From Streptomyces sp. HUAS 15-9 (GTDB lineage: Bacteria; Actinomycetota; Actinomycetes; Streptomycetales; Streptomycetaceae), in contig NZ_CP106798.1 of NCBI RefSeq assembly GCF_025642155.1, positions 1,178,001 through 1,242,000 on the forward strand: a DNA stretch of 64,000 bases, given 5' to 3'. Position 1 is the first letter of the stretch. Every line of letters starts with the position of its first letter. The notes under the pieces were generated by a model. That model saw only the letters and a list, made by a program, of their open reading frames with translations, was not told the DNA's origin and made no database searches. Both the position numbers and the translations under genes were made by a program. Positions 1 to 64,000 of the stretch are shown here, piece after piece.

Positions 1-54
1 ACGACGGCGCTGGGCATCGCCCCGCAGCAGCCGCAGGGCACTCCGGTCCGCTGA
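1..54 (+). CDS. C-terminal end of an unidentified protein (partial)
   Basis: The first 17 codons read in frame 1 to a TGA at 52-54 and give a Gln/Pro-rich tail (...IAPQQPQGTPVR). Immediately downstream is a strong hairpin that looks like this gene's terminator, which supports it being a real 3' end. The body of the gene lies outside the window, so no function can be given. Confidence 0.55.
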   Translation, partial: TTALGIAPQQPQGTPVR

Positions 55-78
55 CGCCGCACGGCACCTGTACGGCAC

Positions 79-110
79 AGGGCCCGCTCCCGGGACGGGG
101 GGCGGGCCCT
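79..110 (+). terminator. Rho-independent-like hairpin after the left-edge gene
   Basis: A perfect 9-bp inverted repeat (AGGGCCCGC / GCGGGCCCT) encloses a 14-nt GC-rich loop, 24 bp after the stop codon at 54. No long U-tract follows, as is common for streptomycete terminators. Confidence 0.65.
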
Positions 111-149
111 TCGCCTTGTGCGGCGGGCCCGGTGGGGCCGACGGCGGGC

Positions 150-342
150 TTAGGGCCTGTCCCCGCCGGATCATGCCGCAGAAGCGGTACCTGGCCCGCC
201 CATCTGCCGCGTTGTCGTCGGTTGCCGACGCTCCGCGTCGACGCCCTCCTCCGCCTTGCCGCCGGACGCACCAGGCCCCGCTCACCTGGGCTGGTTCGGC
301 ACCGCTGCTTTCCTGCGACTTGATCCGCCGGACAGGCCCTAA
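150..342. mobile_element. MITE-like element with 13-bp terminal inverted repeats
   Basis: A 193-bp segment is bounded by perfect 13-bp inverted repeats, TTAGGGCCTGTCC on the left and GGACAGGCCCTAA on the right. The inner flanks (CGCCGGATCA and TGATCCGCCG) extend the symmetry imperfectly. It encodes no transposase. Non-autonomous elements of this kind are common between streptomycete genes. The right repeat contains the stop codon of the minus-strand lactonase. Possible TTA/TAA or TA target duplications are too short to be conclusive. Confidence 0.6.
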
Positions 343-1370
343 CCGAAGACCACGCAGGAGGCCGCGGGCACCGCCACCGAGCCGTCGTAGCGCGGCATGC
401 CGGTCAGTGGATCGATGGCGAACCAGGTGACCTCACCGGAGCGCTCGTTGGCCGCGTAGAGGAAACCGCCGCACTGGGCGAGAGCGCGGGGCCAGTGGCC
501 GCCGCACGGGACGGTGCCGGTCAGCCGCAGCCCCTCCCCTTCGACCGCGAACACGGACAGGACGTCCTCGCCGCGGGTCGCGGTCCACACGAAGCGTCCG
601 TCGGGCGAGACGACGATGCCCGAGGGGTAGGCGTCGCCGGCCGGGGCGCCGGGCAGCACCGGGGTCTCGGTCAGCGGCTTCAGGGAGCCCCCTTCCGCGT
701 CCCAGCGGCAGACGGTGACGGTCGGGGTGAGTTCGTTGACGACGTAGACGTGTCCGCCGCCGGGATGGAAGGCCAGGTGGCGAGGGCCGGATCCGGGGCG
801 CAGCGCGACCTCGCGGTGCACGGTCAGGGTGCCGCCGTTCAGGGTGCAGACCCGGACCGAGTCGGTGCCGAGGTCGACGCTGACCGCCCAGCGGCCGCTG
901 GGGTCGGGCTGCACCTGGTGGGCGTGCGGCCCGCGCTGGCGTCGCTCGTGCGGACCCGAGCCGGTGTGCTGGAGCACCCCGGAGGCGGCGCCCACGAGAG
1001 TGCCGTCGGGGCGCACGGGGACGGCGGTGACGCTGCCGGAGCCGTAGTTGGCGGTCAGGACGTGCCCGTCGAAGCGGCTGAGGTGGGTGGGCCCGCTGCC
1101 GCCGACCGGGACCGGCGGCCCGGCGAGCCGTGGTTTGTCGTCGTGGACGTGGTAGGCGGCCACCGCGCCGTCGGCGGTCTCGCTGACCGCGTACAGGGTG
1201 CGCCCGCCGGGCGCGAGCGCGAGATACGACGGGTCGGGGACACCGCCGACGCTCTCCAGGAGGGCCAGGGCGCCGCTGTACGGGTGGACCGCCGCCGTGA
1301 CGACCCCGGGCCCGCCCGCCGCCGTGAACGACCCGATGAACGCCCTTTGCCGCCTGCCGCCGTCTGCCAC
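339..1370 (-). CDS. Lactonase family protein (seven-bladed beta-propeller)
   Basis: The 343-residue protein matches the 6-phosphogluconolactonase-like (Lactonase, YbhE/Pgl type) beta-propeller family in length and motifs. Blades repeat phrases such as PSYLALAPGGRTLYAVSE, GPHAHQVQPDPSG and GPRHLAFHPGG, with the family's GPHAH signature near residue 149. No signal peptide is seen, so it is probably cytosolic and hydrolyses a sugar lactone or related ester. The GTG start at 1370 has a GAGGGG ribosome site 7 nt upstream. The stop TAG is made by the terminal repeat of the adjacent MITE-like element, so the last residues may differ from those of homologues. The true substrate cannot be inferred. 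Confidence 0.85.
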   Translation of the reverse strand: MADGGRRQRAFIGSFTAAGGPGVVTAAVHPYSGALALLESVGGVPDPSYLALAPGGRTLYAVSETADGAVAAYHVHDDKPRLAGPPVPVGGSGPTHLSRFDGHVLTANYGSGSVTAVPVRPDGTLVGAASGVLQHTGSGPHERRQRGPHAHQVQPDPSGRWAVSVDLGTDSVRVCTLNGGTLTVHREVALRPGSGPRHLAFHPGGGHVYVVNELTPTVTVCRWDAEGGSLKPLTETPVLPGAPAGDAYPSGIVVSPDGRFVWTATRGEDVLSVFAVEGEGLRLTGTVPCGGHWPRALAQCGGFLYAANERSGEVTWFAIDPLTGMPRYDGSVAVPAASCVVFG

Positions 1371-1463
1371 CGCTGTCCCCTCTCGGTACGAGCCAGTACG
1401 AGCCGGTACGGGGCCGACGGTAGCAGTTTGCGGTCTAGACCAAGACGTGCGGGTCGGCGCGTC

Positions 1464-2981
1464 TCAGGCGCCGACCAGGGGTGACCCCGCGGGGGTGCGC
1501 AGGGGTTCCGAGAGTTCGGCGAGGGCGCGTTCCAGGCCGTGCAGATGGGCGAGGGCGGGTTCCGCGGGCGCTTCGGCGGGCCACGTGATGTGCTCCGAAC
1601 CCCTGGTGAGCGCCTCGACGGCCGCTTCGACGCGCCAGCAGGCGGCGGCCAGCCGGGCGTCGTGGGAGGCCTCAGGGTCGGCGGCGACGGCGACCAGGCC
1701 GCGGATCTCCCGGGCGCAGTCGTCCAGCAGGGTGAGGACCCGGCGGACGCGGCGCTTGCGGCCGAGCATCGGGTTGAGCGGGTGCACGAGCGGCGCGACC
1801 GAGAGCCGTACCCGGCCGAGCAGCTGCTCCAGTTCGGCCACCCGTGGCGCCGGGTCCGCGCTGGGCGAGCCGGCGAGCCGGGCCGCGGCCTCGGCGGTGC
1901 AGGCGTGGACGCAGCGCAGGGCGCGCTGGATCCAGGCGTCGGTGGTGAGGTGGGTGGTGACGGGCAGCACGAACAGCACGGCGAGTACGGCACCGAGGGC
2001 GCCGACGCCGGTCTCCGCGAGGCGCAGGGCGAGCAGGCCGGGGCTCAGGACGCCGAGGAGGCCGTAGAGCAGTTCGGCGAGCAGTGTCACCCAGAGCATC
2101 ATCCAGGTGTAGGACACGGCGGCCGTGTAGAAGATGCCGAAGACGGCGACGGCGACGAGGACCGCGGTGGGGGCCGGTGCGCCGTGCACCGGGACGGCGA
2201 TCAGCAGGCCGAGGCCGATGCCGATGACCGTGCCGAGCACCCGGCGGAAGCCGCGGACCAGCGTCTCGCCGCGCGAGGCGGTGTTCACGAAGATCCACCA
2301 GGTGGCACCGACGGCCCAGTACCAGCGCTGTCCGGACACCAGATGGCCCACGATCAGCGCGAAGCCCGCGCCCGCCGTGGCCTGGACGGCCTGCCGGGTG
2401 GTCACGCGGGCCAGGCCGGTGCCGGCGGGCGGGGCGGGCGCGGCCACCGGGGACAGCCGGCGCTCGTAGCACCACAGTCCGAAGCGCACCGCCGCCGCGG
2501 CGAGGACGGACAGCACGACGGCGGCGTACAGCTCCGGCAGCTGTCCCGCGGTGGCGTGCAGGAACTGGGCGATGAAGAAGGTCATGAAGGCGAAAACGCC
2601 GAGGCTGTGCCCGCGCGGCCCCCAGCGGCGCGCGTACACACCCGCGCCGACGACAGCGAGGAAGGCGATGTCCCGCGCCACGGGGTGGTCGTGCAGCTCG
2701 GCCGCGACGGCGAGCACCGGCAGGCCCACTGCGGGCAGCAGCGCGGTGGTGACGGCCTGCCCGCGGACGGTGGTGTCGGTGACCGTGAACAGGGCGAGCA
2801 GCGCGGCGAGCCCGCCCGTGACGGCGCCCGCGAGGGAGTGTCCGGCCAGGCCGCAGACGACCACCGCCAGTGCGATGCCGAGCACGGCCCGCGCGGCGAA
2901 CCGCAGCCGCAGCCGCCCCGGGTCCGGAGCCACGAACACCCTCTTCAGCACTGCTTTCCCGCCCCCTGTGGACACTGGCAT
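1464..2981 (-). CDS. FUSC family integral membrane protein (aromatic acid exporter-like)
   Basis: About 505 residues. Two blocks of hydrophobic helices (residues ~25-170 and ~225-345) are separated and followed by soluble regions, the usual FUSC/YccS-like layout. The central block has the family-type stretch beginning HLVSGQRWYWAVGATWW, and the C-terminal third is a soluble helical domain. The family is thought to export small aromatic acids or similar compounds; no substrate is indicated here. ATG at 2981 was chosen because sequence further upstream is not protein-like. GTG codons at 2951 (behind a GGGGGCGGGAAAG site) or 2943 are alternatives. It is divergent from the Lrp/AsnC regulator, which may control it. 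Confidence 0.8.
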   Translation of the reverse strand: MPVSTGGGKAVLKRVFVAPDPGRLRLRFAARAVLGIALAVVVCGLAGHSLAGAVTGGLAALLALFTVTDTTVRGQAVTTALLPAVGLPVLAVAAELHDHPVARDIAFLAVVGAGVYARRWGPRGHSLGVFAFMTFFIAQFLHATAGQLPELYAAVVLSVLAAAAVRFGLWCYERRLSPVAAPAPPAGTGLARVTTRQAVQATAGAGFALIVGHLVSGQRWYWAVGATWWIFVNTASRGETLVRGFRRVLGTVIGIGLGLLIAVPVHGAPAPTAVLVAVAVFGIFYTAAVSYTWMMLWVTLLAELLYGLLGVLSPGLLALRLAETGVGALGAVLAVLFVLPVTTHLTTDAWIQRALRCVHACTAEAAARLAGSPSADPAPRVAELEQLLGRVRLSVAPLVHPLNPMLGRKRRVRRVLTLLDDCAREIRGLVAVAADPEASHDARLAAACWRVEAAVEALTRGSEHITWPAEAPAEPALAHLHGLERALAELSEPLRTPAGSPLVGA

Positions 2982-3072
2982 GAAAAAGGCGCCGCGGGAT
3001 CCGCAGCGCCATCGACGCCTCCATGACAGCATCAACGGGGTCACTGGCTCAAGTGAGCTCCGCATCACTGAA

Positions 3073-3171
3073 CCATTGGTACAACCGAGATCGGTCGACA
3101 TCGTCCGGCGACGGGCCAACGGACCAGGCCGGACGGCTCATCCGCACTGCTGTGAGCTGTGCCATTGGTAC
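3073..3171. promoter_or_regulatory. Two CCATTGGTAC sites in the FUSC/Lrp divergent promoter region
   Basis: The 232-bp gap between the divergent FUSC and Lrp/AsnC genes has two exact copies of the 10-mer CCATTGGTAC, at 3073-3082 and 3162-3171, 89 bp apart on the same strand. Each contains the small palindrome CCATTGG. Lrp/AsnC octamers usually bind several spaced sites in their own promoter, so these are candidate operators for the adjacent regulator. This is inference from position and repetition only. Confidence 0.4.
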
Positions 3172-3213
3172 TGTCGTCGGTGATCATCGAAGGGACGAGG
3201 AGGCCGGCGCACC

Positions 3214-3693
3214 ATGGCCGTGGACGAGCTCGACACCCGCATCCTGCGACTGCTCCTGGAGCAGCCGCGCACCAGCGTGCGCGAGTACGCCCGCATCCTC
3301 GGCGTCGCCCGCGGCACCCTGCAGGCCCGGCTGGACCGTCTGGAGCGGGAGGGCGTGATCACCGGCACGGGTCCCGTGCTGTCCCCCGCGGCGCTGGGCC
3401 ATCCGGTGCTGGCCTTCGTGCACATCGAGGTCACCCAGGGCCACCTCGACGACGTCGGGGACGCGCTGGCCGCCGTGCCGGAGATCGTCGAGGCCTTCTC
3501 GATCACGGGCGGCGGGGATCTGCTGACCCGGGTCGTGGCGCGGGACAACGCCCATCTCGAGGACGTGATCCAGAAGCTGATCAGCCTGCCGGGCGTGGTG
3601 CGCACCCGGACGGAAGTGGCCCTGCGCGAGCGCGTCGCGCACCGGCTGCTGCCCCTGGTGGAGTCGGTCGGCCGGACGGCCGCGCGCACCTGA
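3214..3693 (+). CDS. Lrp/AsnC family transcriptional regulator
   Basis: 159 residues, the standard length. Residues 3-60 form the AsnC-type helix-turn-helix (LDTRILRLLLEQPRTSVRE... LEREGVITGTG). Residues ~65-140 form the RAM/AsnC ligand-binding domain, with the GGGDLLTRVVARD core. Such proteins assemble as dimers to octamers and respond to amino acids or aromatic ligands. The ATG at 3214 follows a strong GAGGAGG site. It is divergent from the FUSC transporter gene and is followed 20 bp later by a HAD hydrolase that may be co-transcribed. The likely target is the shared promoter region with its CCATTGGTAC repeats. Confidence 0.9.
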   Translation: MAVDELDTRILRLLLEQPRTSVREYARILGVARGTLQARLDRLEREGVITGTGPVLSPAALGHPVLAFVHIEVTQGHLDDVGDALAAVPEIVEAFSITGGGDLLTRVVARDNAHLEDVIQKLISLPGVVRTRTEVALRERVAHRLLPLVESVGRTAART

Positions 3694-3713
3694 CGCTTGG
3701 CATCCTGGACGCC

Positions 3714-4415
3714 ATGAGCAAGCCCGGCCGACTCGGCACTGTCGCGGTCGTCTTCGACCTCGACGGAACGCTCGTGGACAGTGAGCCCAACTACTACGAA
3801 GCGAGCCGGGAGACCCTCGCCGAGCACGGCGTACGCGGCTACACCTGGGCGGACCACGGGAGCTACGTCGGGGTCAGCACCCTGGAGACGGTGATCGTCT
3901 GGAAGGAGCGATACCGCCTGACCGCCCCGGTCGACGAACTGCTCGCCGCGACGAACCGCCGCTATCTGAGGCTCGCCCGCGCCCGCACCCGTGTGTATCC
4001 GGAGATGCGCAAGTTCGTGGAGCTGCTGGCTGCCGAGGGCGTCCCGACGGGCGTGGCCTCGGGCTCCTCCCCGGAGGCCATCGAGGCGGTGCTGGCGGGC
4101 ACGGGCCTGGACGCGTATCTGCGCACGGTCGTCTCGGCCGACGAGGTGCCCCGTGGCAAGCCCGCGCCCGACATCTTCCTGGAGGCTGCGCGGCGCCTCG
4201 GGGCGGCCCCCGCGAACTGCGTGGTCCTGGAGGACGCGGCACCGGGCGCGGCGGCCGCGCACGCGGCGGGAATGCGCTGCATCGCCATCCCGTACGTCGC
4301 CGCGCAGGCCGACGCCCCGGAGTTCGCCACCGCGGGGCTGCTCCTGCGGGGCGGCCAGGCGGAGTTCACGGCGCAGTCGGCATACGCGTGGCTCCTGGGC
4401 ACGGGCAAGCCCTGA
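3714..4415 (+). CDS. HAD superfamily hydrolase (beta-phosphoglucomutase-like)
   Basis: 233 residues. Motif I is VFDLDGTLVDSEP near the N-terminus, with the DxD nucleophile and acid/base pair. Motif II is ASGSSPEAI (Ser), motif III is GKPAPDIF (Lys), and motif IV is VVLEDAAPGAAAA (acidic pair). An alpha-helical cap follows motif I, giving the subclass I cap of phosphatases and phosphoglucomutases acting on small phosphorylated metabolites. The ATG at 3714 lies 20 bp after the Lrp gene, with only a weak ribosome site, so it may be read through from the upstream gene. The substrate cannot be predicted. Confidence 0.88.
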   Translation: MSKPGRLGTVAVVFDLDGTLVDSEPNYYEASRETLAEHGVRGYTWADHGSYVGVSTLETVIVWKERYRLTAPVDELLAATNRRYLRLARARTRVYPEMRKFVELLAAEGVPTGVASGSSPEAIEAVLAGTGLDAYLRTVVSADEVPRGKPAPDIFLEAARRLGAAPANCVVLEDAAPGAAAAHAAGMRCIAIPYVAAQADAPEFATAGLLLRGGQAEFTAQSAYAWLLGTGKP

Positions 4416-4652
4416 CGGACGGCGTGGCGCAGGTCCGTGAACGGGGGCGTCGCCCGGTCGGCGCAGTCCGAGCAGGAACTGTTCTTCGGATGTGTCACGG
4501 CCCCCTCGGCCAGCAGCCGCATCAGTCTTGCGACCCCCGGGTGGCCCGCGGCGGCGTACGGCGGTCGTGGCACGACGAGCGCGGGGCGGTGCCGGTTTCT
4601 ACGGTGATCGCAGGAATCCACGACGCGGTGGACCGCTCCGGGCGGAGGCCCC

Positions 4653-6074
4653 ATGACCACAGTGCAGGCCGACTCCACGGAGCTGGTCACCGACGAGCGA
4701 CGCTGGAAGGCGCTCGCGGTCTGTCTGACGGCGGGTTTCATGACCCTGCTCGACACGTCGATCGTGAACGTGGCGCTGCCCTCGATGGAGCAGCGGCTGC
4801 ACGCGGCGCAGGCCGACCTGTCCTGGGTGGTCTCCGGCTACGCCCTGACCTACGGCCTGTTCCTCGTGCCCGCGGGCCGGCTGGGCGATCTGCGGGGCCG
4901 CAGGGAGACCTTCATCGTCGGGGTCGCCCTGTTCACGGTGGCCTCGGCGGCCTGCGGGCTGGCGCCGACCGCCGGATGGCTGGTGGTGTTCCGGCTCCTC
5001 CAGGGCGTGGCGGGAGGCATGATCGCGCCTCAGGGGTCGGGGCTGATCCAGCAGATGTTCCAGGGTGCCGAGCGCGCCCGGGCGTTCGGCATGTTCGGCA
5101 GTGTCGTCGCCGTCTCCACCGCGGTCGGTCCGCTGGCGGGTGGTCTGCTGATCGAGGCGTCCGGCAGCTGGCGCTGGGTGTTCTTCGTCAATCTCCCCAT
5201 CGGCGTGGCCGTGTTCGCCGCGGCGCTGCGGCTGCTGCCCGAGTCCCCGCCGAAGGGCTCCGGGGAGGGGTTCGACGTGCCGGGGGTGCTGCTGCTCGGT
5301 GCCGGTGCGCTGGCGATGATGCTGCCCCTGGTGCAGGAGCAGGCGTGGCCCGGGCGGCGCAAGTGGGTGCTGGTCCCCGTGGCCGTGGCGCTGCTGGTGG
5401 CGTTCTGGGTGTGGGAGCGGCGGCAGGGGCGGCTGGGGCGGGGGCCGCTGGTCGACCTGCGGCTGTTCAACCGGCGGTCGTTCACCTGCGGGTCGCTGCT
5501 GAGCCTGGTGTACTTCGCGGGCTTCACCTCGGTCTTCTTCGTGTACACGCTGTTCCTGCAGAACAGCCTGGACTACAGCGCGTTGGCGGCCGGGCTGGCC
5601 GCGATGCCGTTCGCGGTCGGCTCGGCGGTCGCCGCGCTGGCCGGGGGACGGCTGGTCGTCCGGTACGGCCGCAGACTGGTGGTCCGGGGGCTGTGCGCCG
5701 TGGTGCTGGGCCTGCTGGGGACCATGGCGGCGGTGTGGCTGGTGCCGGGTGTGGGCGTGGGGTGGGCCGCGGCGCTGCCCCTGCTCGTCGCCGGGGTCGG
5801 CTCGGGCCTGACCACCTCCCCCAACACCGCGCTCACCCTCGCCCGCGTCCCGGTGCGTCGGGCCGGCGCGGCCGGAGGGGTGCTGCAGATGGGGCAGCGG
5901 GTCGGGTCGGCCGCCGGCATCGCCGCCGTGGGCGCGGTGTACTTCGCGCACCTCGCCAACCACGGCCGGGCTTCCGGAGCACTGCAGCTGGGCGTGCTGA
6001 CGGCTCTCCTGTTCGTCCTGGCCGGTCTGGCCCTGGCCGTCGCCGACCTGGGCGAACGCGCACCGCAGTCCTGA
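4653..6074 (+). CDS. MFS drug exporter, DHA2 (EmrB/QacA) family, 14 TM
   Basis: 473 residues with about 14 predicted membrane helices. Motif A is GRLGDLRGRRE after TM2 and the antiporter motif C (AVGPLAGGLL) is in TM5, typical of proton-coupled drug/H+ antiporters of the EmrB/QacA type. TM1 carries the family phrase MTLLDTSIVNVALP. The ATG follows a GGAGG site 6 nt upstream. No dedicated regulator is adjacent; the minus-strand LysR-like gene converges on it from 37 bp downstream. The substrate is unknown, but export of a toxic compound or secondary metabolite is the usual role. Confidence 0.9.
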   Translation: MTTVQADSTELVTDERRWKALAVCLTAGFMTLLDTSIVNVALPSMEQRLHAAQADLSWVVSGYALTYGLFLVPAGRLGDLRGRRETFIVGVALFTVASAACGLAPTAGWLVVFRLLQGVAGGMIAPQGSGLIQQMFQGAERARAFGMFGSVVAVSTAVGPLAGGLLIEASGSWRWVFFVNLPIGVAVFAAALRLLPESPPKGSGEGFDVPGVLLLGAGALAMMLPLVQEQAWPGRRKWVLVPVAVALLVAFWVWERRQGRLGRGPLVDLRLFNRRSFTCGSLLSLVYFAGFTSVFFVYTLFLQNSLDYSALAAGLAAMPFAVGSAVAALAGGRLVVRYGRRLVVRGLCAVVLGLLGTMAAVWLVPGVGVGWAAALPLLVAGVGSGLTTSPNTALTLARVPVRRAGAAGGVLQMGQRVGSAAGIAAVGAVYFAHLANHGRASGALQLGVLTALLFVLAGLALAVADLGERAPQS

Positions 6075-6110
6075 CCGTGGCGTCTCCTGGGCAGAGCCGG
6101 ATCCCCGCCC

Positions 6111-6857
6111 CTACGACCGCTTCCGGGGCCTGCCCCGCTTGGTGCCCTGCGCGCCGCCGGAACGGCCCCGTGGGTTCCGCGCCGCGGACTTGCCCGCGGC
6201 GGGCTTCTTCTCGGGGCGCTTGCCCTTCTCCTGCGCCGGGGGCTGGGCGCGGCCGCGGGTGCTGTTGACCGTCCGCCCGCGCACGATGCCGATGAAGTCC
6301 TCGACCAGGTCGGTGGTGGCCTCCTCCGGCCAGGACAGGGCGATGCTCGACCGGGGGCCGTCCACGACCGTGCGGTAGGTGAGGTCCCTTCGGTGGTGCA
6401 GCCGCGCCAGGGACTGGGGGACGACCAGCAGGCCCACGCCCGCCGCGACCAACTCGATGGCGTCGGCCGTGGTGGCGGGGCGTTCGAAGGCGGGCTCCCC
6501 GGGCGGGCTGTCCCAGTCGAAGACGTCGTCGAGGGGGTGGAAGAGGACCTCGTCGGCGAGGTCGTCCAGGGTGACCTCCTCGGCCGCCGTGATCAGGTGG
6601 TCCTTGGGGACCACGACCACCGTCGCCTCGGTGTAGAGGGGGATCGCGCTGAAGAACGTACGGTCGACCGGCAGCCGTACGAACCCGGCGTCGGCCCCGC
6701 CGTCGCGCAGCACGTCGGGCGCCTCGGCGGCCGTCACCTGGAGGAGAGTGAGGGGGACGTCGGGCAGGCGCTCGTTCCAGATCCGTACCCACTTGGCGGG
6801 CGTCACGCCGGGGACGTACGCGAGCCGGAACGACGGTGTTTCCTCCGAGCCTGTCAC
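6111..6857 (-). CDS. LysR-type substrate-binding domain protein lacking the HTH, with basic AT-hook-like tail
   Basis: 248 residues. Residues ~8-200 match the periplasmic-binding-protein-like effector domain of LysR regulators, but the usual ~60-residue N-terminal winged HTH is absent. The last ~45 residues are Lys/Arg/Pro/Gly-rich and end in KRGRPRKRS, whose RGRP core resembles an AT-hook. DNA binding might therefore go through the tail, or the protein may act without binding DNA. The start is GTG at 6857, with a TAACCT-like -10 close upstream, so the mRNA may be nearly leaderless. It is divergent from the DUF5997 gene, a pairing I associate with many actinobacteria. Confidence 0.82.
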   Translation of the reverse strand: MTGSEETPSFRLAYVPGVTPAKWVRIWNERLPDVPLTLLQVTAAEAPDVLRDGGADAGFVRLPVDRTFFSAIPLYTEATVVVVPKDHLITAAEEVTLDDLADEVLFHPLDDVFDWDSPPGEPAFERPATTADAIELVAAGVGLLVVPQSLARLHHRRDLTYRTVVDGPRSSIALSWPEEATTDLVEDFIGIVRGRTVNSTRGRAQPPAQEKGKRPEKKPAAGKSAARNPRGRSGGAQGTKRGRPRKRS

Positions 6858-6915
6858 CAGGCCAGGTTACCGGCCGTGGTCGGACCTCCCGTACCCGGCC
6901 GATACCCTTGACCTC

Positions 6916-7314
6916 ATGAGTTCGCAGCAGACCGGCCAGACGATGAAGCCCGCCACGGCGGCGAAGAAGCTGGGTGTGTACCTCCCCGCCACCCCCGCCG
7001 AGTTCCAGGAGGGTGTCGTCTCGCGCGCCGAGCTGAACGAGCTCCAGGCCGATCCGCCCGAGTGGCTGCGCGAGCTGCGCGCCAACGGCCCCCACCCCCG
7101 CCCCGTGGTGGCGGCGAAGCTCGGGGTGTCCATCTCGGGTCTGGCGCGTGCCGGGGTCACCGAGGCCCTCACCACCGAGCAGATCGAGGCGCTGAAGCGG
7201 GAACGGCCCGAGTGGCTGGAGAAGGAGCGCGCCACCCAGGCCGAGGTGCGCAAGGAGTCGGTGCGCGTCAAGAACCTGAAGCGGGACAAGGAGCAGGGCG
7301 CCGAGCGGGACTGA
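6916..7314 (+). CDS. DUF5997 family protein
   Basis: 132 residues, matching the small conserved actinobacterial family DUF5997. It opens with TMKPATAAKKLGVYLPATP and has a central segment RPVVAAKLGVSISGLARAG that resembles a helix-turn-helix, followed by a charged, Lys/Arg-rich C-terminal helix. Function is unknown; the HTH-like core and basic tail suggest nucleic-acid contact. ATG at 6916 lies ~10 nt after a GATACC -10-like box with no clear ribosome site, so translation is probably leaderless. It is divergent from the HTH-less LysR-like gene, suggesting a shared promoter. Confidence 0.85.
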   Translation: MSSQQTGQTMKPATAAKKLGVYLPATPAEFQEGVVSRAELNELQADPPEWLRELRANGPHPRPVVAAKLGVSISGLARAGVTEALTTEQIEALKRERPEWLEKERATQAEVRKESVRVKNLKRDKEQGAERD

Positions 7315-7342
7315 GACCCCGCCCCGCTCGGGTGCGGCCCGC

Positions 7343-8233
7343 TCACCCGCCCGACGGCACCTTCAGCCGGTCCCAGCTGACCTTGCCGGGGATGCCGTCC
7401 GCGTCCTTGCCCTTGAAGCCCAGCTTGTGCTGCCAGGCGGCGTACGACTTGCGGTCGGCCTCGGTCCACTCGGGGCTCGGCCCGCTCTCGTAGTGGCCGC
7501 AGCGCTCGGCGACCAGTCGGCGGCCCATGGCCGTGATGACGGGTGATCTCTGCCCGATGTGGAAGAAGCCGCTGCCCGGGAAGGGCGCGTGTGCCGGCTT
7601 CGGCGCGGGCTTGGGGTCGCCCGGGTCCTTCCCGCCGCCCCGGCCGGCCAGCCGCTGGGCGATGCGCCCCCGCATGCTGTCCATCGTGAAGCCGCGCGGG
7701 TCCTGCTTGCCCGGCTGCCACTCCTTGTGCCCGATGACGGAGCGCTCGAACCAGCCGTGGTGGCGGCAGATGGCGGCCGAGACCTTCTCGATGGCCTCCT
7801 TCTGCGCCTCGGGCCAGGGGTCCTTGCCGTCGCCGAGGTTGATGCACTCGAAGCCGTAGAAGTGCCGGTTGCCGTCGACGTCGGCCTCGTTGTCGTGCGG
7901 CAGTCTCGTCTCGTTGACGACGGCGTGCAGAACGTCGCTGTCGCCGAGGCCCGCGTGGTTGGCGCGGCCGTTGCCGACGAGGTGGACATGGCCCTGCTTG
8001 TCGATCACGCCGTGGCACAGCGGGCCGGGCAGGCCGGAGTAGCCGTTGTAGCAGATGTCCACGGAGTTGGCCGTGCCGGAGGTGACGGTGTGGTGGATCA
8101 CGACACCGTTCACCGGTCCCCAGGGGCCCTTGCTGTTGCGGTTGTGGTGACGCCAGTCGCGCACCTCGTGGACGGTGACGCCCTCGGCACGCAGGATCTC
8201 CACCAGCTTGGACGCGCTCATCGGCTGGGCCAT
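7343..8233 (-). CDS. N-acetylmuramoyl-L-alanine amidase (PGRP/Amidase_2 fold), last gene of eCIS remnant
   Basis: 296 residues. Residues ~35-190 form the zinc amidase domain: GVVIHHTVTSGT carries the first His, and ERSVIGHKEWQPGKQDPRGF carries the second His and the catalytic Lys/Asp. Residues ~225-296 look like a small peptidoglycan-binding repeat (SPEWTEADRKSYAAWQHKLGF...). It cleaves the stem peptide from muramic acid. No signal peptide is present, as in phage endolysins and eCIS-linked lysins. Its ATG at 8233 overlaps the preceding DUF6519 stop as TGATG, so translation is coupled to the eCIS genes. In a working system it could open the wall for particle release. Confidence 0.88.
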   Translation of the reverse strand: MAQPMSASKLVEILRAEGVTVHEVRDWRHHNRNSKGPWGPVNGVVIHHTVTSGTANSVDICYNGYSGLPGPLCHGVIDKQGHVHLVGNGRANHAGLGDSDVLHAVVNETRLPHDNEADVDGNRHFYGFECINLGDGKDPWPEAQKEAIEKVSAAICRHHGWFERSVIGHKEWQPGKQDPRGFTMDSMRGRIAQRLAGRGGGKDPGDPKPAPKPAHAPFPGSGFFHIGQRSPVITAMGRRLVAERCGHYESGPSPEWTEADRKSYAAWQHKLGFKGKDADGIPGKVSWDRLKVPSGG

Positions 8234-9786
8234 CAGCGGTCTCCTTCCACGGCGGCCTCGGCCGCCGCTGTGGTCTGTGAGCGGCCGCCGGAGGGATCGG
8301 CCTCCGCGGCCTGTTCCTCGCTCGCGGCCTGTTCCTCGGCCGCGAGCGTCACCTCGTCCGCCGCCGGAATGCCGACGGCCAGCGGTCCGAAGGCCAGGCG
8401 CAGGTCGACGGTGCCGCCCTCGCCCCTGACCAGGGCCAGCGGCGCGAAGTGCCGGGCGATCCCGGCGGGCGCCGTCAGCAGGGGGCGGCGGGCCGGGTCG
8501 GCGGGCCACTCGACGCTGCCGGTGGCGGTGCGGGCGGGGATCAGCCAGTGGTCGCCGGTGCGGTAGCCGCCGCCCTTGGCGAAGTACACCTCGACACCGT
8601 CCTCCAGGGGCAGCCACTCCCCCTCGGTGACGGGCACCCCGCCGCCCTTCAGGACAGCGGTACGGCCCTTGCGCCGCGGCCCCTCGCGGTGGTCCCAGCG
8701 ACGCAGGAACGGATGCAGAGGCGGCAGCCGTCCCACGCCCGGGTCCGGTTCGCCGGAGAGGCGGACGCGCCGGCCCGGCAGGTCCAGTTCCTCGACCCGC
8801 AGCAGGGGCAGCGGTTCGAGGCGGGAGGCGTACGCGGTGTCGGTGAACTCGACGAGGTCACCGACGTCCAGGTCCAGCTTGTCGTCGAGGCCGAGGGTGG
8901 CCAACTGCACCCAGGTGCCGTCGAGTTCGTCGACCGGGAAGACCACGGAGCCGTTCTCCCGGGACCACTTGAAGGTGGCGTCCTTCGCCTCGCCGCGCGC
9001 GTGCACCTCCACCCGGTACAGCTGGTTCTCGGGGCCGCGGTAGCGGGCGTCGGGCCGGACCAGGCACGGGTCCTCGTCGGCGTGCTCGGGCCGCTCGCTG
9101 CGGGCGGCGAGCCGCGCCGAGGGGGCGGCCTGGCGCTGCGCCCAGCGGTCGAAGGCGGCGCGCACCACCTCCTTGGAGGGTTCGGCATCCTCGATCTCCA
9201 GCTCGGCCAGGGACAGCGGCAGGACCTGCCAGACGACCTTGGCGCGGACGGCGGTGTCGGGCAGTGCGGCGCCGAGGGCGACCTCGCGCAGCGCCGGGTC
9301 CTCGGCTGCCGAGACGGCGCGCTCCCACACCTTCAGGTAGACCAGGAACGGTGTCTGGGCGGGCGAGGGCAGCCGGTCGCCGGGCTTCTCCGGGTCGCGG
9401 AAGCCGTCGGGCTGGTTCCAGTAGTCCCAGTACGTCTCCGCCGTCGGCGCCGGCTCCGGTTCCGCGGCGTCCTCGTCCGGCACGGGCGTGCCGGGTGCCG
9501 GGCGGTCCGCGTCGCACAGGATGCCGTCCACGTAGTAGCGGCCTCCGTGGATGTACAGGGTGTCGATGTCGTGCTTGCCGCCCACGTACTCGATGCGGAA
9601 GCCGGTCGCGTCGCGCGGTCCGCCGTGCCGGCCGATCAGGTCCGCGGTGAGGGTACGGGCCCGGTGGAGCTGGATCGCGGTCTGCTCGTTGAGGTCGGCG
9701 TCGAGCTGGACGCGGCCCTGCTGGGCGAGGACCGCCGAGTAGTGCCGCTCCGGACGGAACGTGGCGCGGGAGAGGTCAGCGTGCAT
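8233..9786 (-). CDS. DUF6519 domain protein, eCIS-associated
   Basis: 517 residues. The N-terminus (MHADLSRATFRPERHYSAV) is the signature of DUF6519, a family found next to baseplate and tail genes of actinobacterial contractile injection systems. The segment around residues 240-300 has a YRVEVH...FKWSRENGS motif. The C-terminal ~45 residues are Ala/Glu-rich and probably disordered. Its exact role in the particle is not known; a structural or cargo-linked part is plausible. It lies between the tail protein (58 bp upstream) and the amidase (TGATG overlap), all in one transcription unit. Confidence 0.85.
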   Translation of the reverse strand: MHADLSRATFRPERHYSAVLAQQGRVQLDADLNEQTAIQLHRARTLTADLIGRHGGPRDATGFRIEYVGGKHDIDTLYIHGGRYYVDGILCDADRPAPGTPVPDEDAAEPEPAPTAETYWDYWNQPDGFRDPEKPGDRLPSPAQTPFLVYLKVWERAVSAAEDPALREVALGAALPDTAVRAKVVWQVLPLSLAELEIEDAEPSKEVVRAAFDRWAQRQAAPSARLAARSERPEHADEDPCLVRPDARYRGPENQLYRVEVHARGEAKDATFKWSRENGSVVFPVDELDGTWVQLATLGLDDKLDLDVGDLVEFTDTAYASRLEPLPLLRVEELDLPGRRVRLSGEPDPGVGRLPPLHPFLRRWDHREGPRRKGRTAVLKGGGVPVTEGEWLPLEDGVEVYFAKGGGYRTGDHWLIPARTATGSVEWPADPARRPLLTAPAGIARHFAPLALVRGEGGTVDLRLAFGPLAVGIPAADEVTLAAEEQAASEEQAAEADPSGGRSQTTAAAEAAVEGDR

Positions 9787-9844
9787 GGAAGGGGTCCCCC
9801 TGGTTCGGGATGTCTCGGATCAGGCGTAGGAGGTGCGGCTCGGC

Positions 9845-12058
9845 TCACGTCACGAAGAAGATCCCGGCGTCGGTGCCCGCGGGCGTGTACTCGGCGAGGC
9901 GGGCCCGCAGACCGTCCTCGCGCTGCGGCCGGTACAGGTCGTGGAAGGCGCCGAGTTCGGCGCCGTCGTCCGCGCCGCGCCGAATCTCCTCGGCGCACCG
10001 GTTCGCCAACTGCCCGTACCAGGGCGCCCCATAGCGTTCCGATGCGAACAACGGCCGTACACGTGCGGCCTGTTCGGGTCCGGCCAGGTCCGGCCGGCAG
10101 CGGTAGCGGCGCGGGGTGCGTGAGCCGGGCGGGACGTACGAGTACCGCATGCAGCCGATGCCGCGCCGGGCCACGTGCAGCCGGCCGGTGAGGACCGAGT
10201 TCTCGGCGATCCGTAAGGCGTGCGTGTGGATCTCGCCGATCACGGTCGTCCGGTGCAGATGGAGCACGACGTGGGCGTGGCGGCAGTCCGGTGCGGAGAG
10301 GGCCTCGCGGTCGTGGCCGGTGGCGTCCAGGACGCTGTCGCGCAGGTGGATGTCGAGGGGGTCCTCCGCGACCTCGTCGCCGATGACCTCGATGGTGCCG
10401 AGGATGCTGTGCTCGATCTGGAGGCAGGCGGTGGTGCGTTCCAGGACGATGCTGGGCTCGTCGGGCGAGTGTGGCTCGCACTCGGGCTCCAGCGACCAGC
10501 CCGGCACCAGTGTGGAGTGCCGGACGACGACGGCGCCCATCGGGCCGGTGATGTTGATGCCGCGTCCGGCGACCAGCAGCCCGTCGAGGACCAGGCGGGG
10601 CCGCTCGTGCGGGGCGCAGTCGTCGGACACCGCACGGATGTTGAGGGCGTCGGGGCGGTTGCTGTACCAGTCGAGCAGCCGGATCACCGGTCGGGTGCCC
10701 TCGGCCGCCCGCAGTTCCAGCCGGTCGCCCGGATCGAGGTCGAAGTCCAGCTGCTCCTGGTAGGCGCCGCTGTGCGTGATCTCGATGATGCCGGTGCGGT
10801 CCGGGCTGCGCGCGTCCTGCCAGGCGCGGTAGGCGTCCATGATCCTGCGGTACGGCTGCTGAGGGCCGACGCGGTAGAGGTCGGCGTCGGGCCGGGGCTC
10901 GCGGTCCGCGCGCTCGTACTCGCCGCCGCCCATGTCGGCGACGGACGCGTGGTGGTAGTCCACCCATACGCCCTGCCGGGGCGCCGACCGCGACCCGAAG
11001 GCGATCCGGCCCAGCTCCGGGTCGACGGCGATCTGGCCGCGCCTGGGGCGGTAGCGCCAGTCGGAGAGGTCCGCGACCACGATGTCGGACGGCGGTACGG
11101 GCCGGTCCTCGCCGTCGCGCCGGATGACGAGGCTCTTGCCGGGGCCGTAGTAGTCGGCGAGCCGGTCGTGCAGCAGGCGGCGGGTGATGAACGCCGGGAC
11201 GTTGTCGACGGCGGCGGTGGGGGTCCCCCCGCTCGAGCGAAGTCGAGAGTGGGGGAGGGCGGGTGAGGGTTCCGGGACGGGCTTGGTGACCAGGGGGGTG
11301 TCGTTGCCGAGGATGGAGAAGGTGTAGAGGTTGCGGGCGCGGTCGATGCAGTAGGCCGGGGAGGCGGTGAGGGAGTGGGACTTCAGCCGCCAGACGAAGA
11401 GCCCGACCCCGGCGCAAGTCCAACCGCTTTGCCTCCGGGACGAGTCGGCACGGCGTACGTCAACGGTCCTGGCCGCCTCGTCGAACGGGCCGCCCGCGAG
11501 GGCGAGTCCCGCGCCGTCGCGCAGGTCGAGGAGGCGGCCGCGCTCCCCTCGCCGGCCGGTGCCGTACAGCTTCACCGGCTGGGTGTGGGCCACGTGCCGG
11601 GACAACTCGACCGCGCGGGCGGGCCACTCGGCCACCTGCTCGGCGAGTTCCTCCAGCAGGTGGAGGGTGCCCTTGCGGCGGCGGTGGGCGACGGTGGCGG
11701 CCACGTCCGCGCGCGGGGCGATGGCCTCGGCCAGGGCGTCCCGGCCGCCGCCGTGCAGACCGGTGGTGAGGACGCGTTCGTAGCCCGGCAGGGTGCGATA
11801 GCCCACGAGGTCGCCGAGGTACGGCAGCACCCAGGGGGCCGCGGTCTCCACGAACAGATCCTCGTAGCCCTGCTGGACCCCGTCGCGGACCCGGTCGAGC
11901 TGCTCGGCGATCACGGCGAGCAGGGCGCGCAGCGGCTCGCCCTCCTCGGCGTCGCGCAGCCGGTGCCAGCGGGGCAGCAGCTCCGCGAGCCCGTCGGGCT
12001 CCCGGGGCTTGACCGGGGCCGACGTCTCCAACTGGACATCCGGCGAATGCGCGGCCAT
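9845..12058 (-). CDS. eCIS tail/baseplate-associated protein (P2 gpI-like N-terminus, beta-helix C-terminus)
   Basis: 737 residues. The N-terminal ~190 residues resemble phage tail protein I-like modules (LPRWHRLRDAEEG..., PWVLPYLGDLVGYR, RRRKGTLHLLEELAEQVA), which link baseplate to fibres or outer parts. The rest is rich in beta strands with hydrophobic periodicity (LVLDGLLVAGRGINITGPMG, TTACLQIEHSILGTIEVIG), like right-handed parallel beta-helix proteins. ATG at 12058 overlaps the stop of the baseplate gene as TGATG. A palindromic repeat at ~11217-11259 is read in frame as extra Pro/Ser/Arg-rich residues. Function as part of a particle is doubtful here because sheath and tube genes are missing. 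Confidence 0.8.
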   Translation of the reverse strand: MAAHSPDVQLETSAPVKPREPDGLAELLPRWHRLRDAEEGEPLRALLAVIAEQLDRVRDGVQQGYEDLFVETAAPWVLPYLGDLVGYRTLPGYERVLTTGLHGGGRDALAEAIAPRADVAATVAHRRRKGTLHLLEELAEQVAEWPARAVELSRHVAHTQPVKLYGTGRRGERGRLLDLRDGAGLALAGGPFDEAARTVDVRRADSSRRQSGWTCAGVGLFVWRLKSHSLTASPAYCIDRARNLYTFSILGNDTPLVTKPVPEPSPALPHSRLRSSGGTPTAAVDNVPAFITRRLLHDRLADYYGPGKSLVIRRDGEDRPVPPSDIVVADLSDWRYRPRRGQIAVDPELGRIAFGSRSAPRQGVWVDYHHASVADMGGGEYERADREPRPDADLYRVGPQQPYRRIMDAYRAWQDARSPDRTGIIEITHSGAYQEQLDFDLDPGDRLELRAAEGTRPVIRLLDWYSNRPDALNIRAVSDDCAPHERPRLVLDGLLVAGRGINITGPMGAVVVRHSTLVPGWSLEPECEPHSPDEPSIVLERTTACLQIEHSILGTIEVIGDEVAEDPLDIHLRDSVLDATGHDREALSAPDCRHAHVVLHLHRTTVIGEIHTHALRIAENSVLTGRLHVARRGIGCMRYSYVPPGSRTPRRYRCRPDLAGPEQAARVRPLFASERYGAPWYGQLANRCAEEIRRGADDGAELGAFHDLYRPQREDGLRARLAEYTPAGTDAGIFFVT
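11217..11259. repeat. Palindromic GC-rich repeat inserted in frame in tail-protein gene
   Basis: The segment GGGGGTCCCCCCGCTCGAG followed by CGAAGTCGAGAGTGGGGGAG is a dispersed repeat type known from streptomycete intergenic DNA. It is symmetric (CTCGA/TCGAG and GGGGG/CCCCC arms). Here it lies inside a coding sequence without breaking the frame and adds about 13 residues between the tail and beta-helix parts. Confidence 0.6.
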
Positions 12059-15000
12059 CACTTGACCTCCGTGAGAATCAGGGTGTCCGCGGCCCGTGCC
12101 GACAGCAGAGCGAGCTGGGCGGGGCGGATGCCGCGGAAGACGAACACCGTCCGGCCCTTCGCCAAGGGCCGGGTGTCGGTGATGTCGGGGTTGAGGCACA
12201 GGAGTTGGGCGAGCGGGATGCCGTACCGGGCGCAGACGGCCGACAGGGTCTCGCCGTGCTCGTCGCGGACGGTGTGGGTGCGCTCCTCGTACGTGGCCTG
12301 GTGCGCCGGTACGGACGGCCCGGGTGTGCCGGGTCCGGTGAGCAGCGCGGTGAGCTCCTCCGGGCCGGCCGAGGCGGGGACCCCGGTGAGGACGTCGACG
12401 TCCACGTGGTCGACGCCGGGTACGGAGTGCGCCGTGGCCAGCAGCTCGGAGAGCCGGGCGGGCTGCCCCAGTTCCCGGCCCTCGTAGCCGAGCCGTCGCA
12501 ACAGGGCCTGACGCAGCCGCGGTTCGACGATCTCCCAGGAGTGGTCCGGAGCGACCTTCACCTTGGCGGCGACCAGCAGCAGGACGAGTTCGCGCACGTC
12601 CACGCGGACCGGGAGGTTCGGGTCTCCGTACTCCGTCAGCGCCCCGCGCAGGGCGCGCAGCAGGTCGGAGTCGTCGGCGATCGGGACGTCGTCGGTGCCC
12701 GCTACCGTCACATGCAGCACGCGCCGGCGTCCGTCGAACAGCTCGCGGGCCGCGGCCCGGCCGATGCCCGCCCGTGAGCGGGCGAAGTCCTCGTAGTCCG
12801 CCGGGGAGACCAGCCGGTCCAGGGCGGAGACGGCGAGCGGGACGGTACGGCGGGTGAGGCCCGGCCCGTCCGCGTCCGCGCCGCCCGTGGCCGGACGGGG
12901 GTTGGTGACCGCGGTGACACCGAGCGGCCGGGTGAGGGGCTGGGTGATCCGGTCGGCCGGGACGTCGGCGGCCCGGCCGGTGCCGAAGCGGTAGCGGGCG
13001 CGCACGTTCTCGTGGCCGCTGGGCAGCCGCGCGCCGTGGACGCCGTCGCCGAAGGTGACGGTGGTCCGGCCGTCGGACGCGGTGCCCGTGATGTACACCC
13101 GCTCGGTCGGACCGCGCCCGGCGAGACTGTCGGCCTCGTGCCACAGCACCCCGTCGACACGCACCTCCAGGACGGGGGTTGCGCCGAGCGAAGCGAGATG
13201 GGGGTACCCGCGGCCGAAGGCTGGGGGAGGATTGTCCGCGGCGAGCCAGGTCAGCGGGGACTGCCAGAGCGCGAAGGTCTGGTTGACGCGGTCGGAGTCC
13301 CCGCTGCCGATGGCCTCCTCGCGGCTCTCGCCGTGAGTGGCCTCGACGACGTTGCCGAGGATCCGGACGCTCGCGCGGCGATAGCGGTGGACGAGGTCGG
13401 CGGTGAGGGTCAGCCGGGTGTGCACGTGGTCGCCGGGCAGCCGTGGATCGACGGCCGGGTCGGCGGCGGCGAGCGTGACCACCTCGGTGGCCGTGACACC
13501 GGTCGCGCCCGGGATGTCGGCGCGCTCGCCGCTCACGACGAGAGTACGGCCGGGGCGCAACCCGTCGTACAGCTCGGCGAGTTCGATCTCGTTGCCGTGC
13601 ACGTCCTCGCCGAGCGGCTCGTCGGCGGGGCGCAGCGGCTCACCCGCCGCGTGCACCGTGGTGTCGCGGATGTGGGAGAGCAGGACGTCGAACTCGTCCA
13701 GCCAGGGATCGGCGAGGGTGAGTTCCGTGCCGCGGCCGGTGATGCCGTAGTCGGAGTACGCCGCGGTGCGCGCCGCCGCGACCTGAGTGGTGACGAAGGC
13801 CAGCTTGGCGTCGCCGGGTACGGTGGCTCCCTTGGCCGGGCGCTGGACGGCCACCCAGCTGCCGACCGTGATGCCGTCGTGCACGCTGTCCAGCTGGAGG
13901 ACACGGAAGTTGACCGGCTCCGGCTTGCTCGCGATGACGACCTCGACGTTGGGCTCGGTGCTGCCCATGGTGTACCTGAGGGACACCTCGTACTCCCCGT
14001 GGGTGACCTGCACGGGCGCCCCGGGGCGCAGGGTGAACTCCTGCGGTGTGCCGTTGTGGATGCCCACATGGACCGTGCCGTCCTCCTCCGGCCGGGACAC
14101 GAACAGGGTGCGCTCGGGCAGGCCGGAGTGGAGACGGGCGGTGACGCCGGGCTCCTCGGCGACGGCCGGGCGGCGGTTGAGCCAGCTCAGTTCGCGGTCC
14201 TGGGCGGCGCGGGTCGACAGGTCGACCTGGCCGGGGCCGAGCGGGAACGTGAGCTGCTGGGTGACGGGCAGGTTCTCGGCACGCTGGTCGGAGCTGCTGC
14301 CCTCGACGTACTGGAACTCCGCCCGGACCGGCACCTTGCCCGCGGTGTCGTACACCACGCGCATGCTCGCCAGCACCGCGCCCGTCAGCGGCCAGTCCGC
14401 GGTGCGGATGACCCGGCCGCGGTCGTCCTGGACAGGCTTCAGCGGGGCCGTGGCGCCGAAGGGGGCCGCGGTGACGCGCATCACGAGCAGCTCCCGAAGC
14501 AGCTGCGCGGTGCCCGGGGCGGCGGCCGTACGCCAGGCCGGGTAGAGGCTGCCGAGCCCCGGGTCGAGGGCCGTGAGGAGACGGGCGGTGTCGGTGCCGG
14601 GACGGTGGGGGCGGCCGCCTGCACGGGGTGCGGGGGCGGTGGAGCGCAGGGCGGGAAGGATCCTGCTCAGGGTCTGGAGGGCGGCGTGGTGGGGGTCGCG
14701 GGCCGTTCCCTTCTGCGCATCGGTGCCGACCACCGCCCCGGACAAGGCGTCGGAAGCGGCAGTATCGGCAAGCTGCGCGGGCGCCAACTCTCCCGCCCGC
14801 TCGGCGAGTTCCGCCAGCACCGCCTCCAGCTGCTCGAACCACGCCGCCACGTCCTCGTACGGCTCGGCGAGCACCTGGGCCTCGCCCAGGCGGGCGACGG
14901 GGTCCGCGAGGCGGGTCGCGAGGCCGCCCGGGGTCTTGATGCCGTCCAGGTCGGCCCGCAGCGGGGCGAGGACCTGGTCGTCGAAGTCCTCGATCAGCCG

Positions 15001-15573
15001 GCTGACCGGACGGGGGTTGGGGACCTCCGGCGTGGGGGGCTCGTCGCCCGGCTCGCCCGGCTCGCCCGGGTCCACCGGCCCCGCGGTCCAGCGCCGTACC
15101 TCGTCGACGAGTTCCTTCAACGCGGGCGGGGCCGACTTGGGCAGGGAGATCGCGGTGATCTCTTCCTCACGGTCGATCCGGACGTTCACGACGGGCAGCA
15201 GTTTCCGTTCCCCGCCCGCCTGTTCACCGAAGACGAAGAGCAACTGGTCGCCGGTCCGCAGGGAGTTCGCCGTGCCCTCGACGAACAGCTGCGAGCGGCG
15301 GTCGAGGTCGTCGGGGGTGATCAGGGAGGGACGGCGGCGCCGCACCTTCAGCTCGTTCCAGTCCCAGCGGGCGGTGAGGTCGCGGCCGGTCTCGAAGGTC
15401 AGGGACTGCTCGTCGGCGGAGGCGGGCACGCTGTGGCTGCGCGCGCCGCGCGGGATCAGCACCGGCATGGCCTCGGCGCGCGGATCGCGTTCGAGGGTGT
15501 AGGCGAGATGAGTGCCGGCCGCCACACCGGGTCGCGGGCGGTGGCCGACGAGCCGGCCGAGGAGCACCAGCAT
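12058..15573 (-). CDS. eCIS baseplate assembly protein (baseplate J-like) with C-terminal LysM; N-terminally truncated
   Basis: 1171 residues from ATG 15573. The region near residues 800-960 has baseplate-J features (TVTFGDGVHGARLPSG; later a TNPRPATGG loop and SPADYEDFARS). The last ~50 residues form a LysM domain (TLSAVCARYGIPLAQL, LCLNPDI). Homologues I know begin with about 110-130 more residues, ending in a phrase like FYQERIANE...LRTATERRS before the segment LVGHRPRPGVAAG. Here that segment starts only 8 residues after the Met, no upstream frame encodes the missing part, and no ribosome site is seen. The 5' end therefore appears deleted and the protein is probably non-functional in a baseplate. 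Confidence 0.78.
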   Translation of the reverse strand: MLVLLGRLVGHRPRPGVAAGTHLAYTLERDPRAEAMPVLIPRGARSHSVPASADEQSLTFETGRDLTARWDWNELKVRRRRPSLITPDDLDRRSQLFVEGTANSLRTGDQLLFVFGEQAGGERKLLPVVNVRIDREEEITAISLPKSAPPALKELVDEVRRWTAGPVDPGEPGEPGDEPPTPEVPNPRPVSRLIEDFDDQVLAPLRADLDGIKTPGGLATRLADPVARLGEAQVLAEPYEDVAAWFEQLEAVLAELAERAGELAPAQLADTAASDALSGAVVGTDAQKGTARDPHHAALQTLSRILPALRSTAPAPRAGGRPHRPGTDTARLLTALDPGLGSLYPAWRTAAAPGTAQLLRELLVMRVTAAPFGATAPLKPVQDDRGRVIRTADWPLTGAVLASMRVVYDTAGKVPVRAEFQYVEGSSSDQRAENLPVTQQLTFPLGPGQVDLSTRAAQDRELSWLNRRPAVAEEPGVTARLHSGLPERTLFVSRPEEDGTVHVGIHNGTPQEFTLRPGAPVQVTHGEYEVSLRYTMGSTEPNVEVVIASKPEPVNFRVLQLDSVHDGITVGSWVAVQRPAKGATVPGDAKLAFVTTQVAAARTAAYSDYGITGRGTELTLADPWLDEFDVLLSHIRDTTVHAAGEPLRPADEPLGEDVHGNEIELAELYDGLRPGRTLVVSGERADIPGATGVTATEVVTLAAADPAVDPRLPGDHVHTRLTLTADLVHRYRRASVRILGNVVEATHGESREEAIGSGDSDRVNQTFALWQSPLTWLAADNPPPAFGRGYPHLASLGATPVLEVRVDGVLWHEADSLAGRGPTERVYITGTASDGRTTVTFGDGVHGARLPSGHENVRARYRFGTGRAADVPADRITQPLTRPLGVTAVTNPRPATGGADADGPGLTRRTVPLAVSALDRLVSPADYEDFARSRAGIGRAAARELFDGRRRVLHVTVAGTDDVPIADDSDLLRALRGALTEYGDPNLPVRVDVRELVLLLVAAKVKVAPDHSWEIVEPRLRQALLRRLGYEGRELGQPARLSELLATAHSVPGVDHVDVDVLTGVPASAGPEELTALLTGPGTPGPSVPAHQATYEERTHTVRDEHGETLSAVCARYGIPLAQLLCLNPDITDTRPLAKGRTVFVFRGIRPAQLALLSARAADTLILTEVK
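13174..13230. repeat. Second palindromic repeat, read in frame within baseplate gene
   Basis: A 57-bp segment with the streptomycete dispersed-repeat signature (GCCGAGCGAAGCGAGATGGG, then GGTACCCGCGGCCGAAGGC and TGGGGGAGG) sits inside the baseplate gene. It is exactly 19 codons long, so the frame is kept and the protein gains a Pro/Gly-rich stretch (around PPPAFGRGYPHLASLGATP) in the middle of conserved sequence. Confidence 0.6.
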
Positions 15574-15946
15574 TGATGCGCGCGGAGTTGACGGAACAAG
15601 GTGCCTTCCGGCCACCCCCGGAGAAGGTTTTGTGAAGGTCAATTCCCGGTATTCACACGCCACGCCCCCGCGCCCTCGACAGCCGGTGCACAGCTTCTGC
15701 ACAGCGGCCGTCCGCGCGGGGAGGCGGTCGGATCCCGGCTCCTGCGGGAACCCCCAAGGACGCCGCGCGGCGGTGGCGCGCGGGCCTGCACACCATCTCC
15801 AGGCCTTCTCCAGTCGTACACAATCCACGGTGGCCGGTTCCACCAAGGTCACCTCCACGGACCGTCGTCTCCACCGGCCCGGGGCGTTGTCAGTGGGCTC
15901 CTCTACAGTTCCCGTCACTTGATCACTGCGGTGCGGGGAGGCACGT
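15574..15946. other. 373-bp gap between headless eCIS operon and DUF4132 operon
   Basis: No gene was recognised on either strand. The minus-strand frame stays open but its translation is not protein-like, and no remnant of the missing baseplate N-terminus or of sheath/tube genes was found in any frame. It must hold the promoter of the plus-strand DUF4132-MoxR operon, whose first gene has a GGGGAGG ribosome site at 15935-15941. The deletion junction that removed the rest of the eCIS locus should be near 15573. Confidence 0.55.
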
Positions 15947-16801
15947 ATGGGGTGGGTTCCGGCGGGCGGCTACGAGGTCGCCCTCGACGGCGGAAGGGTG
16001 GTGTGCCGCAACGCCGCCGGACGGCGGCTGAAGTCCGTTCCGGCCAAGCTTGCTGACGATCCGGCGGTGACGGGGCTTCGGCAGCTCGCCGAGTGGCTGG
16101 AGCGGCACGACCGCCAGTGTCTGGCCGATGTCGAGCGGTGGATGGTGCGCTCGCTCCCGGTGCCGCGCGCCGTCCTCGCCGGGGTCTGGCCGGATCCCGC
16201 CTGGCAGTCCGCGCTGCGCGACGTCGTCGTGACGGGCGCCGACGGAGAGGTCGCCGGGTTCCTGAGGGACGCCGACCCCGAGCGCGGACTCGGTCTGGTC
16301 GACCTCGACGGCGACACCGTGCGCATCACCCCCGACCTCGTCCGCATCCCGCACCCCGTGCTCCTCGACGACCTGGAGGAGCTGCGGGAGTTCGCCGTCG
16401 AACTCGGCGTCGAGCAGCGTGCCCAGCAGCTCTTCCGCGAGGTGTGGCACCGCCCGGCCGCGCTCGACGCCGAGGGCACTCAGGTCGAGGAGTACGCGGG
16501 CGGGGCCTTCAAGGAGCTGCGGTTCCTGCACGGCAGGGCGGCGCAGCTGGGCTACCGCGTGCGCGGGGGACACGCCGTCTGCTCCGTGCTGGAGGACGGC
16601 TGCGCCGCCGAGGCCCGCGTGTGGATCGGCGACTACGACGGCTACGAGGAGACCGAGACCGGTCCCCTCATGTGGACGGACTCCGCGGGCCGGGCGTTGA
16701 AGCTCGGTCAGGTCGGGCCGGTCGCCTGGTCGGAGGGCATGCGCATGGCGGCGGCGCTGTACGCGGGGCGGGACATCGAGGACGAGGAGCGGGCGGCATG
16801 A
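15947..16801 (+). CDS. DUF4132-like protein, first gene of MoxR/vWA operon
   Basis: 284 residues. The N-terminus (MGWVPAGGYEVALDGGRVVCR) and the segment RRLKSVPAKLADDPAVTGLRQ followed by a long charged helix resemble the start of DUF4132 domains, which occur in large bacterial proteins of unknown function. Here the domain stands alone. No signal peptide or membrane helix is seen, so it is cytosolic. The ATG has a strong GGGGAGG site. It overlaps the next gene by ATGA, so both are made together, and it heads a five- or six-gene operon with MoxR, DUF5682-vWA and SWIM proteins. Confidence 0.78.
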   Translation: MGWVPAGGYEVALDGGRVVCRNAAGRRLKSVPAKLADDPAVTGLRQLAEWLERHDRQCLADVERWMVRSLPVPRAVLAGVWPDPAWQSALRDVVVTGADGEVAGFLRDADPERGLGLVDLDGDTVRITPDLVRIPHPVLLDDLEELREFAVELGVEQRAQQLFREVWHRPAALDAEGTQVEEYAGGAFKELRFLHGRAAQLGYRVRGGHAVCSVLEDGCAAEARVWIGDYDGYEETETGPLMWTDSAGRALKLGQVGPVAWSEGMRMAAALYAGRDIEDEERAA

Positions 16802-19800
16802 CGACCACGACGACATACGACGGGACCACCGTGGCCGCGCTGCTCGACGCCGGCGCCGTCCTGCCGCCGGGCAGCACCGCCCGGGAGGACGCGGACGTCC
16901 TCACCGTGCGCACCTACACCCACCCGGCCCTGGCGGAGCGGAGTGTGGTCCGGCTGGTGCCCGGCACCCTCGGCGAGGCCGAGGACCTGGCCCTGGAATT
17001 CCTCGGACTGGCCCGGGAACCCAAGACCCCCGAGGTCGGCCAGGTGCGCCGGGAGACCCTGGGCTTTCCCGCCTGGGCGCTGGTCAACGACCCGGCCAAC
17101 GGGCACCACGCGCTGGCCCTGGTCAAGGACGTCGAGCGGCTCGCGCGGCAGGCCAAGTCCCGTCCGGGCAACGCCAAGGACGGCTTCGAGGAGCTCGGCA
17201 CCCGGCTCGGCCGCACCGTGCCGCACTTCCTGCCCACCTTCTACGAGCAGGCGGCCCGGGTCTTCCTCCAGCACGAGAACACCACGTACGCCGCCGCCTT
17301 CTTCGGCAAGGCGCGCGAGGCCGAGCGGGTGCACGCCCTGGCCGTGGACGAGGAGCGGCAGCGTGCCGTGTTCCTGGAGTTCGCGTTCGCGGGCGCGCTG
17401 ACGGTCAAGGCGCTCAAGGAGTATGTGAAGGACCTCGCCCGCCGTCTCGACCCCGCGACGGCATGGGAGCAGTTCCGGCAGCTGACGGTGGAGCGCTGCG
17501 CGGCGGGCATGCCGCCGTACGCCTCGCTGCCGCAGGACGCCCGGGGCCTGATCAAGGCGGCCGGTCTGGACCGGGTCACCGAGGAGTGCGCACTCGTCGC
17601 CGACCTGATCGCCTCGCCCGCCGCCGTCCGGGCGCCCGCCTCCTTCTGGACCGCCTACCGCGCCGTCCTGCCGGTCCTCGCCGAACACCGGCCGGCCGTG
17701 AGGGCCCGGCTGCTGGAGATCATGCCGACCGGGCTGGGCCGCGAGGTCGCGGACGACGAGTTCTGGCTGACCCTGCTCGCGGAGTGCGGGGCCGAGCGGC
17801 TGCTGACGGACGGGGACGAGGTCGACGCCGCGGAGTGGCTGAGCCGTTGGGCACTGCACCGCAAGCACGGCGGGGCGGTCTCCAGGCGTTCCCCGGCCAC
17901 CCTCGCGCTGGTCGCACGGATGGCGCCCCGGCTGCGGGCCGACGGCCGGGCGGTCGACCTCTTCACCGGCCGCTGGCGCGACGGTGCCGAGCTGGACCTG
18001 CTGGACCTGTGCGCGGCGGAGGGCGTCCCGCTCACCCTTCCCGACGTCGGCGTGGACGTGCATCTGGGTCTCGACGCCTGGCTGCGCGACTCCCTGGACG
18101 GGCGGCGCGACCTGGTCGCCACCGCGGCGCATCCACGGCTGCGCGCCCTGCTGTTCCAGGCGGTGGGCACCCTGGGCGACCACCGTTCGGCCGCCGACCT
18201 GCTGAAGGGCGCCGAGCACCCCGTGCTCCGCGACGTGCTGCGCGAGTGGCTGGAGGTCTCGGCCAAGGAGTTCGTCGGCGCGGTGGGCCTGCCCGGCGCC
18301 CGTACGGCACTGGAGCGGCTGCGCCCGTTCCGCGGTGTGGCCGCCGAGGTCGGCCCGCTCGCCGTCGCCGCGGTCGCGGAGCACCGGGTCGCGCCGCTGC
18401 TCGGCCGCACCCTGCGCGCGGGCATCCTGGACGAGCTGGGCTGGCCCGCTCTGGAGGAGGCCCTGCGGCTGCTCGACGGCAAGCCCAAGAACGGCGAGGA
18501 CAACACGCTGACCGTCACCGAGGCCTGGCCCGCGCTGATCCTGGCGCGCCCGTACAAGGCGGTCGTCGTCGGCCCGGACGGCATCCTGCTCGAACACGAC
18601 CTGCGTCTGCCCGCGGACCTGGACCGCTGGCAGCGCCCCCGCTTCCGCTACACAGACGGCGAACTGCTGGTGATGTGGCGGCAGGGCAGCAAGCAGTCCG
18701 CGTACTGGTCCGCGCGGCCGACCGACGTGTTCACCCTCGGCGGCGAGCAGATCCCCACCTGGTGGTCCGGCAACGACACCGGCACGCCGTCGATCCCGCT
18801 GCCCGGCGGCGGCCGCGCCACCGGCGGCCGGACACTGCACGCCGGTGACACCGTCCTGCCGCCCACCCGGTCCGTGATCGGCGACGGCACGACGTACTGG
18901 CGCCAGGGCCGACAGGGCCGGCAGACGGTGTGGCTCGAGTACGACCCCGGCACGGGCACGCACGGACGTGCCTCACTCCCCGCCTTCCTGCGGGCCGGTA
19001 TCCGCGAGGACGCGTCCCTGCAGCTCGACGGCTGCGAGGTCCTGCCCCTGCAACCCGGCCTGGAGCACAGCCCGTTCGGCACCGACGGCACGGTCCTCGG
19101 CCGCTGGGTGCGCAAGGAGGGGAAGGGAACCGAGGCACGCACGGTCGCCGGCACCCCGGACGGCCGGACCGTCACGCTGTCCGGGGAGCGGGGCTGGGCG
19201 CACGGTGTTCCGCTGGGCGCGCTGCGGCTGCCCGGCGGGGCAGAGCCGGTCGTCGCCCGCGTCAACATGCGGGTCTCCCTGTTCGCGGCCGACGACACCT
19301 CCTCCGCCGGAGAGCTCGGCCGTGTGACGCCGCACGAGCGGGGTGGGGAGTTCGCCGCGGGCACCCGGTTCGTGCCCCCCGTCGCCTTCTGGCACGCCCT
19401 GCGCCCCCGCGACGAGAAGGGGTCGGCGGTGCTGCGCGAACTCACCGACGAACGGGCGGCCGAGGTGCTGCGGGTCACCGCCACGGCCCTGGCCGAACGG
19501 CAGGAGCGGATCGCCCGGGCGGGCGGCTCCGGCGCAACGGCGGACGAAGCGACTGCGGTTGGACAGAACCTCCACGGACAGTCGGCCGGACAGGCCGCCG
19601 ACGCCAAGCCGGCCGTGCCGACCGCGGACCAGGTCGCCCTGCGCGCCGTACGCGACGCCCTGCCGGAACTCACCGACCAGCGGCTCCTCATGGGCGTTGC
19701 CGCCCTGGTCCGCTCGGCACTGCGCATCACCGAGTCCGCCGCCGCCTTCGTGACCCCGCCCCAGGAGCGGCCGCTCCAGCCCGCCAACCGGACCCACGGC

Positions 19801-21837
19801 ATGTTCGCGGACTACAAGCCCCGGCACGGCGAGGACCGGACGCTGCACGACGCCGCCACGGGCATCGCCGAGCTGAACGGCTGGTGGGGCGGCGAACGCT
19901 GGAGTGTGCTCCAGCAGATCCGCGCGGTGAACCACGTGCTCTCCGGCAGGCCCGCCGACGGCAAGCCGCTGCCCGGACAGCGACTCGCCGTCCTCACCGA
20001 CGGCTGGAGCAGCGACGAGCACACCGTCCCCGGCATCGGCATGGTGTGGCCGTCCGTGCTGAGCACACTGCGCCCGCTCGCCTACCGGGCCGCCTCGCCC
20101 GCTCTGGCCGACGACCAACGCGAGCCGCTGCTCCTGCTGTTCGAGGCGATCGCCGAGGGGCCGCTGGCGACCCCCGCGGGCACGCTCCGAGAGATCGTGC
20201 TCAGCGAACCGCACGACAAGCAGCAGCGCGCCGGTCAGGTGCTGCGCCGTGACGGCCGCACCGTCGTGCTCCTGGGCTGCCAGAGCATCGACGGCCAACG
20301 GGAACGCGTCAACTGGCTGGCCCTGGACCACGATCCGACCGGCGCGTTCGGCGCGGTCGCCCACTTCACGCTGGAGACCGAGACCATGCACACCTCGGCG
20401 ATCACCGCGGAGCTGCTCGCCGCCGTCACCCGGCTGATCCGGGACGAGGGCCCGGCCCCGTGGCGACCCGAGGCACCCGAGGCGCTCGCCGCGGCGACGG
20501 CCGGCGGGCTGGGCCCGGTCCAGGCCACCGTGCTGCTCGCCGGGCAGCCGCACAAGCCCGGCGCCGAGGCCCTGGCCACCATGGGACTCAAGCCGCGGCA
20601 GAGGGACTTCGGCAACGGCATGCTGGGCTCGGTGGACCGGCGGGACCGGGCGGCGCTGATCGGCGCCCTGCTGCCCGAGGACCCCGCCGACCTTTGGACG
20701 GCCGGACCGGACACGGCGGCCGCGGGACGGGTGTGGACCGAGCGGCTCGGCTCGTTCGTCCGGCTGCCCGAGGAGGTCGCCGCCGGCCTCTTTGGACTGT
20801 CCGTCGGCTCCGCCGAGGCGCTGCTCAACCCCGGGCGCACTCCGTGGCTCAGCCGCACCACGGTCCAACGCCCCGACAAGGACGGCAACCTGGTTGCGGA
20901 GGACCCCGCGGCGCTCCCCGGGCGGTACGACCTCACTCGTGCCGTCGACGCCCTGGCCGAGCTCGCCTACACCCTGCCGTACGGGCATCCCCTGCGCGCC
21001 GCCCTGCCGGACGGCCTGGCCGCCCTGCGCCGTCGCGTCGCCGACCCGGAACTGCTTGTCGACCTCGACATCGAGTGGACCGAGAAGGGCGGGCCGACCG
21101 CCGTCGAACTCCGCAAGGCGTACGGCCTGCCCGCCACCGCAGGCGCCGACGCGTACGGTTTCACCCGGCTCGGCGAGGCACTCGTGCTGCGTCCCTGGTA
21201 CGGCGACACCGAGACGGTCCTGGTCCGCCCCGCCGGGCTCACCGGCCCGGACGACGCGGTCCTCGGGCTCGTCGAGGGCCTGGTGGCCCCGGCGCGCCGG
21301 GGCGGTGTGCGGGCGCTGCGGACCATCCTCGGCGACGACCTCGCCCGCGCCCTCGCGGCGGGCACGGACACCGAGGGGCCCATGGGCCACGCCCAGGACG
21401 CGAGCGCGAGCGTGCCCGCTCTCGTCGCCGAGGTCGCCGAGGCCCACGGCCTGGGCGAGGACGCGGCGGCGCTGTACCTCCAGCTGCTGGCGCTGCCCGA
21501 TCCGACGGACCGCAACTGCGCCCGCTGGACCGGCTGGAAGCCCGCCCGGATGAAGAAGGCCCGCGCCGAACTGGCCGCGACCGACCTGGTCGTCGAGGCC
21601 AAGCGGCCGCGCGCCGGACGCACCCTGTTCCTGCCCTGCGGCTGGTACGACCTCAAGGCCCCGGCCACGCCGGTGGAGACCTGGAAGGAGGGCCTCTACC
21701 CGGTCACCGGCCGCACTGTGCCGCTCCTTGCGGTGCCCGAGCTGTTCGCCCGCGCCTGGGAACGCGTCCGCGCGGGAGACGCTCCGGCGTACGAGGAACT
21801 CACCACCCGGACCGGCCGGAAGGGGCGCCGCCGGTGA
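16798..21837 (+). CDS. Very large protein of unknown function in MoxR/vWA operon
   Basis: 1679 residues from an ATG that overlaps the upstream stop (ATGA). I recognise no catalytic motif. The protein is mostly alpha-helical and Leu/Ala/Arg-rich, with no signal peptide or membrane helices. Tryptophan-rich segments appear near the middle (TDGELLVMWRQGSKQSAYW, GIAELNGWWGGERWSVLQQ). The C-terminal ~100 residues contain a basic segment (GWKPARMKKARAELA) that might be a winged-helix or nucleic-acid-binding end. Proteins of this size in MoxR-vWA loci may be scaffolds or substrates remodelled by the ATPase; that is inference from neighbourhood only. Confidence 0.75.
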   Translation: MTTTTTYDGTTVAALLDAGAVLPPGSTAREDADVLTVRTYTHPALAERSVVRLVPGTLGEAEDLALEFLGLAREPKTPEVGQVRRETLGFPAWALVNDPANGHHALALVKDVERLARQAKSRPGNAKDGFEELGTRLGRTVPHFLPTFYEQAARVFLQHENTTYAAAFFGKAREAERVHALAVDEERQRAVFLEFAFAGALTVKALKEYVKDLARRLDPATAWEQFRQLTVERCAAGMPPYASLPQDARGLIKAAGLDRVTEECALVADLIASPAAVRAPASFWTAYRAVLPVLAEHRPAVRARLLEIMPTGLGREVADDEFWLTLLAECGAERLLTDGDEVDAAEWLSRWALHRKHGGAVSRRSPATLALVARMAPRLRADGRAVDLFTGRWRDGAELDLLDLCAAEGVPLTLPDVGVDVHLGLDAWLRDSLDGRRDLVATAAHPRLRALLFQAVGTLGDHRSAADLLKGAEHPVLRDVLREWLEVSAKEFVGAVGLPGARTALERLRPFRGVAAEVGPLAVAAVAEHRVAPLLGRTLRAGILDELGWPALEEALRLLDGKPKNGEDNTLTVTEAWPALILARPYKAVVVGPDGILLEHDLRLPADLDRWQRPRFRYTDGELLVMWRQGSKQSAYWSARPTDVFTLGGEQIPTWWSGNDTGTPSIPLPGGGRATGGRTLHAGDTVLPPTRSVIGDGTTYWRQGRQGRQTVWLEYDPGTGTHGRASLPAFLRAGIREDASLQLDGCEVLPLQPGLEHSPFGTDGTVLGRWVRKEGKGTEARTVAGTPDGRTVTLSGERGWAHGVPLGALRLPGGAEPVVARVNMRVSLFAADDTSSAGELGRVTPHERGGEFAAGTRFVPPVAFWHALRPRDEKGSAVLRELTDERAAEVLRVTATALAERQERIARAGGSGATADEATAVGQNLHGQSAGQAADAKPAVPTADQVALRAVRDALPELTDQRLLMGVAALVRSALRITESAAAFVTPPQERPLQPANRTHGMFADYKPRHGEDRTLHDAATGIAELNGWWGGERWSVLQQIRAVNHVLSGRPADGKPLPGQRLAVLTDGWSSDEHTVPGIGMVWPSVLSTLRPLAYRAASPALADDQREPLLLLFEAIAEGPLATPAGTLREIVLSEPHDKQQRAGQVLRRDGRTVVLLGCQSIDGQRERVNWLALDHDPTGAFGAVAHFTLETETMHTSAITAELLAAVTRLIRDEGPAPWRPEAPEALAAATAGGLGPVQATVLLAGQPHKPGAEALATMGLKPRQRDFGNGMLGSVDRRDRAALIGALLPEDPADLWTAGPDTAAAGRVWTERLGSFVRLPEEVAAGLFGLSVGSAEALLNPGRTPWLSRTTVQRPDKDGNLVAEDPAALPGRYDLTRAVDALAELAYTLPYGHPLRAALPDGLAALRRRVADPELLVDLDIEWTEKGGPTAVELRKAYGLPATAGADAYGFTRLGEALVLRPWYGDTETVLVRPAGLTGPDDAVLGLVEGLVAPARRGGVRALRTILGDDLARALAAGTDTEGPMGHAQDASASVPALVAEVAEAHGLGEDAAALYLQLLALPDPTDRNCARWTGWKPARMKKARAELAATDLVVEAKRPRAGRTLFLPCGWYDLKAPATPVETWKEGLYPVTGRTVPLLAVPELFARAWERVRAGDAPAYEELTTRTGRKGRRR

Positions 21838-21945
21838 CCGCGCCCCTTCACCCGCCGATGGCCGCGCCGCTTCCCCCGCCGACGACCGCGCCGCCTCGCC
21901 TGCCGATGGCCGCGTCTCTGCCCCTGCCGACGACCACCACCCGTA
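21834..21945 (+). repeat. ~24-bp tandem repeat between large gene and moxR
   Basis: Four to five degenerate 24-bp units (consensus start GCCGAYGRCCGCGCC) fill most of the 130 bp between the stop of the large gene and the ATG of the MoxR gene. In the MoxR reading frame they are open and would encode an octapeptide repeat of the form SPADGRAA. The usual MoxR start at 21968 with its GAAGGA site lies downstream, so the repeat is probably untranslated or a rarely used extension. Confidence 0.6.
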
Positions 21946-21967
21946 CCACCCCGAAGGACCACCGCCC

Positions 21968-23137
21968 ATGACCACCGCCCTCGCTCCCGACGCGACCCGT
22001 CAGATCGTCCCGCCCGAGGACCGCCACGCCGTCGAACTGGCCTTCCTCGCGGCGTACGACGACGGGCCGCGCCCGCCCGCCTGGCATCTCACCCCGCGTG
22101 CCGTCGTCACGTTCGTCATGGGCAGCGGCGGGCAGGCGCTGAAGCTTCCGGACGGCGCCGAGGTGCCCGCCGGGGTGCCGCGCCGACTCGTGGTGGAGGG
22201 CAAGTTCGTCGGCGACCGGGCACTGGTCGAGCGGTGTGTCGTCACCCTCGCCGGTGAGCGCGGTCTGCTGCTCGTCGGCGAGCCCGGCACCGCCAAGTCG
22301 ATGCTCTCCGAGCTGCTGTCCGCCGCCGTGTGCGGCACCAGCGGTCTTGTGGTGCAGGGTACGGCGGGCACGACCGAGGACCAGCTCAAGTACGGCTGGA
22401 ACTACGCCCTGTTGCTCGCCAAGGGCCCCAGTCGGGAAGCCCTTGTGCCGTCCCCCGTCCTCACCGCCATGACCCGGGGCGGCATCGCCCGGGTCGAGGA
22501 GGTCACCCGCTGTCTGCCCGAAGTGCAGGACTCCCTGGTGTCGTTGCTCTCCGAGCGGCGCATCGCGGTCCCCGAACTGGCGGGCACGGACGACGCCCTG
22601 GCGCATGCCGCGCCCGGCTTCAATCTCATCGCCACCGCCAACCTGCGGGACAAGGGCGTGTCGGAGATGTCCGCCGCGCTCAAGCGCCGGTTCAACTTCG
22701 AGACCGTGGGCCCCATCCCGGACCTCGACGCCGAGACCGCGCTGGTGCGCAGCCAGGCCAGGGCGTCGGTCGAGCGGGCCGGGGCGCCGTTCCAGGTCGA
22801 CGACGCCGTGCTGGAGGCCCTCGTGACCGCCTTCCGTGACCTGCGGGAGGGCCGGTCGACGGAGGGCTGGGAAGTGGAGCGGCCCTCCACGGTGATGAGC
22901 ACGGCGGAGGCCGTCTCCGTCGCGGGCGCGCTGGGGCTGGCCGCGGCCTACTTCCCCGGCGACCGGGACGTGCTCGGGCTGCTGCCGGGGCATCTGCTCG
23001 GCGTCGTACGCAAGGACGACCCGGCCGACTCGGCCCGGCTGCGCGGCTATTGGGACGGTCCGGTACGGCGCCGCGCCGAGCAGGGTTCCGCCACCTGGCG
23101 AACCCTGTGGGACCTGCGCACGGTCCTGGGGAGCTGA
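21968..23137 (+). CDS. MoxR-like AAA+ ATPase
   Basis: 389 residues. Walker A is GEPGTAKS at residues 104-111. The Walker B region is GGIARVEEVTRCLPEVQDSL, with the acidic pair. Sensor 1 is LIATANLRDKG and the arginine-finger helix is SAALKRRFNFE, then a helical lid. This is the MoxR class that works with vWA (CoxE-type) partners as a chaperone or metal-insertion machine. An ~80-residue N-terminal extension precedes the ATPase core. ATG 21968 has a GAAGGA site. The DUF5682-vWA gene starts 5 bp after its stop, so the ATPase and its likely vWA partner are co-expressed. Confidence 0.92.
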   Translation: MTTALAPDATRQIVPPEDRHAVELAFLAAYDDGPRPPAWHLTPRAVVTFVMGSGGQALKLPDGAEVPAGVPRRLVVEGKFVGDRALVERCVVTLAGERGLLLVGEPGTAKSMLSELLSAAVCGTSGLVVQGTAGTTEDQLKYGWNYALLLAKGPSREALVPSPVLTAMTRGGIARVEEVTRCLPEVQDSLVSLLSERRIAVPELAGTDDALAHAAPGFNLIATANLRDKGVSEMSAALKRRFNFETVGPIPDLDAETALVRSQARASVERAGAPFQVDDAVLEALVTAFRDLREGRSTEGWEVERPSTVMSTAEAVSVAGALGLAAAYFPGDRDVLGLLPGHLLGVVRKDDPADSARLRGYWDGPVRRRAEQGSATWRTLWDLRTVLGS

Positions 23138-23142
23138 CGGCC

Positions 23143-24480
23143 GTGCCCCTCTCCACCGCCTCCCCCGTCTCCCCCGACGAGGCCGTCGCGGCCCTCACCG
23201 GCCCGGGGGCGCCCTACCTCATCGGCGTGCGGCACCACGCGCCCTCGCTGGCCGCAGCGGTGCCCGCGCTCCTCGACGCGGCCGAGCCCGACGTGCTGCT
23301 CGTCGAGCTCCCCGCCGAGGTGCAGGAGTGGCTGCCCTGGCTCGCCCATGAGGAGACCAGGGCCCCGGTCGCCCTCGCGGCCGCTCCGGTGGGCGGGGGC
23401 GGTGGACCGGCGTTCTTTCCCTTCGCCGACTTCTCGCCCGAACTCGCGGCGGTGCGCTGGGCCGCGCGGCGGGGCGTGCCGGTCGTCGCCTGTGACCTGC
23501 CGCTGGCCGACCGGGCGTGGGGGGAGGAACGCCCGGAGCGGGCACAGGCTCCCGGTGGCCCCCGCCTGACCACGGCCCTGCGCTCGCGTCTCACCGGTCG
23601 CCCCGGCGACGACCTGTGGGACCGGCTCGTGGAGGCCACGGCTCCGGGCTCGGCATCGGAGGCACTGCGCCGGGCCGCGCTGCTGACGGGGTGGGCGCTG
23701 CGGGAGGACGCGGCCGCGGCGGGGGGTGTGCCGGAGCTGGACCTGCGACGCGAGAGCTGGATGCGCTCCTGCCTGGCGGCCGCCACCACGAACGGCGAGC
23801 GCGCCGCGGTGCTCGTGGGCGCGTTCCACGCCCCGGCGTTGCTGTCCCCGGCAGGATCCGGCGGGCCCGAGTCGGCCTCGCCCGCCGTGGAGTCCGGATC
23901 CCTCGCCCCCGACGACCGCCCCGTCTGGACGACCTCGCTCATCCCCTACACCTACGCGCTCCTGGACGAGCGTTCCGGCTATCCGGCCGGTATCCGCGAT
24001 CCGGAGTGGCAGCACCTGGTGCTCGGCGCGGCGGGTGATCCGGACGCGCTGGAGGAGGCGCTGACCCGGGCGGCCGTACGGGTGTGTGCGGAACTCCGCG
24101 CTCTTGGCCACCCGTCGGGCCCCGCCGACGCGCGCGAGATCACCCGGCTGGCCGGAGACCTCGCCCGGCTGCGCGGACTGCCCGCGGCCGGCCGGGGCGA
24201 GCTGGTCGAGGCGGTGCAGACGGTGCTCGCGCAGGGTGAGCCGTACGGCCGGGGACGGGCCGTCGCACGGGCGATGGAGCGGGTGCTGGTCGGGACGCGC
24301 GGCGGCCGCCCCGCCCCGGAGCGCCCCGCAGCGGTCTCGCCCCCGCCGTCGAGGCCGAGTTGGCGGCACTGGGACTGCCCGGACCGGCGGACGGCGGCCC
24401 CGGTACGGCCCGGGACCTGCGTCTGGACCCGCTCCGTTCCGACCTCGACCGCCGGCGTGAACTCCTGCTCCGCCGGCTGA
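23143..24480 (+). CDS. DUF5682 protein, N-terminal part (reads out of frame after ~24300)
   Basis: From GTG 23143, 5 bp after the MoxR stop, the frame encodes a DUF5682 N-terminus (APYLIGVRHHAPSLAAAVPA, then PDVLLVELPAEVQEWLPWL). The fold resembles TraB/PrgY-like proteins with conserved His and Glu. The sequence looks native up to about ...ERVLVGTRGGR near 24300. After that this frame becomes Pro/Ser/Arg-rich and stops at 24480, while the family sequence continues in the next frame (RSGLAPAVEAELAALGLPG). A single-base indel in the GC-rich run CGCGGCGGCCGCCCCGCC explains this. It may be a true mutation or an assembly error; if corrected the gene joins the next entry. Confidence 0.7.
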   Translation: MPLSTASPVSPDEAVAALTGPGAPYLIGVRHHAPSLAAAVPALLDAAEPDVLLVELPAEVQEWLPWLAHEETRAPVALAAAPVGGGGGPAFFPFADFSPELAAVRWAARRGVPVVACDLPLADRAWGEERPERAQAPGGPRLTTALRSRLTGRPGDDLWDRLVEATAPGSASEALRRAALLTGWALREDAAAAGGVPELDLRRESWMRSCLAAATTNGERAAVLVGAFHAPALLSPAGSGGPESASPAVESGSLAPDDRPVWTTSLIPYTYALLDERSGYPAGIRDPEWQHLVLGAAGDPDALEEALTRAAVRVCAELRALGHPSGPADAREITRLAGDLARLRGLPAAGRGELVEAVQTVLAQGEPYGRGRAVARAMERVLVGTRGGRPAPERPAAVSPPPSRPSWRHWDCPDRRTAAPVRPGTCVWTRSVPTSTAGVNSCSAG

Positions 24481-26696
24481 CGGTGTGCGGGGTGCCGTAC
24501 GCCGAGCCCAAGGAGGTCGTCGGCGCGGGCGGGGCCGAGGCGCTCACCTCGCGCTGGGAGGTGCGCTGGACCCCCGCCAGCGCGGCCATGCTGACCACGG
24601 CCGGGGTCCGCGGTGTCACCCCGGCCCAGGCCGCCGAGGGCGTGCTGCGGGAGCGGTGGCGGGCGGAGCACGACGAGGGCGGGCCGACCGCCGCGCAGGC
24701 CCTGGACGGTCTGGAGCGGGCGGCGGAGTGCGGTCTGCCGGGACTGACGGACGAGCGGCTGGCGGACACGGCCGACGTGCTGCCGCACTCCGCCACCCTG
24801 CCCGAACTGCTCTCCGGGCTTGCCCTGTTGGACCGGTTGCGGGCCGGGCACATCGCCGGACTCGAGGCCGACGAGGACCGTTCGGCCCGTGCGGCCGAAG
24901 TGGCCGAGCTGCTCACGGCCGCCGCGGTGCGCCAGGTGGACGGCCTCGCCGGTTCCGAGGACCCCGCCGACGCGCACGCCCTGCTCGAACTCGCCCACCG
25001 CGCCGACCTCCTCGGCGGCATACGGCTCACCGACGCCCTCACCCGACTGGCGGCCGACGGTTCCCCGCTGATGCGCGGCGCCGCGGGGGCCGTACGCGTG
25101 CTCCTCGGACACGAGGACCCCCGGGTCCTCGGCGACCGCGTCGCCTCCTGGGTGGACTCGGCCACCGACGCCGGCTCCCGGGCAGCGCTCACCGCGCGGC
25201 TCACGGGACTGCTGACCGCGGCGGGCCGGCTCCTGGAGTCCGCGGCCCCCGCGCTGGAGCCCCTGCTCAACCGGGTCTCGGAGCTGCTCGACCGGGAGTT
25301 CCTCGACCGACTGCCCGCGCTCCGGGGAGGCTTCGAGACGCTCAGCCCGGCCGCCCGCGACCGCCTCCTCTCGGCCGTCGAGGAACGGCTCGGCACGAGT
25401 CACCTGGCCGACACCTCCGGCATCGACCCCGATGCCCTCGCCACCTGGACCCGCGCGGACCTCGCGGCACGTGAGGCCCTGGCCGGACTCGGGCTCCTGC
25501 CCGCACCGCGGGACCACGAACAGCCGGAGCCCGCCGCCGAACCGGCCGCCACCCACGAGGCGCCGGCCCAGGTCCCCGGCGAGACACACCGGCTCGCCCC
25601 CGCCGACCGCTGGCGGCTGCTCCTCGGCCGCCGTACCGGCCAACTGCCCCAGTCCGCATCGGCGTTGGCCACGTCACTGGACGAGCTGTACGGCAGCGGG
25701 CGCGGCGAGGGCAGCAGGGGGAATCTCGGCGGCCGGGGCCGGGGCGGTGGCCGGGAGGCACCGTACCCCGGGGTGCGCGAGTGGTCCGAGGAGCTGGCTG
25801 CCCTGTTCGGGCCGGGCATCCGCGAGGAGGTACTGGCCGCGGCCGCCGCGTCGGGCCGCCAGGACGTGCTCACCGAGCTGGATCCGGACAGCGTCCGGCC
25901 CTCCGTCGACCTGCTGCGCAGCATGCTCCGGCACGCGGGCGGACTGCCCGAGGCCCGGCTGGCCGCGCTGCGTCCGCTCGTACGACGCCTGGTCGAGGCG
26001 CTGACCCGGGAGCTGGCGACCCGGCTGCGCCCCGCGCTGCACGGCACGGCCCTGCCACGGCCCAGCCGACGGCCGGGCGGCGGCCTCGACCTGCCCCGTA
26101 CGCTGCGGGCCAACCTGGCGACCGCCCGGCGCGGCCCGGACGGCACGGTCCAGGTCGTCCCCGAGCGTCCCGTGTTCCGTACCCGCGCCCGGCGTGCCTC
26201 CGACTGGCGGCTCGTCCTGGTCACCGACGTGTCCGGGTCAATGGAGGCGTCCACGGTCTGGGCAGCCCTCACGGCCTCGGTACTGGCCGGGGTGCCGACC
26301 CTGTCCACGCACTTCCTGGCCTTCTCCACGAAGGTCATCGACCTCACCGACCACGTCGAGGACCCCCTGTCGCTGCTGCTGGAGGTCAGCGTGGGCGGCG
26401 GCACCCACATCGCGGCGGGGCTCCGGCGCGCGCGCGAACTGGTGACGGTGCCGTCCCGCACCCTCGTCGTGGTCGTCAGCGACTTCGAGGAGGGCTATCC
26501 GCTCGGCGGGCTGCTCGCCGAGGTCCGCGCCCTCGTCGGCGCCGGCTGCCATGTCCTCGGCTGCGCGAGCCTCGACGACTCCGGCCGTCCCCGGTACTCC
26601 ACCGGTGTCGCGGGGCAGGTCGTCGCCGCGGGAATGCCCGTCGCCGCCCTCAGCCCGCTCGAACTCGCCCGCTGGGTAGGGGAGAAGATCGCATGA
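24360..26696 (+). CDS. DUF5682 C-terminal part fused in frame to a CoxE-like vWA domain protein
   Basis: Family sequence starts near 24310 (the first start-like codon is TTG 24360). To about 25480 it is the C-terminal half of DUF5682 (LDPLRSDLDRRRELLLRRL, LDREFLDRLPALRGGFETL). A Glu/Pro/Ala linker follows, then a vWA protein from about 25590 (LAPADRWRLLLGRR, FPGVREW-like YPGVREWSEELAALFG). The MIDAS motif is VTDVSGSMEAS (DxSxS) at ~26220, with GGGTHIAAGL and VVVSDFEEGYPLGG later. I see no in-frame ATG or GTG at the junction, so one polypeptide is likely; after frameshift correction DUF5682-vWA would be about 1184 residues. vWA proteins of this class pair with MoxR. It overlaps the SWIM gene by ATGA. 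Confidence 0.78.
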   Translation: MAALGLPGPADGGPGTARDLRLDPLRSDLDRRRELLLRRLTVCGVPYAEPKEVVGAGGAEALTSRWEVRWTPASAAMLTTAGVRGVTPAQAAEGVLRERWRAEHDEGGPTAAQALDGLERAAECGLPGLTDERLADTADVLPHSATLPELLSGLALLDRLRAGHIAGLEADEDRSARAAEVAELLTAAAVRQVDGLAGSEDPADAHALLELAHRADLLGGIRLTDALTRLAADGSPLMRGAAGAVRVLLGHEDPRVLGDRVASWVDSATDAGSRAALTARLTGLLTAAGRLLESAAPALEPLLNRVSELLDREFLDRLPALRGGFETLSPAARDRLLSAVEERLGTSHLADTSGIDPDALATWTRADLAAREALAGLGLLPAPRDHEQPEPAAEPAATHEAPAQVPGETHRLAPADRWRLLLGRRTGQLPQSASALATSLDELYGSGRGEGSRGNLGGRGRGGGREAPYPGVREWSEELAALFGPGIREEVLAAAAASGRQDVLTELDPDSVRPSVDLLRSMLRHAGGLPEARLAALRPLVRRLVEALTRELATRLRPALHGTALPRPSRRPGGGLDLPRTLRANLATARRGPDGTVQVVPERPVFRTRARRASDWRLVLVTDVSGSMEASTVWAALTASVLAGVPTLSTHFLAFSTKVIDLTDHVEDPLSLLLEVSVGGGTHIAAGLRRARELVTVPSRTLVVVVSDFEEGYPLGGLLAEVRALVGAGCHVLGCASLDDSGRPRYSTGVAGQVVAAGMPVAALSPLELARWVGEKIA

Positions 26697-28492
26697 ACCA
26701 GGACCTTCCTCCGGTCGCCCCGTCCGTGACCGCCGAACTGGTCGCGGCGCTGTCACCACGGCTGCGCAAGCGGCTGGACGCGGGCATCGCGAAGCTGGCG
26801 GACCGGCCGGTGGTGCGCGACGGCGACACCGTGCGCATCGCCGTCGACGACGACACCGACCTCGAACTGCACGCCCCCGGCGGCGCCGTGACCGGCGTCG
26901 ACGGCATCCGCTGCGGCTGTCTGCTGGCACCGGACTGCCTGCACCGGGCGGCCGCGGCGTCGGCGGCCCCGATCGCCGACACCGAACCGGATCGACCGGC
27001 CGGACCGGAGGCGGAATCCAAACCGGCCGAGGCGGCAAAGGCCCCGTCGGAGGCCCAGACCCCGTCCACGGCGGAGCCCGACGCGGCCACCGCCGACCAG
27101 CGCGCCGCCGCGCAGGCGCTCTACGGCGCGGCGGCCGCGGTCCTCGACGCAGGCACCGACGGCGCTGGGGCGGTGCTCCAGGCCGAGTTGCTGCGCGCGG
27201 CGCACACCGCGCGGCTGGCGGGACTCCCCAGGGCGGCCGCCGCGGCGGTCTCCGTGGTCACCGCGGTGCGCGCGGCCCGCTCGGCGGACCCCGCGTACCG
27301 CCTCGCCGACCTCGTCTCCACCCTGCGCGAGGTCCTGGCCGTCGCCCACCGCGTCCCGTATGCCACCGGCCCCGAACTGACCGCGCTGCGCGGCACCGTA
27401 CGCCAGCCGTACACCCCGGACGGCTCGCTGCGGCTGTACGGCCTGTTCTCCGAGCCCGTGCTCACGGCGAGTGGCTATGCGGGCGCGGTCACCTGGACCG
27501 CCGACGCCGAGGGCCGTCTCCACACGGTCTCCGACGTGGCCCCGGGCGGCCCCGGCCGGGCCGTGGGGGCGGCCGACCGGACCGTGCGCATCGGTGACAC
27601 GGCCCTGACCCACCGTGAGTTGTCGCGCGCGGGCCTCGCGGTGTCCGGTGCCACCGTCTCGCCGACGGGTCGGCTGGGTGCGGGGGCGGGGGTACGGGCG
27701 GTTCGGGCCTCCGGAGCCGACTGGCAGGGCGAACCGCTCGGCCGGCTCTGGGCCGTGCCGGTCGCCGATCAGGTCGCGCGTGCCCTGGCCGACGGCCACG
27801 ACCTGCTGTTCCTGGAGGTCACACTCACCGGGACGGTCCGTGAGGCGGCGGGCGACTGTCTGCTGGCGGACTGCGACGGGCTGACGCTCCGTCTGGTCGC
27901 CGCCCACGACGACCCCGCCCTTCCCTACCGCGACAACCTCCGTCTGCTGGGCGCCGCCCGGGGCAGCCGGCTCCGCGTGATCGCCCGGCTCAGCCCTGCC
28001 CCGCACCCCCGGGCCCTGCTGCTGGCCGCCGACCACCCGAAGGAGCCGGGCACCCGTCTCGACCTGGGCCTGGACCGGCTCCGGCACGCGGACCTGCCCG
28101 CCGCGACGGCACCGGCCGCCGGGACCGTCGTACCCACACCCGACGAAGCACCGCTGCACCTCCTGCGCCGCCGGGTGCAGCAGGCCGCGTCCGGCGGCCG
28201 GCAGGTGCTCGCGTTTCCCGGGAGCGGCGCCGCGGACGCCGCACGTCTGCGCGGGCACGGCCTGGCGACCGCGGGTGATCTGCTGGACGAACTGCACTGC
28301 GCCGCGCCGGCCCGTGCGCGTGACCCCTTCGGCCGGCTCCTCCCGGCCGACACGGACCGCTTCGCCCGCGCCTGGCTCGCCGCCGCCGTCTACACCGACG
28401 AAGTGGACCGGGCGCTGTGTGCCGCGGCGTGGAACACGGGCCACCGCTCCCCCGCGTCGACGGCACCGCCCGTCATTCGAGGCATCCCGTGA
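26693..28492 (+). CDS. SWIM zinc-finger protein, last gene of MoxR/vWA operon
   Basis: 599 residues. A SWIM-type zinc finger is seen as RCGCLLAPDCLHRAA, with ligands C74, C76, C82 and H84, preceded by the usual strands (DTDLELHAPGGAVTGVDG). An Ala/Glu/Pro/Thr-rich linker (~95-135) leads to a helical region and a mainly beta C-terminal half. SWIM fingers bind DNA or proteins; here it likely gives the complex a recognition arm. ATG 26693 overlaps the vWA stop (ATGA). Its 3' end overlaps the convergent pyrophosphatase-like gene by 20 bp. Confidence 0.85.
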   Translation: MNQDLPPVAPSVTAELVAALSPRLRKRLDAGIAKLADRPVVRDGDTVRIAVDDDTDLELHAPGGAVTGVDGIRCGCLLAPDCLHRAAAASAAPIADTEPDRPAGPEAESKPAEAAKAPSEAQTPSTAEPDAATADQRAAAQALYGAAAAVLDAGTDGAGAVLQAELLRAAHTARLAGLPRAAAAAVSVVTAVRAARSADPAYRLADLVSTLREVLAVAHRVPYATGPELTALRGTVRQPYTPDGSLRLYGLFSEPVLTASGYAGAVTWTADAEGRLHTVSDVAPGGPGRAVGAADRTVRIGDTALTHRELSRAGLAVSGATVSPTGRLGAGAGVRAVRASGADWQGEPLGRLWAVPVADQVARALADGHDLLFLEVTLTGTVREAAGDCLLADCDGLTLRLVAAHDDPALPYRDNLRLLGAARGSRLRVIARLSPAPHPRALLLAADHPKEPGTRLDLGLDRLRHADLPAATAPAAGTVVPTPDEAPLHLLRRRVQQAASGGRQVLAFPGSGAADAARLRGHGLATAGDLLDELHCAAPARARDPFGRLLPADTDRFARAWLAAAVYTDEVDRALCAAAWNTGHRSPASTAPPVIRGIP

Positions 28493-28952
28493 GCCGCTCG
28501 TAGGCGTGATGAGCGTCGCTGATCAGGTGCTCGGCCTCGGCGCGGGTACCGCAGGCCGTGACCTTGCCGACGGCCTGGTGCTGCAGGCGTGCGAGTACGG
28601 CGGCCCAGGCGTCGCCCTCGGCGTGCCAGCGTGGCAGGTCGGGGGTGTCGACGAGGTCGATGAAGGAGGGGTCCTCGGCCACGCACAGCAGTACCGGGGC
28701 GGCAGTTTCGGACTCGGCGGCGATGCGGTGCAGGACGCCCAGCGGCCAAGCGGGCACCGTGGCACCGGCCAGTGCCGGTTCGGGCATCACCACCAGGGCG
28801 TCCAGGGGCAGCCCATCGGCGTCGAGGGTGTCCGGGACACGTCCGTGTCCGACCGGCCAGCCCTGTGAGGTGAGGCGGCCGGAGGCGCCGTCGTCGGACT
28901 TGCGGATGGTGGACGAGGCGGTCGCGTCTATGTCGACAGTGATCCGGGGCAT
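28473..28952 (-). CDS. Inorganic pyrophosphatase-like protein with lost active site
   Basis: 159 residues that align with family I soluble pyrophosphatase through the core GRVPDTLDADGLPLDALVVM, the EPALAGATVPAWPLGV strand and VLLCVAEDPSF. Key residues are changed: the catalytic DGDPxD motif is DGLPLD (residues 46-51, middle Asp replaced by Leu), the N-terminal EIPxGSxxKYE motif is missing, and the DEKVLCVP acidic residue is lost. It is therefore probably not a pyrophosphatase; a binding or regulatory role is possible. ATG 28952 has a GAGGAGG site 9 nt upstream. It is divergent from a normal pyrophosphatase gene 390 bp away. Confidence 0.75.
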   Translation of the reverse strand: MPRITVDIDATASSTIRKSDDGASGRLTSQGWPVGHGRVPDTLDADGLPLDALVVMPEPALAGATVPAWPLGVLHRIAAESETAAPVLLCVAEDPSFIDLVDTPDLPRWHAEGDAWAAVLARLQHQAVGKVTACGTRAEAEHLISDAHHAYERLTGCLE

Positions 28953-29342
28953 GGCCCTGACCTCCTCAGATGTGAGCGCGGTCAGCGGGGTGGAGGCCAT
29001 CGGCACCGCAGGCGTGCGGTTGTCGGCGAGCCCCATCGCCGGATACCAGCAGTCTCCTGCCGCACGGCCGGGGCGGCAACCAAAGGGTGGCTGGACCGCC
29101 CCTTGTCCCGTCCGGTCCCCGACCGCCGTCGGCCAGGTGGCCCGGAAGGGAGCGAGGCGCACACTGGAAGGGCACGGCCTGGAAGGACGTGCCGGTGATG
29201 GGGCTCACCGCAACCGCGGGCGCGCGTCCGCTGACGGTCCCTGGTCCAGCCGCGCTGACCAGGAGCAGCCATGCCCGCACCCAGTGCGCCCCCGTCTGCC
29301 CGGCTCTCACGCCCCGCTCGGACACCAGGCAGGGAGGACGAC
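28953..29342. other. 390-bp divergent promoter region between the two pyrophosphatase-family genes
   Basis: No gene was recognised. The region must carry promoters for both the degenerate and the active pyrophosphatase genes. An ATG at 29271 is in frame with ppa and would add 24 residues, but the Ser/Pro/Arg-rich extension is not family-like and the GTG at 29343 has the better ribosome site. No clear inverted repeat or riboswitch was noticed. Confidence 0.5.
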
Positions 29343-29840
29343 GTGGAGTTCACAGTGACCGTGGAGATCCCCCAGGGTTCCCGCAACAAGTACGAGATGG
29401 ACCACACGCTGCACCGCATCCGGCTGGACCGGCTGCTGTTCACCTCCACCAAGTACCCGGCCGACTACGGCTACATCGACGGCACCCTGGGCCGGGACGG
29501 CGACCCGCTCGACGCGCTCGTACTGACCGGCGAGCCCACCTTCCCGGGCTGCACCGTCGAATGCCGGGCGGTGGGCATGTTCTGCATGAAGGACGAACAC
29601 GGCCCCGACGAGAAGGTGCTGTGCGTCCCCGCCCACGACCCGCGCTACGCGAACGTGCAGGACATCGGGGACATCTCCGAGTTCGACCGGCTGGAGATCA
29701 CCCACTTCTTCGAGGTCTACAAGGACCTGGAGCCCGGCAAGTCGGTCGAGGGCTCCCACTGGGAGGGCCGGGACGCGGCGTACACGGAGATCGAGGCGTC
29801 CCGACGGCGCGCGGCCACGGCCACCGGCGAGCGGGCGTGA
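29343..29840 (+). CDS. ppa: Inorganic pyrophosphatase (family I)
   Basis: 165 residues, the usual length. The protein hydrolyses pyrophosphate to two phosphates with Mg2+ and pulls biosynthetic reactions forward. All active-site motifs are present: VEIPQGSRNKYE (9-18), YPADYGYIDGTLG, DGDPLDALV (52-60) with the three metal-binding Asp residues, DEKVLCVP (89-96) and HFFEVYKDLE. GTG 29343 was chosen because GGGAGG lies 7 nt upstream and the protein then begins at the family's first strand. It converges with the MFS gene that ends at 29911. Confidence 0.93.
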   Translation: MEFTVTVEIPQGSRNKYEMDHTLHRIRLDRLLFTSTKYPADYGYIDGTLGRDGDPLDALVLTGEPTFPGCTVECRAVGMFCMKDEHGPDEKVLCVPAHDPRYANVQDIGDISEFDRLEITHFFEVYKDLEPGKSVEGSHWEGRDAAYTEIEASRRRAATATGERA

Positions 29841-29910
29841 ACCACCCCGATGAGGCGTCCCTCCCTGCCGTACGGCCTGAGTGGGTGAGACGACGAACTG
29901 CCCCGGCGGC

Positions 29911-31146
29911 TCAGCGCCGATCGACCCGGGTGACGGCCAGCAGCACCACGGCCGCCACCTGGATGGCGACGACCACCGTGATGAGCACGGGGACCGAGTA
30001 GCCGTACAGACCACCCGTCAGTGCACCGCCGGCCAGGCTCGCCGCACCGACCACGCCCGCGAACAGGCCGTACGCGGTCGCCCGCCGACCGCTGGGCACC
30101 AGGTCCGCGACCGTCGCCCGCAGGGTGGACTCCTGGATGCCCATGGCCGCGCCCCACACCAGCGAACCGGCCACCGCGATCGCGACCGTGTCGGAGAACG
30201 CCAGCACCACGACGCCCGCGGTCAATACCGGCAGAACCACCAGGACACGCGGGCCGATCCGGTCGTAGGCCCAGCCGGTGGCCAGCGCCGCGACCGCGTC
30301 CACCGCCATCGCCATCGCGTACAGCACCGGGACCCAGGCCGCGGTCAGCAACTGCCGCTGGACCAGGTGGTAGGAGAGCACGCCGAAGGTGGCGAACCCG
30401 GTCGTGGTGGCCGCGGTGAAGCCGGCGTAGGTCCAGAACGCCCTCGGCAGCCGTCCGTCCCGCCTCTCCGGCATCGCGGGCTGGGGCGCCTCGGCGGTCA
30501 CCCCGCGTTCGTAGGCTTCCGGGTCGGGCACCCGGGCCCGTAGCCAGAACAGCAGCAGGAGGACGGCGATGCCAGGGGCGGCGAGCACGCCGAGCGCGGG
30601 ACCGTAGTCGTTCCCGGTCAGCGCGAGCACGCCCGCCACCAGCAGCGGACCGGCGATGGCACCGATCTGGTCCAGCGCTTCATGGACGGCGAAGCCCCGG
30701 CCCCTGCCGGTCGCGGCGGTGGCGTGTGACAGCAGGGTGTCCTTCGCGGGCGAGCGCACCGCCTTGCCGACACGCTCGGCGATCACCAGCACGCACGCGG
30801 CCCACAGCACACCCGCCACGCCCAGCAGCGGCACCGAGAGGACCGTCAGCGCGTACCCGGCGATCGTCAGGCCCCAGAATCGGCGGGTCCGATCCGCCAT
30901 CGGCCCGGAGACCAGCAGCAGCCCCAGCGCCGCCGTCTCCCCGGCTCCCGTGACCGTCCCCACGACCAGGGAGGAGGCGCCCAGCGAGGCCAGCAGCGGG
31001 CCGGTGATCGAACGGGCGCCCTCGTAGACGACGTCCGCGAGCAGGCTGACCGTGCCGAACCAGACCACGAACCGCCACGGCCCCATCCCTGCCGACGACC
31101 GCTCCGGCTGCCGCTCCCCGGACACCGGCCGTGTCAGCCTTGTCAC
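29911..31146 (-). CDS. MFS transporter coupled to fluC
   Basis: 411 residues with about 12 membrane helices (first VVWFGTVSLLADVVYEG). Motif A-like sequence GPMADRTRRFWG and the later AYDRIGPRVL mark the two halves. GTG 31146 overlaps the fluC stop as GTGA and has a GGAGG site 5 nt upstream, so it is translated after fluC. The family resembles bacterial MFS permeases of unknown specificity. Its position under a fluoride-riboswitch candidate and behind fluC suggests that it is expressed with the fluoride response; a direct role in fluoride export is only inference. Confidence 0.83.
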   Translation of the reverse strand: MTRLTRPVSGERQPERSSAGMGPWRFVVWFGTVSLLADVVYEGARSITGPLLASLGASSLVVGTVTGAGETAALGLLLVSGPMADRTRRFWGLTIAGYALTVLSVPLLGVAGVLWAACVLVIAERVGKAVRSPAKDTLLSHATAATGRGRGFAVHEALDQIGAIAGPLLVAGVLALTGNDYGPALGVLAAPGIAVLLLLFWLRARVPDPEAYERGVTAEAPQPAMPERRDGRLPRAFWTYAGFTAATTTGFATFGVLSYHLVQRQLLTAAWVPVLYAMAMAVDAVAALATGWAYDRIGPRVLVVLPVLTAGVVVLAFSDTVAIAVAGSLVWGAAMGIQESTLRATVADLVPSGRRATAYGLFAGVVGAASLAGGALTGGLYGYSVPVLITVVVAIQVAAVVLLAVTRVDRR

Positions 31147-31630
31147 CGCTGCCTCCACGACACCGAGCGGCGCGTCACCGCCGCCGCGAGCCATACCGCC
31201 GCAAGCGCCGTGCACGGCGTCGCCGCGAGATACGCGGCAGCCCGGTCCGGGGACGGCCACCGGCCACCAGCTTCTGAATGTCCACGGCATACGTGGAAAA
31301 CGTCGTGAACCCGCCCAGCACCCCGGTCCCGAAGAACGGCCGGACCAGCCGGTGGGCCGCCCACACGTCCGTGATCAGCACCATGAACACGCCGATCACC
31401 GCGCAGCCCACGGCATCGACCCACAGCGTCGTCCACGGCAACGAGCCCGCCGCGACCGGCCACACCAGCGAAGCCCCGTACCGGGCCGAGCCCCCGACCG
31501 CCCCGCCGAGCGCTACCACCACCACGATCGGCCCCTGCTCACGCCACGACTCCCGCCGCCGCACGGGCACGTGCAGATCGACGTCGGGATCCGTGGGCTC
31601 GTCCGTCACGCCGGAGTCGGGGGCAGTCAT
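31143..31630 (-). pseudogene. fluC: FluC/CrcB fluoride channel with apparent frameshift
   Basis: From ATG 31630 (AGGAGA site upstream) the frame gives a charged N-terminus and then FluC helices: [34 protein letters not shown] and the signature [21 protein letters not shown]. Just after that (near 31250, in GGTGGCCGTCCCCGGACC) family sequence jumps to another frame ([19 protein letters not shown]), which ends at TGA 31143-31145. That stop overlaps the next gene's GTG, which supports the second frame being native. FluC exports F- as a dual-topology dimer; without the fourth helix it should not work. It may be a real mutation or an assembly indel. The usual second fluC copy is absent here. Confidence 0.75.
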
Positions 31631-31685
31631 GTACGTACGTTCTCCTACTCGCCGGAGCCCACGGGCAGGTGGGCACACTCCATCG

Positions 31686-31757
31686 CAAGTAGGGACTGTT
31701 GGCGGCATCGATGCCGCGGTTCGGGTACGGCGAGCCCCACCGCCGCGCCGTGACCGG
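31686..31757 (-). promoter_or_regulatory. Fluoride riboswitch candidate (crcB motif) upstream of fluC
   Basis: On the minus strand, 55 nt before the fluC start, the sequence reads GGCGGTGGGGCTCGCC, a short spacer, then AACCGC, a hairpin (GGCATCGATGCC), GC, and finally CAACAGTCCCTAC. This order and spacing match the fluoride aptamer (GG-GATGG...CGCC, AACCGC, GCTGATGACTCCTAC), with several substitutions in the first and last blocks. Location directly ahead of fluC strongly supports it. Binding of fluoride would turn on fluC and the coupled MFS gene. Confidence 0.68.
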
Positions 31758-31801
31758 AGATCACAGCCGACGACCAGACTAGCGCCGCCCGAAGCGGATC
31801 C

Positions 31802-32224
31802 CTAGCCGAGGAAGCTCAACCGGACCTGGCGGTTGGGGTTGTCCCGGTTGGTGTCCACCAGGCACACCGACTGCCAGGTTCCAAGGGCCAGGCGCCCGCC
31901 CAGCACCGGCAGGGTGGCGTGCGGCGGCACAAAGGCCGGCAGGACGTGGTCGCGGCCGTGGCCGGGGCTGCCGTGACGGTGCTGCCAGCGGTCATCGGCG
32001 GGCAGCAGGGTGTGCAGCGCGGCCAGGAGGTCGTCGTCGCTGCCGGCACCCGTCTCGATGACGGCGATACCGGCGGTGGCGTGCGGGACGAAGAGGTTCA
32101 GCAGGCCGTCGCGGCCGCCCGCCGTCTCGCGCAGGAAGACCTCGCAGTCGCCGGTGAGGTCGACGATGCGCTCCCGGGAACCGGTGGCGACGTTCAGCAC
32201 TCGTGTCGTGAAGGCATCTGACAT
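31802..32224 (-). CDS. yjbQ: YjbQ family protein (secondary thiamine-phosphate synthase-like, UPF0047)
   Basis: 140 residues, typical of UPF0047/YjbQ. The conserved core is LLNLFVPHATAGIAVIETG, followed by RHGSPGHGRDHVLPAFVPPH and the C-terminal LGTWQSVCLVDTNRDNPNRQV. Conserved His residues are thought to form the active site. Some members complement thiamine phosphate synthase mutants weakly; the physiological role is unclear. ATG 32224 follows an AGGATGGTGG site. It is transcribed alone; the fluC leader lies downstream in the same direction. Confidence 0.88.
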   Translation of the reverse strand: MSDAFTTRVLNVATGSRERIVDLTGDCEVFLRETAGGRDGLLNLFVPHATAGIAVIETGAGSDDDLLAALHTLLPADDRWQHRHGSPGHGRDHVLPAFVPPHATLPVLGGRLALGTWQSVCLVDTNRDNPNRQVRLSFLG

Positions 32225-32699
32225 GCCACCATCCTGACCCTTCCGCGCGACCCCGTTGACCGTCGGCTCGACTCCTGGCTGCTTTCGGCCCTGTGGCGCG
32301 GTCGGCCCGGTCGGCACGCACGGCCGTCGCGGCCGGCCCGCACGGCCGTGTAGGACCTCGAATGGAATGTCCCCTTCCGTTGTCCCCACCTCGGAGCTTC
32401 TCGACTGTCTCACCGTGGGCCACGGCACTTCTGTCTCATGGTCTTGTCCCTTTAGAGCCGCCCGCCGTTCCTCATCCTGTTGAGATACTGTCCTGCTGCC
32501 GCGGCCGCGGGGGACATCGGCAAGGGGCCTGAGAGCCGTATCCAGCAGGTCATGATGCCCGGTGGGCGCCCCTGGGCTCAGCCGCATCACGTGAAGGATG
32601 TGGTCCCGTGGCGCGGCGTGGCGCAGGCTGCCGGACTGCTTGCTGTGCAGGACGTCGAGAAGGCTTGGGCGGGAGGCCTCCTGAGGCGCGTACGAGGCG
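32225..32699. other. 475-bp stretch without recognised genes, left edge of decaying mobile region
   Basis: No supported gene is present. Open frames in both directions give Arg/Pro-rich, non-family translations. It includes the promoter of yjbQ on the minus strand. On the right it runs into an IS110 transposase fragment, so part of it may be untraceable mobile-element debris. Confidence 0.5.
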
Positions 32700-32918
32700 G
32701 TGGTCCTGGCTGAGGGACGCCGGACCCGACTCGATAAAGCGATCACCGCGATGGCCACCGACTCTCTGTGGTCTGCGGTGGTCACCCGGCTCGGGTGCCT
32801 GCGCGGAATCGACACTCTCACCGCCTTCGCCCTGGCCGTGGAAATCGGCGACTGGAAGCGGTTCACAGGAGCGAGCATCGGCGCTTACCTCGGGCCGGTA
32901 CCGAGTGAGTCCTCACAG
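32700..32918 (+). pseudogene. IS110-family transposase fragment
   Basis: About 70 residues (LDKAITAMAT..., VVTRLGCLRGIDTLTAFAL, AVEIGDWKRFTGASIGAYLG, VPSESS) match the C-terminal Transposase_20 region of IS110-family enzymes, where the motif leads to PSE-S. The N-terminal DEDD catalytic domain and the rest of the C-terminus are missing. The fragment ends abruptly 45 bp before an oxidoreductase gene. It is a relic and cannot be active. Confidence 0.75.
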
Positions 32919-32963
32919 CTCATGATCGTGTTACAAGCTCATACAAGGAAGGGGACGATCCCG

Positions 32964-33881
32964 ATGAAAGCCATTGTGGTTACCGACCAGGCCGCGGGAA
33001 CGGCCGGGATGACGCTGGCGGAGCGGCCTGAGCCGCCCGCAGCGATCAATGACGTCATCGTTCAGATTCATGCATCGGGTTTCGTCCCGACTGAGATGGA
33101 GTGGCCGTCGACCTGGACCAATCGCGCAGGCCGTGACAGGACCCCGTCGATCCCCGGCCACGAGCTGGCCGGAGTGGTCACCGCCGTCGGCTACGGCACG
33201 ACGGGGCTGTCGGTCGGGCAGCGGGTGTTCGGCCTCGCCGACTGGTACCGCGACGGCACCCTTGCGCAGTACGTGGCGATCGAAGCACGCAACCTCGCGC
33301 CGCTGCCCGGCGACGTCGATTTCACGGTAGGCGCGTCCCTGCCCATCTCAGGTCTGACCGCGTGGCAGGGGCTGTTCCAGCACGGCCGCCTTCAGGCCGG
33401 CCAGACCGTCCTCGCTCATGGCGCTGCAGGCGCGGTCGGGACGATGGTGACCCAGCTCGCACGTGAGGCCGGCGCTTACGTCATCGGCACCGGACGCGCC
33501 GCCGACCGTGAGAAAGCACTCGACTTCGGCGCGCATGAGTTCGTCGACCTCGAGAACGACGCGCTGAAAGACGTCGGGGGTGTCAATCTGGTCTTCGATG
33601 TCATCGGTGGTGACGTTCAGAGGCGGTCCGCTGCCCTGATCAAGGCCGGAGGAACGCTGGTGTCCGTCGTCGGCCCGGTCGAGGCGCGGCCCACTGACGG
33701 CCTGGCGGTGGACTTCGTTGTCGAGGCCGATCGTGCCGAACTGGGTAAGATCGTGCAGCGGGTGCGGGACGGACGGCTACGGACAAACATCGGTGACGTC
33801 GCGAGCTTCGATGATGCCATCGGTGCCCTTAACCCGACCACGCGGCGCAGCGGGAAGACAGTCATCCGCGTACGCCCGTAG
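32964..33881 (+). CDS. Zinc-independent medium-chain dehydrogenase/reductase (quinone oxidoreductase-like)
   Basis: 305 residues. The N-terminal GroES-like domain contains HASGFVPTEMEW and IPGHELAGVVTAVG. The Rossmann domain has the NAD(P)H-binding motif HGAAGAVGTMVTQLAREAGA, and the C-terminus ends in the family phrase RRSGKTVIRVRP. The zinc ligands of alcohol dehydrogenases are absent, pointing to an NADPH:quinone or enone reductase. ATG 32964 has an AAGGAAGGGG site. It is flanked on both sides by recombinase and transposase relics, so it may have been carried in by them. The substrate is unknown. Confidence 0.88.
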   Translation: MKAIVVTDQAAGTAGMTLAERPEPPAAINDVIVQIHASGFVPTEMEWPSTWTNRAGRDRTPSIPGHELAGVVTAVGYGTTGLSVGQRVFGLADWYRDGTLAQYVAIEARNLAPLPGDVDFTVGASLPISGLTAWQGLFQHGRLQAGQTVLAHGAAGAVGTMVTQLAREAGAYVIGTGRAADREKALDFGAHEFVDLENDALKDVGGVNLVFDVIGGDVQRRSAALIKAGGTLVSVVGPVEARPTDGLAVDFVVEADRAELGKIVQRVRDGRLRTNIGDVASFDDAIGALNPTTRRSGKTVIRVRP

Positions 33882-33917
33882 GGAGTGGATGGCCACAGTC
33901 CGACTGGCGGGTCATCC

Positions 33918-34245
33918 ACGGTGGACGAGATGAAGCGGCTCGGCCGCGACGTTGCCGAACTCACCGCGCTCGCCGACCACCTGCTCGCCCACGGCCTGGT
34001 GCTGGAGATGCTCGCCAGCCCCCTCGCGGGAATGTACGACCCCAGCGGGCACGGCAAGCTGCTGCTTCGCAGCGGTGCCGGAGACCGAGCGGGAGAACAT
34101 CCGCGAGTCGACCCTGAAAGGGCTCGACGCCGCCGCCCGCAAGGGCAAGCACGGCGGCCGACCGGCCGTCATCACCGAGAGCATGCTGCACACCGTCCTG
34201 CGGCGCCGGCCGGGCGGCGAGTCCGTCGAGCAGATCCAGCGACAT
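33918..34245 (+). pseudogene. Serine recombinase (resolvase) fragment, frameshifted
   Basis: The frame first encodes VDEMKRLGRDVAELTALADH and GLVLEMLASPLAGMYDPSG, the mid part of a resolvase catalytic domain. After ~34062 the family continues in another frame (PETERENIRESTLKGLDAA, ARKGKHGGRPAVIT, HTVLRRRPGGESVEQIQ). The N-terminal part with the catalytic Ser and the C-terminal DNA-binding helix are missing. It is non-functional debris that starts right after the oxidoreductase stop codon. Confidence 0.75.
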
Positions 34246-34252
34246 CGAGGAC

Positions 34253-34915
34253 ATGCTCAGCAGCCGCACGGGAGAACAAGCCCGTTCGCTCCATGCCAGC
34301 TTGCGATCGCTCTTCCGCGCGTTGAAGCGCGAGCGCGTGATCTTCCGCGATCCAGCCCGCGGTGTCTCCGTGGCCTGCACCGTCAACGTGCCCCGGCGCA
34401 TCCCGTCGGACCGGCTCGTGGGTCTGCTGGACAAGGCACCGACCGCGATGGCGAAGGTCGTCGGTTTGGTGGCTATCCACGCGCTGGGGCCACAGGAGAT
34501 CCGCCATCAGTTCCTGACCGGCCTCGACCGTCCGGCAGGGCACTTGGTCGTCCGCCGCCGCTGTGGTGATCACGTCGTCCATCTCGACGAACTGACCATG
34601 AAGCTTCTGAGCGACTGGCTTCGCGAACGGGCTGAGCGCTGGCCCCGCAGCACCAATCCGCACCTGATCGTCACGCAGGTCACCGCGGTCGACCCCAACG
34701 GCCCTCCGGTGTCCGAGGACGGGCTGCGGTTGATCTTCAGAAGGCTCGGTATCCAGCCCCGGACGCTCCGCATCGACCGGCTGCTCGATGAGGCACACGA
34801 AACTGCCGACCCCGTGCACCTGATGCGCGTCTTCGGAATCTCCGATACGACCGCACTGAAGTACGTCAGAGCAGCCCACCCACACCGATTCGGGCCAGAG
34901 CCCACCCAAGCCTGA
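34253..34915 (+). pseudogene. Tyrosine recombinase/integrase-like C-terminal fragment
   Basis: 220 open codons (SLFRALKRERVIFRDPARGV, IPSDRLVGLLDKAP, VVGLVAIHALGPQEIR, DPVHLMRVFGISDTTALKY) resemble the C-terminal half of streptomycete integrase-like proteins of mobile elements. The N-terminal core-binding part is absent, and a clear catalytic R-H-R-Y set is not visible. It abuts the resolvase fragment without a gap, suggesting that deletions fused two unrelated elements. Confidence 0.5.
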
Positions 34916-34920
34916 TCGGC

Positions 34921-35076
34921 AGTCCCCGGCCCGACGACCTCCTTGCCCGCCTTTCACCACTCCAGTTCGACCACATCAACTTCCTCGGCCGCTACGCGTT
35001 CTTCCGCCCGCAGGAGGCTGGCCGCAGGCCGCTGCGCGAACCCTCGACCCGCGAGGAGGACAACGGCCAGCGGTAG
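34921..35076 (+). pseudogene. Tn3-family transposase C-terminal fragment
   Basis: 51 codons ending in TAG read DDLLARLSPLQFDHINFLGR, then YAFFRPQEAGRRPLREP. This matches the extreme C-terminus of Tn3-type TnpA (LSPY...HIN-LGRY...LRPLRDP). Everything upstream, including the DDE catalytic core, is lost. A 38-bp Tn3 terminal repeat was not identified downstream. Confidence 0.6.
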
Positions 35077-35200
35077 AAGCGCCGATCACGCGAGGGAAGG
35101 GCTACGCGCGCGGGTGGCCGCCCTTGCGAAGGCCACGGCCGGGCGGGGACGGCGTTTTCCGGCGGCCCTGGTTGGACCGCGCACCGCGCCGCCCAACGCT

Positions 35201-36406
35201 TCACCGGATGAACTTCACCTCTGGGAAGGCCGGGCTCGGGCCGTCGAGGAGGTGCCCTCTGCGGTGCCGCAGGTGCTGGTCGAAGAACGCGAACGGGTAG
35301 GCCTGTTGGATCAGTACCGCCCGGGCCGGATCGAGGGTGCCGATCATGTCCTGGATCTGCTGGTCGGCCATGCCGAGGATCTTGCCCGCTTGCGGGATCA
35401 GCGTCGCGTCGTCGCCGTACGACTTGTGGACGGCCCCCTCGGCCTGGACGTTCAGCCGCCAACCGCGCAGATGCATCCAGAACTCGGCGACGTCCGGCAT
35501 GCCGGCCCGGGTGAAGTCGGCGGTCATCATCATGAACGGCCGGTCCAGATCGGCGGTGATGGTCGGCTGCATCGGGCCGTCGATGCTGAGTCCGGCGCGC
35601 ACGCGCTGGTCGGCGAGCATGGTGAGCGCGGTGGCGGTGGCGCCCTTCGACCAGCCGAACGCGCCGATGCTCTGCGGGTCGAGGGCACCGAGCAGGCCCT
35701 GGGGCAGGGTCTTGCCGTCGACGTCGGGGCTGCGCCCGGCGGCGAGCTGTTCCACGCAGTCGAGCAGGAACCGGAGGTCCGCGGCGAAGTCCCTCGGGAA
35801 CATCGGGGGGAAGTCGGCTGGGGTGAGCACCCGGCCGTCGGGGAACTCGGTGAACGTGTCGTAGGTGTGGTCGACGGTGACCACGGCGTAGCCGTGGCTG
35901 GCGAGTTCCTGGACCATGATGGTGTGGTCGCCGCGGTGGCTGCCCGCGCCATGCGAGTACACGATGACGGGCAGACGGTGGCTCGCACGGTGCACGGGCG
36001 CGCCGACGTGCCCGGCGGTGAGCGGGCCGAGGGCGGGGTCGAGGGGGAAGCCGACGTCCGCCAGGAACGCCCGCAGCGCGCCGTCGGTCATCCAGGGAGA
36101 GCGCGGCAGGTTCTCCGTCTTGCAAGCGGGGTACCAGACGCCGGCCATCAGCTCGCGGTGGTGCCCGGGACCGGCCGCGGGGTCCGGACGTGAGGTGTCG
36201 ATGAGGTGGAGTGGCACCGTGCCCACCGGGTACGGTCCGGTGGGCGCAGGCAGGGTGAGTCGTGCCGGGCCGGAGTCGGTAGGAGCCGCCCACGCGCTGA
36301 ATGCGGCGCCAAGCGGCACGGTAGCCCCGAGGCCGGCGATGAGCGCTGCCGCGAGTATGCGACGGCGCGTCATGTCCGTTCGGGTGGTGACCGATGTCGT
36401 GGTCAC
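35201..36406 (-). CDS. Secreted alpha/beta-hydrolase (lipase/PAF-acetylhydrolase-like), Tat-type signal
   Basis: 401 residues from GTG 36406 (ATG 36373 is an alternative). The N-terminus has a twin-arginine type signal (MTRRRILAAALIAGLG... FSAWAAP). The mature part has the oxyanion region VIVYSHGAGSHRGDHTIM, the nucleophile elbow GWSKGAT (GxSxG), and late Asp and His candidates. The whole resembles dienelactone hydrolase-like or platelet-activating-factor acetylhydrolase-like enzymes acting on esters outside the cell. It is alone on the minus strand, downstream of an HTH gene in the same direction. The exact substrate is unknown. Confidence 0.82.
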   Translation of the reverse strand: MTTTSVTTRTDMTRRRILAAALIAGLGATVPLGAAFSAWAAPTDSGPARLTLPAPTGPYPVGTVPLHLIDTSRPDPAAGPGHHRELMAGVWYPACKTENLPRSPWMTDGALRAFLADVGFPLDPALGPLTAGHVGAPVHRASHRLPVIVYSHGAGSHRGDHTIMVQELASHGYAVVTVDHTYDTFTEFPDGRVLTPADFPPMFPRDFAADLRFLLDCVEQLAAGRSPDVDGKTLPQGLLGALDPQSIGAFGWSKGATATALTMLADQRVRAGLSIDGPMQPTITADLDRPFMMMTADFTRAGMPDVAEFWMHLRGWRLNVQAEGAVHKSYGDDATLIPQAGKILGMADQQIQDMIGTLDPARAVLIQQAYPFAFFDQHLRHRRGHLLDGPSPAFPEVKFIR

Positions 36407-36509
36407 AGGTCTTCCCCAGTCTCTTGGAGGCGTTGGGCATGCTGCACGCATGCGCCGCGACCAGCGCGAGCCGGTCGCGGCGCACGGAGGAGTTCCCGGG
36501 CGATGCGGG

Positions 36510-36848
36510 CTAGGGCTGTGGGTCTGAGCTGCCCTGTTCGATCTGGTGGATGAGCCGCTTGAGTTGGATGACTTCGTCCCGGAGGGCCTGGGCGCCGGCG
36601 GGGGTGAGGGAGAGCCAGGTGCGGGCGCGTTTGCCCTCGTAGCCCTTCTCGATGTCGATCAGTCCGGCCTTCTCCAGGGTGGCCAGGTGCTGGCTGAGGT
36701 TTCCGGCGGTGAGGCCAAGCGTTGTCCGCAGGAAGCCGAACTCGACACGGCGGCCCTGGTGGGCGACGGTGAGAATGCCGAGGCGGACGCGCTGGTGGAC
36801 AACGTCGTCCAGGCCATTGACGGGGTGCTGGTCGATCTGCTCGCTCAT
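36510..36848 (-). CDS. Winged-helix transcriptional regulator (MarR/ArsR-like)
   Basis: 112 residues. A winged HTH spans residues ~18-90: RLGILTVAHQGRRVEFGFL, then GLTAGNLSQHLATLEKAGLI (recognition helix) and the wing GKRARTWLSLTPAG. It matches the short winged-helix regulators often paired with a membrane protein gene. ATG 36848 overlaps the stop of the upstream membrane protein by ATGA, so they form an operon; the regulator probably controls it through the palindromic site at 37602-37626. Confidence 0.86.
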   Translation of the reverse strand: MSEQIDQHPVNGLDDVVHQRVRLGILTVAHQGRRVEFGFLRTTLGLTAGNLSQHLATLEKAGLIDIEKGYEGKRARTWLSLTPAGAQALRDEVIQLKRLIHQIEQGSSDPQP

Positions 36849-37591
36849 GAGCGGGCGCGCTTAGCGGGCAGCTCGGCCAGGCCGAAGCCGAGGGCGCCGA
36901 GCAGGAGGAGGATGCCTTGGACGCCGTGATGGGGCAGAGATGACCAGGGCGAGGTGTAGGGGATCCCGGCCCAGCCGTCGGTGAGCGGAACCAGATCGAT
37001 GGCCAGGTACACGGCGGTGAGCAGCAGCAGGGCACGGCTGCGTTCCACCCAGCACAGCACCAGCAGCGGCAGCCCGATGGTTGTGGCGTTCCCGATGAGG
37101 CGGTGGAGGAGCACCGCCGCCCTTGAGGCGGGATCGAGGTGCAGGCCCCAGAGGTCGAGCGGCTGGCCGGGCTTCGGCATTCCGTGGCGGATGGCCCAGA
37201 GCGTGGTGGCGGTCACCAGGCCGCCGAGGACGATCCCGGTGAGGATGTAGGGCCGGACCGGAGTACCTACGCCGCGGTTGCGGGAGCGGCGGATGTAGAA
37301 GAAGCCCGTCGCGGCGTAGGCCAGGGCTAGCCCGACGGGCCAGTAGACCGGCGAGCCCTGCGTGACCGCAGTGCATCCGGTGCCTGCCGTGGGGTCGCCG
37401 GCGGGGCAGGGAACGGACTCGATCCTGAAAGTGAGACGACTCGCCACGATTGCGCCCAGCGTGAGCACGCCGAACAGCAGGAGGGGGAACCAGGCACCGC
37501 GCTGGGCGGCACGGACCCGCCGAGTCAAGTCACCGAGGCCGGCGAGGACTTCATGAGGCGTGCCTTGCGAGGGCACCGATGCGTCTGTCAC
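36845..37591 (-). CDS. Multi-pass membrane protein in operon with winged-helix regulator
   Basis: 248 residues with about six predicted membrane helices (FPLLLFGVLTLGAIVASRL, VYWPVGLALAYAATGFFYI, ILTGIVLGGLVTATTLWA, and three more). An extracellular-type loop after TM1 contains two Cys residues (SVPCPAGDPTAGTGCTAV). No enzyme motif is seen. The start is GTG 37591, close behind an AT-rich palindrome, so the mRNA leader is short. Such membrane protein/HTH pairs often sense envelope stress or regulate a neighbouring ABC transporter; the ABC genes on the plus strand nearby are damaged. Confidence 0.75.
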   Translation of the reverse strand: MTDASVPSQGTPHEVLAGLGDLTRRVRAAQRGAWFPLLLFGVLTLGAIVASRLTFRIESVPCPAGDPTAGTGCTAVTQGSPVYWPVGLALAYAATGFFYIRRSRNRGVGTPVRPYILTGIVLGGLVTATTLWAIRHGMPKPGQPLDLWGLHLDPASRAAVLLHRLIGNATTIGLPLLVLCWVERSRALLLLTAVYLAIDLVPLTDGWAGIPYTSPWSSLPHHGVQGILLLLGALGFGLAELPAKRARS

Positions 37592-37601
37592 ACAGTCAGC
37601 T

Positions 37602-37626
37602 TTGCATTACAAACTAGTTATTGCAA
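37602..37626. promoter_or_regulatory. AT-rich inverted repeat upstream of HTH operon (candidate operator)
   Basis: TTGCA (37602-37606) and TGCAA (37622-37626) are inverted repeats 15 bp apart around an inner AACTAGTT palindrome. The 25-bp site is conspicuously AT-rich in this GC-rich DNA and lies 11 bp upstream of the GTG of the membrane-protein/HTH operon. It probably includes the promoter and an autoregulatory operator. Confidence 0.4.
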
Positions 37627-37736
37627 GAGACGTCCGTGCCGTCGCTCCATGGCCAAGAGCAGCGTGAGGCCGGTCGGCCACCGCATACCCGAGGGAACAT
37701 CAGCCTCAACGAACCATCGTTGAGCTGCGACATGCT

Positions 37737-38171
37737 GTGCCTCGTCCGCAGGATCCCGTCCTGAACGGGGCGCTCACCGTCGAGCAGCACCTCCGCTACT
37801 TCGCCGCCGCCCGGGGGCTGCCCAATGTGGACCGCGGCAGAGAACTCGTCCGGCTCCTCGGCTACGAGCGGTACGAGCGGTCGGCCGCCGGAGAACTGTC
37901 CGGCGGTACCCGTCAGAAACTCAACCTCACACTGGCTCTGCTCCACGACCCGGACGTCCTGCTCCTCGACGAGCCGTACCAGGGCTTCGACTGGGAGACG
38001 TACCTACGGTTCTGGGACCTGGTCGAGGAGCTGCGCGCCCGAGGCAAAGCCGTCGTGATCATCACCCACCTCGTCTTCGAGCAGGGCCGCTTCAACCTGC
38101 TGGCCGACCTCGCCGACGGCCGCCTCACCCCACGCACCGCTTCCCGAGAGGACCGCGATGTCGGCGCCTGA
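37737..38171 (+). pseudogene. ABC transporter ATP-binding subunit lacking Walker A (N-terminally truncated)
   Basis: 144 residues. The Q-loop region (PRPQDPVLNGALTVEQHL), ABC signature LSGGTRQKLNLTLALLHD, Walker B VLLLDEPYQGFD and H-loop IITHLVFE are present. The first ~75 residues with Walker A are missing, and the preceding DNA has no remnant of them. ATP binding should be impossible. It overlaps the permease gene by 14 bp, so the pair once formed an ABC exporter; unless another ATPase substitutes, the transporter is dead. Confidence 0.75.
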
Positions 38172-38970
38172 CACCTCACAACCCCGGCCGTTGTACAGCC
38201 AGTTCCCCACCGCGCTGCGCTTCTCGGTACGCGACCAGACCCGCAACCGCCTCGCCGGACTGCTGCTCGTCCTCTTCGTGCCCGTCTGGTACCTGGTGAT
38301 GGACGCCATGGCCTCGGGCGAGGTGCTGGACTTCAAACTGTATGCCACCGGAGAGGTCCTGCATGTCGACGGCGGTCATCTCACCCTGATCTCCGCGGGC
38401 CTCAACTCCGTGACGATGATCGCCGGGTTCGTCGTCTTCGACGCCGTCCGGAGGGCGCTCGCCTTCGACCGGCGCCTCGTCTTCGCCGGATACCGGCAGT
38501 CCACCCTCATCGGCGCCAAGACCCTCGCCATCGCAGCGGTCGCCACCGCGATCGCCCTCTACACGGCGCTGGCCATCCTGTTCTTCTGGCGGCCGACGGC
38601 CGCCGGCTGGTTCGCCGTACTCGCCGGATTCGCGGTCATCGCTCTCACCTACGGCGCCCTTGGGCTGCTCCTCGGCGTCCTGGTCAAGCGTGACCTGGAG
38701 GGCTTCTTCCTCATCATCATGGGCGGGCTGATGGACACCTTCCTGCAGAACCCCCTGGGCAATCCGCTCGCCAACAAGCCCATCCTGCAGTGGTTCCCGT
38801 CCTTCGGCCCCATGCAGTTCGCCGTCGGGGGCTCCTTCGGCGGCACCGCTCTATGGGGGCGTCTCGCCCTCGGGCTTGCATGGGCTGCCGCGTTCAGCAC
38901 AGTGGGGCTGGTCATCTTCCGCCTGCGGACCCGCAACCGTACGCACACGCGCCGGCCGACCGGACGGTGA
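38158..38970 (+). CDS. ABC transporter permease
   Basis: 270 residues with about six membrane helices (LAGLLLVLFVPVWYLVMDAM, SVTMIAGFVVFDAVRRAL, TLAIAAVATAIALYTALAI, FAVLAGFAVIALTYGALGL and others). It resembles ABC-2 type permeases. Its start overlaps the truncated ATPase gene by 14 bp, indicating an original operon. Because the partner has lost Walker A, the permease is probably orphaned. The substrate is unknown. Confidence 0.78.
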   Translation: MSAPDTSQPRPLYSQFPTALRFSVRDQTRNRLAGLLLVLFVPVWYLVMDAMASGEVLDFKLYATGEVLHVDGGHLTLISAGLNSVTMIAGFVVFDAVRRALAFDRRLVFAGYRQSTLIGAKTLAIAAVATAIALYTALAILFFWRPTAAGWFAVLAGFAVIALTYGALGLLLGVLVKRDLEGFFLIIMGGLMDTFLQNPLGNPLANKPILQWFPSFGPMQFAVGGSFGGTALWGRLALGLAWAAAFSTVGLVIFRLRTRNRTHTRRPTGR

Positions 38971-39119
38971 TTTCCCATGCCGGGACCACCCTGCGTTCTG
39001 CGGGCATCGCCCGTTGAGCGGCCCGCGCCCGGATGACGAAGCGGGGCAGCGCCGAAGCCCCACGCCCGGCTCCGCAGCGCACCCACACCTTCCACACCCC
39101 GCTGCGCGCGGCGGTCTCC

Positions 39120-39341
39120 TCAGGGCACCTTGACCCATTGCGCCTTGGACGGTGTTCCTTGATCGTCGGTCACGAAGAGCATGTACCAGCCAGCCGGGAC
39201 CAGGTTGCGATTGTTCGGGACGCTGACCTGGATGCCCTTGCCGTCCTTCGCCTCCTTCAAGCCCAGTGCGATCGAGCGCTGCTCGACGTCGGTGACGTGA
39301 GTGGTGGAGCTGGGGTGGATCAGCCTCGCCGCCTTGATCAC
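39120..39341 (-). pseudogene. Galactose oxidase-like (DUF1929) C-terminal fragment
   Basis: 73 codons (AARLIHPSSTTHVTDVEQRS, then VPAGWYMLFVTDDQGTPSKA and QWVKVP) match the last domain of galactose oxidase-like radical copper proteins such as streptomycete GlxA, which oxidise glycans at the hyphal tip. The HxxxxT...H copper ligand region is partly present, but the beta-propeller with the Tyr-Cys cofactor is absent. It is a relic. Confidence 0.7.
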
Positions 39342-39606
39342 CGACGCGTACTTCGTACAGAAGATCGCGGTCGCGCCGAGCCTGACGGTACGGGGGCCTC
39401 CGGTAAGTGAAGTCCGGCAGTTCCGGCCAAGGTGCCGTAACAGGACGTACAACGGGGCCGCTTGGGTATCAACTGCCCATGGCGTCACCGGGAGGTCGGA
39501 CCGCCCCCTGGAATCCGCTCTCACGGACGTGGCACACGAAGTAACGGTCGGGCTGGGGAGGCAGCGACAACGGAGGCGGCTGCCGTGGGGGCGAAGGACA
39601 TGGGCT

Positions 39607-40341
39607 GTGACGGACGAGGAGCTGCAGGAACGGCTTGCGTGGGCGCGCGAGCAGATCGTCAGGATGGGCGTGCTCGAACGTCCCGGAGGGCTTCGCTGGG
39701 CAGCCGCCCACGGTCTCGTCCTGTTCGTGTGGCGCAACGGCCCCATCGAGGATGCCCACGCGTCTCGGCCGACCAGGCGACGCAAGAATTTGAGCGACGG
39801 CGTGATGTTCGCGCGCAACACGTGGCTGACGAAGCAGGCGTACGACACCTTGATCAGCCGAGATCGCTTCCGTCTCTACAGCCTCGAAGACATGATCCTG
39901 GACCGCGAGGCACTCTGGCCCGGGTGTGACGGAACGTTGACAGACTTCGGCCGGGGGTTCCTCGGAGAGATCAAGAAGCACGTCAAGCAGCGCATCGACA
40001 CGCTGAGGCACTTCGAGAAGCGCCTCTCCCCGGATGACTTCCTGGTCTTCCTCGCCGCTCCTCAGATCGGAACGCACGACGACCACTTCGGCATGCCGAA
40101 GTGGCCCGCATGTGTGGAGGCCTCCATCAGCCGACTGCGAGGCGAGGACGAAGAGTTCCTCGAAAAGTGGGGCGCTCTGATGAAGAAGGTCGGACCGGCA
40201 CCGGAGTCGGTTTCTTCCGACCTCCAGACGACGAAGAAGGCACTGCTGAATGCCCCTTGGGACCTCGGCTCCGAGGTCCTGGACTGGTTCGCCTGGAACC
40301 CCATTCTGAAGCCCCCCGTGTCGTGCCGTAAGCGCTCATGA
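39607..40341 (+). CDS. Hypothetical protein
   Basis: 244 residues from GTG 39607 with a GAAGGA site 10 nt upstream. The frame is open further upstream, but that translation is not protein-like and overlaps the galactose-oxidase relic. The protein is hydrophilic and charged, with aromatic residues spread evenly (FVWRNGPIEDAHASRP, TKQAYDTLISRDRFRLYSL, DDFLVFLAAPQIGTHDDHF), and has no signal peptide or membrane helix. I recognise no family. It ends 130 bp before an IS701-type insertion and probably belongs to the accessory region. Confidence 0.55.
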   Translation: MTDEELQERLAWAREQIVRMGVLERPGGLRWAAAHGLVLFVWRNGPIEDAHASRPTRRRKNLSDGVMFARNTWLTKQAYDTLISRDRFRLYSLEDMILDREALWPGCDGTLTDFGRGFLGEIKKHVKQRIDTLRHFEKRLSPDDFLVFLAAPQIGTHDDHFGMPKWPACVEASISRLRGEDEEFLEKWGALMKKVGPAPESVSSDLQTTKKALLNAPWDLGSEVLDWFAWNPILKPPVSCRKRS

Positions 40342-40470
40342 CCAACGGCCTTGCGGACCAACGCCGCTCCCGGTACGAGGTGCTGCGACGGAGGGGAGTG
40401 CTGCTTCCATCCAGGCATTGAGGTGACTAGCGGTCATGACCTTGCTGACACCGTCCGTCCCCGCTCAGCC

Positions 40471-40476
40471 TTGACG
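40471..40476 (+). promoter_or_regulatory. Displaced -35 box of the TetR promoter
   Basis: TTGACG lies directly left of the IS. If the IS and one CTAG copy are removed it sits 19 bp before TAGAGT (now 41938-41943), giving a plausible sigma-70 type promoter whose spacer contains operator 1. The insertion separates the two boxes by about 1.4 kb. This is a reconstruction from sequence. Confidence 0.5.
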
Positions 40477-40484
40477 TCACCTAG

Positions 40485-41922
40485 TAGGGCTTGGTCATCT
40501 TGCTATCGGTGCGGGTATGTCGCGGCGGCAGGTGGGGCAGGCGCCGGTCCAGAGGGCGAGGAGTGTCTGCAGTTCACGGACGATCTGGTAGAGACTCAGA
40601 CCGCCGCTGTGTCTTTTGGGGCGCGAGCCATGCGCCTGAGGGTGCAGAAGGCATGGGCGGCGGAGACGAGGGTGACATGGTGGTGCCAGCCGCCCCAGGT
40701 GCGGCCTTCGAAGTGGGCAAGTCCCAGGGCCTGTTTCATCTCCCGGTAGTCGTGCTCGATGCGCCAGCGCAGCTTGGTCAGCCGCACCAGGGTGGCCAGT
40801 GGCATGCCGGAGGGCAGGCTGGACAGCCAGAACTGCACCGGCTCGCTCTCGGTGGCGGGCCATTCGGCCAGCAGCCAGCGTTCAGGCAGCTCGGGAGCGT
40901 CCGTGGTCTTGCGTAGGCCCCGTCCGGCGGGCCGGACCCTGAGGGCGACGAACCGCGAGTACATGCGCTTGAAGCCGTTTCGGCCCGTGCCCGGCCGGGA
41001 GCCTACCCGCCAGGAAACCGGCCGTGCAGCCGCCCGGTACCGCGATGACCAGGTCTTTCACCGTCTGCGCAGGGTCGGGGTACTGCGCTTTCGGTGCCGG
41101 CCGGTGCCCGCGTAGGGGGCTGGACGGGCCGGGCGTCGGCCGGATGGGCGGTGTGGCGGCAGGAGATCCCGACCGCATAGGGCAGGCTGCGTTCCTCCAG
41201 CCCCAGACGGAAGGCGGCGGCATCGCCGTATCCGGCATCCGCCACGACCAAGGGGACATCGACGCCCCACGACCGGGTTTCGTCGATCATGTCCAGGGCC
41301 AGCTGCCACTTCTCCACATGCCCCACCTGGGCGGGGATGCCGCAACGGCCGCGGCGGGCGACCTTGGCCGCATCCGCCTGTCCAGAGGCCGGATCCCATG
41401 AAGCGGGCACGAACAGCCGCCAGTTCACTGCGGCCGAGGCCTGCTCACGGGCCAGGTGCAGCGACACTCCCACCTGGCAGTTGGTGACCTTGCCCGCGGT
41501 GCCGGTGTACTGCCGCGACACACACGCAGACGCGTCCCCGTCCTTGAGGAAGCCGGTGTCGTCAACGATCAGCGCCTCCGGACCGATCGCCTCGTGCATC
41601 CTCCAGGCCAGCCGGGCCCGCACATGCGCCGGATCCCACGGGCTGGAGGTGATGAAGTGCGCCAGCGCCTGCCGGTTGCCGTCCTCGCCGAGGCGGGCTG
41701 CCATCGGCTCCACCGACTTACGCCGCCCGTCCAGCAGCAGCCCTCGCACATACGCCTGTCCCCACCGCCGCTGGTCCGCACGGAAGAACCCGTCGAACAA
41801 CTCCGCCGCGAACGCCTCCAGGTCCCCCCGGGCCTCGGTCATCTCCTCAGGTGTCACACCACGACAACGCCACCCACGAGGCAACAGACACGCCACTCAG
41901 GAGTGAAGATGACCAAGCCCTA
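40485..41922 (-). mobile_element. IS701-family insertion sequence with CTAG target duplication
   Basis: The 1438-bp element is bounded by perfect inverted repeats starting TAGGGCTTGGTCATCTT at the left and ending AAGATGACCAAGCCCTA at the right, and is flanked by direct CTAG repeats (40481-40484 and 41923-41926). CTAG-type 4-bp duplications are characteristic of the IS701 family. Its single transposase gene is on the minus strand and is frameshifted. The target site lies in the promoter/operator of the downstream TetR gene. Confidence 0.88.
40596..41857 (-). pseudogene. IS701-family transposase, frameshifted
   Basis: The N-terminal two thirds (from about GTG 41857) is intact and typical: RLAWRMHEAIGPEALIVDDT (first Asp), TGTAGKVTNCQVGVSLH, VPLVVADAGYGDAAAFRLGL (second Asp). 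Between about 41130 and 41030 the family sequence moves through three frames (HPADARPVQPP, PYAGTGR, KAQYPDPAQTVKDLVIA, then WRVGSRPGTGRNGFKRMYS). The C-terminus is complete and includes WRIEHDYREMKQALGLAHFE, with the catalytic Glu. At least two or three indels inactivate it, unless they are assembly errors. Confidence 0.82.
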
Positions 41923-41972
41923 CTAGGACGCGTGTCCTAGAGTTGCATTCGCGCCTAGGACGCTCGTCCTAG
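41923..41972. promoter_or_regulatory. Two TetR operators (CTAGGAC-N4-GTCCTAG) and -10 box
   Basis: Two near-identical 18-bp palindromes, CTAGGACGCGTGTCCTAG (41923-41940) and CTAGGACGCTCGTCCTAG (41955-41972), lie 32 bp apart, about three helical turns, upstream of the TetR start at 42001. They are good autoregulatory operator candidates. The first CTAG of operator 1 is also the right target duplication of the IS, so the insertion left this operator intact. Confidence 0.7.
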
Positions 41973-42000
41973 CACTGGGTGAGGACGGTGAGGTTGCGCG

Positions 42001-42597
42001 GTGGCTGGGAGCACGGGTACGCGGGCGCAGATCGTCGATGCTGCGAACCGGCTCTTCTACGAGCAGGGTTTCGAGCACACGTCGTTCGCGGCGATCGCCG
42101 AGGCGGTGGGCATCTCGCGGGGCAACTTCTACCACCACTTCAAGACCAAGGACGAGATCCTCAGCGCGGTCATCGAGGCCCGGCTCCAGAGCACGCGCGC
42201 GATGCTCGCGGAGTGGGACCGAGACGAGCCAGGTCCCGCTGAGCGGGTGCGACGGTTCGTGGAGATCGTCGTCACCAACCGTGCGGACATCCAGAACTAC
42301 GGCTGTCCGGTCGGAACCCTCACGAACGAACTCGCCAAACTCGATCACCCCGCACGCCCCCAAGCTGTCGCCGTCTTCGGTCTGTTCCGGACCTGGCTTC
42401 GGGAACAGTTCGAAGAACTCGGGTTCACCGTCGAAGCCGACGATTTCGCAATGCACGTCCTAGCTTCCACTCAAGGCGTGGCCACCTTGTCCAACGCCTT
42501 CCACGACAGCGAGTTCGTGCATCGGGAGGTCGATCGCCTCCATGACTGGCTCGACAGGTGCCTCGCAGACCACGCGTCACCGCGCTCCCCTCACTGA
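42001..42597 (+). CDS. TetR family transcriptional regulator
   Basis: 198 residues. The N-terminal HTH is standard: TRAQIVDAANRLFYEQGFEH, then TSFAAIAEAVGISRGNFYHH with recognition helix SRGNFYHHFKTKDE. The C-terminal part (YGCPVGTLTNELAKLDHPAR) resembles TetR_C domains of the YcdC/ComR-like type that respond to small lipophilic ligands. The start is GTG 42001. Two operators lie just upstream. It is followed 38 bp later by a YciI gene, the likely regulated partner. The IS split its -35 and -10, so expression may now be low or altered. Confidence 0.9.
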   Translation: MAGSTGTRAQIVDAANRLFYEQGFEHTSFAAIAEAVGISRGNFYHHFKTKDEILSAVIEARLQSTRAMLAEWDRDEPGPAERVRRFVEIVVTNRADIQNYGCPVGTLTNELAKLDHPARPQAVAVFGLFRTWLREQFEELGFTVEADDFAMHVLASTQGVATLSNAFHDSEFVHREVDRLHDWLDRCLADHASPRSPH

Positions 42598-42635
42598 GGC
42601 GACCCACCACACCACCAGCAAACGAAGGAGATTCA

Positions 42636-42923
42636 GTGTTCGTCGTCCTGCTCCGCTTTGCGGCCAACAAGAGCCAGGCTACGGATCACATGGCAGGCCA
42701 TCAGGAATGGATCCAGCAAGGCTTGCGTGACGGGGTCTTCCTGCTGATCGGAGGCATACAACCTGGTCAGGGCGGTGCCGTACTGGCCCACAACACCACC
42801 TTCGACGACCTGCAGCGGCGTGTTGCGGCCGATCCGTTCGTCGCCCACGAGGTCGTCTCAGCCGAGATCATCGAGATCGCCCCGAACCGTACCGATCCGC
42901 GGCTTGCGTTCCTGGCGGGCTGA
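42636..42923 (+). CDS. YciI family protein
   Basis: 95 residues, the usual size of the ferredoxin-like YciI fold. It begins FVVLLRFAANKSQATDHMAGH, with the catalytic-type His, followed by GLRDGVFLLIGGIQPGQGGA and DPFVAHEVVSAEIIEI, with the conserved DPF motif. YciI-like proteins act as small dehalogenases, muconolactone isomerase-like enzymes or stress proteins. GTG 42636 has a GAAGGAG site. It follows the TetR gene in one operon and probably handles or senses the regulator's ligand. Confidence 0.86.
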   Translation: MFVVLLRFAANKSQATDHMAGHQEWIQQGLRDGVFLLIGGIQPGQGGAVLAHNTTFDDLQRRVAADPFVAHEVVSAEIIEIAPNRTDPRLAFLAG

Positions 42924-42927
42924 ACCC

Positions 42928-43472
42928 ATGACCGTGTTCATCGCCCGCGACGGCGAACCACGTTGCGCGTAGTCAGGCACTGCACCTGAGTTCCTCGACT
43001 ACCACGACACCGAGTGGGGTCCAGTCGCCGACGACCGGCGACTCTTCGAGAAGATCAGCCTCGAACGGTTCCAATCAGGACTCGGCTGGTGCACATCCTG
43101 GCCAAGCGGGATAGCTTCCGGGAGGCATTCTCCGACTTCGACTACCACGTGGTCGCGGAGTTCACAGGCCCTGACGTAGATCGGCTGCTCCAGGACCCGC
43201 GGATCGTGCGCCACCGAGGCAAGATCGAGGCCGTCGTCAACAACGCCCCGCCGGTCGGTCGATCTGGCGACAAGCACGGCTCGCTGGCCAGCTACTACGG
43301 GCGCTGCGAACCCCCGCTACAGACGGTCTCGACATCGCCGACCGCGGTCGCACTGTCCAGGGACCCGAAAAAGCGCGGCTGGAAGTTCGTCGGACCCACA
43401 AACATTCCGGCTTCCTCGGCCAGTGCCGCCGTGACCCAAGAGGCGCTCCAGGGGTGCGGCCCCGGCTCGTGA
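42928..43472 (+). pseudogene. tag: DNA-3-methyladenine glycosylase I (Tag) pseudogene
   Basis: The frame from ATG 42928 reaches a TAG at 42970 where Tag proteins have a conserved Trp (TGG to TAG). It then continues APEFLDYHDTEWG and LFEKISLERFQSGLGW. After ~43085 the family moves to another frame (ILAKRDSFREAFSDFDYHVV, GPDVDRLLQDPRIVRHRGKI) and ends with KKRGWKFVGPT. Internal residues are also missing. It was the third gene of the TetR-YciI operon but can no longer make a repair enzyme. Confidence 0.75.
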
Positions 43473-43581
43473 TCGATCAGGTCAGGGCCCGCCGCGCTGT
43501 TGACGCTCGCCGAGGGTGCCCTGCAAAGCCGAGGGGGCCCGACGGGCGCCGGCTGATACGACCTCGATCCCACCCTCCGCG

Positions 43582-44274
43582 TCATCGTGCTCCCAGGTCA
43601 GGGCAATCCGAGAATGATCTCCGGTGAGTCAGGGTGACAAAGCGTCGGTGCCCGCTCGTCCACTGGTCGGTGACGCTGAGGCCAAGGTCCTCGGCGACCT
43701 TGCGCAGCGCTCTTCGTCCGAGCCGCGCCCAGGGAAAAGGTGGCCCGCTATGGCCATCGAGTTCCTCGAACCGGGCGGTGCACAGCTCGTCGACGTCGCT
43801 GGGGTCGGCCTCGATGACGAGGCGCCCTGTCGGCGCAATGAGTCCGCGGCAGCGGTGCAGCAGGCTGCGAGGGTCCCCTCCGATGCCGATGTTGCCGTCG
43901 ATGAGTAGAAGGGTCTGCCAGCCTTTCTCGGCCGGCAGCCGGTCGAAGACCGATCGACAGAGGGCGAGCCCGCCCAAGGCACAGGTCAGCGCGACAGCGC
44001 GAGGCGCGATGTCGACCCCGAGGGCGAAGACTCCCCGGCTCAGGAGTTCGCTGCACAAACGGCCAGGCCCGCAGCCGACGTCGAGGACGGGGCCGATGCA
44101 GCGGTCCAGCACGGTCTTGTCGGCCACCGTGGGCCGCGCGTGCCAGCGGTGCACCGGCATCCGGATCCGGCGCCCGTCCGCCAGCCGCAGGTAAACCGGC
44201 CCGCGGGCTGGTCGCAGGGCCAGTGCGTAGGGATTCTCGTCGGCGCCGTACAGCTCGTCTTCGTCCACGGTCAT
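43582..44274 (-). CDS. Class I SAM-dependent methyltransferase
   Basis: 230 residues. The SAM-binding motif I is GPVLDVGCGPGRLCSELLSR, followed by ALGVDIAPRAVAL (motif II acidic residue) and a later GGDPRSLLHRCRGLIAPTGR strand. The target is unknown. ATG 44274 overlaps the stop of the upstream membrane protein by ATGA, so it is translated with the molybdoenzyme operon. Comparable loci in streptomycetes carry such a methyltransferase with a sulfite-oxidase-like protein, but its role there is not known to me. Confidence 0.85.
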   Translation of the reverse strand: MTVDEDELYGADENPYALALRPARGPVYLRLADGRRIRMPVHRWHARPTVADKTVLDRCIGPVLDVGCGPGRLCSELLSRGVFALGVDIAPRAVALTCALGGLALCRSVFDRLPAEKGWQTLLLIDGNIGIGGDPRSLLHRCRGLIAPTGRLVIEADPSDVDELCTARFEELDGHSGPPFPWARLGRRALRKVAEDLGLSVTDQWTSGHRRFVTLTHRRSFSDCPDLGAR

Positions 44275-44771
44275 GGTGTGGTACCACGTCCGGCGGGCCG
44301 GCTCTCGTCGGCGCGCACAGCTCGCCGGGCGCGGCGAAGCTTGAGCGCGAAGGCCACGGCGGAGGCAGCGAAGAGCACGCCGGTGATCGCCAGCCATCGG
44401 CCGAGGTAGACATCGTCGGACAGCCCGGTGTCACCGGGGTAGGGCACAGCAAGACGTAAGACGAGGGGGAACCAGACCAGCAGGAGCAGTCCTGACAGGA
44501 AGGCGGGAACACGCAGGTAGTTGATCCACGGCACCATCGGTGCGTCGGTGGCACGGTGCCTCAGAACGGAGAGTGCCGACAGGTCGGCCAGCGAATACAA
44601 GGGCAACAGGATGAGGTCGTGGAGGACGGCCGCACCGACGAACCAGATCGCCACCTCCAGCGGCCGGACGGCGAACAGGCGCATCATGGCGTAGCCGGTG
44701 AGGGCGAGCGAGGCGATCAGGACCAGGAGGTGCAGGGGTCCGGAGCCGTACCAGCGGACGAATCGTGCCAT
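44271..44771 (-). CDS. Small integral membrane protein of molybdoenzyme operon
   Basis: 166 residues with four predicted membrane helices (LHLLVLIASLALTGYAMM, VAIWFVGAAVLHDLILLPLY, VPAFLSGLLLLVWFPLVLRL, WLAITGVLFAASAVAFALKL) and a basic C-terminus. No family is recognised. It starts 2 bp after the molybdoenzyme stop and overlaps the methyltransferase start. Conserved His in TM2 might hint at haem or quinone contact, but that is speculative. Confidence 0.75.
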   Translation of the reverse strand: MARFVRWYGSGPLHLLVLIASLALTGYAMMRLFAVRPLEVAIWFVGAAVLHDLILLPLYSLADLSALSVLRHRATDAPMVPWINYLRVPAFLSGLLLLVWFPLVLRLAVPYPGDTGLSDDVYLGRWLAITGVLFAASAVAFALKLRRARRAVRADESRPAGRGTTP

Positions 44772-44773
44772 GG

Positions 44774-46210
44774 TCACGCCCTGAAGGTGAGCCGGTGGAC
44801 CCACTTGGTGTTGTTCACGCCGGGGTTGGCGGGGACGATGACGCGAGCCGGGTAGCCATGGTCGAGCGAGAGGTCCGCGCCATTGACGCGGAGCGCGAGC
44901 AGCGCTCGGGGATCGCGGATCTGGTTGCCCCTCAGCACGACCCTGGTGAACGGGCCCGGCGGTTGGATGGATTCGACCAGGACACTCCCGGCGTCCGGCA
45001 TTCCTGCCATGGCCGCGAGATCGGCCAGCCGGAGGCCGCTCCAGTGCTGGTCGTCCGTGGACCATCCCTCCACGCAGGCGATCGGAAGCGCGGCGGCGTG
45101 GTGGGGCATCGTCAGGAGCTGCTCTCGTGCGAAGACCTGCGGCGCTCCGCGTCCGTGCACCTCCAGCCGCCAGCTGGGGCCGACCAGGGCGGGGGTGACG
45201 CCGACCTTCGCCGCCGTCTTGTTGATCTGGAAGCCGTTCGGGCCGCTGCCCGGGTCGCGGTTGTGCGGTGCGAGCAGCGCCGTGCCGCGCATCAGGCCGC
45301 CGATGCTCTGTCCGGCGGTCACCACGAGGAGGAGCAGCGAGCCCGCACCCACCATGCCCACCGCGCCGCGGCGGGTCATCGTCGGCGCGGCGGGGGCGGC
45401 TGCCACCAGGCCGTCGGGGTCGGGGGGCTCGGGCACGGTGTGGGCGAGGTCGGTGCGCAGTTCGGCGGCCAGGCTGCGCGAGCGCAGGGCCCGGGTCATC
45501 CTGCCGAGTCGGAGGCACACGTGGACGACGAAGGCGGCGATGAACACCCAGGCGCCGTAGAAGTGCAGACGATAGAACGAGCCCGGGAAGACGTAGTAGA
45601 GCTGGATGTTGAAGATGCCGGTGACGAACTCGAAGATGGCCCCGCCCACCAGCATCAGCAGGGACAGCCGCTCCAGTGCGTGGGCGACGGAGCGCACCGG
45701 CAGCCACTCGAACAGCTTCGGGATCACCGACCACAACTTGGCCAGCAATACCGGCACGAGGACCACCCCCAGCGTCACATGCACGCCCTGGAGCAGCCGA
45801 TAGAGCCAGTACGGCTGCGTGGGCCAGCTGAAAAGGTAGAAGCCCAGTGCGCCCTTGTCGGGGGTCTCGTCGTTGAGCGGGCTCAGCCCGGGGTTGTAGG
45901 AGGCGTAGGAGAGCAGTCCGGTGACGAACAGCAGCGGCATCCCGATCAGGAGGACCAGACCGAACATCGACGTCAGCCAAGGCCCTCGAATCGGGCTGCG
46001 CCAGAACCCGGGACGGAACGGACCCGGGGGCGGGGGCATCTGCCCGAAGCGCTGCGCCGCTGCACGGCTCCAGGCAGCGCCCGCCGCACCAGCGGTCGCC
46101 ACGACGCCGCGCACACGCTTCAGCCACTCGCCCGCCGACTTGTCGCCCGGCTTCCGGCGTCGCGGCCCACTGGACGGGTCCGAACCCGACGGATGCCCGC
46201 CACCTGCCAT
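44774..46210 (-). CDS. Membrane-anchored molybdopterin-dependent oxidoreductase (sulfite oxidase-like) with cytochrome b-like domain
   Basis: 478 residues. The N-terminal ~250 residues hold four or five membrane helices with spaced His residues (LLQGVHVTLGVVLVPVLLA, LHFYGAWVFIAAFVVHVCL), resembling a b-type cytochrome. A further helix after MTRRGAVGMVGAG leads to the molybdopterin domain (~330-478). The Mo-ligating Cys is C379 in PIACVEGWSTDDQHWSGLRL. The C-terminal dimerisation domain of animal sulfite oxidase is absent. It probably oxidises or reduces a small substrate outside the membrane and passes electrons through the haem domain. ATG 46210 has a GGAGGAGG site. It is the first gene of a three-gene operon. 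Confidence 0.85.
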   Translation of the reverse strand: MAGGGHPSGSDPSSGPRRRKPGDKSAGEWLKRVRGVVATAGAAGAAWSRAAAQRFGQMPPPPGPFRPGFWRSPIRGPWLTSMFGLVLLIGMPLLFVTGLLSYASYNPGLSPLNDETPDKGALGFYLFSWPTQPYWLYRLLQGVHVTLGVVLVPVLLAKLWSVIPKLFEWLPVRSVAHALERLSLLMLVGGAIFEFVTGIFNIQLYYVFPGSFYRLHFYGAWVFIAAFVVHVCLRLGRMTRALRSRSLAAELRTDLAHTVPEPPDPDGLVAAAPAAPTMTRRGAVGMVGAGSLLLLVVTAGQSIGGLMRGTALLAPHNRDPGSGPNGFQINKTAAKVGVTPALVGPSWRLEVHGRGAPQVFAREQLLTMPHHAAALPIACVEGWSTDDQHWSGLRLADLAAMAGMPDAGSVLVESIQPPGPFTRVVLRGNQIRDPRALLALRVNGADLSLDHGYPARVIVPANPGVNNTKWVHRLTFRA

Positions 46211-46600
46211 CGGCCGCCTCCTCCGGTCAACAAGGACACCTCCAAGCTGGCACAGGTCAGGCGGGCTGTCCGGGCCTGAGGTACAAGCGGGTGTCCGCCA
46301 CCAGCCGAACGGTCGAACCACTCCCTCGGGCACCCCGCGGCTTGCCGCCAGTACGGCTGTCACGCGATGTCGGCGGGGTCCGGGCAAAACACCGGAACGC
46401 GCTGGACGAGGTTGTTACCGTTGGTCTGATTCGGCCCGACCCCTATACGTGACCCACGGTGCAAAGTAGCCACCGCGGCTCCTGACGGCCCTGCTCTCCG
46501 ACGGTGCTCTCGCGCCCGCCTTCACCAGACGCCAGAACGCGGGATTGTGTGAAACACGCCGACGCGCGGCGAGCGTCCTGCACCCCTGCGTGGCTGGCCC
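46211..46600. other. 390-bp divergent region with a candidate plus-strand promoter
   Basis: No gene was recognised. The minus-strand molybdoenzyme promoter must lie here. On the plus strand TTGGTC (46421-46426) and TATACG (46444-46449) are 17 bp apart and could form a sigma-70-like promoter for the short gene at 46601. Nothing else stands out. Confidence 0.4.
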
Positions 46601-46687
46601 ATGCTGTCCATGGTGGCCACACTCCTCATTGCCGCCGGGTTGTACGTCCGCTGGAACCGCGCCAGGCAGAGGCGGCCTGACCGCTAA
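46601..46687 (+). CDS. Possible 28-residue single-pass membrane peptide
   Basis: A short frame from ATG 46601 encodes MLSMVATLLIAAGLYVRWNR and a basic tail ending RRPDR, i.e. one hydrophobic helix followed by positive charges. It is followed 11 bp later by a very strong hairpin and preceded by a promoter-like pair at 46421-46449, which supports a small transcription unit. No good ribosome site is seen, so it remains tentative. Confidence 0.35.
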   Translation: MLSMVATLLIAAGLYVRWNRARQRRPDR

Positions 46688-46698
46688 CAAAGAGCGAT

Positions 46699-46735
46699 CT
46701 CCTGCCCGTGGGCTCCTCAAGCCCACGGGCAGGAG
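46699..46735 (+). terminator. Strong 16-bp-stem hairpin
   Basis: CTCCTGCCCGTGGGCT pairs perfectly with AGCCCACGGGCAGGAG around a 5-nt loop (CCTCA). No U-tract follows. It would end transcription from the short gene at 46601; a structured RNA or repeat origin is also possible. Confidence 0.65.
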
Positions 46736-46935
46736 GTACTCCAAGGCTGGAGTCAGCCGGTTTCCCCATCCCGTCGCGCATCGACACGTTCCCACGTTGG
46801 GCCAGAGTGGAGCCGACCCGCCCTCACCAGGACCATCACTTCACCCCCGTGTCCGGTCGAACCACGCGGCAGCTCCACCGGGGATGCGAGAGAGTACGGA
46901 ATGCGCCGAGCGACCGGAACTGGCACCAGCCGTGC

Positions 46936-47460
46936 TCACTGCGCGATGCGGCCCATCTCCGTGGTGAAGAGCACGGGGTCACTGTCGAAGCCCCGGATCA
47001 TCTCGTGCAGTTCCCACGCCCCGGACGCGTTCCTGATGAACTCGGCGACCGTCGCGGACGTGGCGTCGGCGACCCGGCCGAAGTCGTCCGCCAGCAGCTG
47101 CCGGTATCCCTCGAAGACGACCACTTCCGCGTTGGATATGTCACCGAAGGTGCGGGGGCCGCCGTCCTGGTGGATGGCCACCCCGACCACCACTCGCCCG
47201 TACACGGACGACAGCCGCTCGAACTCCAGCACCATCACCTCGACGAACCCGAAACCCAAGCCGGTCTGGCTGTGCCGGCTCATGTTGATGGTGCCGTCCG
47301 GCGATCGACTGTCGTAGTGCACGACATACGCCGGCCGCCCGTAAAGATCGTCCGCCGGGTACGTCGTCGCGATGATGTCGAGGTGCCGAGGCGGTTCCCC
47401 GTACGGACTCGGATCCCACCGGAGCCGCACCTCGACCTTGCCCAACCCCCCACCACTCAC
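46936..47460 (-). CDS. TerD family protein
   Basis: 174 residues. The conserved core of TerD/TerE-like calcium-binding stress proteins is visible (YDSRSPDGTINMSRHSQTG, YGRVVVGVAIHQDGGPRTFG, NAEVVVFEGYRQLLAD, GAWELHEMIRGFDSDP). These proteins have two acidic Ca2+ sites and act in tellurite and phage-stress responses; in streptomycetes they affect development. GTG 47460 follows a GAGAGGAG site. No other ter genes are adjacent, so it is a solitary member. Confidence 0.85.
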   Translation of the reverse strand: MSGGGLGKVEVRLRWDPSPYGEPPRHLDIIATTYPADDLYGRPAYVVHYDSRSPDGTINMSRHSQTGLGFGFVEVMVLEFERLSSVYGRVVVGVAIHQDGGPRTFGDISNAEVVVFEGYRQLLADDFGRVADATSATVAEFIRNASGAWELHEMIRGFDSDPVLFTTEMGRIAQ

Positions 47461-48183
47461 CTTGCCGCTCCTCTCGGGACCATCGCGAGACCTTCCTTCA
47501 TGGTCAAGTATGTGTTCCAAACGGGGATTTGACGCCTCCTTAGCGGTCGTCCTTGGGGCGCCGACATCGTGCTGCCTCACTGTGACCGTGTTGGCGCGCC
47601 GGTAGCATGCTTGCTGCCTGGTGGCGCTGCATCCGTGTCAGTCGCAGATCCGATCGTCATCGGAGCGTTCATCCTGGTGTTTCCCTCCACCAGGATCACG
47701 CTGCCGCCGGACGGCCTGCCTCAGACCCCGATGAGGCGAGCCGCTTCTTTCGCCTCCGGCGCCTGATCCCATGCCGCGCCGTTCGAAGCGGACCGCTCAC
47801 CCGGGACTCCACTCCAACGCAGGCGCGCCCAAGTCCTCGCATACCCCGCCTGCCCGAGAGGTGCCGGGCGCTGACGGCCCTGGCCATCAGTCGGGGTGTC
47901 ACCAGCACCGCTCCCGGGAGCGGGGGCCTACGGGGAGATCCGTCCGTGGCTGGGACCGGCATCAGGCGGCCGCCTTCTTGGACGCGGCGTGACTGAGGCC
48001 AACGGGGATGTAGCCCCGGCCGCCGGTCGTACATGATCGGTCTGCAGGTCGGCACGCGCCACCTCTGCCGGCGTCGAGATCGGCACGGTCGGTCACCAAG
48101 CGAACCTCGGCTCCTCGCGCTTCGCGAGATGAGCCCGTCCTGCCGCGCGAGCGACGGCTTGGGGCACAGCGGCCACGGTGTAT
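47461..48183. other. 723-bp stretch without recognised genes
   Basis: No supported coding region was found. Frames in both directions translate to Arg/Pro/Gly-rich sequence without family motifs, and no tRNA, long repeat or transposase remnant was seen. It includes the promoter region of the TerD gene. It may be decayed accessory DNA like much of the 32-52 kb stretch. Confidence 0.5.
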
Positions 48184-50040
48184 TCACCCAAGAAGCCAGG
48201 ATCCGACGGCGAGGGCGGTGAGGACCAACATGACGGGGCCCAATGGCAGGCCGCGGTCGCGGGGGAAGACAGGGAGGGCGGGCCGCAGCTCTGGGTGCGC
48301 GTGCAGGGTGGTGACCTCGTTCACCATGCGGACGTACGACGGACACAGTTTGAGCCGACGTTCCGCCTTCGGCAGGCCCACGCCCGAAAGTTGCCAGGTA
48401 CGGCCGTCCGCCATGGTGATCAGCACGCTCCCTTCCGCTGTGTACCGGGCCGCTCGAAACCGTTCCCAGGGGACATGCCGTACCCTCCACGCCCCTGTCA
48501 GCCATAGCCCCGAACTGTCCGCAGTGACCCGCCAGTTGAGCTGCTTGGCAGCCGGGCCGAACCACGTCAGAAGGCCGGGCAGGAGAGCAGCCCTCCAGCC
48601 GAACCCCTCCGTCACGAGCGACTGGGCGATGAAGGCGACGCCCGCACCCACGCACAGGGCCAGGGCCAGGCCGCATGTGCGCGCCAGAGCGCTCGGTCCC
48701 CAGCGCAGAGGATGTTCCGCCGGGGTCAAGCGCGTGGGAACGCGATCGGCCGCGGGTGGCCCCTGTGAGTCCGTGGCCGCGGAGGTAGTTCCTGCCTCTT
48801 CGGTGGCCGGTGTCGGCGCCGTGCCGGGGCGAGGCAGCCGGACCGGGCTGGTCGTACGGATCACGACCGGCTGGGCGTCCCTGTCGGTGGTGGCGAGGAC
48901 CAGTTCGCCGCCTTCGTATGGAGAGCCGAACATAACGGCTTCGCGCAACCGGGGGTCGATGACGAGCGGCACTTCTTCGTCCGCTTCCTCATGGCCGTGC
49001 TCTGCATCGGCCTCGTCCGCGTCGGGCCGATCCGCTGTGAATCGGCCGACGAAGATCGGCGCACGAGCGGCTGTGTCATCTCCTGCGTAGATCCCGATCC
49101 GCCCGTCGTCATCGATGCGTTCCAGCACGCGCAAGGTCGGCACCGGTGCCCGACGCAGGACGGCGGCGCGGCGCCGGGCCAGGAGACCGGTGAGCAGCAT
49201 GGAGCCCCCGGGCAGGCCGCCGGCCAGGGTGAGCAGCTGCCAGTCGAGGGCGTCGTACGGCTCGGCTGCCAGACGCCGCCGCCTCCCGTCCTCCAGTACG
49301 GTCACGGTGCTGCCGATGCGGTAATCCTCCGGGTAGGACGCGCTGAGGGTGAGGCGCCGGGTGTCATCGGTGCGCACCCGGACCGATGCCTCGCCCCGGC
49401 CGACCACCTTCGCGGTGGTGCGCTCGGCACGATCCGCGCGGTGCTGGTCTACGCGGATGCCATCGAGTCCATGAGCGATAGCGAAGGCGGCCACCCCGAC
49501 AAGAAGCAGCCCTGCCGTGATCTGGATCGTCCCGCGCCGCAGTCGGGCGGCCGGGTCGGGCAGTGAGTGCCGGACCCCCGCGGCGCGCTCCATCAAGCCT
49601 CGTTGCCGATGACGGGCGGCGATGCGTGCGAAGGCGGCTGCACAGCCGAAGACCAGGGCCACGAGTACGGAGATGTTGGCGACCGCCGCCATCGGTCCGC
49701 TGCCTGGCAGTTCGACCCGCGCGACGATGACCGCCAAGGCGGGTGCGGTGAGCAGCGTCAGCTCCGGCAGTCGGGCGAGCCAGTACAGAAGCCCCACGGC
49801 CAGCCCCGTTTCTGCCATGCCGAGCCAGTCCGCACCGCACGGAGCGGCATCGCTGCACGGCCGGTCCGGCGTCGCCGCGTTCGCCCAGACCACGGTGATC
49901 AGAAGTGCCCATATCGACCACAGCGGCCGCGCCCAGGGCGCGCTGCGGGCGCGCGTCCACTGGGCAGCATCTTCGGAGGACCAGATGGGCGTGCCTGGTG
50001 GCACGGAGGCGGAAGGTATCGGGAGGGGAGACTCGGACAC
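48184..50040 (-). CDS. Large membrane protein of unknown function
   Basis: 618 residues. The first ~200 residues contain about six membrane helices in two groups (PLWSIWALLITVVWANAA, LAVGLLYWLARLPELTLLTA, ALAVIVARVEL, TIQITAGLLLVGVAAFAIA). A soluble region with beta strands (KVVGRGEASVRVRTDDTR) follows, then a linker rich in Pro/Thr/Ala and two more helices. The C-terminus (GVGLPKAERRLKLCPSYV) follows a PH-like strand block (RAARYTAEGSVLITMADG). GTG 50040 has a TAATCCT box 8 nt upstream, suggesting a leaderless mRNA. No function is recognised. Confidence 0.68.
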   Translation of the reverse strand: MSESPLPIPSASVPPGTPIWSSEDAAQWTRARSAPWARPLWSIWALLITVVWANAATPDRPCSDAAPCGADWLGMAETGLAVGLLYWLARLPELTLLTAPALAVIVARVELPGSGPMAAVANISVLVALVFGCAAAFARIAARHRQRGLMERAAGVRHSLPDPAARLRRGTIQITAGLLLVGVAAFAIAHGLDGIRVDQHRADRAERTTAKVVGRGEASVRVRTDDTRRLTLSASYPEDYRIGSTVTVLEDGRRRRLAAEPYDALDWQLLTLAGGLPGGSMLLTGLLARRRAAVLRRAPVPTLRVLERIDDDGRIGIYAGDDTAARAPIFVGRFTADRPDADEADAEHGHEEADEEVPLVIDPRLREAVMFGSPYEGGELVLATTDRDAQPVVIRTTSPVRLPRPGTAPTPATEEAGTTSAATDSQGPPAADRVPTRLTPAEHPLRWGPSALARTCGLALALCVGAGVAFIAQSLVTEGFGWRAALLPGLLTWFGPAAKQLNWRVTADSSGLWLTGAWRVRHVPWERFRAARYTAEGSVLITMADGRTWQLSGVGLPKAERRLKLCPSYVRMVNEVTTLHAHPELRPALPVFPRDRGLPLGPVMLVLTALAVGSWLLG

Positions 50041-50047
50041 CCGAGGA

Positions 50048-50551
50048 TTATGCGCTGCGGCTGCTCGCTCGCCATTGCCGGTGTGCGGCAATGTCCTGGG
50101 GCCCGGATCTGCAGGACGAGCCCCTACCCGCATGGCTGAGCAGATGACGGTCTGCGACCTCGTCGCCGACCAGTGCTGTCCCCGGCAGCCACGCTGCTTT
50201 TAACGAGCGGCTGTACAGCCATGGAACCGGGCCTGCCGACCACCAGCACCGTCGCATACGAGCCCGGACCGACTCCTCCTTCGGCTCGCTCAGGGGCTGC
50301 CGTGGTCGCGGGCGTAGGCGGCCAGAGACCTGCTGTCTTGTGCCTCCGGTGTGCAGGAATCGCTGGTCGAGCACAGTGGCGAGGTCATCGAGGGCGATGG
50401 CGAGCACGGCTGCGGCGCTCCGGGCCTCCGGGCGCTCTGTTCGACTTGTCCGCCCGGCGAAGTCGCCGGCGTAGCCGAGGGTGAGAGCCAGAGAGATGTC
50501 GCCGGGTCCGTCGTGGAAGTAGTAGGACTCGGGGTATTGGAGGAAGTCCAC
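50048..50551 (-). CDS. Hypothetical protein fragment next to Tn7-like remnant
   Basis: The frame encodes a protein-like segment (DFLQYPESYYFHDGPGDISL, ALTLGYAGDFAGRTSR, AAAVLAIALDDLATVLDQRF) and then degenerates to Arg/Ser-rich sequence. Protein-like codons continue upstream of GTG 50551 to about 50620, where they meet the end of the TnsB fragment without a start codon. It looks like the remaining part of a longer gene fused by deletion to the transposition genes. No family was recognised. Confidence 0.4.
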   Translation of the reverse strand: MDFLQYPESYYFHDGPGDISLALTLGYAGDFAGRTSRTERPEARSAAAVLAIALDDLATVLDQRFLHTGGTRQQVSGRLRPRPRQPLSEPKEESVRARMRRCWWSAGPVPWLYSRSLKAAWLPGTALVGDEVADRHLLSHAGRGSSCRSGPQDIAAHRQWRASSRSA

Positions 50552-50598
50552 GCAGGTACGTGCGATGTCGGCAGCGAGTTGGCCGAGGACGGCGGCCC

Positions 50599-51864
50599 CT
50601 ACGTCGGAGGCCGGTTGCCCATGTGAGCCGCGCGCTCGCGCACCTCGGCAAGCTCGGCATCGGTGAGCTGGGCCAGGATGACCGAGGCCGTCTCACGGTC
50701 ATCGTCGGAAGCCGGGCCGAGCCGCTCGGGAATGACGGCGGCCCTGCTGGAGGTGAGGACCTCTCGTACGGAAAGACGGAATCGGCGTCCGGAGCCATCA
50801 CGGACCAGGACCTCGTTGCCCGCAGCGGCGCCGAACATTGCCTCCACTACGACGGCCTCGCCGTCGTCCATCAGCCTCGTACCCACGCCCACCCGTACCG
50901 CGGCTCCGGTCATGCTCGCTCCCCTTCGTGTGTCCGGCACCTGCCGAGCGGGCTCGTCCCTCAGGGGCGTTTCGTCCTGGCCGCTTTCGTCTATGAGGGG
51001 CGGCAAGTCGCGCCTCCCAGCGCCAACCAGCAAGGCTTGCCCTTTTCGCAGTTCGTGACGTTCGGACAGCGGCACCGTCAAGTCGGTCACGAAGTGCTGG
51101 CACCACAGCAGCCGCAGCACGGCGGCCCGTACTTTCCATACCGAGTGATTAGGGAACGCTCGGAATGACTCACCCAGGGATGCCCCGTGCAAATCGGCTT
51201 CCCGGATCTCCGTGAGCAGATCTTCGTCGAAGAGCCAGTCGCGACGGTAACCCGCGAGGAACCGCAGATTCGCCAACTCGGATTCCGGCGGTTCGCTCCA
51301 CAACTCGAAGTCCCAACCGCGAGCCAGGGCTACCTCACGTGCCCAGCCGAGCGCGTAGTTCGTTTTCGGCCGGATCAACAGGTGGCGTGGTTTGACATCG
51401 ACGACCAGCGGCACATGCCCGTCACGCCTCACAAGGAAGTCCGGGACATGACGTGTTCGTTGTCCATCCACCTTGGCGGAGAGCAGGAACGGCTGGGCCC
51501 AGATTCCCGTCACGCTCCGGTCGAAGTCGTCATAGAGCAGGCGCGTCAACTCGAGGCGCGACTCGTAGACAACATGATCCCGCATTGTGGAGGACCAATA
51601 TGTGCCCGAGTAGTGGGGCTTCGACGGCCCGAGGTCATCGACACCCGACGAATGCCAAGCCCGGCCCTCCTCGATCGTCCCGTCCGTACGACGCAGGCTT
51701 ACGGAGACATCGCCGACGATGCGCGACACATCCCACCCCCGAGCTACAAAGGCTCGGTGATTGGCCCGGTCTCGATCAGCTGAGACGTTCCAGGGCCACG
51801 CCAGGGAGCACCAATTCACAGCCGAAAGCACGATCTGCACTACTACGGGTGAGCGATCAGACAT
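50599..51864 (-). CDS. TnsA-like transposase endonuclease joined to a truncated TnsB N-terminus
   Basis: About 421 residues from ATG 51864 (a later start is possible). Residues ~85-275 match TnsA-like endonucleases: YWSSTMRDHVVYESRLELTR (E101/E105), RHVPDFLVRRDG (D142), LVVDVKPRHL (D156, K158), forming the restriction-enzyme-like active site that cuts 5' ends in Tn7-type transposition. In the same frame, from MTGAAVRVGVGTRLMDDGEA on, it continues into a segment typical of the start of TnsB-like Mu-type transposases, then stops at 50599 before the DDE core. TnsB is therefore non-functional and no TnsC/TniQ gene is seen. A remnant of a Tn7-like element. Confidence 0.75.
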   Translation of the reverse strand: MSDRSPVVVQIVLSAVNWCSLAWPWNVSADRDRANHRAFVARGWDVSRIVGDVSVSLRRTDGTIEEGRAWHSSGVDDLGPSKPHYSGTYWSSTMRDHVVYESRLELTRLLYDDFDRSVTGIWAQPFLLSAKVDGQRTRHVPDFLVRRDGHVPLVVDVKPRHLLIRPKTNYALGWAREVALARGWDFELWSEPPESELANLRFLAGYRRDWLFDEDLLTEIREADLHGASLGESFRAFPNHSVWKVRAAVLRLLWCQHFVTDLTVPLSERHELRKGQALLVGAGRRDLPPLIDESGQDETPLRDEPARQVPDTRRGASMTGAAVRVGVGTRLMDDGEAVVVEAMFGAAAGNEVLVRDGSGRRFRLSVREVLTSSRAAVIPERLGPASDDDRETASVILAQLTDAELAEVRERAAHMGNRPPT

Positions 51865-51991
51865 GTGTTCGTCTCGCTGCGCTGTCCTTTGGGCCGGACA
51901 GAGGCCAAGATCGACGAGAAAGGGACATGCGAAATGAGAACCTACAGGTCGCGTCGGGAAGATCCTCGGCCGGCGCCCTGTTGGCAGAGGC

Positions 51992-53068
51992 GTGAACAAC
52001 ACGCGCGAGGTCGAGGTAGTCGTCATAGGCGCTGGTCAGGCCGGTCTGTCCAGCGCCTATCACCTGCGCCGCACCGGCTTCGAGCCGGACCGCGACTTCG
52101 TGGTGCTCGACCACGCCCCCGGTCCGGGCGGTGCCTGGCAGTTCCGCTGGCCTTCGCTGACGTACGGCAAGGTCCACGGGATGCACTCGCTGCCGGGCAT
52201 GGAGCTGACGGACACCGATCCGGCGCGGCCGTCGGCCGAGGTCATCGCCGAGTACTTCGACACCTACGAGCGCGCCTTCGATCTGCGGGTACGGCGCCCG
52301 GTCGACGTACGCGCCGTGCGCGACCGGGAGGACGACCGGCTGCTCGTGGAGGCCTCGGACGGCACCTGGTCTACACGGGCGCTGATCAACGCGACCGGCA
52401 CCTGGGACCGGCCGTTCTGGCCGCGCTGTCCGGGCCAGGAGACGTTCCGCGGGCGGCAGTTGCACACCGTTCAGTACGCGGGGCCCGAGGAGTTCGCCGG
52501 GCAGCGGGTGGTCGTGGTCGGCGGCGGCGCGTCCGGCACCCAGCATCTCCTGGAGATCGCCCCGTACGCGGCCGCCACCACCTGGGTCACCCGGCGGCCG
52601 CCGGTCTTCCGCGAGGGGCCGTTCGACGAGAACGTGGGGAGGTCGGCCGTCGCGCTGGTGGAGGAGCGGGTGCGGCAGGGCCTCCCGCCGCGGAGTGTGG
52701 TCTCGGTCACGGGGCTGCCGCTCAACGACGCGATTCGGCAAGGGCTTCGGGACGGGGGCCTGGACCGGCTGCCGATGTTCGACCGGATCACACCGGTCGG
52801 GGTGGAATGGGAGGACGGCAGGCGCGTGGACACCGACGTGATCCTGTGGGCGACCGGGTTCCGGGCCGCTCTCGACCATCTGGTCCCGCTGCGGCTGCGC
52901 GGGCCGGGCGGCGGGATCCGTATGGAGGGGACCCGTACGGCCGCCGATCCGCGGATCCATCTCGTCGGTTACGGTCCCTCGGCGAGCACCATCGGGGCCA
53001 ACCGCGCGGGACGCGCGGCCGTACGGGAGACCAGGCGGCTGCTGGCCGAGGAGCCTGTCGCCGCGTGA
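51992..53068 (+). CDS. Flavin-containing monooxygenase-like NAD(P)/FAD oxidoreductase
   Basis: 358 residues. The FAD motif is VVVIGAGQAGLSSAYHLRR (GxGxxG at 13-18), the NADPH motif is RVVVVGGGASGTQHL, and the class B signature FRGRQLHTVQY (FxGxxxHxxxY) lies between them. A late LWATGF motif closes the fold. It resembles compact class B flavin monooxygenases or related reductases that oxidise S, N or ketone groups. The start GTG 51992 lies just downstream of the divergent Tn7-like remnant. It converges with mltG 48 bp downstream. The substrate is unknown. Confidence 0.88.
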   Translation: MNNTREVEVVVIGAGQAGLSSAYHLRRTGFEPDRDFVVLDHAPGPGGAWQFRWPSLTYGKVHGMHSLPGMELTDTDPARPSAEVIAEYFDTYERAFDLRVRRPVDVRAVRDREDDRLLVEASDGTWSTRALINATGTWDRPFWPRCPGQETFRGRQLHTVQYAGPEEFAGQRVVVVGGGASGTQHLLEIAPYAAATTWVTRRPPVFREGPFDENVGRSAVALVEERVRQGLPPRSVVSVTGLPLNDAIRQGLRDGGLDRLPMFDRITPVGVEWEDGRRVDTDVILWATGFRAALDHLVPLRLRGPGGGIRMEGTRTAADPRIHLVGYGPSASTIGANRAGRAAVRETRRLLAEEPVAA

Positions 53069-53116
53069 TGTCCCGTCGGGTCGCCGGCCGGGTCGTCGCT
53101 CGGGTCATTTCGGGGG

Positions 53117-54076
53117 CTACGGGGTCGGGGACTGGGACTGGGACTGCTGCGCCGGGCTCTGGTGCTGGTGCTGCTGGGAACTTCCGCTCCGCTGCGGGCT
53201 CTGGCTCGGCTGCGGACTCCGACTCTGCTGTGGAGTCTGGCTCTGCCGCGGCGCGCTGCTCTTCAGGTGTGCGTTGAACTCGGCCACGTTGCGCTGGTGT
53301 TCCGCGTAGTCGGCGGTGAAGCGGGTGTCGCCGGGCTTGACCGTGACGAAGTACAGCCAGTTGCCCTGCGGCGGGTTGAGCGCGGCGTGCATCGCCTGCT
53401 CGCCGGGGTTGTCGATCGGCGTGGGCGGCAGGCCCATGCGCCGGTAGGAGTTGTAGGGGCTCTCGATCCGGGTGTCGTCCGTGCTCGTCCTGAGCGTGCT
53501 GCGGTTCAGCGCGTAGTTGAGGGTGGAGTCCATCTGCAGCGGCATGCCGCGCTCCATCCGGTTGAAGACGACCCGGGCCACCTTCCCCATGTCCTCCTTC
53601 GTGGCGGCCTCGGCCTGGACGATGCTCGCGATGGTGACCGCCTGGTAGAGGTTCATGGCGTTGCGCTGCGCACCGGCCGCGAGCGGTGCCCTGTTGAAGC
53701 GCTGGTTCGCCGTGTCGACCATGTACTGCAGCAGCGACTGCGGCGTGGCCTCCTCCCGGACCGGATACGTGGCCGGGAAGAGGTAGCCCTCCGGGTTGCC
53801 CTGGGCGTCGCTCGGCAGCTTCAGGCCGGCCTTGCCGATGGACTTGCGGGTGGTGCCCGTGGGCAGGGCGAGGACCTTGTCGACGGCGTCGTAGACCTGG
53901 CTCGCGCGCCAGCCCTCCGGGATCACCAGGGTCTTCGTGGTGTTCCCGCCGCCGTACAAGTGCAGCAGCGGCACCGCCACGGCGGTGCCGGTCACGACGG
54001 CGCAGGACACGAGGAGGACGAGCTTGCCCCGGCGCGTCAGTCGAATCGTGCTCCGTGGCGGAGTGTTCTTCTGCAT
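53117..54076 (-). CDS. mltG: Endolytic transglycosylase MltG-like protein
   Basis: 319 residues. A cytoplasmic basic N-terminus and one membrane helix (KLVLLVSCAVVTGTAVAVPLL) precede the YceG/MltG domain. Motifs include GNPEGYLFPATYPVR, the catalytic glutamate in ASIVQAE (E156), VVFNRMERGMPLQMDSTLNY and SPYNSYRRMGLPPTPIDNPG. It cleaves nascent glycan strands and sets their length. The LysM-like N-terminal part of longer MltG proteins is short here. The last ~45 residues are Ser/Gln/Pro/His-rich and disordered. It lies 43 bp behind the ABC exporter gene, so both may be co-transcribed. Another mltG in the genome is likely. Confidence 0.88.
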   Translation of the reverse strand: MQKNTPPRSTIRLTRRGKLVLLVSCAVVTGTAVAVPLLHLYGGGNTTKTLVIPEGWRASQVYDAVDKVLALPTGTTRKSIGKAGLKLPSDAQGNPEGYLFPATYPVREEATPQSLLQYMVDTANQRFNRAPLAAGAQRNAMNLYQAVTIASIVQAEAATKEDMGKVARVVFNRMERGMPLQMDSTLNYALNRSTLRTSTDDTRIESPYNSYRRMGLPPTPIDNPGEQAMHAALNPPQGNWLYFVTVKPGDTRFTADYAEHQRNVAEFNAHLKSSAPRQSQTPQQSRSPQPSQSPQRSGSSQQHQHQSPAQQSQSQSPTP

Positions 54077-54119
54077 GCGGGCACGTTAACCCGCATATCT
54101 CCACAAACACGGCATATCG

Positions 54120-55931
54120 TCAGCTTGTCGGTTCCAGTTGCGCGTCCCGGCGGACCAGCGCCGCATACCGGCCGTCCGCCTCCAACAGCTCCTCGTGCGT
54201 GCCGCGTTCCGCGACGCGCCCGGAGGCGAGGACCACGATCTGGTCGGCACCGCGAACGGTGGACAGCCGGTGCGCGATGGTGAGTGTCGTCCGGTTGGCC
54301 GACAGGGCGTCGATGGCCTCCTGCACGGCGTGCTCGGTGCGGGTGTCCAGGGCGCTGGTCGCCTCGTCGAGGATGAGGACCGGCGGGTCGCGCAGGATGG
54401 TGCGGGCGATGGCGAGGCGCTGTTTCTCGCCTCCGGAGAAGCGGTGGCCGCGCTCGCCGACGACCGTGTCGTAACCGTCGGGCAGCGAGGCGATGTGGTC
54501 GTGGATCTGGGCCGCCTTCGCCGCAGCGTGCAGTTCCTCGTCGGTGGCGTCCGGCTTGGCGAAGCGGAGGTTGTCTGCGACCGAGGCGTGGAAGAGGTAC
54601 GTCTCCTGCGAGACGACGCCGACCGCGCGGGCGAGGGTGTCGAAGTCGAGGTCGCGGACGTCTACGCCGTCCAGGGTGACGCGGCCGCAGGTGACGTCGT
54701 ACAGCCGGGGCACCAGATAGCCGAGCGTGGACTTGCCTGCGCCGGTCGGGCCGACGACCGCGAGGCTGCTGCCCGCCGGGACGGTGATGTCGATGCCGTC
54801 GATGACCGGGTCGACCGCGTCATTGCCGCTGTCGTACCGGAACTCGACGCCCTCGAAGCGGACCTCGCCCTTGACGTGGTCGAGGTGGACCGGCTCGTCC
54901 CGCTCGGTGATGTCGATCGGCAGGTCGAGGTACTCGAAGATGCGCTGGAAGAGCGCCAGCGAGGTCTGGATCTGGACGCCGGTCGCCAAGAGGCTGACGG
55001 CGGGGCGGAACAGGCCCTGCTGGAGCGAGACGAAGGCGACGATGGTGCCGAGCGAGACCTGGGGTCCGCCCGTCTGCAGGGCGACGCCCGCGGTCCAGTA
55101 GATGACGGCGGGCATGGCGGCCATGACGATCGTGATGACGGCCATCCGCCATCGGCCGGCCATGTTCGACCTCACCTCGAGATCGACCAGTTGCTCGGAC
55201 TCCTCCGCGAAGGACGCGGTGAGCGAGTCGGAGCGGCCCATGGTGCGGCCGAGCAGGATGCCGCTGACCGACAGCGACTCGGTGACGGTGGCGGCCATCG
55301 CGGCCATCTGCTTCTGGCGCTGTGTGGTGATCTTCTTGCGCTCGTTGCCGACGCGGCGGCTGATCCAGACGAACACCGGCAGCAGGAGCAGCGAGACGAC
55401 GGTCAGCCGCCAGTCGAGGGCGATCATCGCGACGATCGTGGCGACCACGCTGGTGAGGTTGGAGACCAGGGAGGTGGCGGTCGAGGTGACGGTGGCCTGC
55501 ATGCCGCCGATGTCGTTGGCTATCCGGGACTGCACCTCGCCGGTGCGGGTGCGGGTGAAGAAGGCGAGCGACATGCGCTGCAGGCGGCCGTAGACGGCGG
55601 TGCGCAGGTCGTGCATGACGCGCTGGCCGACGGTCGTGGAGATCAGCGTCTGCAACACACCGAAGACGCTGGCCAGGACGGCGCTCAGGATCATGCCGAG
55701 GGCGAGCAGGCTCAGCAGGCCGGTGCGGCCCTGCGGGATCGCGACGTCGAGGGTCGCCTTGAGGAGGAACGGTGTGGCCACCGAGACCAGCGACGAGGCG
55801 CCGACCAGCAGGCCGACGATCGCGAGCCGGCCGCGGTAGGGGCGGAAGAGCTTCAGGATGCGGCGCACCTGCCGGGGCTGGTCCCCGGCGGGGTCGGACG
55901 GTGTCCAGGAGGGTTCACGGTCGGGATGCAT
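54120..55931 (-). CDS. ABC exporter, fused permease and ATPase (type IV, MsbA-like half transporter)
   Basis: 603 residues. Six membrane helices (residues ~35-330) are followed by a complete nucleotide-binding domain: Walker A VVGPTGAGKSTL, Q-loop VVSQETYLFH, signature RFSGGEKQRLAIAR, Walker B PVLILDEATSALD and the H-loop IAHRLST. It works as a homodimer or with a partner to export lipids, peptides or drugs. ATG 55931 has an AGGAG site. The gene is divergent from a MarR regulator across a palindromic operator, so it is most likely controlled by it as a multidrug exporter. Confidence 0.92.
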   Translation of the reverse strand: MHPDREPSWTPSDPAGDQPRQVRRILKLFRPYRGRLAIVGLLVGASSLVSVATPFLLKATLDVAIPQGRTGLLSLLALGMILSAVLASVFGVLQTLISTTVGQRVMHDLRTAVYGRLQRMSLAFFTRTRTGEVQSRIANDIGGMQATVTSTATSLVSNLTSVVATIVAMIALDWRLTVVSLLLLPVFVWISRRVGNERKKITTQRQKQMAAMAATVTESLSVSGILLGRTMGRSDSLTASFAEESEQLVDLEVRSNMAGRWRMAVITIVMAAMPAVIYWTAGVALQTGGPQVSLGTIVAFVSLQQGLFRPAVSLLATGVQIQTSLALFQRIFEYLDLPIDITERDEPVHLDHVKGEVRFEGVEFRYDSGNDAVDPVIDGIDITVPAGSSLAVVGPTGAGKSTLGYLVPRLYDVTCGRVTLDGVDVRDLDFDTLARAVGVVSQETYLFHASVADNLRFAKPDATDEELHAAAKAAQIHDHIASLPDGYDTVVGERGHRFSGGEKQRLAIARTILRDPPVLILDEATSALDTRTEHAVQEAIDALSANRTTLTIAHRLSTVRGADQIVVLASGRVAERGTHEELLEADGRYAALVRRDAQLEPTS

Positions 55932-55997
55932 GGGCTCCTACGGAGGTGTGCGGGCGTCGGCGCGGATGCCGGCCGACGATGACTGACGGAGGATAGC

Positions 55998-56022
55998 TCA
56001 TTGTTACCTATGCTCACAATGA
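55998..56022. promoter_or_regulatory. MarR operator between ABC exporter and marR
   Basis: TCATTGT and ACAATGA form 7-bp inverted repeats separated by 11 bp in the 115-bp divergent gap. The arms are AT-rich in a GC-rich background and cover the likely promoters of both genes, as expected for a MarR dimer site controlling both directions. Confidence 0.6.
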
Positions 56023-56046
56023 ACTAGGTCCTGATATTGTTCCCGC

Positions 56047-56496
56047 ATGACCACCCCCGATCCCGAGGGCCAGCTCGCCGAGCAGTTGCTGCGGCTCACC
56101 CGCCGGGTGCACCGCATCCAGAAGCGCCATCTGCAGCAGCGCGAGCTGGGCGTCACGCCGGCGCAGTCCCGGCTGCTGCGCACGCTCGCGCACTACGGCT
56201 CGCCGCCGCGCATGGCCGACCTCGCCGAGCGCCTGGAGGTGGTGCCCAGGGCGGTGACGACGCTGGTCGACGGGCTCGAGGCGAGCGGCAGGGTGCGCCG
56301 GGTGCCCGATCCGACGAACCGCCGGGTCACCCGGATCGAGCTGACCGACGACGGGCACAGGACGCTGGGCGAGCTGCGCCGTGCGCGCCGGTCGGCGGCG
56401 GAGGAGATCCTGGCCCCGCTGTCGGACGAGCAGCGCGTGCTGCTCGGCGGGCTGCTGGACACGCTGATCGACGGGGAGGCCGTGACGCGCTGCTGA
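56047..56496 (+). CDS. MarR family transcriptional regulator
   Basis: 149 residues. The winged HTH spans residues ~30-110: QRELGVTPAQSRLLRTLAHY, PRMADLAERLEVVPRAVTTL (recognition helix) and the wing RRVPDPTNRRVTRIELTDDG. Flanking helices form the dimer. A TATTGT -10-like box lies 7 bp before ATG 56047, so the mRNA is probably leaderless. It is divergent from an ABC exporter, the likely target, and ends before a strong terminator. Confidence 0.92.
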   Translation: MTTPDPEGQLAEQLLRLTRRVHRIQKRHLQQRELGVTPAQSRLLRTLAHYGSPPRMADLAERLEVVPRAVTTLVDGLEASGRVRRVPDPTNRRVTRIELTDDGHRTLGELRRARRSAAEEILAPLSDEQRVLLGGLLDTLIDGEAVTRC

Positions 56497-56523
56497 TCGG
56501 CGGACGTACCGACGTACAGAAGG

Positions 56524-56564
56524 CCGCGGCTCCCACGTCCGTAGCGGTGGAGCGGGAGCCGCGG
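56524..56564. terminator. Bidirectional hairpin terminator between marR and PNGase A gene
   Basis: CCGCGGCTCCC and GGGAGCCGCGG form an 11-bp perfect stem around a 19-nt loop, between two convergent genes ending at 56496 and 56590. No U-tract is visible. Confidence 0.65.
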
Positions 56565-56589
56565 CGCGTCCGGATTCCGTCGGCCGGGC

Positions 56590-58323
56590 TCAGCAGCCGC
56601 TGTCGTCCCGCGTGAGCACGCCCTGGACGGTGGTCAGGGAGCGGTCGTAGCAGCCGTCCGAGCCGTACACCCGGTAGCGCTCGCTCGTCGTGCCGACCGC
56701 ATGGCGCTGGTCGCGGGGCACGTTCACGGTGTACGAGGCATCGCCTGTGTAGATGTCGTCGAGCCGCGACCACGCCATGCGCCGGCCATCTCGCCGCTCC
56801 ACGACCGCCGCGCGGTCGCCGAGAGTCAGGACGGTGCGCAGCCGGTCGTCGGTACCGAGGGTCGTGGTGCCGTCCATCGTGTAGGTCCGGTGCGTGTGTG
56901 CCGTCCGCGCCGGCCCGCGTCCGTCGACCGTGACGGTCTGGTCGTCCGTCCAGGTGGCGACCAGTGCGTCGGTCGTCTCACCATCGGTCCAGCGATGCGC
57001 GGATGTGTTCGCCAGCGTACGGTGGACGGTGGTCGTCACACGGCCGTGCGAGGTGTCGACGTATCCGGCGACGGTCAGCCGGTGACCGGCCTCTGTGTCC
57101 ACGCGGTGTTCCGTGGAACCGGGCGTGTACATCGAGGAGTTGGCGAGGTCGCCGGCCCTGTCCACGGTGAGCCTGCCGGTGACGTGCGCGCGGTGCGGGT
57201 CCTGCCACACCAGCACGTCCACAGGGGCGCTCCAGCCGGTCTGCACCTCGGGAACACCGACGACGGAGACCTCGACGCGGTGCGGGCGGCCGTCGTTGAG
57301 CAGCCCGGCGAAGGGGGTCAGGTCGTATTCGATCGGCTTGACGTCGAAGGCGCGCGGGCCCGGGACGACGTACCAGAGGAAGGGGTTGGACCAGCCGCCG
57401 GTCCACACGTGGGGGAACGGCGCGGCGATTCCGGCCAGTTGGCCGTCGACCTTGATCTGGACCTCGCGGTAGGGACCGTGGTCGGCCTTGCAGGAGTACG
57501 ACGCCGGGTCGGCCACCGTCAGGTACCAGAACTCCTCGCAGCCGCCGCCGGATCCGGTGGCGTACACCTCGGCGACGATGCGCTCGCTGTTGCGCGGCGT
57601 GGTGACGGTCGTGCCGTCGGCCGTGTCGGCGAGAGTGAGGACGCGGTCCGGGGCGGTGGACCCGGCGATGCCGCTGCCTGGGTGGAAGGTCAGCGTGACT
57701 TTGACGTCGATGACGCCGGTGTAGGTGTCGTCGACGACGTTGCCGATGAGCATCTCGACGTCCTGGGGACTGCGGAAGGTGTCGCTGTAGCGCGTGACGT
57801 CCTTCTCGACGGACCACTCGATGCCGTCCGGGGACGGTTCGGGTGTCGACGTACGGAGGACTTCCACGCCACCGACGTGCAGATGGCCGAGCCGGTCGTA
57901 CTGACGGCCCTTCACCTTGCCGTCGAGGCGCAGGACCACCTTGCTCCAGCGGTCACCGCAGCCCTTGGGCGGTGTGTACCTGCCCTTGTACGGGGTGAAG
58001 TCACGGAACTGTGCCTCGGCGAGGGTCACCCGGCAGGACGTGCCGCCCGGCTCGGCGACGGGCGGGGCGGCGGTGACCGGGTCGTGCCAGTCGGTGCCGA
58101 ACTCGGCGGGGACGTCCTGCGCGGGGACGTCCTGCGCGGGGGCGGCCTGCGCGGGGGCGGCCTGCGCGGGGGCGGCCTGCGCGGGGGCGGCCTGCGCGGG
58201 GGCGGCCTGCGCGGGGGCGGCCTGCGCGGGGGCGGCCTGCGCGGGGGCGGGTCTCGCTCCGACGAGGGTGCTCGCCAGGAGGGTCACTCCAGCGAGCATG
58301 GACATGACTATCCGGCTTCTCAT
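56590..58323 (-). CDS. Secreted PNGase A-like peptide-N-glycosidase with N-terminal pentapeptide repeat
   Basis: 577 residues. A signal peptide (MRSRIVMSMLAGVTLLASTL) is followed directly by nine five-residue repeats (APAQA type). The rest matches the peptide-N4-asparagine amidase A family: KGRQYDRLGHLHVGGVEVLR, EWSVEKDVTRYSD, MLIGNVVDDTYTGVIDVKVT, HVWTGGWSNPFLWYVVPGPR. Members remove N-glycans or act as lectin-like carbohydrate binders outside the cell. Cys pairs and a C-terminal SLTTVQGV...DSGC end suggest disulfides. The repeat is a 15-bp tandem array and may vary in copy number. Activity on glycoproteins is inferred from the family. Confidence 0.82.
   Translation of the reverse strand: MRSRIVMSMLAGVTLLASTLVGARPAPAQAAPAQAAPAQAAPAQAAPAQAAPAQAAPAQAAPAQDVPAQDVPAEFGTDWHDPVTAAPPVAEPGGTSCRVTLAEAQFRDFTPYKGRYTPPKGCGDRWSKVVLRLDGKVKGRQYDRLGHLHVGGVEVLRTSTPEPSPDGIEWSVEKDVTRYSDTFRSPQDVEMLIGNVVDDTYTGVIDVKVTLTFHPGSGIAGSTAPDRVLTLADTADGTTVTTPRNSERIVAEVYATGSGGGCEEFWYLTVADPASYSCKADHGPYREVQIKVDGQLAGIAAPFPHVWTGGWSNPFLWYVVPGPRAFDVKPIEYDLTPFAGLLNDGRPHRVEVSVVGVPEVQTGWSAPVDVLVWQDPHRAHVTGRLTVDRAGDLANSSMYTPGSTEHRVDTEAGHRLTVAGYVDTSHGRVTTTVHRTLANTSAHRWTDGETTDALVATWTDDQTVTVDGRGPARTAHTHRTYTMDGTTTLGTDDRLRTVLTLGDRAAVVERRDGRRMAWSRLDDIYTGDASYTVNVPRDQRHAVGTTSERYRVYGSDGCYDRSLTTVQGVLTRDDSGC
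58107..58241 (-). repeat. 15-bp tandem repeat (nine units) encoding APAQA
   Basis: Nine units of 15 bp follow one another, seven of GCGGGGGCGGCCTGC and two variants GCGGGGACGTCCTGC, in the N-terminal coding part of the PNGase A-like gene. Seven units are identical at DNA level, a sign of recent expansion by slippage or recombination. They encode an Ala/Pro/Gln linker right after the signal peptide. Confidence 0.85.
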
Positions 58324-58375
58324 GGCCGGTGTTCTACGGGGATCGAGGCGCCCGCCGCAATGAGGCCCCGCGCGA

Positions 58376-59110
58376 TCAGGCCGCCAACTCGCCCCTGTCC
58401 CCCATCACCACCACGGGGTGCCGGTCCGGATCCAGCGTGCGCAGCAGATACTCCATGTCGGACTTGGACATGCTGACGCATCCCGATGTACCGCTGCCGT
58501 GGTCCATGTGCAGCCAGATGCTCCCGCCCCGCTCTTCGCCCTCGGGGCGCCGTGGGTCGTTCGGCGGGGTTCCCTCGACCCGGTTGTAGTCGATGGCGAT
58601 GACGTAGTCGAAGTCGTGCCAGTGCGACCTGGCCCACCAGCGCGGGGCGGCGAAGGACGGGTCCCGCGTGTACGGCAGCCTGGCACCGGGATCGTCGAGC
58701 ACACCCCCCGCATCGGTCAGCGTGAACACGCCGACGGGGCTGCGCCGGTCACCGGAGTGGTGATCGGTGGTCCAGCCCTTCTTGCCGTTGTGCCCCGCCC
58801 AGCTGCGGGTCCGCTGCCAGGCCGTGCCGTGCCTGGTGTACAGCACGACCGTGGACTCCGCCGAGTCCTTGCCCTTCCCGTAGACCGCCACCACCTGCCC
58901 GGACTCGGCCGGAATCCGCCGCTGCAGAAGGTCACCGACGTCCGGAATGCGGGTGGGGTCCTGACTGACGGTGCGGGACGGCCCCGCGTGTCCGGCACCC
59001 TCCGGTTCACCCACGTCGTGCGCCGCCGTGCCGCACGCGGACAGAGCCGTCAGAAAGGTCCCGAGGGCCGCCACCACGACCACCACACGCCGCACACCGT
59101 CGATCCGCAC
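58376..59110 (-). CDS. L,D-transpeptidase (YkuD-type) lipoprotein
   Basis: 244 residues. The N-terminal helix ends in a lipobox-like LSACG. The catalytic domain has a motif with His and Cys in WLHMDHGSGTSGCVSMSKSD (HxnSxGC), typical of YkuD/L,D-transpeptidase catalytic domains. A preceding GDRRSPVGVFTL segment fits the substrate strand. It would link or edit peptidoglycan 3-3 crosslinks at the outer membrane face, anchored by lipid. GTG 59110 is the start. It lies 52 bp upstream of the PNGase A gene in the same direction. Confidence 0.86.
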   Translation of the reverse strand: MRIDGVRRVVVVVAALGTFLTALSACGTAAHDVGEPEGAGHAGPSRTVSQDPTRIPDVGDLLQRRIPAESGQVVAVYGKGKDSAESTVVLYTRHGTAWQRTRSWAGHNGKKGWTTDHHSGDRRSPVGVFTLTDAGGVLDDPGARLPYTRDPSFAAPRWWARSHWHDFDYVIAIDYNRVEGTPPNDPRRPEGEERGGSIWLHMDHGSGTSGCVSMSKSDMEYLLRTLDPDRHPVVVMGDRGELAA

Positions 59111-59280
59111 CGGGTCATCCTGGCACTGCTCACCGGGACGGGGGGCCGCGGGTACCCCTTTGGTGCAGGGCCGAGGGCGTCCGCGCCGCGATGAGTTCCG
59201 GCCGCGTCGCGAGTCTGTTCTGGTGACCGTGGCAGGACGGCGTACGACGCTGCCCGGCCCGGGACACCACAGAGGACACG

Positions 59281-60084
59281 ATGACGACCTCGGAGGACAC
59301 GATGACGACCACGCCGAACGACCCGCCCACCGCGCTGCCCGGCCGCCCGCCCGTGGTCGACCTGGCCACCTGGCAGACCGCTCGTGACGAGCTGCTGGTC
59401 CGCGAGAAGGCCCACACGCACGAGGGCGACGCCCTCGCCGCGGCCCGCCGGCGGCTGCCGATGGTGGAGTTCGACGGGACGGTCGAGGTCGTGGGACCCG
59501 ACGGCCCGGTCCCGTTCCTGGACCTGTTCCAGGGCCGCGACGAGCTCGTGGTCTACAAGCACATGTGGTACGACGGCGCGCCGCACCAGGGGCAGTGCGA
59601 GGGCTGCACCACCACGGCCTGGCACCTGAAGGACGCGGTCTACCTCAACGCCCGCGGAGTCTCGTTCGCCGTCCTGACCACGGGCCGTTGGGACGAGGTG
59701 GCTTCCTATGTCGCGTTCATGGGCTACACCCAGCCCTGGTACTCGGTGCGCGACGTGGAGGCGCCGGTCGGCGGCGACATGGGGTACATCACCTGCTTCC
59801 TGCGCGACGGCAACCGTGTGTTCCTCACCTACTCCACGACGGGCCGTGGCAACGAGCGGGTCAACGGATCCCTCAGCCTGCTCGACATGACGCCCTACGG
59901 CCGCGGCGAGGCATGGGAGGACAACCCCGAGGACTGGCCCAAGGGACACAGCGCGTGCTGGTCCTGGCGCTCGGACGCGGACGGAAACGCCACCTGGGGC
60001 CCGACCAGCCGCCCCGTACCGCAGTGGACCCGCCCCGGCGCGACCCCCGAGGAGACCCTGGGCCGACACGACCACCACCACTGA
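59281..60084 (+). CDS. DUF899 family protein (thioredoxin-like fold)
   Basis: 267 residues. DUF899 motifs are clear: FLDLFQGRDELVVYKHMWYD, CEGCTTTAWHLKDAVYL (CxxC pair), VLTTGRWDEVASYVAFMGY, DMGYITCFLRDGNRVFLTY, and a C-terminal MTPYGRGEAWEDNPEDWPK. The family has a peroxiredoxin/thioredoxin-like fold with unknown activity. Two possible starts exist (59281 and 59302), because a 21-bp segment with ribosome site and ATG is duplicated. The C-terminus ends HDHHH, a possible metal-binding tail. It converges with the HEAT gene. Confidence 0.87.
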   Translation: MTTSEDTMTTTPNDPPTALPGRPPVVDLATWQTARDELLVREKAHTHEGDALAAARRRLPMVEFDGTVEVVGPDGPVPFLDLFQGRDELVVYKHMWYDGAPHQGQCEGCTTTAWHLKDAVYLNARGVSFAVLTTGRWDEVASYVAFMGYTQPWYSVRDVEAPVGGDMGYITCFLRDGNRVFLTYSTTGRGNERVNGSLSLLDMTPYGRGEAWEDNPEDWPKGHSACWSWRSDADGNATWGPTSRPVPQWTRPGATPEETLGRHDHHH

Positions 60085-60134
60085 CACGCCAGGGGGCTCC
60101 ACATCGGGACGACGGCGGGACCGGTGGACACCGT

Positions 60135-62408
60135 TCAGTCCGCCGGGTCCGCCAGGTCCGCCAAGTCCGCCAGCACGCGCCGGGCGACGGCGCGGAACTC
60201 CATGTCGTCGTGAATGATCTCTGTATGGCTACCCGAGCCCACGACACGGCGTTCGCCGTCGGCCAGCATCTGCACGCGGCCGAGTTGGGCGGGGGTGAAC
60301 GCGGCGGGGCCGAGGGCGGCGAGGGCCTCGAGCGCGGCCAGCGCGGAGTTCAGATACGCGCCTGGCGCGGCTGACGGGAGGACGCGGTCGACAAGGTCGG
60401 TGAGCGTGACACCCGCGGGGCGGTCACTGCCCGGGTGTGCGGCCACCAGCGCCCGCACGGCGGCCGCTGCCGTGTCCGGTCGGTCGAGCATCGGCAGCAG
60501 GTGAGGGACGGTCGGCTGCGCGGCGGGGCCGAGGAGGGCGGCGACCTCGGCCCCGCGGTTCGCGGCCTGGTGGCCCCATGGCCTGGCAGCCCAGGTCAGG
60601 CCCTCCAGGACCATGGGCAGTACGCTCTCCTGATCGCCAGTCAGCTTCCAGACGGCAGCGGCCGCCGCCAGCCCCGCTCGGACTGCCGCGGTGTCGGTCC
60701 GGGTCTCCGCCGGTTCTGCCAGCAGGGCCAGGAGGTGGGGCAGGAGCGGGCGCGCCTGCTCGCCGAGTGAGGCGGCGGCTTGAACACATTGGTCGCGCGC
60801 GGTGTTCTGCTCGCTGAGCGCCGAGCCCAAAACCGCGACCAAGGGTCTGGCGTCGCCCGTCAGGGCGTGGAGCGCGGCCGCGGCCGCCTGGCGTTGCGGC
60901 CGGGGACCGGCCCCGGCACAGGCTCGCAGGGCGGTGACCGCTTCAGGGTCGGGCTCCGCGTCGGCGACGGCGGCGAGCGCCCGGCCGACCGCGACGGAGT
61001 GATGCGGCAGGGCGTCCACCAACTCGGGTATCGCGGCCCGCGCAGAGGGCCCCCAACCGGCCAGGAGCCCGGCGAGAAAGACCGGCTCGTTGACAGCCGC
61101 AAGGCCACCCGCCGGCAGCGGTTGGCGCTTGCGCGGCGCCGCGGCGTCGGCTGTCACAGCGGCCAGACGTGCGCGGACCGTGCCGAGCAGCGCCGGAGTG
61201 CACGGCAGCGGAGCCGGGGGACGATACATGGTGCGCTGGAAAGCGGCCTCGAGAGCGTGTGGCCGGTCCGCCAACTGCTGTGCGAGGAGATCCGCCGCCT
61301 CGGGCGCGCCCAGCGACACCAGGGCCGCCAGGGCGCGGTCGGCCAACTCGCTCGTCCCCTCGGCGAGGCGGACCAGTGCCGGGACGGCCCGCGGCGCGGA
61401 CTCGGCCCAGTCGCGCACCGCGGTGATGACGTCGCCGGCGGTGGCCGGAGTGTCCAACAGCGGCAGCATCGCCGGCAGCAACCGCACCGGTGCGGTCCTG
61501 GAGCGCAGGGCGAGCGATTCGGCTGCCCAGGTCGCCTCCGCCACCGCCGGCCGGGGATCTGCGCCGACGCGCACCGTCTCCACCGCGCGATCCAGCGCCG
61601 AGACGACAACCTCGATCGCCGCGTCCACGTCGCCACGGTCGTACAGGCCCATGGCGAGGGCCTTCAGCGGCTCCCGTTCCCACTGGCTGCCTGCCGCGTA
61701 CTGCCCCAGCGGCGACAGCCCCGCCACGACAGCGGCCAGTTCCCTGTCCCATGGTCGCCCGGTGTCGACACAGGCCAGGAGTGCTGCCACCCGCACCGGT
61801 GCGGGCTCCGTCGGGCGCAGGGCGGCCGCGCACAGCTCGTCGGCCGCGTCCCGGTCGACCAGGACGCACGCGGTCAGCACGTCCGCGCGCACCGCTGGAT
61901 CCGCCTCCGCCTCCCATCGTTGCCGCAACGCCCGCTGTGCGGCCGGGCCCGCCGCCTGCCCGCACTGGGCGACCGCCCAGGCAGCGCACTGCCGCACCTC
62001 GAGGGTGGCGTCCGACAGCAACGGCAGCATCAGCGGGAGTTGCGCGACGACGGCCGCACGCGCCGCACCCGGTCGGTCCAGGCCGTGGTCGTCCGTGCTC
62101 TCGGCGATGGCGCCCAACATGCCCAGCAGGTCCGCACGGCGCACACCGGCCGCCGCGAGACGGGCCAGAAAGGGAACAGCCGACACCGTGGCCTCGTACA
62201 CCGTGCCCTGGTGCACGAGGCTGCTCCACAGATCCTGATCGGCCTCCGCCACGGCCGCCTGGTCCGCGGCCGTCAACGCGCGCAGCAAGCCGGGCACATC
62301 ATCGGCAGGACCATAGGCATGGTGCAGTTCCGGCCAGGCAACCCCGTCGAGGCCCGCGAACACGGCGGCAAGATCCATGCGGCGGATCCTGTCACATGGG
62401 TCAGACAT
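60135..62408 (-). CDS. HEAT-repeat protein
   Basis: 757 residues made of helical repeats rich in Ala/Leu (LPLMLPLLSDATLEVRQCAA, WAVAQCGQAAGPAAQRALRQ, ALAALVSLGAPEAADLLAQ). This is the pattern of HEAT/PBS-lyase type solenoids, which act as protein scaffolds. No catalytic motif is present. The tail LADLADLADPAD comes from a short DNA repeat at the 3' end. ATG 62408 (or 62378, MDLAAVFAGL) is the start. A signal peptide is absent. The partner is unknown. Confidence 0.78.
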   Translation of the reverse strand: MSDPCDRIRRMDLAAVFAGLDGVAWPELHHAYGPADDVPGLLRALTAADQAAVAEADQDLWSSLVHQGTVYEATVSAVPFLARLAAAGVRRADLLGMLGAIAESTDDHGLDRPGAARAAVVAQLPLMLPLLSDATLEVRQCAAWAVAQCGQAAGPAAQRALRQRWEAEADPAVRADVLTACVLVDRDAADELCAAALRPTEPAPVRVAALLACVDTGRPWDRELAAVVAGLSPLGQYAAGSQWEREPLKALAMGLYDRGDVDAAIEVVVSALDRAVETVRVGADPRPAVAEATWAAESLALRSRTAPVRLLPAMLPLLDTPATAGDVITAVRDWAESAPRAVPALVRLAEGTSELADRALAALVSLGAPEAADLLAQQLADRPHALEAAFQRTMYRPPAPLPCTPALLGTVRARLAAVTADAAAPRKRQPLPAGGLAAVNEPVFLAGLLAGWGPSARAAIPELVDALPHHSVAVGRALAAVADAEPDPEAVTALRACAGAGPRPQRQAAAAALHALTGDARPLVAVLGSALSEQNTARDQCVQAAASLGEQARPLLPHLLALLAEPAETRTDTAAVRAGLAAAAAVWKLTGDQESVLPMVLEGLTWAARPWGHQAANRGAEVAALLGPAAQPTVPHLLPMLDRPDTAAAAVRALVAAHPGSDRPAGVTLTDLVDRVLPSAAPGAYLNSALAALEALAALGPAAFTPAQLGRVQMLADGERRVVGSGSHTEIIHDDMEFRAVARRVLADLADLADPAD

Positions 62409-62819
62409 CGATCGAAGTCCCGAGTATCAGCGATCACCCGATTCACATGCCCTTCGCTTCGTGGCTGATGCGTGATGCCCGCAAGGGCGTCCCATCACAC
62501 CGGTGTCGACCTGGAAAACATCAGCAATCCCCCGTGACACTCATGACGCACGGATCGCTGAAAGAAGTGACCCCGGGCGGGGTCAGGGGCGCCTGCCACT
62601 CCGGGGGAAGGCGAGTGGGCGCCGACGTGCAGGGGCAGGCCCGTTTGCCTTCCGTGACGGGGTCTGTCCCTGCACGCATTTCTCCCGACACGCGAGCGCA
62701 CCCCGGCCCGGCTCGCTGTCGAGGTCCGTGGAAAACCGTTTGATTTCGACCACGCTCCGACGCGAACCTTTCACGGCTTGTTGCCGCTCCCCCCGCCTGA
62801 CACGAGCCACTGGGACGTC
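62409..62819. other. 411-bp divergent region between HEAT gene and ABC exporter
   Basis: No gene was recognised. It should contain promoters in both directions. Upstream of the ABC gene the segment around 62730-62760 is AT-richer (GAAAACCGTTTGATTTCG). Small frames in it are not protein-like. Confidence 0.5.
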
Positions 62820-64000
62820 ATGCAGATTCAAGACCTTCCGTACCCCGACCCGGGCGTACCGGACGCTCGTTCGGGTCCCCGATTCCTGTGGTGGCTGGGG
62901 CGGAACCAATTGGGTGGACAGCTGAAGGCGCTGGCCTGGGGCCTGCTGCACTTCGTGTCCGTCTCCGCGCTGCCGTTCTGCGTCGGCCTCGCCGTCCAGG
63001 CGGTCGTCGACCGCTCCGGCACCCGGCTGGCCCTGACCGGCCTGCTGATGGCGCTGTGCGGCACGGGCATTGCCGTGGGAGACACCTTCCTGCACCGGAC
63101 CGCCGTCACCAACTGGATCACGGCGGCCGCCCGCATTCAGCAACTACTCGCCCGCAAGGCCGCCCAGCTGGGCTCGGCACTGACCCGGCGGGTCGCGGCC
63201 GGCGAAGTGGTGGCCGTCTCGACCGGCGACGTGGAGAAGATCGGCTGGTTCGTCGAGGCCGTGTCGCGTTTCACGGCGGCCGCGCTGACGGTCGTCGTGG
63301 TCTGCGTCGGTCTGGTCGTCTACCAGCCGGCGCTCGGCGTGATGGTCGCGGTCGGGCTGCCCGTGGTGGCGCTCGCCGTGCTGCCGCTGCTGCCCCGGGC
63401 GACCCGGCGCGCCGACTTCCAGCGCGAGAAGGCCGGCCGGGCCACCGAGCTGGCCTCGGACACCGTGGCCGGACTGCGCGTACTGCGCGGCATCGGCGGC
63501 GAGGACCTGTTCCTCGACCGTTACCGCCGCGCCTCGCAGGAAGTGCGGCACGCGGCCGTGCGCAGCGCCCGGATGTGGTCCCTGATCTCCGCGATCCAGG
63601 TGCTGCTGCCGGGGCTGCTGCTGATCGCGGTCGTCCGGCACGGCATCGACCTGGCCCACCAGGGCCGGATCACCGTCGGCGAACTCGTCACCGTCTACAG
63701 CGCGGTCATGGTCCTCAGCTACCCCCTGCGTCACTTCGAGGAGATCGCCATGGCGTACTCCTTCTCACGCCCGTCGGCCAGACGGGCCGCGCGTGTGCTG
63801 TCCCTGGAACGGGCCACGGACACCGCGGGAGCGCGCGAGGCCCAGCTGCCGGGCGGCGACCTGTACGACCCGGCCACCGGACTGCTCGCGCCGAGCGGTC
63901 GGTTCACCGCCGTGGTGTGCGGCGACCCGGACGCGGCGGGACGGCTCGCGGAACGGCTCGGCGGGCATCCCGCCGAGGCCGGTGTGTCGGTCCTGCTCGG
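62820..64000 (+). CDS. ABC exporter with degenerate nucleotide-binding site (partial, runs off window)
   Basis: 393 codons are visible from ATG 62820 to the edge. An N-terminal cytoplasmic helix leads to six membrane helices in residues ~30-300 (LKALAWGLLHFVSVSALPFC, LALTGLLMALCGTGIAVGD, AALTVVVVCVGLVVYQPAL, GVMVAVGLPVVALAVLPLLP). The coupling phrase AGRATELASDTVAGLRVLRG is typical of MsbA/LmrA-like exporters. The nucleotide-binding domain has begun, but at the Walker A place it reads AVVCGDPDAAGRLAERL without GxGKST, so this half is probably the degenerate partner of a heterodimer, with the active ATPase expected just downstream. Confidence 0.82.
   Translation, partial: MQIQDLPYPDPGVPDARSGPRFLWWLGRNQLGGQLKALAWGLLHFVSVSALPFCVGLAVQAVVDRSGTRLALTGLLMALCGTGIAVGDTFLHRTAVTNWITAAARIQQLLARKAAQLGSALTRRVAAGEVVAVSTGDVEKIGWFVEAVSRFTAAALTVVVVCVGLVVYQPALGVMVAVGLPVVALAVLPLLPRATRRADFQREKAGRATELASDTVAGLRVLRGIGGEDLFLDRYRRASQEVRHAAVRSARMWSLISAIQVLLPGLLLIAVVRHGIDLAHQGRITVGELVTVYSAVMVLSYPLRHFEEIAMAYSFSRPSARRAARVLSLERATDTAGAREAQLPGGDLYDPATGLLAPSGRFTAVVCGDPDAAGRLAERLGGHPAEAGVSVLL

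Follow-up and report, generated by a model that had tools for sequence, protein, structure and literature searches.

A YehL-type MoxR/vWA operon of Streptomyces behind a DNA-damage-type promoter element, with a probable role as a remodelling system in the DNA-damage response

An operon in the genome of Streptomyces sp. HUAS 15-9 joins a MoxR-type ATPase and a vWA domain to proteins of the DUF4132, DUF5682 and SWIM types and to a giant protein of 1679 residues, which raises the question of whether such a machine serves phage defence, cofactor maturation or the response to DNA damage. According to the open reading frames and Pfam matches in the window (the whole stretch of 64,000 nucleotides that was analysed), the genes follow one another on the + strand in the order DUF4132, giant protein, MoxR, DUF5682-vWA and SWIM, and the features discussed below are as follows.

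7343..15573, - strand: phage-tail/eCIS-like cassette, a neighbour judged to be outside the system (0 of 40 relatives' loci)
15887..15909, + strand: promoter element of the RecA-NDp/PafBC type, TTGTCRGTG-N8-TANNNT, 60 bp upstream of the start of DUF4132
15947..16801, + strand: DUF4132 protein, 284 aa (PF13569, 7.1e-29; found in 14 of 14 relatives)
16798..21837, + strand: giant protein, 1679 aa, without a Pfam family (open reading frame, profile search, structure model)
18421..19407, + strand: predicted beta-propeller-like domain of the giant protein, residues 542-870
21457..21630, + strand: winged-helix-like segment of the giant protein, residues 1554-1611 (model, read by eye)
21968..23137, + strand: MoxR-type AAA+ ATPase, YehL-like, 389 aa (AAA_5, 2.2e-38)
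23143..24480, + strand: first half of DUF5682, in open reading frame 23050-24480 (PF18934, 4.6e-117)
about 23143-24130, + strand: TIKI/TraB-like N-terminal domain of DUF5682 (weak TraB_PrgY_gumN match; model of an intact relative)
24360..26696, + strand: second half of DUF5682 and VWA_CoxE (PF18934, 2.7e-88; PF05762, 6e-66)
about 26013-26678, + strand: VWA_CoxE domain with a DVSGSM MIDAS motif (PF05762, 6e-66; motif from the sequence)
26693..28492, + strand: SWIM-type zinc-finger protein, 599 aa, with CxC-x5-CxH (alignment with E. coli YehQ)

In all 14 loci with a relative of the giant protein, the same five genes appear in identical order and on the same strand, which is not expected by chance. 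The 4-bp overlaps between DUF4132 and giant genes and between vWA and SWIM genes recur in all 14 relatives, and giant and MoxR genes overlap by 4 bp in six of the 14. In the window, ATGA overlaps occur at two junctions only (16798-16801 and 26693-26696), where the initial annotation had counted three, and 130 bp lie between giant and MoxR genes if MoxR starts at 21968. Its claims of a real operon of these genes, of 5 bp between MoxR and DUF5682, and of a coherent MoxR-vWA unit with unstudied partners were all borne out. The unit is accessory in the genus. The same set is found in loci that have diverged by about 50% (L086, L089, L090 and L091). One locus, L088, carries DUF4132, giant, DUF5682-vWA and SWIM genes without MoxR, as judged by tblastn and the P-loop pattern, and by pattern neither the last TIKI motif nor the MIDAS motif is present in its DUF5682-vWA protein. 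In L079, L080 and L087, DUF4132 and a giant-type protein stand alone, without the other genes, suggesting that the two are able to pair by themselves. A match of any kind to the first 700 residues of the giant protein exists in 91 of 199 same-genus genomes, the own one being among the 199. In 41 genomes, again with the own one, the match is full-length and reaches at least 62% identity, and it is split in six more.

The gene set had further been taken to be undescribed, and this cannot be upheld, as yehI-yehK-yehL-yehM-yehP-yehQ of E. coli K-12 has the same order: yehI encodes DUF4132, yehL MoxR, yehM DUF5682, yehP the vWA protein and yehQ the SWIM protein, and DUF4132 in YehI and SWIM in YehQ were confirmed. 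No published function of a YehL/DUF4132/DUF5682/SWIM system was found in the part of the open-licence literature covered, which lacks most subscription papers, and DUF5682 is unmentioned in the open-licence texts searched. What is new here is the damage-promoter element, the likeness of DUF5682 to TIKI/TraB proteins and the predicted domains of the giant protein.

An alignment of upstream regions revealed a conserved block at a fixed distance before DUF4132, which in the window is an exact match to TTGTCRGTG-N8-TANNNT. We take these consensus letters to be those of RecA-NDp, the target of PafBC and a RecA-independent damage promoter of actinobacteria; the letters were checked via the repair genes that stand behind genome matches. 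The site at 15887-15909 is the sole match in the window at one mismatch or fewer, with 0.04 expected. The 42 distinct DUF4132 loci compared, that of the window among them, are what remains of 47 after removal of five duplicates (L096, L099, L100, L105 and L107), and three of them are DUF4132-giant pairs without the rest of the operon. In 36 of the 42 the element lies upstream (28 exact, eight with one mismatch). The other six lack it at one mismatch or fewer, and five of them hold a two-mismatch version within 600 bp; the reversed pattern gave 0 matches in 12,600 bases of DUF4132 upstream sequence. According to previous studies, RecA-NDp is named as a damage promoter (PMC6789036), an element of this type stands upstream of SCO6735, a UV-inducible gene of S. 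coelicolor (PMC5087735), and PafBC has been described (PMC5656591, PMC11804915).

The genome of the strain has 37 exact sites of the element and none of the reversed control. Thirty sites were examined, of which 20 have a called gene start within 171 bp and ten have none that close. Seven of the 20 genes carry repair domains, namely UDG (L124), MgsA/RarA (L126), RecD2-type HHH (L129), UvrA (L131), UvrB (L132), O6-methylguanine methyltransferase (L133) and PcrA (L145). Two belong to the YehL-type system itself (DUF4132, L122; core SWIM, L146), and 11 are not known repair genes, being of MFS, PhoH, SUKH-4, HAD, AraC and sigma factor type, together with five that lack a Pfam family at 1e-5. The window operon carries the upstream promoter element by which membership of the PafBC/RecA-NDp regulon is judged, and its control by PafBC appears plausible from sequence. 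Two adjacent WYL reading frames within 3 kb of a Pup-ligase-family reading frame in the same genome, which is the expected place of pafBC, are putatively the pafBC-like genes. Six actinobacterial loci from beyond the genus were scanned over about 1.3 kb upstream of MoxR, and none showed the element, so the link is drawn for Streptomyces only; two of these six have SWIM upstream, and the true promoter may therefore fall outside the scanned stretch.

A second, core locus of the same genome (5.29-5.31 Mb, L005) encodes MoxR, DUF5682 and vWA and includes, at 5.30 Mb, the best DUF5682 copy of the genome, which is intact. It is arranged divergently, with SWIM and DUF5691 running one way and MoxR-DUF5682-vWA the other, and the element lies on both sides; in this genome it precedes the core SWIM gene as it does uvrA-, uvrB- and pcrA-type genes. 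In each of 20 other genomes of the genus, the core locus has an exact element pointing away from MoxR (the far-side gene was identified in the own genome only), and in 18 of the 20 a one-mismatch element lies 63 to 129 bp before MoxR. These genomes are the 22 best-scoring DUF5682 search rows minus the own genome and G028, with oriented upstream stretches. A first scan of 30 core loci had placed the element near one end in ten (eight exact, two with one mismatch), with 25 matches elsewhere; this scatter was taken as the effect of cut or reversed stretches, and the scan was redone with oriented ones. DUF5682 is present in ten of 149 genomes of the phylum, six of these ten outside the genus.

The MoxR protein carries the P-loop GEPGTAKS and, in the Walker B place, a pair of glutamates (VEEVTR) in an alignment of 18 sequences; a P-loop of the form GxPGTAK[ST] and this EE are also found in the core MoxR and in YehL. 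YehL represents one of seven MoxR subfamilies, which were delimited by sequence similarity and local gene structure (PMC3893208), and the window MoxR is 46% identical to YehL over 368 aa and has the same partners in identical order, which places it with the YehL subfamily, the nearest among those considered. As for the SWIM protein, the motif was seen by eye, with no Pfam match for it, and its four CxC-x5-CxH ligands are invariant in 11 of 11 rows of an alignment that includes E. coli YehQ.

The giant protein has no Pfam match at 0.01, and its pieces give only weak, unrelated matches from 0.068 up. A structure model, which leaves out the N-terminal 490 residues, predicts a propeller-like middle and a winged-helix-like C-terminus, the latter read by eye, without a structural match, from a helix-helix-helix-strand-strand order in blocks of pLDDT 71-97. 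That the giant protein might be the N-terminal part of YehI was considered and rejected, as hmmsearch with a 144-sequence giant profile gave no match to YehI.

The N-terminal half of DUF5682 resembles TIKI/TraB hydrolases, and hydrolysis may be its activity. TIKI proteins are recognised by a conserved His, a Glu, a basic residue and a second His (PMC6254334), and DUF5682 has counterparts of all four in GVRHHxP, LVELP or LIEGP, RExxM and GA[FW]HxPAL. These four positions, His, Glu, Arg and His, are unchanged in all 40 aligned rows and in YehM. Searched as patterns, the first motif occurs in 49 of 49 DUF5682 sequences and the last in 48 (L088 being the one without). In place of the first Glu of the 2His/2Glu set, DUF5682 has V or I. 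The TraB_PrgY_gumN profile was detected in three of five N-domains, below the curated cut-off (best 17.8 bits against 26.8; the positive control YbaP scored 150.8 bits), and it gave no match for YehM or the core-copy DUF5682. A model of DUF5682 from an intact relative (mean pLDDT 64) has helical repeats in its second half, and Foldseek listed helical repeats for it among PDB entries; a viral TraB match ranks fifth by E-value. Sequence searches of the PDB with the giant protein, DUF5682-vWA and the N-domain returned 0 matches, a search with YbaP aimed at naming a Tetrahymena chain gave weak matches only, and the TraB family, sought in 119 genomes of the phylum for profile building, was found in one.

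A point missed at the first reading of the window is that the frame of its DUF5682-vWA gene changes between about 24300 and 24360 in this assembly, with PF18934 profile positions 1-350 in reading frame 23050-24480 and positions 371-727 plus the vWA domain in 24360-26696. The local copy may therefore be dead or misread. That the window holds a decaying locus, without present function in this strain, is a real possibility to which we give less than an even chance, and it does not conflict with the explanation favoured below for the family as a whole. It draws on the frame change, as none of 14 relatives has such a change and all carry the two halves in a single frame, and on the tail cassette in the upstream flank; it has to reckon with the remaining genes, which are open, with the promoter element, which is exact, and with the giant protein, which is 93% identical to a Streptomyces protein of a neighbour strain, while a single frame change could be an assembly error.

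We propose that the operon encodes a YehL-type MoxR/vWA remodelling system that probably acts in the Streptomyces DNA-damage response. The proposal builds on what the sequence shows, namely the genes and how well they are kept, the promoter element with its link to repair genes and the conserved TIKI-type residues, and on the predicted folds of DUF5682 and the giant protein. On DNA damage, single-stranded DNA would lead PafBC to activate RNA polymerase at 15887-15909, and the whole operon would be made. A MoxR hexamer could then dock on DUF5682-vWA through the vWA domain of the latter, and with ATP turnover the helical-repeat arm and the hydrolase domain of TIKI/TraB type would be moved against a client. 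This client, or a platform, might be the DUF4132-giant pair, which is also found on its own, and the SWIM protein and the winged-helix-like end of the giant protein might bring the complex to DNA or to a DNA-bound protein. In D. radiodurans, depletion of DdrO raises the DUF4132 operon drA0165-drA0166 as well as dr2173, a WGR gene (PMC8533742), which points in the same direction as the damage theme. Several results speak against the proposal: the six actinobacterial loci beyond the genus and the six of 42 DUF4132 loci without the element, the 11 site-linked genes that are not known for repair, the missing TraB matches for YehM and the core copy, the fifth rank of the viral TraB match, the helical repeats listed by Foldseek and the mean pLDDT of only 64 for the DUF5682 model; a LexA-box scan of the E. 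coli yeh region lends the damage theme no help. Far more speculative, and given only a slim chance, is a damage-induced machine that clears proteins stuck on DNA, in which SWIM and the winged-helix end would keep the complex on DNA, MoxR-vWA would pull, the TIKI-type domain would cut the trapped protein and the DUF4132-giant pair would read the lesion, as a bacterial functional parallel of Cdc48/p97 with SPRTN/Wss1. The YehL branch of MoxR, with its partners DUF4132, DUF5682 and SWIM, ranges from E. coli to Streptomyces; the element common to uvrA-, uvrB- and pcrA-type genes now poses the direct question of whether it is a DNA-damage machine, and DUF5682 gains a predicted hydrolase fold with four candidate residues to mutate.

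A CoxE-like vWA domain with a MIDAS motif might instead suggest a cofactor-maturation chaperone like NorQ-NorD or CoxD-CoxE, in which MoxR-vWA would twist a client for metal insertion and the TIKI-type domain would bind the cofactor; ChaN binds haem. The described NorQD mechanism (PMC13036017) fits this idea, as does molR at 47.3, a locus of molybdenum utilisation (PMC4245954), since the E. coli yeh region lies there, at 2.20 of 4.64 Mb. We regard this explanation as improbable: the operon contains no metalloenzyme gene in any of 14 relatives, its promoter element ties it to repair genes, and the molybdate genes of D. radiodurans were unchanged when the DUF4132 genes changed (PMC8533742).

A mobile defence or toxin locus beside an eCIS remnant was the initial reading of the operon, and it was not supported. 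The cassette at 7343-15573 encodes an endolysin-type amidase, DUF6519, a 738-aa protein and a baseplate-wedge-like protein with a weak LysM match, and none of these genes was found beside the operon in 40 relatives' loci (tblastn at 1e-10 with 40% or more of the query covered; upstream stretches of about 2 to 16 kb, L107 and L042 being the same record), which makes the cassette a local neighbour rather than a part of the system. In eight of 14 and eight of 20 relatives' loci, the block from lactonase to DUF5997 (window 343-7293) or its DUF5997 end directly precedes DUF4132 without the cassette; an eCIS or mobile-locus link was rejected on these counts. More generally, in an anti-phage or conflict system MoxR-vWA would set a threshold, the giant protein would sense the invader, the hydrolase domain would be the effector and the damage promoter would sense phage replication. 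This would suit the patchy occurrence in the genus, the propeller-like domain of the giant protein, a bpMoxR profile match (4.2e-4, 19.9 bits, under the cut-off of 27) and the GXXXTAKS P-loop, which is frequent in ternary systems of FtsH and beta-propeller proteins (PMC7159879). We nevertheless consider defence unlikely, because PADLOC assigned 0 families to six sequences at 0.01, because the same parts persist at about 50% divergence, and because nothing follows the vWA domain, the VWA_CoxE match ending at residue 773 of 778. Nor is the tail cassette a conserved neighbour, and the main text of PMC7159879 does not contain 'yeh', 'SWIM', 'DUF4132' or 'DUF5682'. It had also been stated at the outset that broad conservation in all streptomycetes with a housekeeping phenotype would count against a new system; half of this was found, as DUF5682 occurs in 146 of 150 same-genus genomes, a count that also speaks against defence, and the core locus, like the window operon, carries a DNA-damage-type promoter element. 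Since the window element is one common to DNA-repair genes, the operon probably belongs to the DNA-damage response and not to phage defence.

Compared with known systems, the operon is similar in order to E. coli yeh, with identities of 46% to YehL, 35% to YehP and 30% to YehM. However, E. coli has no giant protein, its DUF4132 lies within the 1210-aa YehI, yehK intervenes, DUF5682 and vWA are separate genes, and its promoter may be a different one; a scan of the yeh region for LexA boxes gave only matches with two or three mismatches (nine against 4.1 expected). The core Streptomyces locus shares MoxR (47% identical), DUF5682, vWA, SWIM and the promoter element, whereas it is divergent, has DUF5691 in place of DUF4132 and the giant protein, encodes vWA as a separate gene, and is near-universal in the genus by its DUF5682, in contrast to the accessory window operon. 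Like the MoxR-vWA ternary conflict systems (VMAP, iSTAND, FtsH, beta-propeller), the operon combines MoxR-vWA with a large third component, and the MoxR P-loop is shared; unlike them, as described in PMC7159879, it has no FtsH gene and neither a vWA-fused propeller nor an effector C-terminal to vWA, and VMAP was not recognised in Pfam searches of the giant protein, which may lack VMAP models. Finally, NorQ-NorD and CoxD-CoxE likewise pair MoxR with a CoxE-like vWA protein, from which the window operon differs by having no metalloenzyme partner and by its additional hydrolase-like, giant and SWIM components.

The DUF5682-vWA gene of the operon shifts frame internally in the window copy (24300-24360), while a single frame is kept in all 14 relatives compared; this frame change may reflect either a dead copy or an error of assembly. 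Genome G135 carries a copy of the operon without MoxR (locus L088, 6890-17804), in which a pattern search did not find the last TIKI motif of the DUF5682 N-domain or the MIDAS motif of the vWA domain, and the same genome possesses a second giant gene and DUF5682-vWA at another place. In three further loci (L079, L080, and L087), DUF4132 is paired with a giant-type gene, with no MoxR, DUF5682, or SWIM within the fetched stretch. In genome G000, a third match to DUF4132 (L097, G000:C1:7981-8379), close to the contig end, contains an internal stop.

A phage-tail/eCIS-like cassette of four genes is placed between DUF5997 and DUF4132, and was found at the corresponding site in none of the 40 relatives' loci examined.

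7343-15573, cassette: amidase, DUF6519, 738 aa protein, baseplate-wedge-like protein

Immediately 3' of the operon (28473-29840), two pyrophosphatase-family ORFs lie on opposite strands, the minus-strand match being the weaker.

Exact RecA-NDp elements, which are DNA-damage promoter elements, also directly precede other genes of the strain's own genome, such as a SUKH-4 immunity-type gene (L137, 269-1429) and four genes without a Pfam family (1e-5).

C1:1361649, no Pfam family (L123)
C1:1495636, no Pfam family (L125)
C1:4548879, no Pfam family (L142)
C1:5251799, no Pfam family (L144)

From their promoter sequences, these four are candidate damage-response genes of no known type.
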